DNA of 64,000 bases from Crambe crambe. Its lineage: Eukaryota; Porifera; Demospongiae; Poecilosclerida; Crambeidae. The DNA lies in NCBI GenBank assembly GCA_963924555.1, contig OZ004585.1, forward strand, positions 4,043,488-4,107,487. Direction: 5' to 3'. A model generated the notes under the pieces. The model searched no databases and was not told the origin of the DNA. It saw only the letters and a list, made by a program, of their open reading frames with translations. This document shows, in pieces, positions 1-64,000 of the stretch. Made by a program: the position numbers and the translations under genes. Position 1 is the stretch's first letter. Every line of letters begins with the position of its first letter.

Positions 1-1964
1 GGTTGCTGACGACATCACCTCTCTTAGTTTTTCCAGATTTCACCAAGCCTTTCTTACTAGAGACAGATGCCTCTATGACCGGTTTAGGAGCAGTGCTTGC
101 CCAACGTCAAGAAGATGGTACCACACGTCCCATTGCCTATGCAAGTCGTAGTCTCCAACCCCATGAAAAGAATTATGGGATAACTGAACTGGAAGGATTA
201 GGGGTGGTATGGGCCATCAAGCATTTTCGCCCCTATCTGTATGGTCATCACTGCACGGTGTATACGGACCACGAGGCTCTCAAATCACTTCTGAATACTC
301 CACAGCCTTCAGGAAAGCTTGCAAGGTGGGGGATGGCTATCCAAGAATTAGATATTGAGATTCTACACCGGTCTGGTAAGCATAATGCGAATGCCGATGC
401 ATTGTCCAGGTCTCCTCTTGGTGATTCAGATTGTGAACAGACTCCTTATGGAATTATTTCAGCCTTGGAAGGAGAAGACCTAGAGATGGATTTAGCTGCT
501 CTCCAGAGAGGAGATTCGGAACTAGCTGCCGTTATTACCTACTTGGAGACAGGAGTACTACCTGCTGAGGAGAAGTTTGCAAAACGACTTGCACTTACTC
601 AGTCCCAGTACGTGATAGAAGATGGGATCTTATATCATGTCGAGGCAGACAGCACTCTGCGGGTGATTCCCCCCTTGAATTCCCGAGAGAAGTTATTCCA
701 ACAAGTCCATGGAGGTGTTTTTGGTGCACACCTAGGAGATGCAAAGGTCCATAGTGAATTACGACGACATTACTGGTGGCAAGGAATGAGGGCAGACATT
801 ACCCGGTGGACTCGTGGTTGTCTTGTTTGTGCCTCCTACAGTACCGGTCAGGCTGTCCATGCACCACTGACTCCCATCCCAGTATCTGGTCCATTTGACC
901 GTGTGGGAGTAGATGTCATCCAATTTCCTCTTTCTCATGACGGGAACCGATATGCAGTTGTGTTCATGGACTATTTAACCAAGTGGCCAGAGGTGTTTGC
1001 CACATCTGACCAGTCTGCAGCCACAATTGCTAAGCTCCTGATTGAACAGATTGTTAGCAGACATGGAGTACCATCTGAAATTCTCTCAGATCGAGGTCGA
1101 GCATTTTTATCAGGTCTCATGAAGGAGGTCGAACAGTTGCTGGGCTTCCACAAGGCTAACACATCAGCCTATCACCCACAAACAGACGGGCTGGTGGAGC
1201 GGTTCAACCGCACACTTACTACCATGCTGGCCAAAACTGTAGAGAAGGGTGGTAAGGATTGGGATCAGCACCTGCCATTTGTGCTGTTCGCTTATCGAGC
1301 CAGCCAGCAACAGTCCACACAGGAATCTCCCTTCTTCCTCCTTTATGGGAGAGACCCCAGACTGCCAAATGAAGATATTCTGAGCCCTTCAAAGATCAAG
1401 TCTATAGTCAACCTCAAAGAGTATGGATCTGATCTGGCAGTGAAAATGTCCCAGGCTTGGGATTTGGCTAGAAGTTCCATTGGCAAGGCTCAAAAGAGAC
1501 AAAAGTCCTATTATGATCGGGATAAGAAGCTACCAAACTTTGTCGAAGGTGATCGGGTGTTCCTCTTTAAACCAGCCGAGAAGACTGGAGAGGGCAGAAA
1601 GCTTGCCAGGGCCTATCATGGACCATATAGGATAAAAGAATTGGCAACTAATACTGCTCGGATTCGCCGAATAGACAAACCAAATGAAGACCCCATGTTG
1701 GTCGCTCTTGATCGTCTCCGCAGATGTCCAAAGGAGATAACAGAGGAATTTTGGCCACCCGACAAGCCTAAAGCTCGAAATTCAAGGAAGAAGAAATCCG
1801 ATAAGCACCTCACAACCCCCTCTCAAGATTTGCAGTCTGGCTCCGATCGAACCAAGGTGACTTCTGGATCCAATCCTGTCAAGCCGAGTCAGAGACCAGC
1901 AAATCAGTGGGCTGGACGGTTACGTCATCCGAGGACGGCTGATGCTGAGGCGGGGGATGTGTGA
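1..1964 (+). CDS. Ty3/gypsy retrotransposon Pol, 3' part (RNase H and integrase)
   Basis: Open frame entering from the left edge and ending at TGA 1962-1964; about 653 codons are visible. Counting from base 3, residues ~5-137 are an RT-associated RNase H with acidic residues D22 (ETDAS), E64, D89 (YTDHE) and D132 (NADALSR). Residues ~236-276 form the integrase H2C2 zinc finger (H236, H243, C273, C276). The integrase core has D304, D363 and E399, a canonical D,D35E spacing. Near residue 540 is a GPY-type module (HGPYRIKEL), followed by a basic Ser/Lys-rich tail. Protease and the RT palm lie outside the window. No stop or frameshift is visible, so this is a recent copy. The enzymes would copy and integrate element cDNA. 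The order RNase H then integrase and the GPY module point to Ty3/gypsy rather than Copia. Confidence 0.95.
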   Translation, partial: LLTTSPLLVFPDFTKPFLLETDASMTGLGAVLAQRQEDGTTRPIAYASRSLQPHEKNYGITELEGLGVVWAIKHFRPYLYGHHCTVYTDHEALKSLLNTPQPSGKLARWGMAIQELDIEILHRSGKHNANADALSRSPLGDSDCEQTPYGIISALEGEDLEMDLAALQRGDSELAAVITYLETGVLPAEEKFAKRLALTQSQYVIEDGILYHVEADSTLRVIPPLNSREKLFQQVHGGVFGAHLGDAKVHSELRRHYWWQGMRADITRWTRGCLVCASYSTGQAVHAPLTPIPVSGPFDRVGVDVIQFPLSHDGNRYAVVFMDYLTKWPEVFATSDQSAATIAKLLIEQIVSRHGVPSEILSDRGRAFLSGLMKEVEQLLGFHKANTSAYHPQTDGLVERFNRTLTTMLAKTVEKGGKDWDQHLPFVLFAYRASQQQSTQESPFFLLYGRDPRLPNEDILSPSKIKSIVNLKEYGSDLAVKMSQAWDLARSSIGKAQKRQKSYYDRDKKLPNFVEGDRVFLFKPAEKTGEGRKLARAYHGPYRIKELATNTARIRRIDKPNEDPMLVALDRLRRCPKEITEEFWPPDKPKARNSRKKKSDKHLTTPSQDLQSGSDRTKVTSGSNPVKPSQRPANQWAGRLRHPRTADAEAGDV

Positions 1965-2135
1965 TGACTTAACAGTTACATAATGAATGATAATTGATGA
2001 TTTTTGTAATTAGATACTTGTGGTTTAACTAGATCATATAAAAGTGTAAGCTAGGGCAGCATATGCCAGTCTCCCTAATGTTCAATGAAAAGTTAACTTG
2101 CTATTTTGCCTGCGCGGACTCGCTCATTCGCTACA
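1960..2135 (+). repeat. 3' LTR of the Ty3/gypsy element
   Basis: A 176-bp block starts TGTGATGAC directly after a purine-rich stretch (GGGGGATG, polypurine-tract-like) and ends CTCATTCGCTACA, giving TG...CA ends. It overlaps the pol stop codon. A TATA-like ATATAAAAG lies at 2036-2044. The 5' LTR is outside the window, so LTR identity and the target duplication cannot be checked. Confidence 0.75.
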
Positions 2136-2309
2136 TATGCATGATAATTATTATGTTCTTGAAATGATGAGCACATACATGCACATGCATACATTATACC
2201 TGTAGTCATCGTAGAAGAAACGCTAGATGCATGCAAGTACATACGGTTGTTGCTAGTGAATGTAAAAAACATAATTATGATAGTAGAAATCTTTCAGCTG
2301 ACTCATCAG

Positions 2310-2805
2310 GAAAACAATGCAGAAGATGATGATATGTCCACTCAAAATCCTCCAGAACAGCGTCAACAATTGGCACCAGCCACTGCTAAATCTAAAATTT
2401 TATGAGTCATTCATCATCATCATCATCAAATTCATCTTCATTGACGACTGTAACTCCATGATCCTTTCACATATGACAATCAAATTCATATCAACTTGTG
2501 CAGTTATAATCACACAATGTGCTTTTACCATTGTTATCCACACAGTTTTCCTCCAAGTCATATCGAATGACTTTTCATTACAAACGATACTATGTCAGCC
2601 ATTTTGAAATTAATGATGTCATTTATCACGCGCGAGCGTCTGTCACAATCACATGCATGTACGTGTGTGCCAATCAGACCTAGCTATAGCTAGCTAGCCT
2701 CTCTAAATAAAAATGAGGTCATATAAAAAGTAAACAAACAAGTGAAAGGAAAAAAATTTATGCTAAATAAAAGGGTTAGTCTGTAGCTACTTTTACCAAA
2801 ACAAT
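2310..2805 (+). repeat. Dispersed repeat R1, copy 1
   Basis: About 490 bp that align with 61655-62105 on the same strand over the whole length, including the CCTCCAGAACAGCG block, a (CAT)n run, ATCAACTTGTGCAGTTATA and CAAACAAGTGAAAGGA. Coding capacity is not evident. It ends about 115 bp before the signal-peptide exon of locus A. Confidence 0.7.
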
Positions 2806-2920
2806 TTACATAGTAAATAGTCATGTCCAATTTACATAGTAAAATATAAATTGCCCCATACCCCATTAAAAACAGGAAATGAAAGGATTAATTTTACTTG
2901 GCCTTATAATCTTATTTATC

Positions 2921-3034
2921 ATGCAGATAAATTATTGATTGTGTGGATACTACTATTTCAAGGAGCTACTTTTTCTTCAGCTTATGGATGTGGACTAGAA
3001 GATGTATGCAGGGCTAGTGGTATCCAAAGTGAAA
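2921..3034 (+). pseudogene. Locus A signal-peptide exon, start codon out of frame
   Basis: Reads LLIVWILLFQGATFSSAYGC followed by GLEDVCR, clearly matching the locus B exon (SILLLQGTIASFAYGCGLED). The donor is GTAAGT at 3035, leaving phase 1. The ATG at 2921 is one base out of register with this frame. Confidence 0.75.
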
Positions 3035-3749
3035 GTAAGTTGTAATAATTATTACTAGTTCAAAGTTCAAAGTTAGAAACCCTTTTCTACCCTGCATGGC
3101 TTTTTAGTGATGTGCTTAATAATTATTAAGCACATTCTGTAAATCTGCACTATTTATAATTAATTGCACTGCATGTACACGATCAATGATGTTTGCTAAT
3201 AATTATAGCTAAATAGTTATAGGATAGAAACTCATGCTAAAATACATTTGGAAGATGCTTTGGATAAATTATCACAAGTGAAACAAAAGTTACTTAGCAA
3301 GCCCGTAGCCACTACCACTCTACTTAGTTAGATTAGGATTTCATTTCTCCTAAAATCTCTAACGATGAAGACCTTAGCTACAGAGCTACAATTAATTGTA
3401 CAAAATACCTTAAACAAGGAAAGATATGCCTATAGAGCTCATTATCAAGGGTATGCAGTCAAAACTACATATTCCAGCTTTATTTCAATATTACACTGCT
3501 AGGTCATCCTTATATAGAGCAATGACAATCCAAGAATTGCATTTTCCCCAATACTAAAGCAAAGCTTTAGCCAATGATGTCACCTTATCGCAAAGGGCAG
3601 AACCAGAAGAACGTACGAATATATATAATAGCTAGCGCCCTCTCATTCAACCCCCTAGCGGCTCACTTCACTCACAATAAAATTAGCTAAGCCACATGCT
3701 TGCCAGCTTCCCGTTCCCCACCTAATATTATTCTGCATATTGTCTTTAG

Positions 3750-4013
3750 CTGTAGATCCCTTTTCTGACATTCAAGTATCTGCACGGTGTTCTGGTCCTA
3801 ATGCATCATCTTCATCCTGGTACATAAGGAGATACACGAATGGGAATGACTCACTGGATGGTTTAGGTGCACCTTTAACTCTGAATGATTCATTTCATCA
3901 AAATGGAAATGAATTGATCATACATCAAGTTAATGGCTTTGCAGAAGGAACCTACTATTGTAGAGTGGATAATAATACTATACAACCAGCATCATTGTGC
4001 TTGTTTGTACGAG
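3750..4013 (+). CDS. Locus A Ig1 exon
   Basis: 264-nt phase 1-1 exon bounded by TTTAG and GGTAATA. It encodes an Ig-like domain with the first Cys in VSARCSG, a Trp in SSWYIRR and the closing Tyr-x-Cys in EGTYYCRVD. Same length and nearly the same sequence as the Ig1 exon of locus B. Intact. Confidence 0.85.
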
Positions 4014-4159
4014 GTAATATAGCTCATTTTATATCGGTCAATTATTAAACCTCAGCACACATTTGCCTGTCTCTCTCTTTGTCTGTCTGTCTGTCAGTAA
4101 CCCCTCCTAATCAAATCTCATAATTTCCACTATATACTATAGGGCTATCTCTACTTATA

Positions 4160-4690
4160 TAAGGGAAAAAACATTTCTGTGAAATGAAAAAAATGTAGGG
4201 ATGACCATCGCTCAAAAAAGTAAGGAGACAAAGGTAGGGATGAAGGATGGAAAAGCTTTGTTCTGTATATCTAGCCAGCAATCCCTATAGTGTTTCCCCC
4301 AGTATACTAAATGCAGGGTGGGCCACCCCAAGGCCGTAGACAAGGGGGGGCTTGGGGGGGCTGAAGCCCCCCCCCCCCCCCCCCCCCCCAAATTTTCTGG
4401 GATAATATTATGCTGCCTCTGTTAAATCACACAATAACTAGCTGATGTTCTTGTAGTATCATTAGTAAAAATTAAGCACCCCTAAATTATCTTTTTTGTC
4501 TACGACCTTGCACCCTGTTTGGATATAGAACTTCAAAGAAAGTGGGCTGGGTCTATGACACTAATTGAATTATATTCTCAAGCACCCTGTTTTAAAGTAC
4601 AGCTAGGGGAGACTCTGATATACGTCGGGTAGCTTCAGATTATAGTGCAGTAATGTACGCATATGTAGGGATTGTTGGCTGGATATACAG
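4160..4690. repeat. Foldback MITE copy interrupted by an insertion
   Basis: The halves 4160-4290 and 4615-4690 match the arms of the foldback family at 30117-30487, 46676-46986 and 47525-47810 (TGTAGGGATGACCA, TTGTTGGCTGGATATACAG). About 320 bp between them hold a G-rich then C-rich block, including a run of ~20 C near 4370-4389. Confidence 0.55.
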
Positions 4691-4716
4691 AACAATGAGA
4701 TTTATAGTTCTCCAAT

Positions 4717-6611
4717 TAGTCAGGTCAATTTCGCAGAATTTTTCATGAAATCGTTACCAACTGGACCAAAGCATAATTTTTTGTAATGTGATTTATCATA
4801 CCATATTAAAGCTATTCAGAAGGGGTGCCATTGAATTTTCACTATGGAAGCAAAAGTATGAAGCTTCAAACTTTTTACCTTGAAGTTGCGCTATGCGCGA
4901 AATATATTAATTTCGCTCATTGCACAGCTACAATAGTAAAAATGACGCGAATTTTAATTTCGCGAAATTAAATTTACTTTTTTGGCCTGCAACCATTTTG
5001 GGTGTGCAGATTGGAAGTGCTGTGTTATTTGTGGAGGGGAAGAGGATCTTAAATGCCCAGCAGATAGTTATCAAGGGCTTGAAATTTACAGCAGCTTTCT
5101 CCAAACTATAATGTTTACCAGCTGTAGTGAAGTTCAGTGAGAATGAAGATGCTGAATCATTCATGACAAATAGAGCTAAGTGGCACAAGGCATGTCACCT
5201 GAAGTTTGCCCCTTTGAAGCTCGAGAAAGTAAGAGTAATAGCTAAACGATCAGTTGAAGTTGAAAATGAGGAGGAGCAAAGAAAATCGAAACGAAAAAGA
5301 GTTAGAACTCCTAGTGTGGTGTATTTTGCTCTGAGGTAGGTGATAAACTTCATAATTGTTCCACAATGAATCTCAATACTGAATTGAGAAGAATGGCTAC
5401 AGAGTTACAAGATACAGCTTTGCTTGCTAGGATTTGTGGGGATGACTTAATAGCTATAGAAGCCAAATACCATTAGCTATAACTGTCTTTCAAAGCATAA
5501 AAATAGGTATCGAAGTGCACAAGAAGCTAAGCACTATCAGTGAAGATAATAGTATAGTTGATGCTCAAGTATTTGTTGAATTAGTATCCCATATTGAGGA
5601 TAGTGTTGAAGCTGGCAAATTCATTTTTAAGCTGCCTGAGTTGCATGGTTTATATGAAAATCATTTTAAAACCCTTCAAGTTGAGAGTTAAAGCAGTAGC
5701 TGCTTGATCACTTTGGTGATAGATGTCAGTAGCAGTCAGATGGCAAGGCTACATTATTTCAAGGCTTACAGAAATTGTTGAAGGAAGCTGTTGCTGATTG
5801 ACAATCAGAAATGTTAGCTATGGCTAAGGTTGCAAAAAGATTAAGAAAAGAGATGTTAGAATGGAAGCCTCCACAGTTTGCAGGCAGCTTTCCATCAGAC
5901 TGCCAGAGTAAGTCAGTGCCTAAATTGCTGAAGCTTTTTGTGAATTTGTGATGTAGTATGAAAATTTAGCTGAGTCACAGACTACACTAACAATTTCACA
6001 GCTAATATACTTTAGCTAATGTAAAAGTTAATAGACCTACAAAAAAGCTTCATCTCTTGAACAGAAGTATCATGAACCTCCACTTCCTCTTTATATTGGT
6101 TTAAGTATCTACACACATAGCTACCAGGACTAGTATAGAATGGGAATCAGTGTTAGTTATAACCGTATTTTGGAATTGGACTTGCTTACTGTATAATAAT
6201 GTATGGAAGCCAGTGTGGACAAATCTTCCAGAGATAGCAAAAGCCTGTCAAGAACTTTTGAAATGTGGCTGTCAAGCACACCCCTTATGCTCAAGAAAGT
6301 GCAAGTGTAAAGATGCAGGGCTCTCTTGCACTACTTTGTGCAATTGCAGTGGAAATTGTAATTCATGATCAATTTATATTTCGTGCTTTTTTATTTTGCT
6401 ATGTAATCTCTATGGGTAGCGAAAATTTAAATTTTCGTGCTTACCGCAAAACAAAAAAAAATCTAAACAAAATGTCATAAAAACTCTCCAAACCACTCAA
6501 ACTGATGGCACCCCTTATAATTTTCTTTAGTATGGGTTCATAAATGATGTTATGAAGTTTCACATTTTGGTCCACTTCGTAACAATAAAATATAAAATTG
6601 ACCTGACTAAA
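4717..6611. mobile_element. TIR transposon relic carrying a cysteine-rich gene fossil
   Basis: The left end TTAGTCAGGTCAATTT is repeated inverted at the right end, and homology continues inward (CAACTGGACCAAA against the inverse of TTTGGTCCACTTC). The 1.9-kb interior carries fragments of the same protein family found at 26.0-29.3 kb. The target duplication is unclear. Inserted inside the Ig1-Ig2 intron of locus A. Confidence 0.55.
4990..6368 (+). pseudogene. Fossil of the cysteine-rich, PIN-like repeated gene family
   Basis: Three pieces in different frames: an N-terminal Cys pair near 5010-5090 (VICGGEE...LKCP), a basic stretch at 5127-5336 (AKWHKACHLKF then KSKRKRVRTPS), and the C-terminal Cys-rich module at ~6230-6368 (CGCQAHPLCSRKCKCKDAG then CTTLCNCSGNCNS). 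The order matches the other copies in this window. Stops and frameshifts separate the pieces and the middle domain is largely lost. Not translatable as one protein. Confidence 0.55.
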
Positions 6612-6679
6612 TAGCATAGCAGCTTGATATCAAATTATTCGAAATTATAATATTACTCAGCTAGCTACGGTAGGCTGCA

Positions 6680-7384
6680 AAAAAAAGTCCCCGTTCCGTC
6701 CACGTAGAACTGGCGTTGCACGCCTTGACCGTTGCCGTTTTCACACAGTCCCCCGTGCGTTTAATTTTCTACACCGTTTAACATCAAGCGTTGCACGCCT
6801 GTTCAACGTTCACGAAGAAACGGTAAGAAGTATAGCCATGTACGTACGTAGGTGAAAAAACGTTATTATAAAACGTAACCCTAAGCCTAAAAGCTTATAG
6901 AACTATGCGTAGCTATCTCTCTAGGCTGACTAGCTATCTCTCTAAGCTGACTAGCTTATGTTGGCACTAGAGCTAGCTAGCTAGCTAGTTCTGCACTTAC
7001 AGCTAGCTATAGTATAACACCACCATGATGTTCTATTATCAGTGAGATGAAACTTTACAGACACGATGAAGGCAGAAGAAATTGTACCACCACTAGCATG
7101 CACAAGTCGATATCTAGCTACGTAGAGCTCAAGGCCTTCCTCGGAGACTGCCTGCAGGTCATCTCGCTGTCGATCTGCTGCTGATGAACGTTTTTGCTGG
7201 AATAACTGCGTGCTTTCATACCGTAAAAACGTTTAGTAATTTCGAACCCAACTACGTACGTTTAATTGGGCCGTTCAACGCAAACGCCTGCTTTGCGTTC
7301 ATAAAGCGTTCGCACACGGTTTTTTTTACAACGCTTGAGCGTTCTACGGACGTTGTACGGCAACGCAACGGAAACTTTTTTATG
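6680..7384. mobile_element. CGTT-rich TIR element inserted in another repeat
   Basis: The ends are inverted and similar: AAAAAAGTCCCCGTTCCGTC on the left, and GGCAACGCAACGGAAACTTT near the right end, followed by TTTT. The interior is unusually dense in AACG/CGTT. The flanking sequence on both sides (6615-6679 and 7385-7520) matches one continuous stretch of the repeat at 46360-46560, so this is an insertion. Confidence 0.5.
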
Positions 7385-7985
7385 ATGAAGACCGTAAGCT
7401 CTATCAACTCGGGAATTATAGATTCACCAATCCATCTACCAGTAGACTCTATTTCAGATTCATCTGCATCCTCGACCTCCAAGTATAGCTCAACATTTCA
7501 AGCCTTGACTCACTGAGAAATCATTGGGTACGTATATGCGCATGCGTATTATTAAAAAATGGCTTCCAATGATTAAGTTAGTCGAGTACTGTACTCCGTA
7601 GTGTCTCCTTTTACATCGACTCTTTCGAGGATTGACGAGTACAAAAGATTGTAGCTGGTAGAATTTGGAGTGGATTTATCCAGAAATGATAGCTATAGCT
7701 TGAGTGGTTTGAGAGATATGGTTGTCTAAGAAGAAGAAAAGAAGAATAGAGAAGAAGAATCCAGCGATTTACCTGCTTGCCGTATTTCTGAAACAGTAAA
7801 TTTCCTGGTCCTGAAACTTGGTCTTTACTTTGTAATAGGTTCTAGTAGGCTGGATAATCATTCACAGTAGCTTTTGTTAAGTCTAAGTGGGGGAACTAGA
7901 ATTCTGTATTAGTCTATAGGTGGTGCGCGCAGCCATCCATGTCATCCCTACATAGAGAGAGCTACTGCTCTCTCTGATTATGTTC
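7385..7985 (-). repeat. MITE-A copy, partly inverted
   Basis: Reverse-complement match to 53296-53822 and 45655-46300: inverted GAGAGTGC-type end at 7955-7980, CTTAGACAACCATA and the GAGTCGATG block. The part at 7385-7520 reads in the opposite relative orientation to the copies at 46 kb, so the copy contains an inversion. Confidence 0.5.
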
Positions 7986-8069
7986 GCTAATTAATATTGC
8001 TAATAATGTCACGTTTCACACCTACGAAGAGCAATAGTATTATTAAAGTACTAATTGCTTTTGATACAG

Positions 8070-8512
8070 GACAACCAGTTTTCACCTCTTGTCCTGGTAA
8101 ATATGAAGTATGTCCTTCAGGTGAAGATATCACTGGTACAGCAAATAATAATGTTTCAATAGACACCAGAGTTACTTTCAACAATGGTGGATTTTGTGAA
8201 ATGACTAAAAGAATCAGATTATTGAGAATTTTGAAGAACCAAGATCAAGTGTACCTCTGTTCTAATTTGAGAACTTTCTCCACGCAACTCTGTGGAAACA
8301 CAAGTTCAGAGTGGAACAACAGCAGACTTGCAATGAATCTAATATCACCCTCTGTAAATATGACATGAGATTAATGCTTTTGAACTTTAGTCGATTGGAT
8401 GAGGGAGTATATGACGTTGTGATAGAATTTGAAAATGATCCCATTGGAAGAGGAACACTGAGACGACAATTTAATATAACTCTATTATCAACAAATGAAC
8501 TACCAAATAATG
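8070..8512 (+). pseudogene. Locus A Ig2 exon with a frameshift
   Basis: Acceptor TTGATACAG, donor GTATAT. The first frame reads through DTRVTFNNGGFC and QVYLCSNLRTFSTQLC; after 8310 the homology continues in another frame (EQQQTCNESNITLCKYDMR, then VYDVVIEFEND). Locus B has the same domain uninterrupted, which shows that a base is missing or two are extra near 8308-8311. Confidence 0.8.
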
Positions 8513-8640
8513 GTATATAATTTATAGCTAGTTCCATGCGCCACCACCAGTTGTTTCTAATTTTCAGCATAATAATATTTTATCAATTCATAAAACTGCC
8601 AATTTAGAAAATTTATGGCTAATTATTTTTTTCTCACTAG

Positions 8641-8721
8641 ATTCCTTTGCCACAAACTTTACCACAACTGTCTTCACAACAACTGTTTTCACAACCTTCA
8701 TAACACCAGCTACACCTGAAG
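8641..8721 (+). CDS. Locus A Thr-rich stalk exon
   Basis: 81-nt phase 1-1 exon after CTCACTAG, ending before GTAATT. It encodes a Thr/Phe-rich stretch (TTTVFTTTVFTTFITPATPE), probably an O-glycosylated membrane-proximal stalk. Confidence 0.6.
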
Positions 8722-9409
8722 GTAATTTCTAGCAAATTTAGCATGGAATTGCATGATCCTCCAATTGTAGAATTTATTTCTACAGTGTTTGTCATATAGA
8801 TTATAATGGCAGGCCCATAGCCAAGGGGCTTCTAAAATATCCACACATGAAAAAAATTTGTCTGACCACACCTTTTTTCCCTAACCACACATTCTTGGAT
8901 AAACTGCACCCATCATAAACAGTGCTGCAGTTTTTGATATGAGGCCATCAATCAGGTAAGGGAAATCATGAGTATAGATGATGAAGATGGTACCAGCCTA
9001 TTTGTAGCAAGACTTCAAGTTCATGTGGTCTCAAGCGCTAATTGCTTTAAAGCCTCAGTAGGGCTGAGTTATAGCTATAGCTAAAACTGACATAGCTAAT
9101 AGGCTTTGCTTGACTCGTTCTCCATGTTTCTCTTGCTTTAAGCTCACAAACATTTCACATGCACAGAAAAAAATGTGCAATTACTGCTGGCCACTGGCCA
9201 TTTTCTGACTGGCTCAACAATTTCAACTTAGTCAGACATTCTGTCATAACAAATTCAAGAAGTCACATTCATAGATACAGTATACTCAAAGAAGATACTG
9301 ACCAGCAAAAAATTCCAATAATAATATTATTTGTACAAAAATTAATGTCCTATCAAACTGAAACTCTTATTTTGCACACTGCAGAATATGCATGCACACA
9401 TGCGTAGCT

Positions 9410-9410
<1 letters not shown>

Positions 9411-9442
<32 letters not shown>
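9411..9442. repeat. Poly-C tract
   Basis: An uninterrupted run of 32 C in the intron between the stalk and TM exons of locus A. Shorter C or G runs occur at ~4370, 36110, 41160, 54690 and 59038. Confidence 0.95.
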
Positions 9443-9444
<2 letters not shown>

Positions 9445-9595
9445 CTACAGACCTCCATAGATTGTTGTAGGCTAGGTTTATCTAAACAACAGTATGTAGC
9501 TACCCACTACTTTGCTACTAAGGAGTTGAAATACATTTCTAAAAGCTACATAAGAATAGGTATTTTACCTTAATCTTTCTTTCCCTCAAACATAG

Positions 9596-9771
9596 GTTGT
9601 ACAGCTGGAAGTGTAGTTCAGATTGTGGTTCCAATTGTGATTATGGTTCTGATTATCATGCTTCCAATTCTGATTGTGATAATATTATGTATTTTACGTT
9701 TGAGAAAAAAAAGTAGAATAATACTTATTGTCACTCTACAATGGAACCTCAGTATAATAGAACTCACTTAG
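9596..9771 (+). CDS. Locus A transmembrane exon and short tail
   Basis: Acceptor CATAG at 9591-9595. The exon starts in phase 1 (Gly-Cys-Thr) and encodes a long hydrophobic run (IVIMVLIIMLPILIVIILCI), then LRLRKKSR, ending at TAG 9769-9771. The last ~15 codons may be intronic or repeat-derived, because a possible donor (GTAGAA) follows RKK. It would anchor the receptor in the plasma membrane. Confidence 0.6.
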
Positions 9772-9952
9772 CCGGACATCTCGGTTAGCCGAACACCATT
9801 TCAGAACTTTAACCCCAAATTTTAATGACACTGAGTCATAACAATAAAATGCATGCACATAATGGATATAAACAGCTATAGCTCACAATCTAAATAGCTA
9901 TAGTGCTAAAAGGCTTGATCCTGCAGCCACAACGGCTTTATCTTCTTTCTTC

Positions 9953-10279
9953 TTGGAAGAAATGCACCTCCAATCAATTGGCTACACGAGACTTTCTCCA
10001 ACCCTCTCTCCGTGCATCTACTATGTGGTATACTGTACGCAGTCTCTATACTATTATGTGGGAACAAATAGTGGATTCAACTGCAACACAAATAATAAAA
10101 TGATTCTGAGTCAAGCAGATACATACTTTCCTTCAATAACAGACTCCTTTCTGTACTGGTATCAAATTCTACAGATCGTAGGATATTCCGATGTAGAATA
10201 AACTTACAACGTTGCTCTGATACTCGCCTCTGTCAATCCTTTGACGTTCTAGGACCACTCATGAATACCCATGTATTGG
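9953..10279 (+). pseudogene. Possible decayed Ig-like exon
   Basis: The second half, in one frame, reads NNRLLSVLVSNSTDRRIFRC then RINLQRC, and ends in phase 1 at a consensus donor (GTAAGT from 10280), like the other Ig exons here. The first half is open in another frame (TNSGFNCNTNN). If spliced onward, its phase fits the Ig exon of locus C at 16307. No clear core Trp. It may be an upstream exon of locus C that has lost its frame. Confidence 0.3.
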
Positions 10280-10604
10280 GTAAGTTATGAAACCAATGGA
10301 AACTTCTCATGAAATGAAAGGTACATGCATGCAGTGAAAACACATTACAATTTTTCTACAAGCGTGCATAAATACATGCTAGCTAATAATTTAATTAGCT
10401 AGCTTTAGTGCTTGGATGGTAAGAGTAGAGTGAGAAGCACAAGAAGGAGGAATACCCACAGCTTCATACTCCCTGAGAATGAGAAGCAATAAAAGTTTTA
10501 CACCAACCATAAACTCATAATTCTAAAGCTGTAACTATAGCAACACTCATTTCAGGTTGAAGGTCAAGCATAGTGCCCATGCTTTAACCATAGATATATT
10601 ACAC

Positions 10605-11706
10605 CATAGATATGATGTTTACGGGATTGGAAACGGATCACGTGCTCTCGTTAGCAACTAACAACCGAGGCGCGTTGACAGCTGAATGACAGCACTTTTG
10701 TCAAAGTTGCTGTTCTGACAAGATCCGTGAGGTAAGACTTATGCCAATGATACTATAATACACTAGGGCATAGATTTACTGTAGGAAATAAATTTCAGCT
10801 CAGATTTTCAAGTTTATTCCTACAAATACTACTGTAGTGGTTAATGGGACTGTAATCCTTCTCACGCTTGATGGAATCAATTGCTGTTGCCCATTTTCTG
10901 ATCAAAAGGCATGTAAACTTTAGCTACATGGAATAGTAATGTTGGTTTTTGTATTAGCTGACATATATTGTCTCTAGCATTTGCAAGTGGTGTTAAAACT
11001 GTAATCCCTCTCCCAAGAAATAGATTAACAATATTGCAACTGTATTAGTTATTTCAGGGAAAGGATAGAACAGTAAATGGAATTGGTGCATTCGTTTTCT
11101 ATACAATAGTCATCCTATGGAGATGGCAAGCTTACTATATTTCCCCCCTAATATCCATAGGGTCCACAGGACAGCTGACTGAGCCGAATTCTTGAGGTGG
11201 ATGGTGTCAAAACCCAACAGCCAAAGCTGGAAGTATTGCAATAATGTTGATGAGGGAGAACTGAGCAGAAACTGGCGGATAACTTTGGGGCAAAATTATC
11301 TAGCTATAATAATAATGAATTTATGTCTAATTTTAATACCAAAAGTCATTCTGGCCTTTCTTTCAAATCAATCACATAAAATTAATGTATAATGAGCAAT
11401 GATAGGTACTCATAGTTATAATTACAAGGGAAAAAGTTATGAATAATTAATAACTTCCTTCCTCAGACTCTCCAACTTCAACTCTCTGACTCTTCACTTC
11501 TTCAATACCTTCCCCTTAGCTTACTTGTACTATTCTGTGAGCTGTAGGGGCAGAATATCACTAACTGCCTTGAAAGGAGTGAATATTGATCTCTTTTCAC
11601 AACGATTAATATAATTAATGCTGCATGCGCGTGCGCATCTGTCAACGCGCCACGGTTGTGCAGTTCATTGGGCGTTTCCAATCCCGTAAAACCTCTTATA
11701 TCTATG
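10605..11706 (+). mobile_element. Inner 1.1-kb TIR element, copy 1
   Basis: Ends CATAGATATGATGTTTACGG and the inverse of CATAGATATAAGAGGTTTTA. Flanked by an exact ATTACAC duplication (10598-10604 and 11707-11713) that lies inside the outer element's left terminal repeat. The ends resemble those of the outer element (GGGATTGGAAACG). No coding frame of note. Confidence 0.9.
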
Positions 11707-13253
11707 ATTACACATACACGGAACAGGATTGGAAACTCGTCACGTGCGCCCATAGGCCTAATATAATTGTAAACGGACAATCCTTGCCATAGCATTTTTG
11801 CTCCGTTGCCATGGTTTTAGGCGATATTGTAGACGCTCTATCTTGTGGTTTTGTGGTTTTTGCAAAGCGTGCTACAGTTTGCTAGGCCAGGACTGTCCGT
11901 GAAACATGCACGGAACCTACCACGATCATCTTTTCTTATTGCAGGTGAGAAAGCAGTAACCATACGAGAGTTGGAGGACTGTTTAGTGACCTTACTTCAT
12001 GGCTGAAATGTTTTGTGTCACATTTTCTCTAGTTAGGAGATAGCATTAAAGTTTTAGCAAGTATAAATTGCATGTATTGAGGTATGAACTACTGGATTAA
12101 ATGACTTTCTTATGTATGAATTCTGTTATAACTTATTTAATGGTCATATTTTATATAAATTTGGTACATTACTTTGTGTAACAAAAACACTATGAAAATA
12201 AGAGAAATGTATGTTCATTTGAATATGTATGGAAGCAGTAACAGCATTACTATTGGAATGAAACGAGTAGAACTTCGAAGTACAATGTTGTGCACTATAA
12301 AATTGTCATGAAAATAGCTAGCTAGCTAGGCATATTATCATTAGACAAGGATGAGTAGCTAGAAGAAAATCGATATTTGATACAAGGAAGAACCACGAGA
12401 GGAAGAGAAAAAGAGAAGATGACACATCTCTGATTATCCAAATCCCACATTCCATCTACTGAGCTCCTCTGCCAAGAGTTTATACACCATGCTGACAAGA
12501 TCACAGTCCAGTATACCCAGGGAGTGGGCAGTGCAGTTCATTACAACTAATAATTGCCTCACCTTACAAAATGTGAGATATAACCAGTGAAAGAAGAGAG
12601 TGGAAGCAATTTCTGCCTGCAAAGTCAGAGGCAGATTACTGGGCCATTGCTGGGTCGTGCACCATGATCAGCTTAAAGATCAGAAGAGCAAGAAGGGAAT
12701 GTTTGAATTTCAGTGGGATATCAGAGAATGATATAAGGGTGAGCATTTAAAATGTGTACTCGTATTGTAAATAGTTTACAAGTCACAGAATAACCCCACA
12801 TTTTATGCATCCACCTCTTCCTATCATCATCCAAGTCAGCAAACAGCAACTCCAAAAAATATCAGTCCTGTTTGTGTTTTTCTCTATAAGAAGACTATCT
12901 TTCAGATAGCTACGTAGCTAGATTATAAAGAAGCCTGTTTGACTTATAACAGAGCCACCACCTGTGCTGAAAGATGCTTATTAACTGTGACAGGATTTAG
13001 GAAAAAGGGGAATATCGCGCGCTTATCAATATGCAATAATGACATGTTTTAGTGTGCTCAACCAAAAAAAAATATTTTTTTTCTAAGAATTTTTTTTTAC
13101 CTCAAATATATCTTAGATCTTTGGTCTACTTCCATGCCAAGTTTGAAGAGTCAGAAACCATTAGAAGTAGGCAAGCGCGCTGTTAGAAGTTTCTTCAAAA
13201 ACTTACCAAGCGTATAAACGGACTCTACGTTACAATTTACGGCTTACATAAAC

Positions 13254-14361
13254 CATAGATATAAGAGGTTTTACGGGATTGGAAACGCCCAATGAACTGC
13301 ACAACCGTGGCGCGTTGACAGATGCGCACGCGCATGCAGCATTATTATATTAATGGTTGTGAAAAGAGATCAATATTCACTCCTTTCAAGGCAGTTAAAG
13401 TGATGTTCTGCCCCTACAACTCACAGAATAGTACAAGTAAGCTAAGGGGAAGGTATTGAAGAAGTGAAGAGTCAGAGAGTTGAAGTTGGAGAGTCTGAGG
13501 AAGGAAGTTATTAATTATTCATAACTTTTTTCCTTGTAATTATAACTATGAGTACCTATCATTGCTCATTATACATTAATTTTATGTGATTGATTTGAAA
13601 GAAAGGCCAGAATGACTTTTGGTATTAAAATTAGACATAGATTCATCATTATTATAGCTAGATAATTTTGCCCCGAAGTTATCCGCCAGTTTCTGCTCAG
13701 TTCTCCCTCATCAGCATTATTGCAATACTTCCAGCTTTTGGCTGTTGGATTTTGACACCATCCACCTCAAGAATTCGGCTCAGTCAACTGTCCTGTGGAC
13801 CCTATGGATATTAGGGGGGAAATATAGTAAGCTTGCCATCTCCATAGGATGACTATTGTATAGAAAACAAATGCACCAATTCCATTTACTGTTCTATCCT
13901 TTCCCTGAAATAACTAATACAGTTGCAATATTGTTAATCTATTTCTTGGGAGAGGGATTACAGTTTTAACACCACTTGCAAATGCTAGAGACAATATATG
14001 TCAGCTAATACAAAAACTAACATTACTATTCCATGTAGCTAAAGTTTACATGCCTTTTGATCAGAAAATGGGCAACAGCAATTGATTCTATCAAGCGTGA
14101 GAGGGATTATAGTCCCATTAACCACTACAGTAGTATTTGTAGGATTAAACTTGAAAATTTGAGCTAAAATTTATTTCATAGAGTAAATCTATGCCCTAGT
14201 GTATTATAGTATCATTGGCATAAGTCTTACCTCACGGATCTTGTCAGAACAGCAACTTTGACAAAAGTGCTATGTCATTCAGCTGTCAACGCGCCTCGGT
14301 TGTTAGTTGCTAACGAGAGCACGTGATCCGTTTCCAATCCCGTAAACCTCTTATATCTATG
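13254..14361 (-). mobile_element. Inner 1.1-kb TIR element, copy 2 (inverted)
   Basis: Reverse complement of 10605-11706 over its full length with scattered differences. Flanked by an exact CATAAAC duplication (13247-13253 and 14362-14368). The different target site shows it was an independent insertion, not an inverted duplication. Confidence 0.9.
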
Positions 14362-14462
14362 CATAAACCTAGTAGTGCGCGGTTAATCTGGGACTTTCCC
14401 TTGTTTAATTTTTTGTTACCACAGTAACCACAAAATACAATTCATAGTAGTATTGAATTTCA

Positions 14463-14672
14463 ATGGCTAAGTATTGTGCTAGTGAAGCAGCAACAGCTAT
14501 CAATCAGCTTCTGCAACTCTCTGAAGATGATCAGGAGTCTATGATGGAGGTCATCAGTGACTTCTTTGACCCTTCTTGCAGAGATGATGAGGAGCAGCTG
14601 GATGATGTCAATGACGATTTTGGAATCTCCGAACCTGAAGAGAGAGGTTTATTGCATTTAAGACTTAAATAA
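14463..14672 (+). other. Short acidic ORF inside the composite element
   Basis: 69 codons starting ATG, rich in Asp/Glu (LLQLSEDDQESMMEV, then DDEEQLDDVNDD). It could be the remaining N-terminus of an element-encoded protein. A second acidic, Gly-rich frame lies at 15069-15466. I do not recognise either. No RNase H-fold transposase motif is visible in the element. Confidence 0.25.
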
Positions 14673-16306
14673 GACTTAAAAATGATTTAAATTGATTGTA
14701 GCTGGATATGTTTAAGTTAGAAAATTTTACGGCATTCATACGAGCAAAAGGAGAACAACAAAGTTAAGCTCACTGCTAAAAAAACTTATGCAACACCATT
14801 AATGGCTTTAGTGCTCTTTAGTGCTCATTATAACAAGAGTGATACTGAATTTTTTTTTGAGATAGGATGTTAGGTGTGCATCATTAAGAAAGGGATCTAT
14901 AGAAGTAATGTTAGATACAACGGATGAATAATTAAATAGATTACACAATACAAAGGATAAGTGTGCACTGTAAAGAAAGGGGTAGTTGTTAAGTGTGCAT
15001 TATTAAGAAAGGGATCTAAGTTAGTGCAATGAACGAATAATTAAATTGTAGTACAACAAAGGGTAGTTATGATAAGTAAACTATCTTACATAGGTACATT
15101 TTACCTCCACAATAGTGGTGCACATTTGGTGGATGATGGTGTGCATGGTGATCTTGGGAGGTTTGATGACTGGTTGGGAGAGAATGGTGAGGTTGGAGTG
15201 GCTTGTACAGAGGGAGGGAGTAGTAGCGGTATGGAGGTGGAAAGTGGTAGAGGTGCATGTGATATGAATGGAGGAGATGGTGACGAGTATGTAGAGTTGA
15301 GCACTGAGGAGTTGGTTGAGGAGGCAATGAGGCGTGTGGACTTTGGTGGTGAGGTGAAATTTGAGCTGATGCCGGGTGAGATGAAGGAAGATTTGTTTGT
15401 GGGGCAGTTCATGGAGGGGGGTGTGGATGTGTGTGGAAAGGAGATCAGCTCATTACAAAAGAACACGACATCAATAAGTGAGGTACCTAACTTTACAATA
15501 AAGTTCTTACCCCATGTGTTCTTGATCCTTTCTCATGGTAGATTACAAGGTTACAAGCTAAAAAGCATAACATACAAGGTATCTTACAGCTTCAGCTTAA
15601 CAAAGTAACTCACCTAATTGTAGTGCTTCATCCTCTCTGCTTCAGAATAGCCTATTTTTAAGGTTATAGAAGCGCTAGAGACAAGCGAAATAGCAGTTAC
15701 TTGGTAAGCTTCATAAACAGTTAAACTTCAATACTGCCCTTTAAAAAATTACCTCTTGTATTCTTCCAGTAGTAGTTCATTTCCAGACTTAGTCAGTTGC
15801 TAGAGGTAGGGTTACATGAATGACTAAACACATACAAAAGAAAGCTTCCTTCTCCATCCTTTCTTGCTACCACGCGGTTACATTTAAATCAATGATGTAA
15901 TCCATAACGCGGAACTACGTGAAAGATTACGGACCAAGACTAAAGAAGAGGAAATGAAGTAATCAATGATTTAACTTCCTCCTGAGGCAAAGAATTCAGC
16001 GCGCGTGTAACTTAGTGATCGTTTAGAATTTGGCTTCGGGCCTAGTACCAATCTACTCCCCGAGGTATGAACTACCATGCTATGTAAATAACTCAATTTT
16101 AAATTTTTGCGCGATATTCCCCTTTTTTCCAAATCCTAGGCCGCATATTGTGAGCATAGCAGGCCGCGCGCGCTATGGCACGGATAGTCCGCGAATTTGG
16201 GGAGTTTCCAATCCTGTTCCGTGTAATATATCTATGCTTTAACTTTAAAATCCCTCAAAATACATTATAGTATAAACTAGACCTATTATTATTTTTCATA
16301 CTTCAG

Positions 16307-16679
16307 AGAGAAGTGCAATAACAGTTACCCCTTCATCCCTAATGGTTACAATTGGTGACACAGCTGTCTTTCATTGCAATGCTAAAGGAAGTAATATCAG
16401 TGTGAGATGGATAATTAACGGATTATCTTGTGGTCCTGATAGCTGTCAACAGAATGGGACATTTTTATCTAGAATTGAAACCAGAACAGATAATAGCATC
16501 ATGATCAATACCACCTTAGAGATCAGGACTGGTGAATTTCATCTCGTCATGATGAGGAAAAGCTACACCATTCAATGCAATGTGGAACAACATCTGGACT
16601 CTTCATCACTCGGGAAATGATGCTAACATCACTGCCATGTTAATAGTGAATCCCCAACTAGTAACTGGATCAGATTTTG
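16307..16679 (+). pseudogene. Locus C Ig exon with a one-base insertion
   Basis: Reads SAITVTPSSLMVTIGDTAVF through to QCNVEQHLDSSSL; at CTCGGGAAATGATGC the frame hits TGA, but one base less gives GNDANITAMLIVNPQ, which is the expected end of the domain. The exon then ends in phase 1 at GTGAAG (16680). This could be a real lesion or a homopolymer error in GGG/AAA. Confidence 0.7.
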
Positions 16680-16913
16680 GTGAAGACTTTCTCCCCTTCT
16701 TTATATAGCTAAGTGGTAGTCCACGTTATACATTACTTTGTAGATATCTGAATCTAATGTGACTGATCTCACAGAATCCTTCTGATAGGGCACTACACTA
16801 TTACATTTATATCAGTTTCATTCAATCTCTCAAAATAGACACTTGTAGTTATAAGTGTTCTGGTTACAGAGGCTTCTTGTAATGGGTTCCATTCATACTT
16901 TCTTGTTTTTAAT

Positions 16914-16950
<37 letters not shown>

Positions 16951-19135
16951 ACATTATACAGCCCAGTTAGATGTATCCCTTTTTATTTAGAAGAAATTTT
17001 TTGTGCTCACTTATATATATACATTTTCTGCACTCCTGGTGAGGTGCTGGACATAGCTATAGCTTTCATACTTATAGGATGTATTTAAATCATAACTATA
17101 CGTAAAAAGGGCTAGCTTGATACATAGGTCATAAAGTATGATTCAGTATTATGTAGCTGCAGTGTATACATAGTGACAGATTTCATTTATGCAGTGACTA
17201 CTGCACCAGAGACCACTACAACAGAAACCACTGAGCCAGAGACCACTGTACAAGAGACCACCACTGATCAATTGACTGTACTTACAGGTACACTTTAATA
17301 CCACAGGTAGTATACTTTTAATGATTAATAGTGTTAGCTAATTATCATAATAGAACAGTTTAATTATGATGATGCATCTCTTGTTTATTGTTCATGGTCA
17401 AAATTCATTAGCTATAACTTTGGAAGAGAGGTTGACTGTGTAAAAATGATGACCAGACCTAATTATTAATACAGCCTGAGTCTGTTTTTTGCCTCGGCAC
17501 TTCGGTGCCGAGGCGCAGTGCTGGAAGCGACTATGATCGGCGATATGGTGGTACATGGTACGTTTCACGCGCACGCGCAAGATGCACCATGATGCGTATC
17601 GAGCACGTGCATTAATTTAGCTCTAGCTAGACATAAAGTACTAAGGACAAACAGACAGGCTCAGCTCAGGCTCGCAGTTACTACGCGATAACTCTAGTGG
17701 CCGTCTTTGCCAACAAATCAAGTCCATTATCACATGCAGAGAACTGACTAAAAGACAGCAGTGAACAAAAACAACAGAGATTGCAAGGAACACGAACTAG
17801 TGCTTCGTTTGAAGTGTCAAAGAGAGAGCCATGGTGAAGGAGCTCAGAACAAAGACTTTAGGCTTCCAAACAATGAGAGAATCCAGTACACATACTTCAA
17901 TCAAGCTATGCTGAGAACAACCATTAAACGACAGTTCCAAATCATTGAACAGCAAGAATAGTGTGTAAATATTAATCTTACTACAATAATTATAAGCCAT
18001 GTTGCTCAGTGTGCATTATTTGGAACTCTCCACAGAAGAGAAATATTTTGGCAACATTTTGTAGAAACATTTGACCCCACAACCCCCCACACTTTTCATT
18101 AATTATGTCCATGAGTGTTCAGCCAATCATCCTTGTAGGACTCTGGTTTCAAGCCGGTGATCCTCGGTGTATCTTTATCGTCTTTTATATACCACTGTCA
18201 CGTCGTATTCACTGTAAAGCATTTAAAAGTAAAATAAAATAGCTAAATTTAGAGGTTACACTTAAGTGCCGAGGCATTCCTAGTCTTTTTAAAAGACTAA
18301 CTTGTTAATGTTATGTATGTATAATTATAATATTATCGTTATAGCTAATAATTCTCCACCCCAGATTTAGTATTATTCCAACTTCGACTGAGTAGTGTTT
18401 CTGACTGTATTCAGCGGAGAGCACTATCTAAACTCAGAGATGTCACCAATACGATGGTCCAAGTAACAGAACAAGTCTGCAGGTGTGGTTTCATGTCATC
18501 CAATATTTTGGAGGAAAGATTTGTATGTTTCACTCCTCAGTCTCCACATCATGTGACCTACAGGGCACAAATCAATAGGACATCACAGGCTACAACAGAA
18601 CAACTAGTGACTTTCATTCAGCAATGGGTGATGACTAGTCAGTCCATCCTCATTCAAGGTGTGCAACTCAACATCAACAGAACATGTGACTTTGTGATTT
18701 CAACATTTAATGATGTGGAATGTTCTAAAGATACTCCTTCAACAGAATCAGATGTTGCCACTACTGTCAAGATGATCATAATGAGCAGGGATTATGTTGT
18801 AGTAACTGCTATTGGCAGTACTGCAGCAGCAGTGCTGGTTGTACTCATTGGAGTCGCTATTTATGCTGTCTCTATTATTATGTGGAAAAGTTTGGTGAAG
18901 TAAGTTCATCATAATTAGCTACTATAAATGAACTAGTTAATACAAGCCATAGTAAATAATTATTTTGCTACAACTCACAATTTTTCTATACCCAATACAT
19001 AATACAGGAAAAAAACAGTCACCAACGAACATTACCAGTTGTAACCTCACTGAAAATCAAGCTTATGGTGTAATGCCTAACAAATTGAGTGATGACATTG
19101 ATAACATTAATGTAGTGTATGAAGAGATTATATAG
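16307..19135 (+). CDS. Locus C: Ig receptor with YEEI tail motif
   Basis: Exons: Ig 16307-16679, Thr-rich stalk 17195-17287, ectodomain plus TM 18365 to ~18893, cytoplasmic tail from ~19010 to TAG 19133-19135; ATTAAA follows at 19170-19175. The upstream exons (signal peptide) are not identified; 9953-10279 may be a lost one. The Ig domain has Cys in FHCNAKG, Trp in VRWIING and Cys in YTIQCNVE. The 18365 exon encodes ~130 residues with several Cys and N-glycosylation sites, possibly SEA-like, then a TM helix. The tail has NQAYGVM and VVYEEII; phospho-YEEI is the classic Src-family SH2 ligand. There is one frameshift in the Ig exon (extra G near 16612-16614). The TM-tail splice is ambiguous: the strong donor GTAAGT does not give the long tail frame, whereas GTGAAG with a later acceptor does. 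The intron before the tail holds no kinase exon. Confidence 0.65.
16914..16950. repeat. (TTG)n microsatellite
   Basis: About 12 perfect TTG units in the intron after the locus C Ig exon. Confidence 0.95.
17195..17287 (+). CDS. Locus C Thr-rich stalk exon
   Basis: 93-nt phase 1-1 exon after TTTATGCAG, before GTACAC. It encodes repeated ETT/PETT units (APETTTTETTEPETT), a mucin-like stalk. Confidence 0.7.
17485..18307 (+). mobile_element. Helitron-like repeat H, copy 1
   Basis: Begins with TTTTTGCCTCGGCAC, whose GCCTCGGCAC/GTGCCGAGGC forms a perfect hairpin. It ends with AAGTGCCGAGGC, then the hairpin AGTCTTTTTAAAAGACT and AACTTGTTA. The same ends occur at 32540-33350 and 56630-57334 with different flanks, so these are mobile units. 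No target duplication is seen. A short frame (ERIQYTYFNQAM) is shared with copy 2 but looks non-coding or decayed. Lies between the stalk and ectodomain exons of locus C. Confidence 0.65.
18365..18893 (+). CDS. Locus C ectodomain and TM exon
   Basis: Acceptor CCCAG at 18364. Starts in phase 1 with DLVLFQLRLSSVSDC and encodes a globular part with Cys in VCRCGF, FVCF and TCDF and NXT sites (INRTS, NRTC). A hydrophobic TM stretch follows (VVVTAIGSTAAAVLVVLIGV, continuing AIYAVSII), then WKSL. The length and hydrophobic pattern suggest a SEA-like fold, but no cleavage motif was confirmed. The exon end could be 18893 (GTGAAG donor) or 18899 (GTAAGT donor). Confidence 0.65.
19010..19135 (+). CDS. 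Locus C cytoplasmic tail exon
   Basis: After an AG acceptor (19008-19009, or 19020-19021 if phase 0 is used) the long frame reads SPTNITSCNLTENQAYGVMP, then NKLSDDIDNINVVYEEII and stop. It has two tyrosines in SH2-type contexts (NQAYGV and VVYEEI). Confidence 0.6.
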   Translation, partial: KKQSPTNITSCNLTENQAYGVMPNKLSDDIDNINVVYEEII

Positions 19136-19465
19136 TAGCTACATAATAACAGCTAGTATACTGCAACATATTAAACATATCAAATCATAATAGTTTTTAA
19201 CACTAGCTTTTATTTGAGTGACTATCAATAATATTGCTATTTCTGTCATCAGCACTATTTAAACCCCTAGTTTAAATTGAGTTAACATTCAAAGGATGGG
19301 CACTCCCCTGAGCGGAGCCAGATCCACTAGGATCGTTCGCGCATGCCCAAGGGTGGTTGCGTAGCATTCAGACCGCTGAGCAGCAACTAGAGTTTCTACT
19401 ACCTGTAGAACGCTAGCATCCTTTACTTTAGCAGCAACCGCCGGAGTTCTAGCTACGTAGCTAGC

Positions 19466-20757
19466 ATGCCGAAATCAATGAGGAAGCGTGGCGGTCGACA
19501 GGGCGCCTCGACTGCTGTTAGAAGGGGCAGAAACACTCGACAGTCGCGAGCTCCTCGTGGGGATGAGGACCCGCCAGTGCTTCCAGACAGAGTGGCCAGC
19601 AACATCGGGTCCTTGTCTTTGGAAGATCTCATGAACGCTGTGGGGCAGCGGGTCAGGGAGGAGCTGCAGTCCAGTGCTGCTTGGGCAGGATCAGTACTAC
19701 CACCTCCAGCCGACGACACTCAACCAGTGGACCAGCCACTCCTCCATAGTGATGGCGGCCATGCATCTGACCAGTCAACCAGCGGTGAGACGCTTTACTA
19801 TTACTTAGCTGGTTAATCATGTGTTAGTTAGATAGCTATAGTTTATATATAGTCCGGGGTGGGATAATAACACGATAGTGTCTTACTTATACTGGTCCAT
19901 GTCGGACTTACCCTTGGGATATTGCGCTATGCTAGCAACCTGCTGGGATGGCTGTAACCACAACTACTCATCATCGATTAAGTCGCCTAAGACAAGAACT
20001 AAGGCCTGCTAACATTGGAGCCTGCCAAAAAGGCCCTCGGAAGAAAACGTGACCAGAGTCCCCTGATCACTTCATGTGTCTAATCGTCACCTCAGGTGAT
20101 AATGACTGGTGGGCTAACCATGTAACTGACAGATCATCGCTTTTTGGTGCACTCTGTTTAACTTGCATAGCCTATCTTTAGCATCCCCTCTTGTGTTTTC
20201 TAGGCCAATCCGCATCTGGGATTCCTTCTCTGGGCTCCTTCCCGGCCCCGGCAGCACTTGCATCTGTGCCTCTTCTGTCTGGCCCCAGAGACATCACTGC
20301 CACTGCTGGAGCTACACCCTTGTCAGGGCATCCATCCATTGCCGCCGGTCTCAGCTTGTCCCCAGCTACAGAGCCCTTCCCCCAGAAGCTGGTGGACAGG
20401 ATTCGTTCGGGTCGCTACGTGGACTTCAGGGACACAATATTTCACTTCTGCAATAGCTGGAGACCTTCACCCCTTACCGGCACTTCCTGGGTCCCTCAGA
20501 CCCCGCCTTAGAGACATCACCTCCCTGTCATCATGGATGTATTGTTTTCTAGCCTATGTTGCTATTCGCTCGCAGGACCCTGCAACCCAACACATGCTGG
20601 CTTATGGCCGGCTGATTATCCAGGAGGCACTGAGACACAGTGGCAAGGACTGGCTGGACTACGATAGAGTATTTCGCCAACAGGCAGCACTGGACTCTGG
20701 AACACCCTTAACACTGGAATCCAGGCCTCCACCCTGGTGGGTCAGACAGGAGAGGTG
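19466..20757 (+). pseudogene. DIRS-like retroelement, gag-like region
   Basis: A basic N-terminus (MPKSMRKRGGRQG) leads into an acidic/Ser-rich segment, then after a gap a frame at 20191-20757 with SLSPATEPFPQKLVDRIRSG and WLDYDRVFRQQAALD. A possible intron lies between 19792 (GTGAGA) and 20202 (TTTTCTAG). Downstream at 20757-21050 are Cys-rich pieces in shifted frames (CREVDHNTSQC and CVSWNRGACVYPSTC, with C...H...C spacing), as expected for a nucleic-acid-binding knuckle. Broken by frameshifts. Confidence 0.6.
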
Positions 20758-21279
20758 AGTACTTTCTGCAGAGAAGTGGATCACAATACCAGCCAATGTG
20801 CCCTAACATATCTCCAGCAAACAGGGGACTGTGCTGGCCCAGTGACCATTCCCACCTCGAGGACACATGCACGAAAGCAACAACCAGAGTCCCTAAAGCA
20901 TATAAATGTGTGTCATGGAATAGGGGGGCCTGTGTCTACCCCTCTACCTGCACTTACAGGCACATCTGTGCGACTTGTCAAGAAAAACATATGGCACGGG
21001 ACTATGCTAAGACACCTGCTGACTCAGAGTATAAAGCTCTGCGCCATTGACATGGGCCTGTATGCACGTGACCAAAAAAGTTACTTGGATTGTTAACATT
21101 ATAGATTATTATTCTCATCATTGTTATCATGAGTGACCGCGTGATTAATTGGTTGATTGATTGAATTCTTTTTTTAAGTGTATAATCATTATTACATGTA
21201 TGCTTTGTGGTTAGCTAGTGTCTGGGGAGTGGCTAGCTAGCTTAACGGGGTAGGGGTAGTTTAATTCACAATTGTGTGA

Positions 21280-22374
21280 ATGTTCAGCAATCCCGCTTCC
21301 CCTCCCTCAGGTCAGGACCCACACCTGGAATCCTGGGCACCGGCGACCACACTGTCAGTTGGAGCGGCGAATATTGCTTCTGGCCAATACACTTACCTTG
21401 ACGACCTGCTGGAGCTTGAGGACTGTAAGGGGTGTAACTCAATACAGTGGCCAACCTGTCCAACTCCAGTGGTATTGAGCAACTGGACGCATTTCCTCAG
21501 ATCCCATCCAGATCAGCGATTCGCATCCTACATCCAGGCTGGTCTGTCCTCAGGATTCCATATCGGTTATAACCGGGAGGGCTCTACCCTTCGCTCTGCT
21601 CGGAAGAACCACCCATCAGCTTCAGCCAATCCCCGGGTAGTCAGTGAGCATATCAGGGCAGAAGTGGAGGCTGGACAACTAGTGGGGCCGCTGAAGGAAT
21701 CACTCCTTCCCTTAGTCCACGTTAGCCCAATAGGCTTGGTTCCGAATTCCCATCAGGTCGACAAGTGGCGCATGGTTGTGGATTTATCATCCCCATGGGA
21801 CTGCAGTGTGAATGATGGCATTTCCCACGAGCTGTCATCAATTACCTACTCCAAGGTGGACGATGCAGTCCAGCATATACTGCAGCTGGGTGTCGGGGCA
21901 GAGCTGGTGAAGATAGACCTAAGGAACGCTTATCGCATCATCCCGGTCCACCCTCAGGATCATCATCTGCTGGCCATTTCATGGGAGGGGGAGACATATA
22001 TAGACCGTGCTCTCCCCTTTGGGCTCCGGTCAGCCACTAAGATTTTCTCCTCTGTGACCGATATGCTCGCTTGGGTCTTGCACTGTTCAGGAATCCGCCA
22101 TCAGATCCACTATCTCGATGATTTCCTCTTTATGGGCACACCAAAATCAAGAGAGAGCACAGAGGCATTGTCATCGGCACTCTCCCTCTTCGAGAGCCTC
22201 GGTGTCTCAGTGGCCTCACACACCTGGTGGACATGGGGTCCTTTGAGCTACGCTTACCACCAGAGAAAGTGGGGCGTCTCCAGGCACTCCTTCAGACAAG
22301 GGAGTTGGAGTCCCTCCTTGGACATCTCTCTCACACTGCATCGGTCGTGCGGCCTGGTCGCACATTCCTGTTGA
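21280..22374 (+). pseudogene. DIRS-like reverse transcriptase
   Basis: Open for ~364 codons. RT motifs in order: DKWRMVVDLS (residues 161-170), catalytic Asp D213 in VKIDLRNAYRIIPVHPQD, ALPFGLRSATKIFSS (244-258), and the YLDD box at 278-281 (HYLDDFLFMG). The frame is lost after ~22220; homologous sequence continues in another frame (LRLPPEKVGRLQALLQTREL, then SVVRPGRTF). The motif set is that of DIRS/Ngaro tyrosine-recombinase elements rather than LTR elements. Confidence 0.8.
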
Positions 22375-22379
22375 AAAAG

Positions 22380-22690
22380 GTCACTTGTCCTTGTATCATG
22401 TAACTTAACCCTTGTTTGTGGTCTTGTTGTTGTATCATGTAACTTAACCCTTGTTTGTAGTCCTGTTGTTGTATCATGTGACTTAACCCTTGTTTGTGGT
22501 CCTGTTGTTGTATTCCTGCCGAATCTTCTAGATAGTTCTAGCCCTAGTCTCTGTTATTAATAGTACCATCAATCTATCTCATCTTAGTCTTATTGCTTTT
22601 GTGATTCTTGCATCTCTATGAAAGTTAGCTAACTACTGCATATAGAACTCTTTGCAATAATTCCTGCATCGCCTATTCAGCCTGCTACAC
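22380..22690. repeat. Insertion between RT and RNase H, with a 46-bp tandem repeat
   Basis: About 310 bp interrupt the pol frame between GRTFLLKK and LARAPHHYIRL. It begins with about three ~46-bp units (GTATCATGTAACTTAACCCT, then TGTTTGTGGTCCTGTTGTT) at 22393-22513. Confidence 0.6.
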
Positions 22691-23202
22691 TTGGCTAGAG
22701 CTCCTCACCATTACATCCGGCTCAGTATTGGCGCCAGGGCAGACCTAGCTTGGTGGAAATGCTTTCTCCAAGGCTGGAATGGATCTTCTTTCTTCCCTCT
22801 CCCGAACCCTTCAGCACATGTCTACTCCGATGCATCTGGAAGCTATGGGGGTGGAGCGATGGCATGTGGACTTGGTTGGTTCCAGATGCGCTGGCCAGAC
22901 ACCTGGACAGGTATAGAAATTTCGGCCAAAGAGCTCGTACCTGTGGTAGCATGTGGGGAAGGTATTGGTCAGGAAAACACATCTGTTTCCACTCAGACAA
23001 TATTGCAGTGGTATCTGTCCTTCAAACAAGGGCATCCAAGAACACGCTGCTGATGCATCTGCTACGTTGTTTCTCTTTTTACAGTGCCTACTTTCGCTTT
23101 CACTTCTCGGCAAAACATGTCCCTGGGGTACAGAACGTAGCAGCAGACGCATTATCTCGCAATAATTTTTCTCTATCACCCCCCAGATGCCACAGTTCAT
23201 AG
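22691..23202 (+). pseudogene. DIRS-like RNase H
   Basis: Frames at 22691 and 22750 together give PHHYIRLSIGARADLAWW, YSDASGSYGGG, GIEISAKELVPV, FHSDNIAVV and NVAADALSR: the Asp, Glu, Asp, Asp set of the RNase H active site. One frameshift near 22955. Confidence 0.75.
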
Positions 23203-23395
23203 TGCCTCCTTTACTACTCCAGTTACTGGTGACCATCAGACCAGACTGGGGATCCCTGAGCTGGACACAATTGTTTCTACGCTCTTTGAGAGAGGTGTCG
23301 CCAAATCCACACTGAACTCATATGCCACAGGCAAGAGGCGCTATCTTGCATTCTGTGCACATTTTCAGTTCACCCCCTTACCTGTAAACGATTGA
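23193..23395 (+). pseudogene. Truncated tyrosine recombinase of the DIRS-like element
   Basis: The frame reads LGIPELDTIVSTLFERGVAK, then STLNSYATGKRRYLAFCAHF, and stops at TGA 23393-23395. This is the N-terminal core-binding part of a DIRS/phage-type tyrosine recombinase. The catalytic R-H-R-Y domain is absent downstream, so the element is truncated here. Confidence 0.65.
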
Positions 23396-23985
23396 TAAAC
23401 CCCACAATTGACATCAACCCTACATCACTGCTACAATATTATTATCCTGACAAATATATGTCACACATATATTTGTCACAGATACAGCTAATCACAAAGT
23501 ACACAGAGTTAGCTAATGGTAATAATTGTGGTTTTTAGATTAATCTATGGTATAGCAGACCAAGAAGATTTTTCATAGTGTTTCATTTTTCATAGTGTAA
23601 CAACTATACCCTAGAGAGTGTAAAACTGCAAGGCAAAGTGCAAGCACGAAATCACTTCAGCATGTTAGAGCCATTTCAATGGCCAATGATGTGTTGCAGA
23701 TTTTCATTTTGAGGCCATGGGATGAACAGAGTATGCTCCCATGGACCAAATCTGGCAAGACATAATTGTATGATAGGCTCCTGCATGCAGAATTGTCAGC
23801 AATATTATATAGCCAGCTGAACTTCAGACCAACACAATGATTGAATTATCATTAGCTACATTGCTAGCTATAGCTAAAGCTACTCCAACCTTCTCTGTAA
23901 TAATTTGGCCAATAATAACAAGCCTTTATTTTACCAATAGTAGCATCCCTTCTATGTCCTCCAGCTGTCAAATGACATTCCATAA
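23396..23985. other. Non-coding stretch
   Basis: AT-rich sequence after the DIRS truncation. It contains a small inverted repeat (ACATATATTTGTCA near 23452-23480). I see no gene in it. Confidence 0.6.
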
Positions 23986-24248
23986 CATAGGCGTAGGATG
24001 CAATTTAACTTTGGGGGGGCTAGATTTTGAACTTTGTAGTGGACTGCGTGGCTGTTAGGCCACGGCAAGGGGGGGTGCAGGAGGAGGATGTACCTCTTCC
24101 CACGTGGAGCATGAAGCAAAATTTCAACTACTTCTTTGAGGCTAGATTTTTTATTTGCACCATCATAAAAATTAATATTTCCGAAGTATTGTATAGCTAA
24201 CTGTACTGATTAGCTAGAAATATTAGCCCCCTGGTTCCTACGCCTATG
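23986..24248. mobile_element. 263-bp MITE with 13-bp TIRs and 5-bp target duplication
   Basis: The ends CATAGGCGTAGGA and TCCTACGCCTATG are perfect inverted repeats, flanked by CATAA on both sides (23981-23985 and 24249-24253). No coding sequence. Confidence 0.8.
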
Positions 24249-25989
24249 CATAAAGACCCTGTCTACTTCATTTCTTCCTCGAAGTACAAGTCTTTGGAAA
24301 GTAGAACCATCAGCATTGTGGTCAATGTAGTGCAGCGAGCTGATCACCTATCAGCTGATAACTCTTGCTTGCCCTTCGTAAAATATACTTCTGATTGCTG
24401 TTAAAATCAGGAGGATATTCTTGCTTCTCAATAGCTATAACCCAAGAGAACCGAGTATCTTTCTTCTTCCATGCCACACTACTTTGCTACTAGCATCAAA
24501 CGGCTGGGGCAAAAAATGAACACGATATCACTGCAGGTTTTGAGAATGACGTTTAATTTTGCGTGGGCGAACAGATATCCCTATGCGTTCGGGGAACACA
24601 TGCCACTGGGAAACACATATCACTATAACACCGGTCCAAATTTTTCATGACAGATCCTTGAAAGAGTCGATGTAGTGAGATGAGGTAGCTTAGGGATTTT
24701 TTGTTTACATGGTGGACAAAAGCGTCAAATTTTTTTTGGGAGTTTATATGATCATATAGAACAGAAAAAAGACCGGCTGCAAAAATTTTGACTTAACAGG
24801 TGTGCACGTAGACCACTTTATATAGCAAAAACGCGAAAATAAACGCGAAAAACGCGAAATATTTACATTATACCGTATTGTTGACTGGGGTTCTTCAAAA
24901 GTTATAGCTACCAGTATGTTGCTTACTAATTAGATTTCACATGTGTAAATACAAAGATCAGTAGCTATATGACAACCCAGCCTTGATGCATTTGCAAGTG
25001 GTACAGCCTCGATTAGATTTGCATCCACACTTAATGAGTTCACTGCAAGCTCTTGCCGCTTCAGGGATGGTCATCCAGACAGGCACCCAGTGTCCTTCTG
25101 GTGAAAGAACATTCTGAAGACATTGATGGTTGGTGGTCCAAATACTGCTCTTGAAAACTGCTCACTTCACATGTTGAAGTAGGGCATCCTAAAAATAGTC
25201 TAGCTGTTGAACCCCCCAAATTGGTCAAACCCGGAAAAAAATGGTATAAAGATGATTTTGGTACCATTAAAATCAGAATTTAGGTAGGATAACATATTTA
25301 TTTAGGTAATTCCAAAAATGTGATATACGCAAAAAAAATCTTCTCTTTACATAAGAAATGTGGTTGAATGCAAGATGTGCCTGCAAGAATTTAGCACATA
25401 AGAGCATGCTTGTGCCTGCATAACTCATGCTTGTTCCTTGTTTGACAAGTGAAGTTCACCAGTTCAGTGAGTTGTGATATTGAAGAGGTGACTTATAGAT
25501 AGTCACAGCTGTTAACTTTGTAAAGGTCCTTCAAAGTCCAGTATCCTGTCTTGCTGTTTTGCTTGTGGTTCACCAGTGCACTAGTTCAGTGAATTGTGTC
25601 ATTGAAGAAGTGGCTTATAGTCGTAGCTGTTAACTTTGTGAAGGTGCTTCAACGTCCAGTCAGTGCCTTTTGCTGTTTTGCTCACAGTCCAGTGTACCAG
25701 CTACAGCTCAGTGAGTTGTGGTATTGAAGAGGTAGCTACACACTGAAGTTAACATTGCATATAGGTCCTTTGGAGTCCAGTGCTGTGAGAAGTCTTAGTA
25801 CCCTGCTCACAGCTTACTTCCCAGTGCACCAATCCAGTGAGTTTTGTTATAGTGAAAAAGTTGTAACAATTTTAGTCATGAACTTTATACGTAAGTACAT
25901 TGTTAGTATCATCTGATTCACAATTTCATCATAACAAGTGAGTAATGAATCATTAAGTCATAAAAATGCTTTGTCAGTAGGTCCTAGCT

Positions 25990-27090
25990 TCATGGCTGGA
26001 GGCAGCTCCTTTGAAGATGCTAATTACTTTTGTGAAGAATGCTGTGATATGCAAGCAAGGATTTGAATTAGAAAATTCCACTAAGGTATTGGAAAAGGGG
26101 TTATTAACCCTTATCAGCTACAGCGAAAAACGTGGAAAGCCTGATCTACACAAATATTTGAATGAATGCTTGAGTACAGTGCCAAAAAGAAAAGTATTAG
26201 TACATGTGAAGTGTCGTAGAGACTTCACTGATGCAAAACGTATGATTTGTAGCAATGCTAGTCCCAGTGAGCCCATGCACAGCTAAACGATTATGCTGTG
26301 ACTCATGCCTTTCAATTGGAAAGAAGACTGTATACTTTGTGGTAGATCTGCTGCAATTGACAGTCGTCATCCTGAAAGATCATAAATTTGCTCAGTGAGA
26401 ACCCTGCCTATTCGTACAACACTCCTATAGAGCATTGTGTCAAGAGAGATGACCCTTGGGCATCAGAATTCCAAGGTCGTCTTGAAAGCTGCATTGACTT
26501 AGTTACAATGGAAGCCATTTATCATACTAGCTGCTTTTCACGATTTATGCTACACAAGGAAAAGGGTGCAATTTCAACTTGTAGCTAATACAGGCCTAGC
26601 CTCGTCCCCAGGCTCTCGCGCACGCACGGTAGCCTGGGGACAAGGCTAATACAGGCCCAGCAATCTAGCATGCTAGCATGATATAATATTATGGTGGCAA
26701 GAAAAAGATTCATTGAATTTTTTAAGGCATGCCAAATTATTTATGGAAATGAAATCATCGTTGGATCCCCAGAAGCTTCCACCAACAGAAAGAGCGGCAT
26801 ATTTTCATAGCTTGCAGGTTTACCCTTCAGGTTGACCTTGCAAAAAACAACCTGGGGCGGAAACTTGATGGTATACTGTTCTAGCGCCAGTGATGACTGA
26901 CCAGGCTCCAGTGCTAGAAAGTCTCCTAAAGTTCGTACGGTGTAAATGCAAGATTACATCCAAGAATCCATGTGGGACTAACACATGCACTTGTAGACTA
27001 AAATGTGTCACAGCTTGCGGAGATCATTGAGGAGAAGGTTGTAAAAATGCAGAGGAAATTTGAAGAAAATGCTAGACTTTTACTGCTCAT
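25990..27090 (+). pseudogene. Cysteine-rich PIN-like family fossil, plus-strand copy
   Basis: Pieces in several frames: LEKGLLTLISYSEKRGKPDL, VHVKCRRDFTDAKR, then C-x2-C material (LCGRSAAIDS.HPERS), IEHCVKRDDPWASEFQGRL, MEAIYHTSCFSRFMLHKEKG, and the C-terminal Cys module CKCKITSKNPCGTNTCTC followed by RLKCVTACGDH. The order matches the repeated family known from many cnidarian and sponge genomes as uncharacterised proteins (recognised from pattern, not searched). The middle domain is short or missing. A 26596-26648 hairpin interrupts it. Confidence 0.55.
26596..26648. repeat. Hairpin TAGCCTCGTCCCCAGGCT
   Basis: Near-perfect 18-bp arms around a CG-rich loop. Similar isolated hairpins occur at 39701-39775 and 49817-49842, all ending in CTAG-like arms and containing CTCG. 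Confidence 0.6.
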
Positions 27091-27378
27091 GTAAGCCCAT
27101 CATTGAACTGATCTGCCTTTTTATAACTGTCATAATGTAAATTTTATTTTTGCGTTCAAAAATTTCGCAGTACATTTCCTATGTAAAGCGAAAATAAATA
27201 TTTTCGCGTATATCGCATTTTTGGGCTTATCTAACTGGAGAATAGTTTTGCCCATAACAAAATTTCCCTGAAGTGGATTTCAGAGAATTTTGGATATGTT
27301 ATTCTACAAAAAATTCTGATTCTAATGATACTATAATCATCTTTATACCATTTATTTCATGGTTCAACCCTTCAACAG

Positions 27379-29250
27379 CTATACTAAAAGAGAAAGAGGA
27401 GTGAATGCATGTGGTGTTAGTGCAGCTTTATATGAAGGTACCTTCGTTGGTGGTAAGTATTCTAAACTTTTATTCTTTTTACAAAATAGTTCTAGCCGTG
27501 CTTCATTAACAGATTCAAGGACACTAGTTTTGTCATAAAGTAGAACAGTGAATCTCTCCAGCAGAAGGAAAAATGGTGATGTAATATCCACTTGAGCATA
27601 ACTATTCTCAAGCATGAAGATAAAAGGATAAAAGCTTCATTGACTTCTTGATAAGCATTCCATGTAGCCCATGCTGTTTTCTTGGTTCTTCTAAAAAAAG
27701 ATGATGTGGTATCACATCCTGTGAATACATGAAAGGGTGGGAGACAACGGGATCGTTCTCTCCCTGAATGAGCACTAATAGTGTTGATGCTGTAGTAGCG
27801 GGAATGTTTCCCTGTTCCAAAGGCTACCCATAGCTCTGCATTAGGGTAGTCATCAACCATATTGTGAAACTCACCAATCAGAATAACACTACATCAGTAT
27901 CCACTGTACGGATCATGATTTTCCTGGAACCACTCGCCAATGAGTCATACACATGAAGCATGATGCGGGTATCTGCTTCCTCATGGTCCGAATTAGTCAT
28001 CTGCCACTCACTACTGATGCAGATCACTTGATCATCTATAGGAAATTAAGAATCAATGAATGCACGCATGCATACATATCTGTACATACCTGATATGATG
28101 TAAACTGTTTTGTGTACAGGGATATTAACACTGGCCACCCTTTCTGTGAGGACCATTAAGAATCATAGAAACCAGAAGCTTGAGACTATAAGGAATGGAG
28201 ATCCTTTTGGCAATTACTTGGGAAATGTCCTTCAAATTTAAATTTGGATTCTGCCTGGAACATTTCATTGCAAATACATTTAGCAACACTAGCCAATTGT
28301 ACCACTTCAGATTTACACTGACAGGGGTGTATCCACCACTCCGGTTGGTCCGGTTTTCACCGGACCACTTTTATTATCCAATTAATACTTATAATTTCAT
28401 CCCATGCCTGCTGAGTTAGCTAAGTGATTATATGAACCTTCAAGAATCATGATCACATTAGCATCCTTCTGATAAGTGGGTAAAGGATAAAGTGGGTATG
28501 GTGATCCCATGCACAAGCACACTGGGCCACTCAAAATTCTGTGGATACACCCCTGACTGAGATGTTCTGAGCAAGATTTCTTGCATTCCTTTCGGGAAAA
28601 GTAAAATAATATGCTTTCCATCTGACTGTTCCTGTATTTTATACTTTTGGAAAAAATCAAGAAGCTCTCCTTTCAAGCGAGACCTATTTATGGATGTGTG
28701 TATGTTAAACATTCTTCATAGGCAGCATGTAATTCCATATCAATTGAAACTTGTACATGCCTTGCTCCATAGAATTTTCTATATGCATTACCAGCTCAGC
28801 AAAAGCACGAGCCTTTCCTTGATTATCCAAACTAGCTGACCAGCTTGAGCACGCTTCAAGGCACGATAGCGATTGCAATACTTGGTTAGGCATGTAAAGT
28901 GATATTTACCCTCAGTCAACAATATCTTGACAAATAACTCACTGTCACACATTTCTCTTGCCATGTCTTTAATAGACCTGTCCATGTTAAAAGTGGTAAA
29001 TTCATGCAATTGGTCTATAGTTTTATCCCCACCACAAAAAATACAGACAGCATTTTGTACAACTGTGGAATGACGCTTTGGACGACAAGTATACTCACTG
29101 ACACCTTCCTTTTTCTTGTAAATTTGAGCTTAGCACGTTCCAGCATTGAGGAATTGAACTTCTGATGATACTGTTTGTGCCACGAAGTGTTCCTTTCCAC
29201 GAAAACCTGAGCTGTTACCTGCTCTCCAAAGTTAACTTGTAGCTACCGTC
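27379..29250 (-). pseudogene. Cysteine-rich PIN-like family fossil, minus-strand copy
   Basis: Reading leftwards: a Lys-rich block and Cys pair near 29200-29020, LHEFTTFNMDRSIKDMAREM and KYHFTCLTKYCNRYRALKR (28800-29010), ELLDFFQKYKI (28640-28700), then NSDHEEADTRIMLHVYDSLA and MIRTVDTDVVLF (27890-28000), ELWVAFGTGKHSRYYSINTI, LPPFHVFTGCDTTSSFF and KKTAWATWNAY (27630-27840). The acidic motifs HEEADTR, VDTDVV and GCDTTS resemble a PIN/FEN-type nuclease active site (inference). Several stops break it, e.g. directly after TDVVLF. Confidence 0.6.
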
Positions 29251-29770
29251 AAAGAATCCAGCTTCCGGAATTCTCGTACATTATTTTAAAAAGCACCATA
29301 GATATCCAGTGGTGTTCTGTTGGCATCAAATGGTAATCGGGTAGGACAACGTAGTTCTTTTGAAGCCTTGGTCTGGCAGATATGACAAACCTTTCAATCA
29401 ATATTTTCAGACATGGCTGTACTAGGGCTACCATGTGCTCATGTGCCTGATCTTGCATGCATGCATGCAGTATACTGACTCAGCAATGACTCAGCATCTG
29501 TTTAAGTGATCTAACCAGGCTGAACCAGCTTGTTAATACACTCCAAAGGGAAGCATAAAGTCTCTATGATATTTTCGCGTTTATTTTCACGTTTATTTCA
29601 AGTTTTCGCATAAAAAAAGTGGTGTAGGCACACACCTGTTAATCAAAATTTGTGCTGCCGGTCTTTTTTCTGTTATAAAAACTCCCCCCCCCCCCAAAAA
29701 AAAAAAAAAAAAATTGGTGCTTTTGTCCTTCGTGTAAACACAATGCAATAGTTTACCCCTAAGCCACCCC

Positions 29771-30060
29771 CCTATGGAGCACAGCACTCAACTAATTCAA
29801 TTAGGAAGCCATCTTTTCTATAATACGCATGCGCATGTATTTGATATCTAATTATTCGATATTACTCAGCTATCTCTCTAGCTCTCTAGCTAGCTAGCTG
29901 CTCTAGATAATGGACTACACTATCGACTCGGGGATTTTAGATTCACCAATCCAGCTACGCATCTTCGACCTCCAAGTATAGGTCAACAATAACACAACAC
30001 CTTGACTCGTTGCTATGCATTGGAGAACTATTCTTCTTCCATCTGACCCTGCATAGAAGA
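29771..30060 (+). repeat. MITE-A fragment
   Basis: Matches 46310-46640 (GGAAGCCATCTTTTCTATAA, ACGCATGCGCATGTATTTGA, TTCACCAATCC, CTTGACTCG). It continues into the foldback repeat. Confidence 0.6.
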
Positions 30061-30116
30061 ATGAACTCTATACATAGCTAAAACCATAAAAGAGAGGGAA
30101 AAAAAAACAGGAACAA

Positions 30117-30487
30117 GTAAGGGAAAAAGCATTTCGTGAAATGAAAAAAGATGTAGGGATGATCACTGCTCAAAAAAAGTAAGGAAACAAGAAAGATGGA
30201 AGATGGAAATGGGATCAATCTTTGTTCTGTATATCCAGCCAACAATCCCTACATATACGTATATTACTGCACTATAATCTGAAGCTACCAGACGTATATA
30301 TACGTATATTACTGCACTATAATCTGAAGCTACCCGACGTATATGTAGGGATTGTTGGCTGGATATGCAGAACAAAGATTGATCCCATTTCCATCTTCCA
30401 TCCTTCTTGTTTCCTTACTTTTTTGAGCAGTGATCATCCCTACATCTTTTTTCATTTCACACAAAATGCTTTTTCCCTTACTTGTTT
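30117..30487. repeat. Foldback MITE, palindromic
   Basis: The left arm CAAGTAAGGGAAAAAGCATT ... CAGCCAACAATCCCTACATA is repeated inverted on the right (TATGTAGGGATTGTTGGCTG ... GCTTTTTCCCTTACTTG). The centre holds two copies of a 54-bp unit (ACTGCACTATAATCTGAAGC). Same family at 4160, 46676 and 47525. Confidence 0.8.
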
Positions 30488-30903
30488 CATTGTTATTGCT
30501 CAGTAGAAAATGACATACCTTGCGCTCATTGAAATAAATATCATCACTGATAGCATAAAAATTAGTTGAAGGGGAAGAAGTAGTTGGCAACAGTGAATGT
30601 GGCAAGTTGCAGTCACCCCAGGATCTTGAATCATTATCAGTGATTGACCAGATTGTACTGAAAAGTACAAGGGATCCTGCCTTTATAATAACAGCAACTG
30701 GCCTATGTATTATAATGGCTCCTGCAAGGGAGCGAGCGCAGCGAGCGTTAGGTGTATGGGATGTACTATTCACGCACTATTGTGACTCCAAGGCTAGGCA
30801 ACACTTGCCCAAAGGGCTCCCTAAGGCAACCAAAGAGTTTGAAGTTAGAAGTATAAATATCGCTTTCAAACGGTTGTTCGCAGTGTTGCCACGTGCACTG
30901 TAG
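30488..30903 (+). other. Unrecognised stretch with a 98-codon ORF
   Basis: An open frame at 30607-30903 (VWDVLFTHYCDSKARQHLP, GLPKATKEFEVRSI) with no recognised motif. It includes GAGCGAGCGCAGCGAGCG, which also occurs in other repeats in this window. Probably repeat-derived; no function assigned. Confidence 0.25.
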
Positions 30904-30904
30904 C

Positions 30905-30990
30905 CATGTGCACTGTAGCGCATCGGTTAGTGCCGTGTGGTATCTTGGTGGTATTGAACGTGCGGTCTTGGATTCAATACCCTCTTCTGA
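30905..30990 (+). ncRNA. Possible tRNA-derived SINE head
   Basis: An A-box-like TAGCGCATCGGTTAGTG (30915-30931) and a B-box-like GGATTCAATACC (30971-30982) are spaced about 55 bp apart, as in pol III type-2 promoters. No cloverleaf was confirmed and the B box deviates from GGTTCRANNCC. Confidence 0.4.
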
Positions 30991-32539
30991 TCAAATAAAT
31001 TCATCCAGAGAATGCCTTATTCATGCATAAACATAATCTTAAAATGGGTATGATAGTGACCAATCTGAATAAAAAAAGCATAGGGAAGCAAATTAATGAT
31101 GCTACAAGATTAAGTAAAAAATGAATTTTAAAGTAATCTAAGGTTAGCTATTATTTTTATTTTGTAGAAATCTTAGCTACATTTCTATTTTTAGAGACAA
31201 AAATCAAGCCAGCGACTCATAAGATCATAACTCCTATCTACAAGATGCAATATTATATTAGTTCTACATAACATAACCCAATTTTTATATCTGGAGCAAT
31301 TTTCAGCGTTCTAGGATAGTCCATATCAAAAAAAGAGCAACAATACCTTAGCTGACTCATAATACCCACACCTATCCTAAGTGTCGATGTTCTACCGGCA
31401 CTCCAAGAAGAAAAATTACGATGCGGTTGCTACCTTACCGGCTTTATTATGTTTTTGGTACTGGCTGGGTATCCACTGCGATAATTATTACATGATAAAG
31501 TGAATGATAAAATTAATAGTAATAATAATACAAAAAACAAATGCCTGTTTACATCATTGCATAATTGTTGCCCGTGAAATAATTATTTTATTTTTGTTGC
31601 AAGAGTATTACTCTTGCAACAAAAATAAATATTTCACAGGAAACAGAAGTTCTATTATATCTCTCCCAAATTTGAGGGCAGAGCTTCCCAATAATGAAGT
31701 GCATAAGTCCTCTTGGTCAAATTGCACTATAAACTCATGAGCCAAGATACTTCTGCCACCTATGAATGTCTACAGCAAGATTTTTAGTGGGCTCACTTAC
31801 TTAAATTGCTGCTATATTACTTCACCAGCGAATGTAATTGCTTCTGAGTATTCTTCTCCTGCTATTTACAATGAACAAGTGCTTCAGAGTCTGCAGTGAT
31901 GTTGTATATCAGATTTTTCTCGTTGATATCTGTGGATTGGTTCCTGAGGGAGAATTGTAGAACTCGAATTCTGCATTGGAGTCAGCTTGGCCATCGTTTA
32001 TGCACTCAAGCCTAAGGATATTTGGATGATGTAGCCTTGAAGGAAAATATTATAGGTCCAGAGTGGGAATGCCCAAAGTGACACAAATAGAACACGAAAA
32101 CAGAATATAGAACGAAGATGTCATGATGATATCTTGTATTCTTTTTCATGTACATGAGTATGTTGGAGATTGGGAATAAGTCTTGTTTACCATAGTATCA
32201 TAGCATAATGTAATGTTATTGGTAGTTTATTATAAACTGTTAGTCTAACTAAGCTGGTATGTTTCCATTTTGGAGGTGCTTGCTAAAGTTGTCTATACAT
32301 GTGGGTGCTATTCATCACTGTTAAGGATGCAAATAAACACATCCTCCAATATTATAATCATTAAGTGATTGTAAGAAATAAGTGTACAGCTCAATAGCTA
32401 GTTCTGTGCAAAACACAAGTCACAAAAAGTTAATGTCCCAGCTAGCTACATGTTACATGTAGCTACAGCTATATGTATGTATGTGCATGTACATAGTTCA
32501 TCATATGGAATATGGAATGGAATCTGGATTACCTCTAAG
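30991..32539. other. Intergenic stretch, no gene seen
   Basis: AT-rich, non-coding. It contains a perfect hairpin at 31574-31638 (TTTTTGTTGCAAGAGTA and inverse). Short frames only. Confidence 0.6.
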
Positions 32540-33350
32540 TTTTTGCCTCGGCACCGAAGTGCCGAGGCGCAGTGCTGGAAGCGACTATGATCGGCGATGG
32601 TGGTACGTTTCACGCGCACGCGCAATGATGCACGGTGATGCGTATCGAGCACGTGCATTAATTTAGCTCTGGCTAGACAAAGTACTAAAGGACAAACAGA
32701 CAGGCTCAGCTCAGGCTCGCAGTTACTACGCGATAACTCTAGTACTGATGATTCTTGGCCGCCTTTGCCAACAAATCAAGCCAATTATCACATGCAGAGA
32801 ACTGACTAAAAGACAGCAGTGAACAAAAACAACAGAGATTGCAAGGTACACAAACTAGTGCTTCGTTTGAAGTGTCAAAGAGAGAGCCATGGTGAAGGAG
32901 AATCTCAGAACTAAGACTTGGAGGCTTCCAAACAATGAGAGAATCCAGTACACATACTTCAATCAAGCTATGCTGAGAATAACCATTAAACGACAGTTGA
33001 ACAGCAAGAATAGTGTGTAAATACTAATCTTACTACTAAGCCATGTTGCTCAGTGTGCTTTATTTGGAACTCTCCACAGAAAAGAAGCTGAGAGAAATAT
33101 TTGGCAACATTTTGTAGAAACATTTGACCCCACAACCCCCCACACTTTTCATTAATTATGCCCATGAGTGTTCAGCCAATCATCCTTGTAGGACTCTGGT
33201 TTCAAGCCAGTGATCCTCAGTGTATCTTTATTGTCTCTTATGTACCACTGTAACGTCTTATTCACTATAAAGCATTTAAAATTAAAATTAAATAGAGGTT
33301 GCACTTAAGTGCCGAGGCATTCCTAGTCTTTTTAAAAGACTAACTTGTTA
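32540..33350 (+). mobile_element. Helitron-like repeat H, copy 2
   Basis: Starts TTTTTGCCTCGGCACCGAAG and ends AGTCTTTTTAAAAGACTAAC, then TTGTTA. About 90% similar by eye to copy 1 (17485-18307) throughout; the flanks differ. Confidence 0.65.
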
Positions 33351-34173
33351 GCACTTGGCCACATGACCATTTAAACTAATTAAATATCAGATCCTGTGGT
33401 AATGGAATATAGTTAACTAAGATATCCATTTGGATATGACTGCAGGGTAGCCATACACTCAAGATTTTGAACCATATTCAAGAGGTTTGAGTCTGATCCT
33501 GGTTTGTATCTGTATCTGTATTCTGAGTATTCTCGTGAGCCTATTTCCAGAGTGATTAATTTTTGTTATATCCTGCATCCTCAGCTCTTGTCACTAGGTC
33601 TACATACTTGTTGCTCTTTTTCTTAGCATGCAGCTTCATGAGCGAGTGTGTACATGTCAAATGGAATAGTCAGCTCAATAATTTGTTTGTGTCATCCCAT
33701 GGAGTGGAGTACACAATGTGAGCCGGAAAGAGATAGTTATCACCCAGGTCTGCCATTATCGAAGTTGTTTGGGGTAGATGATCTTTGGTGAAATCTAGTG
33801 AATCAGATGTTGTTATATTATGTAATCTATGTACATGCTCAATGCACCACTATTCCTCATGCATTGTTTGATCTTGTTCAGGGGGGAGGTATCATTACCG
33901 AAGAGACTTGCTCGCAACCACTGTAGCAAAATCACATTTCAGGAGAGAAGAAAAGAAAAGAGAACTCACCAACCTACCTCGCCAAGATGACCTGGCAAGA
34001 CACCTCTCTCCAACAACAGCAGATATCTGGGCATCAGCCACTCACCTTTTCTTCCAGAGCCCACTTATCTTTCTGGAGCTCCGAGGCACTTTCTTGGGTG
34101 AGATGGGTCTCATAGTTTGTGACAGTGACTTGTAACTGCTTCTGAATCCAGGAGATTGGGAACTGGATTGTCA

Positions 34174-34215
<42 letters not shown>

Positions 34216-34403
34216 ATGACAACCTTTACCATTTTTTCCTACAAGGTTGGTATGCGGTTGGCCCTTGGAAAAAATTTATATTAAAAGAAATAAAACAATA
34301 CAACAAATATGTATAACAACAAACTACTTCATTCCAGTAGAGGAATTGTAGCAGCTAAAATAAAAGTATACAGTAAGCTTATGTAGGAAAAGCTGATTTG
34401 AGA
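33351..34403. other. Intergenic stretch with a (CT)n tract
   Basis: A perfect (TC)n run of ~38 bp lies at 34175-34212. No gene recognised; the 75-codon frame at 33908 has no features. Confidence 0.6.
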
Positions 34404-35158
34404 TCAAAATTTCTCGATAATATGTACACAGTTACCACCATAGTCAGCTACATATATCTTTCCCTCACTATCAACTGTTATGCCTATAAGATCTGTAAAC
34501 TCTTTTCTCTTTAATGAAGAGAGGTAGTCTCCTTCAAGATTGAATGCATATATTTTGCGCTTTTTACTACGTTTATCATCAACCAATACTCGGTTATTAG
34601 AATCAACACATATTCCCTTAGGTGAGCGAAGTTTTTTACTACCAAAGTGTCTGATGAATCTTCCATCAACATCAAAAACCTGTATACGATTATTGTTAGT
34701 ATCTGTAACATAAACAGTGCCATCATTGATCACTGCAACATCACGTGGTTTATTAAACTCTTCCCTTTCCCCACCAAATATATACTTGAGAAATTCAAGA
34801 TTCAAGTCCAGCACTTGTATCCTGTTGTTCTCTTGGTCTGCGATGTAAACTCTTCCCAATCTTTGATTAATTGAAATACCACAATTACCATTTATCCCAC
34901 CAACAGATTTGACAATGACTCCTTCGAAGGTGTACTTTGTGATGGATTCATTTGCTGTATCTGTAATGAATATGTGTGTACCATCTGTTGATACTCCTCT
35001 GGGACGTGGATTTCTCTTTCCTCGGAGTATAAAAGAGTGGAGTTTCTTTTTATCTTTAGAAAAGATCTTGACATGTTCAGCAGAATCATCTCCAACTATT
35101 ATTATCTCATCATCATCAGTCACTGCTAGCATAGTAGGACTTGAGAAATTGATCACTC
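34404..35158 (-). CDS. Locus B NHL-repeat exon
   Basis: Acceptor TTATCATTGCAG, then a phase-1 start (Gly-Val-Ile-Asn-Phe) and an open frame to TGA 34404-34406. Six NHL blades are visible, e.g. RPRGVSTDGTHIFITDT, RLGRVYIADQENNRIQVLD, KPRDVAVINDGTVYVTDTNN, SPKGICVDSNNRVLV and LIGITVDSEGKIYVADYGGN; the first (SPTMLAVTDDDEIIIVGDD) is more diverged. The first in-frame ATG (35130-35132) lies within blade 1, so a stand-alone start is unlikely and an upstream exon is required. Confidence 0.9.
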
Positions 35159-38100
35159 CTGCAATGATAAAAGGATCATTAATTGTTTCCCAGAGGAAAC
35201 TGCATGGAGCACAAGCAGTAGCTAAATATCACATTAAATACACAAGCATCATGTTTTAGCTACGCAACGTATAGCTAGCTAGTTAATTATCTTTTAAACA
35301 ACAGCTACTTTTACTGTCTACTTGTGATGTGTCTATACTTGTGATGTGTCAGAGTAATCACTCTTCATGACTATAATTACCTTTTTTATCTTGTACCATA
35401 CTCTGCTTATGTGCGCCTTGTTCCACCACCAGGCCCGTGTCATTGTCCCCTGCTCCCCCACCGTGCTCTGCTCCATCTCCCCCACCGTGCTCTGCTCCAT
35501 CTCCCCCACCATGCTCTGGTCCATCACCATGGCCTGCTCCACCACCAAGCCCTGCTCCTACACCAGGTCCTGCTCCCTCACTGTGCCCTGTCTCTCCACT
35601 GAGCCCTACCCCATTGTGCTCTGCCACCCCATTGTGCCCTGCTCTCCTACCAAGCTCCGTTCCCCCACTGGGCCGTGCTTCTCCATCATGCCCTGCATCA
35701 CCCCTCATCCATTTCCAAGCTATGACAGTGATGATAATTAGAATGCCAATGATTAATGTTAATGTGATGACTACTCCAATGACTATCCCAGCAATTTCAC
35801 CAGGGGGAATTCCTCCTCTTGAATCTGTACATTATAGGGAAAATTGCAAGACGAAAGGTATAACCATGACAACGCATTGTTTGATTAGATTTATAAATTA
35901 TACCTGTGGTGGTTGTTGCAAAGGTTGTCATGAAGGTATCTTTACAATATGCAGAAAGAAGGAGAAGAAAGAAAGAATGAAAGAAAGAAGAGATCGAGAA
36001 GAAATAAATAAAGAAAGAAAGAAAGAAAGAAAGAAAGAAGAAAAATCAAAGGAACAAAGGTTATTAGCTCTTTGCTATAATAATTATGCTAGTTGGCGAG
36101 TGAAGCAAACCCCCCCCCCCCCCCCCCCATTCATGGAAATTGAGATTTTAATACATGTCATATTTAATACATAATTATGCACATACATATGTTTCACCTT
36201 TGACCCCACAAATAAAGCAATATACAGCTAGACCTTATTACTTATTACTTTCTACAGCATTTTGTCATAAAGGATTAGGCTTATCTAAATGGATTGTAGG
36301 CACTTGGCTGTGGTAAGCATTATACAGCCTTCTGTGTATGTAACTGTATTATAACTTCATCCTGACACAATATCTTAGCTTAAGAATTTGAAGTACAAAT
36401 GACTTTCACCAATGTGGAATTGCTTCACTCGCCAATTAAATATGCTACACGAACATACCCTAGTTTATACTTTGAAAGTTACTGGGCAAATGAAAAGCAC
36501 ACATAGTGCTGTGGCGCTCTCTAACAAGGGATGACCCATGACCCTCCATAGGACTAACACAATGGATATTGCAGGTGTTTCATGAAATTCATAGCTCTTG
36601 CGTTGAAATGTTGGGTCATAATCAAGTGATAAACTTAGTGAGACTAAAATCTTTAGGCTACAAAGGGAGTGATCAGCTCGTAGTTTGGTAATAGTTGGTG
36701 ATAAGGAGTTACTTGCTTGTTGCCCTTGAGTTAATCTTGCCTCCCCCTTAGATTATATGCACAGAAAAATGAACAGCTAATAATTATTGTCAAACTGATA
36801 CTCTTCTTGACTTTCTCTGCCATACATCCATCCTCCAGATCACTACTTAAGTACAATTCTTTAACTCAATACACAAAATTGGCATTTACTTATGAAAATG
36901 GTAGCTAGGAGAATTAGCCAACAATGAGTCCTCCAAAATATTTCTTTCTCCCACACCCTCCACCTCACAGCCACATGGTCATCTATACCATGTGCAGATC
37001 CACCCTTTCCTTTGCCCCCCTCCCCCCTTCTATATCCCAGATTTGCAGTAAAAGCCCTAATTATGATTAACAGATATTTCTAATTTGGATGGAAGTTTGT
37101 AGACATGCATGCCTTGCCCTAGCTCTGGTGGTTCTTACCATTTGGTAATCCTTTTGATAGTGTTATATTGAATTGCTGTGTCAGCATTCCCCTTTCATTG
37201 CCATCATTTTCAAATTCCACAGTAATATTGTACATTCCAATATCAGATTCTCTGAAATCCAAGAGCACAATTTTCATATCATATTTACAGAGGGTGACAT
37301 TTGGTTCGATGCAAGTCTGTTGCTGCTCTATTCCAAACCTTTCATTACTAGTACAGAGTTGGGTGGAGAAAGTTATCAGATTAGAACATAGGTACACTTG
37401 TTCTCTATCCTTTCTAACAGTTAGTGTTCTGATATTTTTGATCATATTACAAAATCCACCATCAATAAACTTTATTCTTGTGTCTATTGATACATTATCA
37501 TTCACTGTAGCAGCAAGTGGCACAATTGAAGCATTATCATCAAAGCGAGAAAAAACAGGTTGTCCTACATTAATGAAAATATTGAAGGATGACTTTTTCT
37601 TCAAGTTAAAGTATACACATGCATAGCACATTACCTCGTACAAACAAGCACAATGATGCTGGTTGTATAGTATTGTTATCCACTCCACAATGGTAGGTGC
37701 CTTCTGCAAAACCATTAACCTCACGTATGGTCAACTCATTTCCATTTTGGCGAAATGAATCATTCAGAGTTAAAGGTGCTCCTAAATCATCCAGTGAGTC
37801 ATTCCCATTCATGTATCTCCTTATGAACCAGGATGAAGAAGATGCATCAGGACCAGAGCACCGTGCTGATACTTGAATGTCAGAAAAGGGATCTACAGCT
37901 AAAGGCAGAGAGTACAATAATTATTGTAACGTTGTGACCTTAGTAGATAGCTTCAATGTTGTATGTTTGCTTAATTAGTATAGTCATAAACTGTCTATCT
38001 CATGATCACCCCATGATCACCTTTGTGTCAGTCACTAACTATAAAAGAATAGTCAGACTAGTCTCATCTGCTCTCTCTCTCTCCTTCCAAAATTATTCTG

Positions 38101-41100
38101 CTGCTAAGAAATATGTAAAACTCGGCCTACAACAGTACATTATCACAGTGAATTTATCATATCTGAGGAGAGAGGGACACATGAGAGCCAGAATGGCTGT
38201 CATTAGGTTGTTTTTTCCCAAGGGCCACTCACACACAAAGTTATAAAAACCTTGTAGGAAACAAAGAAGCTAGCTAAGACTGGTAAAGGTCATCACATAA
38301 CAGTTATTTCGATAAGGTGTTATCACATACGTAAGTTGCACACATGAATAACCATAAGTCGGCCTGCAAAAATTGAGTGGGCAGGGGTTGTCATGAGCAA
38401 TGGCATGAGAAGGCTAGTATGCCCTTCTATCACTGTAGTAAGTACCGAGATCACAAGAATAAACTCTAGAGTGCCTGTGAACTTATTAGTGTTTGTATCT
38501 TGAACATGTATTATTAAGCCACCCTAGCCCTAGCCGAACTATTGTATGATAGTGCAATCATTTTTCTGAGTAGTTAGTGTGGTATAAAAATTATAGCTTT
38601 TGGTTAATGAACCCCTGGATGATGATAATGAAGGGCCAGATGACAATGGCATTTTTACAAGTCACTGTAAAATGTTTTCTGCATGTTCTTCATATGGAGT
38701 CATATAGCACATTAAAGGTGTTCCATCTTCAAGTAAATGGAAAAGAAGTAATCTGATGTTATGAAAGTAAATGTCTTGATCCATGCTTAGAGGATAGCTA
38801 CATTAATTTTGTAGCTATAAGTTAGGAGTAGCGACGTCAAACTGGAAGTCGTGCATGGGCGGATACGTGTACAGAATGTGAACAGCTGGAACTGGAGAGA
38901 GTGTGTGTAAGAATGGAGATCCACAAGTTCTTGATAAGCTGTTAGAGAAGAAGTTGCTCCCAGGGGTAGAAATAGTGAATATCAGCACTATATTTTATGA
39001 TTTCATAGCTTTATGCTTGCACTATGTACATTTCTTACAAAAATAATGTCATAATTGCATGATCAAAATTGTAAATAGATGAAAACTCAAACACACATAT
39101 TCCTTACCCCTATCTACGAATAGTTAGGTGCACAAAGTCGCTCTTAGTTACTATAGATTACTTTTTCGTGGATTAACCTGAGAAATTAATGATTGTGAAA
39201 AAGTGGGCAGGGCAACATTTAACTACTGCATAGCAAATTGTCATGTCTTGGAGCAATCTGTGCTGATGCTGGCATAACAATATAAGTATAAGCATGAGTG
39301 AAGAGGCTTTAAAGAACTATTTACCCAAGCTGCTAAAAATCAGGCATTTTTAGGTAATAGTCAATCTCTGTCTATCAGATACTGTAGTGTGCACCATTTT
39401 TCAAATTTGAAGAAAATTGGTGGCTTCAATCCAGAGATATACAAAAAAGCATAGATACACACAATTTTCCTTTAAATAGAGAAGTCCCGCCCACTACATT
39501 AAGAATTATTTTAAATTCTGTATAATTAGTGACAATGTTCTAAGTCCGCAACTGCTTGGTCGATTTCAGCGCTTCAAAGTTCTCCTGGTTTCTCTAAGTT
39601 GGCAGAAAAAGATATCAAAAATTAGAATCCTACAATTAAGATTTGATTTTGACCTGATATCGCTATTAGGAGCTCCTACCTTGAATAAGTTTACTAAGCT
39701 AGTCTCGTTCCCAGATCGCTTTTTTCTCCCTATGAAATTGCACAGGGAGAAAAAAAGCGGTCTGGGAACGAGACTATACTAAGCTTAGTATGTACTGGTA
39801 AAATCCTTGGAAGTAATACCATTTACAAGGAACTGATAGTGAATGTTCTATTTTTTAAGTGGAACCACATAGAAAGTTCAGAGCTCGAGAGAAGCTAGTT
39901 CATGCTATGAAATGCTTATGGGAAAAAGCAACAAGGTACCAAAGGTAGCATTGATAGCTTAGCTATTTGCAAGCATAGCTATAAGCTGGAAAACCTACCT
40001 TTTTTCCACACGACTCTCTGCTGTTGGATTCTTCGTGCACGAAGCTTTCATGGCTGACTAGCTAGCTTTAGTTCTAAGCTCTAAACTCTGCTGTCCTCAC
40101 TAAACTATCGGCTGAGAACTCATGGGTAAGGTTGCTGATATTAGTACAAGATGTCTAATTGCAGGGGGGGTCAGACAAGGTCAATTATTGCTGAGTAGGC
40201 ACTTTTTATTCACATATTTAAATACATTTTTTGAAGGTGCTATTCATTGAGGTGTGTATGCTTTGAATGGACTCAAATTGGACTATACAAGATCTAATAG
40301 GTAGATTTCTGAAACCCAATCAATCCCTGTCCCTGTCCTGTTTTGGAGATTCAGAAAAAGGTTAAGGTTAATTGCTAACTGAATTTCAAAGCCCAGCAAA
40401 GACTGGTTTGCTTTCTAGCAACTAGCTTACTAGATCTTCCTTGTGCCCAGGGAAATTATCTATAAATGCTTAAAGCTAGAGAAACAGAAAACATCAGGTT
40501 AATTATATTCCTTACTATGCACCTTTCTTGTGAGTCAATTTCATGAAAAGCTTATCCGACCCCCCGTGTATGCTAGGAAAGAAAATGGTGTTCATTCCAG
40601 TGGCCTCACTAAACTATCAGTGTTTGCTGAGCAATAGCTGAGAGAGAGGAGATGGCATGCAATTGTGGCCCTAGGGCTAAATAAGCTCCAGAGTGCATGA
40701 AAGAGCAGAAAGATTACAGTATTGCAGCGAGCGAGCTGACTCTCAGGTCATGACTCATTGAAATTTTAAATATATATATCTATGTCTACACTCCAAAATG
40801 CCCCAGGCGTATGTACGTACGTACGTGTCGTGCAATAGTAGCGCCCTGCGCGTGCATTTATGCGCATGCTCCAATTGTAATTGCTTGATTGATTTCTACA
40901 GTCGAATCGACAATGCACCGGAAGTCCATTGCCGTAATACAATCCCGTGTTGAACTTTGCACGAGTAACCACGTAATCTAGCGATGTTCGCGCAACTACG
41001 TGCATTTACGTCAATTTACTTCAATTCGCGCGAACTTCATCCGCGAGCGGATGGCGAAGGATCGCGAGAAATCATCCGCGCTATCACGTGAACGTGCTAT

Positions 41101-44100
41101 TTTTTTCATGCGAATTTGGCTATTCATGGTGCGCGCATTTATATATAACTTGGTAATTTCCCCCCCCCCCCCCCCCCCCTCCCAGGCATACTACAGCAGC
41201 ACTAATCCAAGATGCTAGCCATTCTATAATATTATACATCATATTGCTGTTGTTATTTGTTTATTTTCAATGATAATTATATGAAATTTGGATACATAAG
41301 ATTGTCAGAGAAACATTTGTATGATTAATTCTGAAGACACCTTGACAGGAATAGCTCATTTTTAGCTGGAGTAGCGGTACAATAAACCTACACTTGAAAT
41401 AGTGATTCTAGTATTTTTCTTGTATCAGTTGATATTTAGTATCCGTGTTTCAATATCCAAGAGCTGTCAGGGGACTAACTGTAAATTAAGGATAAACAAA
41501 TATCAATGAATAATGGACAAAAAATATGGACTGGTTGAAGTAAAGCACAACACATTTTGAAACCTTCAAGTATGAAAATAGTCATACAACTACAAAGCCC
41601 GACATCTGACTGTCAGTCACATGACCATATATATCAGACTGCCAGCCACATGACTACAAAGCCCAACATATAACTATATATCAGACTGCCAGCCACATGA
41701 CTACAAAGCCCAACATGATTATATATGACTGCCAGTCACATGACCACAAAGACAAAGCCCAACATAATAATTATATCAGACTGCCAGTCACATGACCACA
41801 AAGCCCAACATATATATCAGACTGCCAGTCACATGACCACAAAGCCCAACATATAATTATATTAGACTGCCAGCCACATGACTACAAAGCCCAACATATA
41901 ACTATATATCAGACTGCCAGCCACATGACTACAAAGCCCAACATGATTATATATGACTGCCAGTCACATGACCACAAAGACAAAGCCCAACATAATAATT
42001 ATATCAGACTGCCAGTCACATGACCACAAAGCCCAACATATATATCAGACTGCCAGTCACATGACCACAAAGCCCAACATATAATTATATTAGACTGCCA
42101 GCCACATGACTACAAAGCCCAACATATAACTATATATCAGACTGCCAGCCACATGACTACAAAGCCCAACATGATTATATATGACTGCCAGTCACATGAC
42201 CACAAAGACAAAGCCCAACATAATAATTATATCAGACTGCCAGTCACATGACCACAAAGCCCAACATATATATCAGACTGCCAGTCACATGACCACAAAG
42301 CCCAACATATAATTATATTAGACTGCCAGCCACACAACTACAAAGCCCAACATGTCACATGACCACTAAACACAAAATATCAGACTGCCAGTCACATGAC
42401 CACAAAGCCCAACATATATATCAGACTGCCAGCCACACAACTACAAAATATCAGACTGTCAGTCACATGACCACAAAGCCCAACATATATATATATATCA
42501 GACTGCCAGCCACATGACTACAAAGCCCAACATATATATCAGACTGCCAGCCACACAACTACAAAGTCCAACATAATATCAGACTGCCAGTCACATGACC
42601 GCAAAGCCCAATATAATTATATATATATACAAGTGAATGCAAAAATTTCTTTGAAATAAAAATGTGAAGTAGGGATGGCCACAAATTTAGCACATATAGC
42701 TATTATAACTGCAGCTTCATTATAAAAACCAAGTACTGCAGCATCAAAGCAGTATGGCCCAAAAATCGAGCTGGAATATGTATTATAACTGCATGCAAGA
42801 GAGTGAACTTAGTGAAGTGACCCCTTACCCATCATCAAGTACAAGATACTATTCCTACTTCACTCCCATGATCCAAGGGAGTGAAGTAGGAATAGTATCT
42901 CGTACTTGATGATGGGTAAGGGGTCACTTCACTAAGTTCACTCTCTTGCATGCAGTTATAATACATATTCCAGCTCGATTTTTGGGCCATACTGCTTTGA
43001 TGCTGCAGTACTTGGTTTTTATAATGAAGCTGCAGTTATAATAGCTATATGTGCTAAATTTGTGGCCATCCCTACTTCACATTTTTATTTCGAAGAAATT
43101 TTTGCATTCACTTGTTTGCATTCTTTTTCTTTGTGATTATGAAAATTGATAGACACTAAAGGTATAGCTAATGCTTCCTTAATTGTGACCGGCTCTGGGA
43201 AAACCCTCCGTCGGGTGAAAATTAATTGTTATGGTAAAATTTATTATCTATGGCCCTTTGGCTCTTTATTGCGCAAGTTTCAAAGCTATAGCTTTTATGA
43301 CGCCTGAGGAACAGCTCTTAGAAAGATCGAGGTAGCGTCCATTAGCGTTATTGTTTTTTCGAGAAAAGCTGACTAAGCAACGTGAACATTATTTCCGGAC
43401 ATGCCCGTGGACTAGTAAATTGACGGTGGGTGGGGTTTCGAACTGTAGTTAGTAAGAAGCTAGTTTCTTGCCTTTTGGCTCGAGAAAGGTCCAACCGAAG
43501 CTCCGAGAAGAGAAGCAAGGTACTGAAGGTAGCGCAGATAGCTTAGTAAGTTCATATTTCCCAGCGCATAAGCTGGAAAGCCTGCCTAAAGTTCAATGAA
43601 TTTCAGCCTGACTAGAATCTCTGTGCACGAAGCTTCAATGGCTGACTAGCTAACTTTAGCGCTTCATTCGAAGCCTTTGTAGTTGTAGTCTGAGCTCCAA
43701 ACTTCATCTGTGCTTTGTTCAAGGATCATATTTGTCATTTATGCTTAAAAATTTTTTTTGCCAAATTTTGGCACTGCCAACTAAACATGCTCATATCTGA
43801 TAATTGATTTTTGCACCGGACGGAGCGTTTTCCCAGAGCCGGTCACAATTGATTTAATGATCAAATTTTATAGTATTTCAGGGAGGAGAGTTTGAAGGAT
43901 GATCATCTGCAGTGTAATGGAGTACTGAAAGGAGTGAACATTTTAAAAGTGAACAGCATTAGCTAATTGTTACATATGTGATCACTGAAATAATTATTAA
44001 GATGGCACGTATGTCTTGCTTGAGGGAGGAGTATGGGGAGTTTATGCAGTGGCTGTGCATATTTGGTGTACCCGTGTTGAACTTTGCGCGCGCTTACGCG

Positions 44101-47100
44101 GATTATTGCGATAAATCGCGTGCAAAATGACCGCGAAGATATGCCTGATAGCGCGGGATTACGCGTTATTCTGGCCCCTCTTCCTGCAGATTCACGTTAA
44201 TGAAATCGCGCAAAAAACCATGCAACATAGGTGGATATAAATGCGCAAGTTAAAAATCATGCGTATTATTTAATAACGCAAGATTATAAGTGAGGTGCAT
44301 GTGATGCAATGTACACATGGCATCGACAGGTAGGTAAGAAGGACTGAGCTTTTTGTATGTAAGCAAACTAGCTAATCTTGCTTTATAATTAGGTACTTAC
44401 TACTAGCTAGCTATAGCAGGGAGAAGGTGCTTCTGGCATGCAGTCTAGTACTGGCCTTTGTAGTGATGTGAGGGAGTCTGTTATGCTTCTGATATACTTT
44501 GTGACAGGCTCTCTGATTATATGTTGGGCTTTGTGGTCATGTGACTGTGACTATAGGTTGGGCTTTGTAGTTGTGTGGCTGGCAGTCTGGCAGTCTGATA
44601 TATTAGCTATGTTGGGCTTTGTAGTCGTGTGGCTGGCAGTCTGATATTATGTTGGGCTTTGTGGTCATGTGACTGGCAGTCTGATATAATTTTTATGTTG
44701 GGCTTTGTAGTCATGTGGCTGGTAGTCTGATATATATGTTGGGCTTTGTGGTCATGTGACTGGCAGTCTGATATGTTGGACTTTGTAGTTGTGTGGCTGG
44801 CAGTCTGATATATATGTATGGCTTTGTGGGCAGTCTGCATCTGATATTATGTTGGGCTTTGTGTTTTGTGGTCATGTGACTGGTAGTTATATATATATAT
44901 GTTGGGCTTTGTAGTCATGTGGCTGACAGCCTGATATATAGTTATATGTTGGGCTTGTAGTCATGTGGCTGGCAGTCTGATATAGTGACCGGCTCTGGGA
45001 AAACCCTCCGTCCGGTGCAAAAATCAATTATCAGATATGAGCACGTTTAGTTGGCAGTGCCAAAATTTGGCTAAAAAAATTTTTAAGCATAAATGACAAA
45101 TATGATCCTTGAACAAAGCACAGATGAAGTTTGGAGCTCAGACTACAAGTACAAAGGCTTCAAATGAAGCGCTAAAGTTAGCTAGTCAGCCATTGAAGCT
45201 TCGTGCACGGAGATTCTAGTCAGGCTGAAATTCATTGAACTTTAGGCAGGCTTTCCAGCTTATGCGCTGGGAAATATGAACTTACTAAGCTATCTGCGCT
45301 ACCTTCGGTACCTTGCTTCTCTTCTCGGAGCTTTGGTTGGACCTTTCTCGAGCCAAAAGGCAAGAAACTAGCTTCTTACTAACTACAGTTCGAAACCCCA
45401 CCCACCGTCAATTTAATAGTCCACGGGCATGTCCGGAAATAATGTTCACGTTGCTTAGTCAGCTTTTCTCGAAAAAACAATAACGCTAATGGATGCTACC
45501 TCGATCTTTCTAAGAGCTGTTCCTCAGGCGTCATAAAAGCTATAGCTTTGAAATTTGCGCAATAAAGAGCCAAAGGGCCCATAGATAATAAATTTTACCA
45601 TAACAAAATTAATTTTCACCGGATGGAGGGTTTTCCCAGAGCCGGTCACAAATTTATCAGAGAGTGCGGTAGCACTCTCTATGTAGGGATGACTCGGACG
45701 GCCGCGCGCGCCGCCTATAGACTAATACAAAAGTGAAATTCCAGTTCCCCCACTTAGACCTAATAATAGCTACTGTGAATGATTATCCAGCCTACTAGAG
45801 CCTACTACAATGTGCAGACCAAGTTTCAGGACCAGGGAGCTTACCGTTTCAGAAATACGGCAAGCAGGTAAATCGCTATATTCTTCTTCTTCTCTATCAG
45901 AGAGTGCGGTAGCACTCTCTATGTAGGGATGACTCGGACGGCCGCGCGCGCCGCCTATAGACTAATACAAAAGTGAAATTCCAGTTCCCCCACTTAGACC
46001 TAACAAAAGCTACTGTGAATGATTATCCAGCCTACTAGAGCCTACTACAATGTGCAGACCAAGTTTCAGGACCAGGGAGCTTACCGTTTCAGAAATACGG
46101 CAAGCAGGTAAATCGCTATATTCTTCTTCTTCTCTATTATTATTATTATTATTATTATTCTTCTTATTATTATTCTTCTTAGACAACCATATCTCTCGAA
46201 CCACTCAAGCTACAGCTATGATTTCTGGACAAATCCACTCCAAATTCTACGAACTACGATCTTTTCTACTCGTTGATCCTCGAAAGAGTCGATGAAAAAG
46301 GAGACACTATGGAGCACAGCACTCGACTAATTCAATTAGGAAGCCATCTTTTCTATAATACGCATGCGCATGTATTTCAATATCCAATTATTCGAAATCA
46401 TAATATTACTCAGCTGTCTCTAGCTAGCTAGCTAGCTCTAGCTCTGGATAATGATGATGATAGGCTACTGTATCGATTCGAGGATTTAGATTCACCACGG
46501 TAGACTCTATTTCAGCATCTTCGACCTCCAAGTACGGCTCAACAACACAACACCTTGACTCGATAAATGATTGGGCTGGTATGCTATTGGAGAACTTCTT
46601 TCATCTGTCCCTGCATACACATAGAAGAATGAACTCTAATCATAGCTAAAACCATAAAAGAGAGGAAAAAAGACCAGGAACAAGTAAGGGAAAAAGCATT
46701 TCGTGAAATGAAAAAAAGATGTAGGGATGACCACTGCTCAAAAAAGTAAGGAAACAAGAAGGATGGAAATGGGATCAATCTTTGTTCTGTATATCCAGCC
46801 AACAATCCCTACATATACGTCAGGTAACTTCAGATTATAGTGTAGTAATGTGTGTATATGTAGGGATTGTTGGCTGGATATACAGAACAAAGATTGATCC
46901 CATTTCCATCCTTCTTGTTTCCTTACTTTTTTGAGCAGTGGTCATCCCTACATCTTTTTTTCATTTCACGAAATGCTTTTTCCCTTACTTGTTATTATTC
47001 TTCTTATTATTATTCTTCTTCTTAGACAACCATATCTCTCGAACTACTCAAGCTACAGCTATGATTTCTGGACAAATCCACTCCAAATTCTACAAACTAC

Positions 47101-50100
47101 GATCTTTTCTACTCGTTGATCCTCGAAAGAGTCGATGAAAAAGGAGACACTAAGGAGCACAGCACTCGACTAATTCAGTTAGGAAGCCATCTTTTCTATA
47201 ATACGCATGCGCATGTATTTGATATCCAATTATTCGAAATTATAATATTATTCAGCTGCCTCTAGCTAGCTAGCTAGGTATAGGTATATGTAGCTAGAAT
47301 AATGATGATGATGATGATAGACTACTGTATCGACTCGGGGATTTAGATTCAACAAGGTAGACTCTATTTCAGCATCTTCTACCTCCACCTTGACTCGTTG
47401 ATAGTGATTGGGCTGGTATGCTATTGGAGAACTATTCTTCTTTCATCTGTCCCTGCATACACATAGAAGGATGAACTCTATACATAGCTAAAACCATAAA
47501 AGAGAGGGAAAAAAGACCAGGAACAAGTAAGGGAAAAAGCATTTCGTGAAATGAAAAAAGATGTAGGGATGACCACTGCACAAAAAAGTAAGGAAACAAG
47601 AAGGATGGAATCTTTGTTCTGTATATCCAGCCAACAATCCCTACATGTACGTACATTACTACACTATAATCTGAAGCTACCCGACGTATATGTAGGGATT
47701 GTTGGCTGGATATACAGAACAAAGATTCCATCCTTCTTGTTTCCTTACTTTTTTGTGCAGTGGTCATCCCTACATCTTTTTTCATTTCACGAAATGCTTT
47801 TTCCCTTATATATATATATGTTGGGCTTTGTAGTCATGTGGCTGGCAGTCGGATATATGTTGGGTTTTGTGGTCATGTGACTGACAGTCAGATAGCTATG
47901 TCGGGCTTTGTATAGTTGTATGACTATTTTATACTTGAAGCCAGTCCATAATTTTTATCCACTATTCATTTGTTTATCCTTAATTTACAGTTATAGTCCC
48001 CTGACAGCTCTTGGATATAGAAACAAGGATACTGAATATCAACTGATACAAGAAATAGATACTAGAATCACTATTTCAAGTGTAGGTTTATTGTACCAGC
48101 TACTCCAGCTAAGAATTAGCTACTCCTGTCAAGGTGTCTTCAGAATTAGTCATACAAATGTTTCTCTGACAATCTTATGTATCCAAATTTCATATAATTA
48201 TCACTGAAAATAAACAACAACAGCAATAATTATGATGTATAATAGTATAGAATGGCTAGCATCTTGGATTAGTACTGCTGTAGTATGCCTGGGAAGGGGA
48301 AAAATTATATATAAATATATAAATGTGCGCACCATGAAATAGCCAAATTCGCATGAAAAAAAAAGCACGTTTGCGTGATAGCGCGGATGATTTCTCGCGA
48401 TCTTCGCCATTCCGCTCGCGGATGAAGTTCGCGTGAATTGACGTGAATTGACGTAAATACACGTAGTTGCGCAAACATCGCTAGATTACGTGATTGCTCG
48501 CGCAAAGTTTAACACGGGTAGTGATCGTAATAGTGGATGCCATCAAATGGCCACATCCTGTGCAGGTGTTATATGAGGAGAACTGCTATTAATTGCCCCA
48601 CCCCTTTTATGAGGTAATATCCCGAAGATTATTTTCATACGAGGCCCAGTTAGATTTTAGGCTATCCCTACTTAACCTTTAGAAATTTTTTACGCTCACT
48701 TGTTTCTATCCTTTTTCTAAGTGCTTGAAGTCAAATGAGGGAGGCTGCAGTACAGTACTATACAAAGCCAGCTCTACATAAACCTTATCTTTTTCTTTTG
48801 TAGGTACATACAGTGTCTCTGGTTGAAGAATTTGTTTAGCTATTTAAGTTTCGTTGATATAAAACTTTACAGCAACAGCAATGTAAATGACATGTGCATG
48901 GCATGGTGAAGTGAACTGACTACACTACAGCCAAGTACTGGCTATAATGCTATGCTACTATAGGATGCGAGCATCTGTACTGTAATTCAGCAAGGAGTGA
49001 CTGGAACATCATCAGAAACCTTGGCTAGCTAAACTTAAGCCTACGTGGCTCCGCCCATAAGCCACGCCCCCTTCAAAATGGCGTAGAAAGATTAGCAGTG
49101 TTCCGAGTGCTATCATAGTTCCCAACTTTGAGAAACTAACTTCAGGGACACTAAATTCTACCACAAGTCACACCTACTTTTGAAGTCACGCCCCTGTACC
49201 ACGCCCATATTCTGGCTACTGACTGAAGACAGAAGGACTCAAGAACTGTGGAGAAGAACAGTTTTCATGAACCGACACTGAATTATTTGACCTTGTGCAC
49301 TGTTGATTGATACGTGCAGCTGTCTTAGCTAACTGCATCGTCTGAGTGCTGTGCAGTCAGTGTGGTGCATTCATTAGTGACTGGTCATGCTGTTAAGTAA
49401 ACAAACTACTGTAGTCTGTAGCACTAAAAAGAAGTTTCTGGGACAAACAATAGGCAGTTTACACTTCCGTGGCGGGACGGGACAGAGCTGATAAATCCGG
49501 GACTGTCCCGGACGTTTCGGGACAGTTGGGAACTATGTGCTATCGAATAGTGAAGTAGAGCCTTAGTCAAAACTAATAGCAAAAGATCAGCCTCTAGGTG
49601 CCGCTCTAACAGATGGCCAAAGCAGAATTTTGATGACTATAGCCAGTAAGTCGGTACGTCGATCTGATTATTATTATCCTTATTATTAGGCCACTATTTA
49701 TAGAATCCTAGTTTCCTGTCCAAGAAAGCATCCACAAGTGCTGCGGGCGGGCGGTTATTATAATTATTCTATTACTGCTTCGTTGTTTGTCTCAAGGGTC
49801 CTGTCTTCATCATTCACTAGTCTCGCGCCCCGCGAGACTAGTCATTCACCACGGGCTTTCCCAAAAAGAGCTGCATGTGAAGCCAAATGTGCGCGCTCTA
49901 CTGCGCGCATGAGCAATGGCAGGCGCTCGCTAGGCAGTAATAATATTTTTTGATGCGGTGACATTTTCAATACGCGGGCGGTGGACAGGAAACAATCATT
50001 CTATAAATAGTGGCCTTATAAAGAAAAAGGTCAATTTTAGACATCGATTTTTTCTTATGTTAGCGAATGAATTTTTGGTTTTTGAACATTCTCCTCTCTT

Positions 50101-53100
50101 CTTTGTAGATGTAATAATTCACTGTAGCCTTCTGAGAACCTGTAGAGTAAGGGTAGAAGAGAAAGAAGAGCTTTTAGTTTATACAGTCTTAATGACCTTT
50201 GACCTGCCATCCCTACTTAGAGAGTGCTAGCGCACTCTCTGATATATGACTGCCAGCCACATGACTACAATGCCCAACATAATAATTATATCAGACTGCC
50301 AGTCACAAGACCACAAAGCCCAACATATATAGCTATCAGACTGCCAGCCACATGACTACAAAGCCCAACATAATTTCAGACTGCCAGTCACATGACTACA
50401 TATATATGACTGCCAGCCACACAACTACAAAGCCCAACCTACAGTCACATGACCACAAATCCCAACATATAATCAGACAGCCTGTCACAAAGTATATCAG
50501 AAGCCTAACAGACTGCCTCACATCACTACAAAGGCCAGTACTAAACTCATGCCAGGGTATGAGAAGCACCTTCTCCTGCTATGGCTAGCCACAACTAACT
50601 TTATAGTTAGCTAGTAGTAAGTATGTAATTATAAAGCAAGATTAGCTAGTCTACTTACATAAAAAAAAGCTCAGTCCTTACCTAGTACCTGTCGATGCCA
50701 TGTGTACATTGCATCACGTGCACCTTGCTTATAATCTTGCGTTATTAAATAATACGCATAATTTTTAACTTGCGCATTTATATCCACCTATGTTGCATTG
50801 TTTTTTGCGCGAGATCATTAATGTGAATCCGCGGGAAAAGGGGCCAAAATAACGCGTAATCCGGCGCTATCAGGCGTGTCTTCGCGGTCATTTTGCACGC
50901 GATTTATCGCAATAATCCGCGTAAGCTCGCGCAATGTTTAACATGGGATGTTAATTTTCGGAGAATACAAACAGTATCCAGAAAATTACTGCAAACTCAG
51001 CATAAATTACCATAAAGAATGGCAGCTGGTTTAGTGTGAGTTGAGGCCCTTTTCTACAAAAGATGGTAAACGTGCATCGAAAGATATTCAAGCACATGGA
51101 AGGCTTATTCAAGAAGGTAATGATGCATGCTTATGAAGTAGCTAGTTGTAGTATCATTAGACTTCCTGAAGCTGAGAGTGCACCTAGTCCGAGTGTACAG
51201 GCTGAAAGTACCAGTGGAGAGAGTGGTCATATTCCATTTTTCCATGAATTAGGAATTTGATTTTTTTATGAATTGATAGTGCTAAGATGTATCATTCCTG
51301 CCTGCAAATTTTGTTTTGTTCTGAGAATTTTCTTGTGTATTTAATGTCATGCAAATTCCTACTTTTTTCACAAAATTACTTCCAACAGTGTTATTTCATT
51401 GCAAGACCCCAAGAAGACATTTCCCCCCATGGAAAGAGTACTACAACATTTGATCTTTCCTGAGCCTAGAGTCATGTGATATATTTCTACAGACTCGACT
51501 ATTTGGTGAACAGCTGACGTATACTAACACAGTATGGCAGCAAAGAAGTCAGAAATTGTGTTTGATCAATGCATGCACACACTTTATTGGAACAAGTTTG
51601 ATTTTTGATACAAGATAATATAGCTATACCATAAACATCTATTGAGTCAATGCATGTCTTATGAAGAGGAGAAATGGTTTTTGACCGCAATTAGTATTTT
51701 TATCAGCCATGATTTCATGCACTGAGAATTTATTTAAAAAGGTCTAGTAAAGTATTATTTATCAAGAGGAGGGTGAAGAAGTCGTTAAAGTTTCATATAA
51801 GAAGTTTTCAGAAGTCATGATAGCTCATAAGTGGAGAGTAACCAGCACACCAACACACCTGCTTCTTTTTTTCCATTAAAATTGTGCCCATTACGTCACT
51901 TCCGGTTTATGATTAAAAATTGACGGTGGCGATTCGACTGTCTACATCGCTTTGTATAAGCATGGTGGATAGTAGGGCTAGGCTTATTTAAGTGGATTGT
52001 AGACACTAGACATATCTAAGTGCTTTGTGGTAAGTACTTGCTTTCTATGCATGCAGCTGCCTGCCACTTACATAACTCAACAGCAAAGCACAAATCAACT
52101 ATCAGCTCAACATTTCTACAGCCTTTTGGGCAGCAGGCTCAAGGCTTAATAGTTATCTAAGTGGTTTGTAAGCACTAGGCTTATCTAAGTGCTTTGAGGT
52201 AAGCATTACAGTTTTCTATGTATGCAGCTGCCTGCCACTTACATATAAAACTCATCAAAATCTTCTGAAAGCACAAATGAATAGCTATCAGCACAAACGC
52301 CTATAGGAATACTTGCTCGCTGGCTCGCTGTGACTCAAATGTCAAATGTTGTACATTGCCCTAGTTGCAGCAAGCAAGCGCAGCGAGCGAGCTGACTCTC
52401 AGGTCATGACTCATTGAAATTGTAGATATATATATCTATGTCTACACTCCAAAATGCCCCAGGCGTAAGTACGGTAGGTACTAGGTGTCGTGCAATAGTA
52501 GTGCTCTGCGCATGCACAATGGCATGCTCCAATTGTAATCAAGCTAGATGGTTTTCTACAGCCTTTTGTCATAGAGGCGCTAGGCTTATCTAAGTGGATT
52601 GTAGGCGCTTGTTTTTATATCTAAGTGCTTGTGGTAAGTATTTACAGCTTTCTATGTATGGAGCTACCCGGTTGGAACCACAACTTACATGACTCTTGTC
52701 TCTGACAGCAATATGAAGCACTGGAGCCTATCAGCTGCTCACTTGCTCAAATGCTGCACATTGCTACAGTAGTATAGGCTTATTTAAGTACTTTGTTACA
52801 TATAAACTCAAGAGCAAAATCTTCTAAAGAGTTGTAGCACTAACTTGCTTGCTCGCTGGCTGTCTAAATTAATAATGTATCAAGTCAAAGTGAATTGTAG
52901 GCGCTTGGCTTATCTAAGTGCTTGTGGTAAGTATTTACAGCTTTTGATGCGGTGGAGCTTTCTGGTTGGAACCACCACTTACATGACTCTTGTCTCTGAC
53001 GCAATATCAAGCACTGGAGCCTATCATGCTCACTTGCTCACTGTCTAAACTAAACAGCAAAATCTTCTAAAGAGTTGTAGCACTAAAGAATACTTGCTTG

Positions 53101-56100
53101 CTCGCTCGCTGCCAACTGAATGTTGAACATTGCCCTAGTTTATTTATTAATTGGCTTTTTTTTTTTTGGTGTTTTCGTTTTGTTTTGTTTTTGTTGTTAT
53201 ATTTTGTCTGGCAGATGTGTCACAAATGCACCACACCAGCCTCATTTATACATGCATTCATGCTGCTACCTATTGACGATTCCTTTCGATAATCTTATCA
53301 GAGAGAGCGGTATGTATGGATGATGCGGAAGTTCCCCCACTTAGACTTAACAAAAGCTACTGTGAATGATTATCCGGCCTACTACAAAGTGCAGATTCAG
53401 AAATATGGCAAGCAGGTAAATTGTTATTATTCTTCTTAGACAACCATACGTATCTCTTGAACCACTCAAGCTACAGTTATGATTTCTGGATAAATCCACT
53501 CCAGCACAGCTACAATCTTTTGCACTCATCAATCCTTGGAAGAGTAGATGTAAAAGGAGACACTACGGAGCACAGTACTCTGACTAACTTAATTATTGGA
53601 AACCATTTTATCGATAATACGCATGTGCATGTATTTGATATCCAATTAATGTTACTCAGCTAACTAAGCTATGTGTGCTAGATCCTAGACTACTCAATTA
53701 ACTCGGGGATTTCAGATTCACCAATCCGTAGACTCTATTTGAGATTTCTCTGCATCCTCGACCTCCAAGTATAGCTAAATATTTCAAGCCTTGACTTGCT
53801 GATAAATAATCATTGGGTGGAAATGGGATCTACTTGCTAGCTAACAGTCTTAGAAATGTCTCGGTACAACTTCTGGTAGACTGCATATCAATAGTAGCTG
53901 TAGGCTAGACACTAAAGTTCAGGCATCATTTCTTTGATACTACAGCAGTCAAGTTAGTCTCACTTGAATTTTTTAATGATTTTATTATATGTTCTCTGTG
54001 CATCAAGACAGTATTCTACTAGAGTTTCTGTCATCTCGACCTGCAACTTTCTCGCCTAGCTGGCTTGTTCTGTTGTCACCATTCTTTGGTCTCTAATAAT
54101 TAGTCTTGCATCCATCTCTGTCATTGTTCTTTGTTCTCTTGTCGTTTTCTAAGATGGTAATACATCTACGTAGTCTGGAGTTGCTTGGCTCATTGTTCAG
54201 GGTTTTCTCATTGTCTCCTGGTTTATATTCCTCTGATCTGAAGCCTGAAATGCTAGGTCAGAGACAGAAGGAAGGGGGGGGGATTTAGAGGAGGTTCTTT
54301 GGGTTCTTAAGAACCCCCTGCCTCGCAGTAGAACTTGTAACTACGTATGGGCTAACTAAATAGCTGTACTCACCGCTAGCAGGCGCTAGACCTACTCTGA
54401 TCTCACGATCTCTCGTGCATATGCATACATTTGCTTATGTGTTAACGTAATTAAATGGGTGTGATTATTAAAAGTGGGCATGGATTCCTAAAAAATTTCC
54501 CCGCGCTTGCGCACAGATAAGAAAAGAACTTGCCTCATAAAAATTCTAGATCTTCCCCTGGGGGGACCACATGGCATGTTAGTGTGGTATAATGTAATTT
54601 TGTCTCGGCATCTGAGTGCTGAGACACAGTGCTGCTCACATGTTAGGTGTGCAGATGATGTAGCTACAGTAAATGTCAGCAATCATACCCTCCCCCCCCC
54701 CCTCCCTCCCTACACACAATCTGGAAAATAGCTCACACTAAGTCTTCTACTCGTGCTAGATATGGGACTGCAAAATTCTAACTTGCCAATCAATACAATG
54801 CAAGATCCTATTCTTGCTTGTAATCAGAGATCCATGCTGCACCTGTTTACTAATCGCTCAAGCCCAAAAAATTCACTTAGTTAAACCAAAGAATTGATAA
54901 AGCAATTCATTCTAACCAGAAATCTAACCAGCAATAGTACTGCAGTTGTTTTTAATAAGTACTTCCGTTACTCTTCATTCCCTACTAGTTGAGTCCACAC
55001 TACCACTGGTAAACAGCATCACTTTTCATTCCCTTAATAAAGTGATCCTAATGATCCTAATGTAAGCTATAGTACTACTAGTTGAGATCACATAGTGCAG
55101 GCTCTTGTGTGTGGGTGTAAAGAGTTTCTGATTATGAACCGAGTGGGTATGCATGACCAAACCAATACATAATACTAGATTTATATGCCAAAGCCTTCTA
55201 TAGCTAGCCAATATCATTGAACCTGGAGGATCCATGGCTAAGCCATCTGAATATACTAAGTACTATTAGCTATTAATTATCTGCTTTTGTAGAGCTTCAT
55301 AATTATTTTGTTATTCAGCAAGCAAGTGCAGCGAGCGAGCTGACTCTCAGGTCATGACTCATTGAAATTGTAAATATATCTATGTCTACACTCCAAAATG
55401 CCCCAGGCATATCAGGGGCGGATCCAGGGATTTTGAAGGGAGGGGACATTTTAGAACCGCGCATAAGCGCAGAGAAAATTTCCAAAAAAATCACGCCCAC
55501 TTTTAATTGGAAATACCCACTTTAATAGGATGTGCTTTATTTTGAAGTTCATAAACAAGCGAAGATTAGCTAGTTTACTGCAACTTACACCGTGCCAGCG
55601 AAGGTTAGCTAGTTAAGCTACCGCAACTTGCACCGTGCCTAGCTGTAGGAGCGAAGGTTAGCTAGTTAAGCTACCACAACTTACAATACTTAATTTATAA
55701 AAGGGGGGGGGGCATCTGCCCCAAATGCCCCTCCCTTGGATCTGCCCCTGCATATGTACTTACACTGGTTTCTAAGTGCTTGTGGTAAGCATTTACAGCT
55801 TTCTACGTATGGAGCTTCCTGGTTGGAACCATGCATGACTCTTGTCTCTGACAGCAATATCAAGCACTATAGAGCCTATCAGCTGCTCACTGTCAATGCT
55901 GCACATTGCTATAGTAGTAGTTGTAGAGGCTCTAGGCTTAATTATCTAAGTGCTTTGTTATGTATAAACTCAACAACAAAATCATCTAAAGAGTTAAAGC
56001 ACTAAATTAAAGAATACTTGCTTGGTCACTCCATAGATATACTAGACTACGTACATAGGATTGGAAACAGGGCATGTGTGCGTATAATTTATAGACCATC

Positions 56101-58286
56101 CGTGTAGGTACCTGGCGAACAGAGAAATCTTACACAAAATAAGAAAGAGGGTGAAAGGCAAGGTATTTAGCGCAGCAATAATTATGATTATAAGTGAAAA
56201 GGCTCAATGACCTATAGCTGTAGTAGTTTATCATGTCAGTTTAGTCAATTTACTGTTGCTATGGAAGAAAAACATGGAAACAGGTAACTGAAAAGTTTTA
56301 TGGCACTCCTACTACTAAAATAGAAGTCTAGCTGCCTTACTTTTGGTATAAAATGAAAGATACTAGTTGACCGTATGTACTCAAGTAGTTTTAATTTTGT
56401 GCAGGGCTGGAGATGGCATGCCATTTGCCATTGATGGTGTAAGAAGCCATTTCACTATGTTGTTGTTCTTATATGATGAAATGAGATACCTTCTTGTATC
56501 AGGGGCAGGAAAGGATACACTGGGGCAGCTTTACTCTTCATCTTGATCCCCCAAAACAAGTATATCACAACAAATCGCTCGATGAATTGAATGTTCAGCA
56601 GTGCACTATCAGTACTTGTTATTATCATTTTTTTGCCTCGGCACCGAAGTGCCGAGGTGCAGTGCTGGGATCGACTATGCGTGGTACGTACGTACATCTT
56701 AATAGTAGCACACTGCGCGTTCATGTACACCCACGCAATACATTGCATGCGCATGTGCAATTAAAAAAAAATGGAGTAGGCCTAGCCACTATAGATTTAC
56801 ACATAGAAATCTCAGAGAATCGATCGAGAGACAGCGAGAAAGTAACGGACAGTAACAGCAGAGACGACAGTCCAGGCGATACATGTATGTGCATCCTACA
56901 GGCCACGCCAGGCAACACTCAACAGGAAAGGCTTAGAGCGTGAGAGAACACCGACTACATGCCAGAAAGTAACAGCAGAGACAACAGTCTAGTTAAAGCC
57001 AGGATTATCAGAAAGTAACAGCAGAGACAACAGTCTATATCTAAGAAAGCCAGGACCACTGAGAGAACGATTACGAGCCAGAGGCGACCACATGTGATCA
57101 GCTAGACATCAGGAAAGGCAAGAACAATGAAATCAAAGACTATACAGGCCTTGCATGGAAGTGAGCATTTGAGAAGGGCACTGAGACACAAGTAAATTCA
57201 TCACAGGAATTGACATTTGAATCATCTGACTTATTTAACATAGACCCTTCAAATTTGAATTTCAACAGTGTCATTGTTCCATATAGCTAGCTACCAGTGC
57301 CGAGGCATAAGTCTTTTTAAAGACTAACTTGTTATTATAACATGAAAGGAAATATGTGTAAAGTGACAGTATTAGTTGCTACATTATAGTATCCTTCTTT
57401 ACTATAGCTTTTCTTGACAGCCAGCCATGGGTAATCTGAAGAAACAGTAACATTGATATTTTTTTTTACAGGCACCTTTAAAAAGTACATATGAATGATC
57501 ACTACCTAACAGATTAGTGGAAAAAAAAGAGACTATACTTTTAATATCCAAGCTCCAGAGGTCCACAAAGTCGAACTACCATTGTTACTCGCAATTATAC
57601 CCTCTAACACTTGAGAAATCAGCCTTTTTAAGAACTTGCTTGTTTAGCAATATACTAGCCCACTCTTTGCATTCTTTAAACTTACCAATTGGCTATAGTT
57701 TAGCAGAAATTTGGCACACTACTTCTCCTCCCCTGTTTGTTTGGGGCAATTTAGCATGAATAGCTGCCTACACGGATGTCAGTATTGTCGTTATGGGCGC
57801 ACGTGACCTGTTTCCAATCCTGTGTACGTAGTCTAGTATATCTATGGTCGCTCACTGTCAAATATTGCACATTGCCCTAGTCTTAGTACTTACTGCCATC
57901 ATAGAATGATAGTTTAGTGAGGCCGGTAGGACACCTCATTTTGCAATGTTGACAACCTTTACTTATCACATCAAAATCAATCATGCGCGTGCATTAGTTC
58001 CATAACTGTGTATACTTCTATTAAATGTCTGTCTGCATGCTGAGCATGTACTCCTAAAATCCCATGTGGATTATTTGGCATACAAGAGGTTTCCATTTGT
58101 GCACATCCACACATTATCTGTTCACAATATCTATTCAAGCATGAATTCAGTGTTTAATATCTTACTTCTTGATATGATCCCACCATCTCTACATATATCT
58201 TCCAGTCCACATCCATAAGCAAAGGAAGCGATAGTTCCCTGAAGTAGCAATATTGACGTCCACACAAACATCTTAGCTATCTGCAT
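34404..58286 (-). CDS. Locus B: Ig - TM - NHL propeller receptor (predicted, 681 aa)
   Basis: Six exons in transcript order: signal peptide 58166-58286, Ig1 37635-37898, Ig2 37139-37564, Thr stalk 35904-35939, TM plus linker 35381-35824, NHL 34404-35158. All junctions are AG/GT and phase 1, and the lengths sum to 2046 nt with no internal stop. Predicted protein: a signal peptide of ~22 residues, two Ig-like domains, a short Thr stalk, one TM helix, a ~110-residue Gly/His/Glu-rich linker, and a C-terminal six-blade NHL beta-propeller in the cytoplasm. NHL propellers bind protein or RNA partners in TRIM-NHL proteins. Weak points: the 20-kb first intron, so the signal exon could belong to another gene, and the linker-NHL join. 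If read through, the linker exon stops at TGA 35358. Without that join the NHL exon would lack an N-terminal half. Paralogous to locus A in its first exons. Confidence 0.65.
35381..35824 (-). CDS. Locus B TM and Gly/His-rich linker exon
   Basis: Phase 1-1 exon of 444 nt: DSRGGIPPGEIAG, TM helix IVIGVVITLTLIIGILIIIT, stop-transfer WKWMRGD, then a low-complexity Gly/His/Glu linker with a 27-bp tandem unit (EHGGGDGAE repeated). The donor GTAATT at 35380 follows QDKK. If that donor is not used the frame ends at TGA 35358. Confidence 0.7.
35904..35939 (-). CDS. Locus B Thr stalk micro-exon
   Basis: 36 nt, phase 1-1: DTFMTTFATTTT. Flanked by AAAG and GTATAA. It corresponds to the Thr-rich stalk exon of locus A (8641-8721). 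Confidence 0.5.
35958..36055. repeat. (GAAA)n-like purine tract
   Basis: An imperfect GAAA/AGAAA run, followed at 36111-36128 by a run of 18 C. In a locus B intron. Confidence 0.8.
36129..37138. other. Locus B intron, no feature seen
   Basis: The intron between the Ig2 and stalk exons. It contains a diverged piece of the repeat seen at 52.0-53.1 kb (GGCTTATCTAAATGGATTGT near 36278). Otherwise nothing recognised. Confidence 0.5.
37139..37564 (-). CDS. Locus B Ig2 exon
   Basis: 426 nt, phase 1-1, intact. Contains ATVNDNVSIDTRIKF, DREQVYLCSNLITFSTQLC, IEPNVTLCKYDM and SDIGMYNITVEFEND. Several cysteines and NXT/NXS sites. It is the intact version of the frameshifted exon in locus A. Confidence 0.85.
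37635..37898 (-). CDS. Locus B Ig1 exon
   Basis: 264 nt, phase 1-1: AVDPFSDIQVSARCSGPDAS, SSSWFIRRYMNGNDS, EGTYHCGVDNN. Ig-like with a Cys-Trp-Cys core. Equal in length to the locus A Ig1 exon. Confidence 0.85.
37899..39700. other. Locus B large intron, first part
   Basis: Non-coding, AT-rich. No recognised element. Confidence 0.5.
39701..39775. repeat. Perfect-stem hairpin
   Basis: Arms AGTCTCGTTCCCAGATCGCT and the inverse (one mismatch) around an A/T-rich inner stem (TTTTTCTCCCT) and a 12-nt loop. Same style as 26596-26648. Confidence 0.75.
40724..40815 (+). repeat. Dispersed repeat R2, copy 1
   Basis: GAGCTGACTCTCAGGTCATG through to CTCCAAAATGCCCCAGGC. Also at 52380-52470 and 55325-55412 in the same orientation. 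Confidence 0.75.
40944..42628 (+). mobile_element. Foldback-like element FB1, left arm with minisatellite
   Basis: 40944-41600 (starting CCCGTGTTGAACTTTGC) is the inverse of 47926-48518. It continues into a minisatellite at 41600-42628 with ~45-bp units (CCACATGACTACAAAGCCCA, ACATATATCAGACTGCCAG). Within it a ~230-bp higher-order unit is repeated about three times (41640-42320). The terminal arm is rich in CGCG-type words; a C run lies at 41161-41179. Confidence 0.75.
42629..43115. repeat. 487-bp near-perfect palindrome
   Basis: Arms of ~235 bp (ACAAGTGAATGCAAAAATTT ... GAGTGAAGTAGGAATAGTAT) are almost identical inverted, with a centre of only ~15 bp near 42870. No coding. A MITE-like foldback directly abutting the minisatellite. 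Confidence 0.9.
43185..43846 (+). mobile_element. 662-bp TIR element G, copy 1
   Basis: Ends GTGACCGGCTCTGGGAAAAC and the inverse. AATT on both sides may be the target duplication. Inverted copy at 44985-45649. A diverged related segment lies near 39960-40120. No coding. Confidence 0.8.
44071..44984 (+). mobile_element. Foldback-like element FB2, left arm with minisatellite
   Basis: Starts CCCGTGTTGAACTTTGCGCG; 44071-44500 is the inverse of 50530-50947. Then comes minisatellite 44500-44984 with units ATGTTGGGCTTTGTGGTCAT, inverted relative to the FB1 left arm. Confidence 0.75.
44985..45649 (-). mobile_element. 665-bp TIR element G, copy 2 (inverted)
   Basis: Reverse complement of 43185-43846 with few differences. 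Inserted at the end of the FB2 minisatellite. Flanks TGATATA and AAATTTA show no clear duplication. Confidence 0.8.
45655..46134. repeat. Tandem duplication of a 240-bp MITE-A end
   Basis: 45655-45894 and 45895-46134 are nearly identical (ATCAGAGAGTGCGGTAGCAC ... TTCTTCTTCTTCTCTAT); the main difference is AATAATAG versus AACAAAAG. Confidence 0.9.
46135..47810. repeat. Tandem pair of ~850-bp MITE-A plus foldback units
   Basis: 46135-46986 and 46987-47810 each run: ATT-rich tract, CTTAGACAACCATATCTCTC, GAGTCGATGAAAAAGGAGAC, the ACGCATGCGCATG block, then a complete foldback MITE (46676-46986 and 47525-47810). This is a segmental tandem duplication with small differences. Confidence 0.75.
47811..48518 (-). 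mobile_element. Foldback-like element FB1, right arm
   Basis: A short minisatellite (47815-47925, GTTGGGCTTTGTAGTCATG) is followed by the inverse of 40944-41600, ending GTTTAACACGGG. Confidence 0.75.
48519..49688. other. Intron stretch with CACGCCC-rich repeat remnants
   Basis: Near 49050-49210 several CACGCCC/CCACGCCC words cluster (AAGCCACGCCCCCTT, TCACGCCCCTGTACCACG), and CGGGACGGGACAG/GACTGTCCCGG words follow at 49475-49530. They look like decayed repeats. No gene seen. Confidence 0.4.
49689..50015. mobile_element. 327-bp MITE with ~32-bp TIRs
   Basis: Ends GGCCACTATTTATAGAAT and the inverse, continuing as TTTCCTGTCCA. TTA on both sides may be a 3-bp duplication. The centre carries the hairpin CTAGTCTCGCGCCCCGCGAG. 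Confidence 0.75.
50240..50947 (-). mobile_element. Foldback-like element FB2, right arm
   Basis: A minisatellite (50242-50530, CATGACTACAAAGCCCAACA) is followed by the inverse of 44071-44500, ending GTTTAACATGGG. Confidence 0.75.
50948..51970. other. Non-coding stretch with one unrecognised 65-codon ORF
   Basis: The frame at 51063-51260 (HRKIFKHMEGLFKKVMMHAY ... SPSVQAESTSGESGH) ends at TGA and has no recognised motif. Weak. Nothing else seen. Confidence 0.35.
51971..53130 (+). repeat. Cluster of diverged repeat R3 units, with R2 copy 2
   Basis: The unit GGCTTATCTAAGTGGATTGT ... GTGCTTGTGGTAAGTATTTA ... ACATGACTCTTGTCTCTGAC ... GAATACTTGCTTGCTCGCT recurs about four times (starting ~51975, 52145, 52575, 52890) and again at 55765-56030. 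An R2 copy sits at 52380-52470. Confidence 0.7.
53296..53822 (+). repeat. MITE-A copy
   Basis: Begins TATCAGAGAGAGCGG and contains the GTTCCCCCACTTAGACTTAA, CTTCTTAGACAACCATA and CTCGACCTCCAAGTATAG blocks shared with 7.4-8.0 kb and 45.7-46.6 kb. Diverged from the others. Confidence 0.65.
53823..54597. other. Non-coding stretch
   Basis: Pyrimidine-rich segment near 54040-54250 and a G run at 54277-54283. No gene recognised. Confidence 0.5.
54598..54720 (+). mobile_element. Helitron-like repeat H, truncated diverged copy
   Basis: TTTTGTCTCGGCATCTGAGT then GCTGAGACACAGTGCTG is a diverged version of the left-end hairpin of repeat H. The right end is missing; a C-rich tract follows. Confidence 0.4.
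54721..55324. other. Non-coding stretch
   Basis: AT-rich, no recognised gene or repeat. R2 copy 3 follows at 55325-55412. Confidence 0.5.
55413..55750. mobile_element. 338-bp MITE with 5-bp target duplication, inserted in R2
   Basis: Ends CAGGGGCGGATCCAGGGA and the inverse (CCCTTGGATCTGCCCCTG); flanked by CATAT on both sides (55408-55412 and 55751-55755). It splits an R2 copy whose undisrupted form is at 40800-40815 and 52455-52470. It also contains three GCGAAGGTTAGCTAGTTA-like units. Confidence 0.8.
56032..57846. mobile_element. 1.8-kb TIR element with CATAGATATA ends, inserted in R3
   Basis: Ends CATAGATATACTAGACTACG and the inverse, continuing as GGATTGGAAACAGG, as in the 10.6-16.2 kb family. 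The flanks GTCACTC and GTCGCTC are a 7-bp duplication with one mismatch. Undisrupted relatives of the target lie at 52308 and 53097 (ACTTGCTTGCTCGCTCGCTG). Contains repeat H copy 3. No transposase frame. Confidence 0.8.
56630..57334 (+). mobile_element. Helitron-like repeat H, copy 3 (nested)
   Basis: Left hairpin TTTTTGCCTCGGCACCGAAG; right end CAGTGCCGAGGCATAAGTCT, then TTTTAAAGACTAACTTGTTA. The interior differs from copies 1 and 2 (AGTAACAGCAGAGACRACAG repeated at 56850-57035), while the ends are conserved. Confidence 0.65.
58166..58286 (-). CDS. Signal-peptide exon (locus B first coding exon)
   Basis: ATG at 58284-58286, then MQIAKMFVWTSILLLQGTIA and SFAYGCGLEDICRDGG; donor GTAAGA leaves phase 1. 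A hydrophobic h-region and SFA-YG cleavage-type site make a good secretory signal. In-frame ATGs further upstream exist (58374), but the h-region favours this one. It pairs with the locus A exon at 2921. Its link to the Ig exons 20 kb away is inferred from homology, strand and phase. Confidence 0.7.
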
Positions 58287-60447
58287 TGAAACGAATGAAA
58301 AAATATAATACAGTGCTTTACAGGTTGGTTGGCACTCTGCTGACTTTCCACTCATCAGTTGTAGTTGTATAAACATCTAGACTTGGTGGGTAAAGTAATT
58401 GTCTAATGGCAGGTGTGCAGCTGCACTAGATTATTCATAGTAGTACAACTGGTGAGAGAAGAGCAGAGCTTGCAAAGCACTGCATATAAAGTTCAAACTC
58501 CAACACACTATCTTTGAAGTGACTGCTCCCCAAAAAAGTGCTTAGGCCCTTCATGGAAGTTGCAAGTTAGCTGCAATTGTAACTCCCTACCGGTATGTTT
58601 GATGTGTGTTTGTATAATGCACAATAGAGAGTTTGTATAGTTACAACTGCCAACTTGTAGATAATATTCCCTTTTACAGTAGTTTGCAGAACAGTTGTCA
58701 TGCATAAGGCAGAGATAGGCAGTGGCTCTGGAGTAGCTAGTGGCTAAGAACAATAGGGCTATGAAAACATTTTATTGTTCCCCAGCCACAAATACTTCAA
58801 AGCCACCACCTATCCCTGCCTGATGCATGACAACTGTTCTGCAAACTACTGTATGTTCAGAAGTGTCTACTTAGATCACTGTTAGTGGTTCCACTTAGAG
58901 ACCACTTAGAGACCTGTGGTTGTCATAAGACTATACACAGTTTGTACTAGTCAGTTAGACCACTTATACTGTAAGTATAGGTTCGCCTCAGTATCTTTTG
59001 TAAACAGAGTAGCCACTCACTGGAGTGAGGGGAGGGGGAGGGGGGGGGGGGGCAAATATAACCTTGGATAAGTACTTACAGTTGCATGGATTCATACACT
59101 GAAATCAGTTAGTAATTTGGAAGAATATTGCATGGATTACTTAAAGACAGTTCAACACACATAGATGAAACTTTGTACAAGGATAGCAAGATTTTTAAGG
59201 ATGGTGGAATGCTGAAGGTAGTGGTCGCATAATGGTGTCACTACTTTCAGCCTTTAGATCATACACTGGATGGCTTCCTTCTTAATTAGTGGTTTCTTTC
59301 ACTAACTTGCACTATGTTTAGAGCAAATAAAGTTATTTTTAGCCAGATTTCACTCTTTGAACTTGGGATATCTCAAATCCACAATTAGATGTTACTCAGT
59401 TGTTGGGTTTTGGGACTGTTATGGGTTTTGAGGATATGTATTAAAACCAAAATTTCTATTATCATTGCCTTTGGTAAATGCAATATGATCGTTGGTTTCT
59501 TTCACTGTGAAGTTTTAACCTTGTAATCGTAAGCTTCTTGCTTTAGCTACTTCATTCCTAACTTAAAGTGACAGGTGTGGAATGAAATATACTGGAATGA
59601 ATACTGGGATTTAAATGGACACACTCTTTGCTTTCCAAGCTTTCTATCAGTAATATCACATGGGGTATTAAATCTGTTATTGCTAGCAACCATTATGTTG
59701 TAAATTATTGCATGTATATAGCAGGTGTTTGTTGTAGCTAGCTTCTATTGTTCTTATTGTCATAATAGGGCATTTCATCGTTAATGTGCCTAGTGATCAT
59801 AAACATGCAACCAGATTAATAAAATGTGGGAAAGTGTGTAAGACATGATGCTGGTTTGTCTGTTTACTATAGCTACGTATATAAGTTAGCTCAGAGAGAG
59901 TATGATCAGGAGGGATGGCATGGATGTCTACTGTCAGCAACTCCTGGCTTCAAGACAGTGCAGTAGGACTAGAGTATGAAGAGCAGAAGACTGGTTGAAG
60001 CCGGGCTACATATTATAGTACATACAAAAAGTCATAGCAAGTTGTGTGTTCGTCTCCTGAAAATAATAGCGATTGATAGGCCTGTTATATAGCTAATAGC
60101 TAGTTCTTTTGTGTTTCAACCTCCAAAAATTCTCCAAAAGTGTGCACTATAGCTATAGCAGATAAATCTCAATGTTAAATTTGTGAGAAAATCCAGTTTC
60201 ATTACTCTATGGTGCATATGGGGCCATCTATATGGAGAGTTATCTAGCATACAAGCATGCAATCTGGACAGTGTTAGTAGCTAGTATTAAGTCTTACGTA
60301 CCTATCCTGCGGATCGTAAAAGGTTGTCTTCGACTCGTTAACACCTATGTCAGCAGCAGATTACGAGTACCGGATGATAATGCTATTTGACCAACCATTC
60401 GATTATACAGCGCAGCGTTAGCTGTTCACTTGTGGCACAGAGGTTTT
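58287..60447. other. Intergenic stretch between locus B and the RTK
   Basis: Holds an inverted repeat at 58677-58857 (ACAGTAGTTTGCAGAACAGT and inverse) and a G-rich run at 59031-59052. No gene recognised in the remainder. Confidence 0.5.
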
Positions 60448-60592
60448 CAGGTTGGTTGACACAAAATTTGCCAACAGTGCAGAATTAAATTCGTGCTCGC
60501 TAAATTTAAGACCATTGTATTTGTATGACAGTATATTTTGCTCGCTTGAATTTATTTTGCACATGCGCAAATTCTACTGGTCAACCAACCTG
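60448..60592. mobile_element. 145-bp MITE
   Basis: Ends CAGGTTGGTTGAC and GTCAACCAACCTG are perfect 13-bp inverted repeats. No clear target duplication. Interior AT-rich. Confidence 0.7.
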
Positions 60593-60943
60593 AACCGCAT
60601 GCACGCATGAGCGTTCAATGAAGTTCATCACGCTTGACCTTTTTTGGACAACCGACTTGCAGATAGGTGTAGACTCTTGCTAGCTAACTGGCAATAGCTA
60701 CTTAGCTAGCTATGTGGTTTATTTTCGTGAAGACACTCATTCAAGCATTCTGGAAAGGGGCTTTATTAGAGTCCTTCCGTATACTGGCACCACAGATTAT
60801 TGTCAATATAAAAATGGTAGTTAATAATATTAATTCACTGTACAGTACATTAGGCCAATATTATTATATATTAAAAATGCATGTATGATGCATGTTTTGC
60901 ATAAACACACTAGCTAATTTAATGAGTAAAAAGTTTCTGCATA

Positions 60944-60949
60944 TTTATT
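60944..60949 (-). terminator. Poly(A) signal of the RTK gene
   Basis: AATAAA on the minus strand, 22 nt beyond the stop codon at 60971-60973. Confidence 0.6.
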
Positions 60950-60970
60950 ATGGCAATTAATTTGCCTCAG

Positions 60971-63900
60971 TCAGATCTCGAGTTTATTAGTCTGAGAAAA
61001 TGCTGCAAAATCGAGGTATCCAGCCACTCTTTCCAGTAATGAGTTGATTTTGTGCACCAAATCTTCAAAACAGGGTCTTTTTTCAGGTTCCTCATTCCAG
61101 CATTGAGTAATCAAATTATACCTACAAGAATAATGATAGTAGTAAATTTATGCAATGCCCAATTTGAAACATCTCATCATGAAAGGGGAGCAATGCCCCA
61201 ACCATAGGGGGAGCTTCCCTTGACAATCATGTGAGATATGTATACGACTCCTTACCGAAATGGGCATAATGCTTATTATAGTAATGCATGGCTGAATAGC
61301 AATACTGATAACCCTATAGGATCATGTTCCATGAGGAAAGCTTTGCACTCACACTTGATGTGTGCAACCAGCATTATTGGGTTTCTCCAGCCTCCCTCCA
61401 TTCTGGAGAAATGTGACCAGAGAAAATGGATCAATGACAGGATAAGGGGTGTGGCCAAGACTGAATATTTCCCAACAAGTTACTCCAAATGACCACTGAG
61501 TAAAGAGATAAATATAATACAATCAAATTATCAGAGAGTGCGGTAGTAGGATTAGTCTGGAATGGGTGTGGTTCTCTCATTAGAACAATACAAACTAGAC
61601 TCTCTGTATCTCTTCTATTCTTGCTACAGGCTCAACTAAACTGTTTACATTGGGAAAAAATGCAGAAGATGGTATGTCCCCACAAACTCCTCCAGAACAG
61701 CGTCAACAATCAGCATCAGGCATCTAAATCTAAATTTTTTATGATTCGTTCATCATCATCATCATCATCAGATTCAAAGGCTGTAACTTCATGATCCTTT
61801 GACATACGACAATCGAATTCATATCAACTTGTGCAGTTATAGCCACACAATGTGCTTTTACCATCGTTAGCTATCCACAGTTTTCCTCCAAAATAATCAG
61901 TCATATTGAACGATTTTTCATTATAAACGATACTATGTAAGCCATTTTGAAATTAATGACATCATTAATTTTTATCACACACGCTTTTGTCATGATCACG
62001 CGTGTGCCACCCAGAAAAGTAAGTAAACAAACAAGTGAAAGGAACAAAATTTATGCTAGCTAAATAAAAAGGGGTTAGCTATAGTCTGTACTTTTTACCT
62101 ATAGCAGTTTCAAAGTATGCTGCCTTTAATAATAATAATCCCTACATCACTGCCTAAACCAAGCAGAACTTTTACACTGACATGAACAGCTTGGTGGGAG
62201 GCAGTGATGTAGGGATTATTATTAAGGGCAGCGTAATTTGAAACTGCTATAGACTAACCTTACATGGACTTTCTATTTTTTTTCCTTTCATTATAATAAT
62301 GCCTACACTTAGGTATTGCATTTCATAATTATTGCCCCCATTAGGTAAATACTATTTTATATATTTTACCTAATGGGGGCAATATGAAATGCAATACCTA
62401 AGTACATGTACAATATAATATTGCATGCTAGCTAATTGCATGCTAATTAAATAGGATGCTTGCAACAAATCATCGTCTTGAATTTTACTCACTACATCAG
62501 TCTTCTCAGAGAATATCCCATCAATAATACTTTCCAAGGCCATCCACTTGATCGGGAGTTTCACTGAGGTCTCCTCCCCTTGTCTGAAATAATTAGTAGT
62601 GCATATTTCTTCACTGAGGCCGAAATCCCCCACCTTGATCAAAAACTGCTCATCAATCCTGTTATCATTATAATAATAATTATGTGCATAATAATAATAA
62701 TTATGGCCTATCATTAGAGGGAAGGGAGAGAAATAATTATTTTAATAAATTTGGGGTTGAGGGTTTAAACGAATTAAAATCCTTAACTCTTCTTTCCTCA
62801 AGCTGTATATTATGGGGTTATGCCCCCTTCTAGGCTTCTACCTTCCCATCCCCATGCAGTTTTAGCTATGTATCGTACATGCAGTTTCGAGCTGCCAAGT
62901 CCCTATGTACAAACTTCTGTTTGGCAAGGTAACTCATTCCCTTAGCAACCTGAAGACACATTGACAACAGCTTTCTTTGGGAATCTTCGATCTTATGGAA
63001 ATATGAAGAGAAAAAATTTGTAATAACATCAGTATATATCTTTATACCACTTCATCTCCAGCATCTTTTGCTATTGTAAGACATGATCTCTCCTTCTTTA
63101 AGTAAGTCAGGAGACTGCCATTTGCCATAAAGGGCATGACAACATATGGCCTTTCTCCAACGTCAATGCAAATTCCAATCAGATTCATCACATTTGGGTG
63201 GTTGAACTTCTTCATTCTTTCACTTTCTGCTATCAGATCTTCAATATTTTTAGCTGAATAGAAACCTGCGTAATGAATAAAATATGACAATATAGCTGGT
63301 CATCGCAACATGAAATTCCCTAATAGCTAATGCTGTCAGGTTCAACAGCAAAAGTAATAATTGTTACTACATGAAAACGTTATACCATTATACAGAATAG
63401 TATAAAATACATGAAAATTGTAAACAGGAATAAGCCTTACAGTATTATGTAGGTAAATGGATCAATAAGTTGATGACCATTATAAAAGGAATTATTTGAA
63501 GGATCCAGCAAAAAAGGGTAGCTAGCTACTGTTACTTTAGATAGGAAATTAATACTTTAACAATGAAAAGTATGCCATCACAAGGACATATTTCATCTCC
63601 TAAAAAGGTGCATGTAGCTATATCTCCAAAAGTATGTACATTTTTTTTTTACTTTTCAATGTCTTGACAGCTACAACTTCTGCTGTAGTCCTTCCTTGCC
63701 AGCTTGTGAGATAACTTTGATATACCAATCCAAACTCCCCTGTAATAGTATCTATGGATAAAAAACTCACACAAGAATATAATAAAGAGTAGCTGAATTT
63801 TTTTCAAAGGGATTCTTGTGGATGTGCACGCTATGTATGTTTGGAAAGTTGCTCATGGTTGTTAATTAGTTAATGTATACGAATGACATAATCTTCAGAG

Positions 63901-64000
63901 CCGACTATAAAGCTCTATATGTAGCCATAGCGATATTATTTGCATGCCAACTTAGCTAAATGCATTTAAAATATGTATACCTTGTCCTATGGTATGTCCT
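60971..64000 (-). CDS. Receptor tyrosine kinase, kinase domain (5' end outside window)
   Basis: Seven exons in transcript order: 64000-63981 (partial), 63751-63653, 63265-63048, 62991-62879, 62658-62493, 61495-61353, 61121-60971. All splice phases join (1,1,0,2,0,2), giving one frame. Motifs: P-loop GEFGLVY, VAVK lysine, alpha-C Glu in LIAESERM, hinge [15 protein letters not shown], catalytic [11 protein letters not shown], one activation-loop Tyr (TTNYFRQ), [32 protein letters not shown]. All catalytic residues are present. The tail after the kinase domain is ~20 residues ([13 protein letters not shown]) with no obvious phosphotyrosine motif. HRDLAARN and the WMALES box mark a tyrosine, not serine/threonine, kinase. 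The receptor ectodomain, TM and juxtamembrane parts lie beyond 64000. The subfamily cannot be named. Transcribed in the same direction as locus B, 2.7 kb upstream of it. Confidence 0.93.
61532..62105 (+). repeat. Dispersed repeat R1, copy 2, behind a MITE-A-like end
   Basis: 61532-61550 reads TCAGAGAGTGCGGTAGTAGG (MITE-A-type end); 61655-62105 then aligns with 2310-2805. Lies in the RTK intron between the DFG exon and the WSFG exon. Confidence 0.65.
62101..62250. repeat. 150-bp foldback repeat
   Basis: ATAGCAGTTTCAAA and inverse at the ends; arms of about 60 bp (AATAATAATCCCTACATCAC) around a ~30-bp loop. In an RTK intron. Confidence 0.8.
62308..62402. repeat. 95-bp hairpin repeat
   Basis: Arms of ~40 bp, CTTAGGTATTGCATTTCAT and ATTGCCCCCATTAGGTAAA, near-perfectly inverted around a short AT loop. 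In an RTK intron. Confidence 0.85.

Follow-up and report, generated by a model that had tools for sequence, protein, structure and literature searches.

The NHL propeller is known from the TRIM-NHL proteins, among them TRIM2/3, TRIM71/LIN-41, Brat and Thin. NHL propellers bind proteins or RNA. The propeller described here, encoded in the genome of the sponge Crambe crambe, belongs to the same family, a 17-row NHL profile matching the NHL domain of TRIM71 with an E-value of 2.5e-75. Unlike the TRIM-NHL proteins, the gene in the window (the whole stretch of 64,000 nucleotides that was analyzed) has signal, Ig and transmembrane (TM) exons, and a tblastn comparison of the window with two TRIM-like relatives revealed no RING, B-box, coiled-coil or filamin part. 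Ig-domain receptor tyrosine kinases, one of which is encoded on contig C20 of the same genome, have the Ig ectodomain and the single helix in common with the window gene, whereas the predicted inner domain of the latter is an NHL propeller and not a kinase. Among vertebrate receptors, the genes of the LILR, KIR, Siglec and CEACAM families by description occur in clusters, share a near-uniform first Ig exon and differ in their tails; these tails carry ITIM or ITAM peptides, whereas one of the tails found here is a propeller. Vertebrate paired receptors keep a common ligand through a near-uniform Ig exon. NHL propellers in single-pass membrane proteins occur in the teneurins and in bacterial PknD, chains of which were among the matches of our NHL profile. 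The propellers of teneurins and PknD are, however, located outside the cell, while that of the window gene is predicted to be inside. In sponges, an Ig ectodomain is joined to an unusual inner domain in the 'non-canonical TLRs', where this domain is TIR (PMC8242945) and not NHL as in the window gene. The Figure 1 legend of the same paper, on Halichondria panicea, includes both IG and NHL among the pattern-recognition receptor domains, and, as far as the available part of the paper goes, the pair may be drawn there. No Ig-TM-NHL receptor was recognized in the open PMC literature searched. As judged from the sequence, the Ig-TM-NHL combination is a real, unusual receptor architecture within the Ig receptor kind.

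The window corresponds to C8:4043488-4107487 of the 143-Mb assembly, which comprises 119 contigs. On the minus strand, we modeled a gene of six exons (Table 1) with phase 1 at every junction and an open frame of 2031 nt (676 amino acids) from the ATG at 58271. The joined frame of 2046 nt given in the preliminary description is also open, and use of the in-frame ATG 15 nt further upstream (58286-58284) would account for the difference in length. Exon 4 is the least certain of the predicted exons, and the frame is open also without it. Splice sites were scored over all candidate sites with a generic table, independently of the sites picked by eye. The GTAATT donor previously proposed to end the TM exon in phase 1, at 35380, had the highest score of the 23 GT dinucleotides after the helix. 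Likewise, the proposed phase-1 acceptor of the NHL exon, ending in TTGCAG before 35158 and leaving an intron of 222 nt, was the best of eight AG dinucleotides before the NHL start. Past the donor, the frame of the TM exon reaches a stop (TGA 35358) after 22 nt. The tail in exon 5 is encoded by tandem repeats of 18 and 24 bp (35453-35644, minus strand). The Gly/His-rich tail of the preliminary description is thus present in the window TM exon, but it is not a conserved part of the receptor, as it was seen in this copy only among the eight TM exons compared.

Table 1. Predicted exons of the Ig-TM-NHL gene, in window positions
Feature	Position	Strand	Remarks
Exon 1, predicted signal peptide and start of mature protein	58166..58271	-	Ends in phase 1; in-frame upstream ATG 58286-58284
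Exon 2, Ig1, V-set-like, W and YxC present	37635..37898	-	Phase 1-1
Exon 3, Ig2, divergent Ig-like	37139..37564	-	Phase 1-1
Exon 4, putative 12-codon Thr-rich stalk	35904..35939	-	Phase 1-1; from splice sites and frame only
Exon 5, predicted transmembrane helix and Gly/His-rich tail	35381..35824	-	Phase 1-1
Exon 6, NHL propeller, 250 residues, and stop	34404..35158	-	Entered in phase 1

The identity of the propeller was evident from Pfam, where the 250 residues of exon 6 scored 112.8 bits against PF01436 (cut-off 20) and four stretches passed singly. A single-sequence AlphaFold model of the NHL domain had a pLDDT of 64.8. Foldseek searches with this model placed the NHL domains of TRIM3 and TRIM2 at the top (probability 1.00, TM-score ~0.43, rmsd >12 Å), and the predicted structure is taken to be right only locally. 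A RING or B-box exon upstream of the NHL exon had been named beforehand as the observation that would speak against an Ig receptor. When two TRIM-like N-terminal parts were compared with the window by tblastn, the best E-value was 1.5 (1e-70 for the NHL control), which ruled out an ordinary TRIM-NHL gene with overlooked exons.

The Ig-like domains are less firmly identified, and all Ig assignments fall under the Pfam cut-offs; the joined ectodomain scored 23.3 bits against V-set (cut-off 26). An Ig2 profile matched Ig chains of sodium channel beta-2 and CD80 in the PDB at E-values of 0.006-0.03. Seven of 20 Ig2 rows matched V-set at E-values up to 1, with an equal number matching an unrelated viral family. 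The D-x-G-x-Y motif is kept in Ig2, the usual following Cys being absent from 19 of the 20 rows, and the single-sequence structure model of Ig2 was poor (pLDDT 35.2). Hydropathy indicated a hydrophobic exon 1 and a helix in exon 5, that is, a predicted signal peptide and one TM helix. In the flanks compared, all eight TM exons had no Lys or Arg in the 9-10 residues before the helix and one to seven in the 4-15 residues after it; these flanks were cut by hand, and an Arg is present immediately outside them, toward the outer side, in the window gene and in loci L034 and L035. By the charge rule of thumb, the Lys/Arg residues after the helix, taken together with the N-terminal signal peptide, favor a location of the NHL propeller on the cytoplasmic side. 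The window also contains an Ig-like receptor candidate on the plus strand (16276-19135). It combines a Thr-rich frame with a helix and a short tyrosine-containing tail (YGVM, YEEI), and it scored 24.3 bits against Ig_3, below the cut-off of 30.

Genome searches with the individual exons gave, as lower bounds, at least 33 matches for Ig1, at least 43 for Ig2 (fragments included) and at least 26 for the signal exon, the window exon itself being counted in each case. All 33 Ig1, 43 Ig2 and 26 signal matches were used in the analysis of exon pairing, together with the best 30 of 150 kinase matches and 21 NHL exons, the best of 201 found (~150 of them listed), consisting of the 13 closest outside contig C17 and eight on C17; the NHL matches beyond these 21 are more distant. 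The best 20 NHL matches by E-value were 46-100% identical to the query, 13 of them (window copy included) outside C17 and seven on C17. Eight members of this 13-exon set outside C17 follow a same-strand Ig2 exon at a distance of 1.8-12.2 kb (C8, four; C21, two; C18, two), and an Ig1 exon is found further upstream in all eight. In six of these pairings, no disruption of the Ig2, TM or NHL frames was apparent in the sequence examined. The pairing at C21:4077325 has a frame break in Ig2 and looks broken, as does the NHL copy at C8:4600553, which contains two stops. No TM exon was recognized in the 1.5 kb examined of the pairing at C18:1885574. TM exons were recognized at eight of the 13 NHL loci, seven of these being Ig-linked, and at the other five none was recognized in the 1.5 kb examined. 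Five of the 13 NHL exons had no Ig2 match within 30 kb upstream, yet one of them (C8:6555195) has a TM exon.

With sites picked by eye, each of the eight TM-NHL joins was in phase 1 and gave a frame uninterrupted as far as the NHL stop, the introns measuring 181-1333 nt. By splice-site scoring, the top donor upstream of the in-frame stop is in phase 1 in all eight TM exons, and the top acceptor upstream of the NHL start is in phase 1 at 12 of the 13 loci. In the closest sister of the window gene (L032), the best-scoring acceptor is in phase 0 and the phase-1 site ranks second. For L042, scoring preferred another phase-1 acceptor over the one picked by eye, which fell outside the top three. The proximity of Ig and NHL exons was further compared with random placement in the C8 cluster, a region of 2.7 Mb in which an Ig2 exon on the same strand precedes four of the eight NHL exons by no more than 8 kb. 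When eight NHL exons were placed at random, a mean of 0.38 fell within this distance and four were reached in 3 of 20000 trials, by which chance proximity within the cluster was ruled out; at 15 kb, the observed level was reached in 53 of 20000 trials. The earlier proposal of a single Ig-TM-NHL gene is supported by these paralogues on three contigs, which share exon order, strand and phase-1 TM-NHL junction sites, and, given the paralogues, the Ig, TM and NHL exons very likely constitute one gene. The plus strand of the window carries a further member of this receptor family (2941-9771), with a signal match at 2941-3030, Ig1 at 3752-4012, an Ig2 with a frame break at 7991-8520 and a helix frame at 9574-9771. 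No NHL exon was seen in this gene, which is probably a broken family copy.

The first intron of the window gene is 20.3 kb. In the sister gene, the signal exon is located 14.7 kb upstream of Ig1, and a long first intron is thus common to both genes; the other signal matches are found 0.15-13 kb from Ig1. Furthermore, 25 of the 26 signal-exon matches are followed within 25 kb by an Ig1 exon of the same strand. The spacing in the sister gene and the position of these matches rule out that the signal exon is too distant to belong, and they bear out its earlier assignment to the gene.

The expectation of a propeller, and not a kinase, in the inner half of the receptor fits the gene model, which contains no kinase domain and has its stop in the NHL exon. 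None of the 30 best kinase matches was located within 50 kb downstream of the window Ig1 on the same strand. On contig C20, a related ectodomain carries a tyrosine kinase instead. At this locus (L081), Ig1, Ig2, the TM helix and the first kinase exons are found within 3 kb (PK_Tyr_Ser-Thr, 6.3e-28), preceded at 1.1 kb by a weak signal-exon match (E 0.011), and a second copy on C20 has the same spacing. Ig1 and Ig2 of the C20 gene are 60% and 54% identical to those of the window gene, which makes the kinase gene a more distant branch. Its TM exon, as read by eye, ends in phase 2. TM exons would thus not be interchangeable between tails, and any exchange of tails would have taken place in the phase-1 intron that separates Ig2 from TM. 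For 20 of the 24 Ig1 matches on C8, neither a close NHL exon nor any of the 30 best kinase matches was located within 20 kb downstream. For two of the C8 genes (L085 and L086), no kinase or NHL frame was seen by eye, and no listed kinase or NHL match occurred, in the 4 kb downstream. Two similar Pro-rich frames are located downstream of the Ig-TM gene at L085 (C8:4790810-4794809, minus strand), and these may be exons for yet another, third kind of tail. Tyrosine kinase exons with a DFG motif and their own stop are also present in the window itself, on the minus strand at 60971-63740, upstream of exon 1 and ending 2.7 kb before it; copies 99% identical at the searched exon are found at C8:4028837 and C8:4122858. 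Among these kinase exons, at 62100-62403, there are two nested inverted-repeat pairs (arms of 20-37 nt, 92-100% complementary), which resemble small transposon-derived elements.

Seven close NHL frames are arranged in tandem on C17, where the region C17:1697591-1727461 (L036-L038, L040, L041, L043, L047 and L051) holds tandem genes with B-box, coiled coil, filamin and NHL in a single open frame. These domains were called with Pfam for L036 (B-box, sub-threshold filamin and NHL, RING being absent from that frame) and L047 (RING, B-box, filamin and NHL) and by eye for the other loci, and a RING within the frame was seen only in L047. Maximum-likelihood analysis placed the 12 intact NHL exons outside C17 in one group with a support of 92/89, below the tool's mark of 95/80. 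This group falls among six of the C17 frames; the remaining one of the seven joins other TRIM frames. With moderate support, the NHL exons thus appear to group among the B-box/filamin/NHL genes. The Ig-linked NHL exons do not form a clade, since four NHL exons without a nearby Ig are found among them, and one capture, followed by spread and some loss or separation of the Ig part, would be the simplest account.

An alternative explanation is that the locus comprises two genes, one encoding an Ig-TM receptor whose short tail stops at TGA 35358 and the other a protein consisting of NHL alone. According to the preliminary description the NHL exon has no usable ATG, which is wrong, as an in-frame ATG is present at 35132-35130 and could start such a protein. 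The corresponding Met is retained in 17 of 17 aligned rows, the TM exon has its stop 22 nt past the donor, and 20 of the 24 Ig1 genes on C8 are without a close NHL exon within 20 kb downstream, all of which would agree with two genes. However, five of the 17 rows are TRIM-like frames in which the Met is located far inside the protein, and from its conservation and its internal position in these relatives the Met is probably a structural residue and not a start codon. In L047, the RING-bearing TRIM-like relative outside the alignment, Ser is found in its place. In addition, phase-1 sites face each other at the TM-NHL junctions although the introns vary from 181 to 1333 nt, an arrangement that would not be expected to persist in two separate genes. 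Two genes are in our view very unlikely. A different proposal, which would add to the one-gene explanation, is that alternative splicing or intron retention yields both the NHL receptor and a tailless decoy from the same locus. In all eight TM exons shown, an in-frame stop occurs within tens of nucleotides past the donor, and sister receptors without NHL exist, but a stop shortly past the donor is also expected by chance; the production of both forms is possible, though doubtful.

The coding constraint on the propeller appears weak, as dN/dS values were high (0.61-0.88 against the window copy and 0.32-1.41 across all pairs). These values, and the one copy of 13 with stops, could be taken as a sign that the propeller exon, derived from a TRIM-like gene, is carried along and decaying, with no function in the receptor. 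Against this, the frames of 12 of the 13 closest NHL exons, on three contigs, are open over ~250 codons, with dS to the window copy of 0.20-0.59, and we consider a functionless propeller highly improbable. As to its function, the NHL could bind RNA like the propellers of Brat and LIN-41, in this case at the membrane. The closest solved relatives in the profile and fold searches include TRIM71/Lin41 and Brat, some of them solved with RNA, and the net charge of the window NHL is +3. However, the net charge is negative in 10 of the 12 NHL exons of the group and 0 in one. Charge as calculated from these sequences decides nothing on the function of the window NHL exon, and RNA binding is regarded as unlikely.

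The high similarity of the Ig1 exons is a further feature of the family. Ig1 proteins on C8 and C21 are 82-100% identical to the window Ig1, with or without an NHL exon downstream. In a sample of 13 of the at least 33 Ig1 genes (78 pairs), chosen because both their Ig1 and Ig2 sequences were available, the median dS was 0.21 for Ig1 versus 0.75 for Ig2 of the same genes. In nine of ten comparisons, using a query with only 60 nt downstream, the nucleotide similarity of Ig1 ended within ~30 nt of the exon borders; it extended further in the nearest sister. Gene conversion limited to the exon and constraint on synonymous sites would both fit this uniformity. Considering that vertebrate paired receptors keep their common ligand in a similar manner, the uniform Ig1 might reflect an early-animal paired-receptor system of ~30 genes. 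In such a system a near-uniform, ligand-binding Ig1, kept so by exon-limited gene conversion or unusually strict constraint, would be combined with differing inner halves; in some genes the NHL would dock TRIM-type machinery, others would carry further tails, and the kinase-tailed C20 branch would be an older offshoot. The C20 kinase branch does not have the uniform Ig1 (60% identity), which is a point against this proposal, and we regard it as speculative and rather unlikely. If true, one putatively shared ligand could drive different outputs, e.g. substrate capture by the propeller.

We consider it highly probable that the window contains one gene for a type I single-pass Ig receptor, with a cytoplasmic NHL propeller as its sole recognizable inner domain, within a family in which the tails vary. 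The DNA shows the order and phases of the exons, the open frames, the co-occurrence of paralogues and different tails on homologous ectodomains; topology, splicing, docking and any shared ligand are predictions. The family, clustered as well as dispersed, would combine a homologous signal-Ig1-Ig2 ectodomain with varied tails, namely the NHL propeller (eight pairings), a tyrosine kinase (the more distant C20 branch) and, in most C8 copies, tails that were not matched. The most likely source of the NHL exon would be a B-box/coiled-coil/filamin/NHL gene of the same genome, acquired via a phase-1 exon join. Binding of a ligand outside the cell may lead to clustering of the receptor, and the propeller may then act as a docking platform that recruits cytoplasmic partners to the membrane, perhaps those of the soluble B-box-NHL proteins. 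We infer docking from a propeller that is without an adjoining catalytic domain such as RING or kinase.

If real, Ig receptors that carry an NHL propeller as their inner domain would represent a receptor class with docking, and not catalysis, as its output, and the Ig-NHL join would link surface recognition directly to the TRIM-NHL proteins. The kinase found on a related ectodomain in the same genome makes the change of tails visible and testable. As a clustered family with a uniform first Ig exon, these receptors are candidates for a recognition system, immune or self/non-self, in what is probably an early-branching animal.
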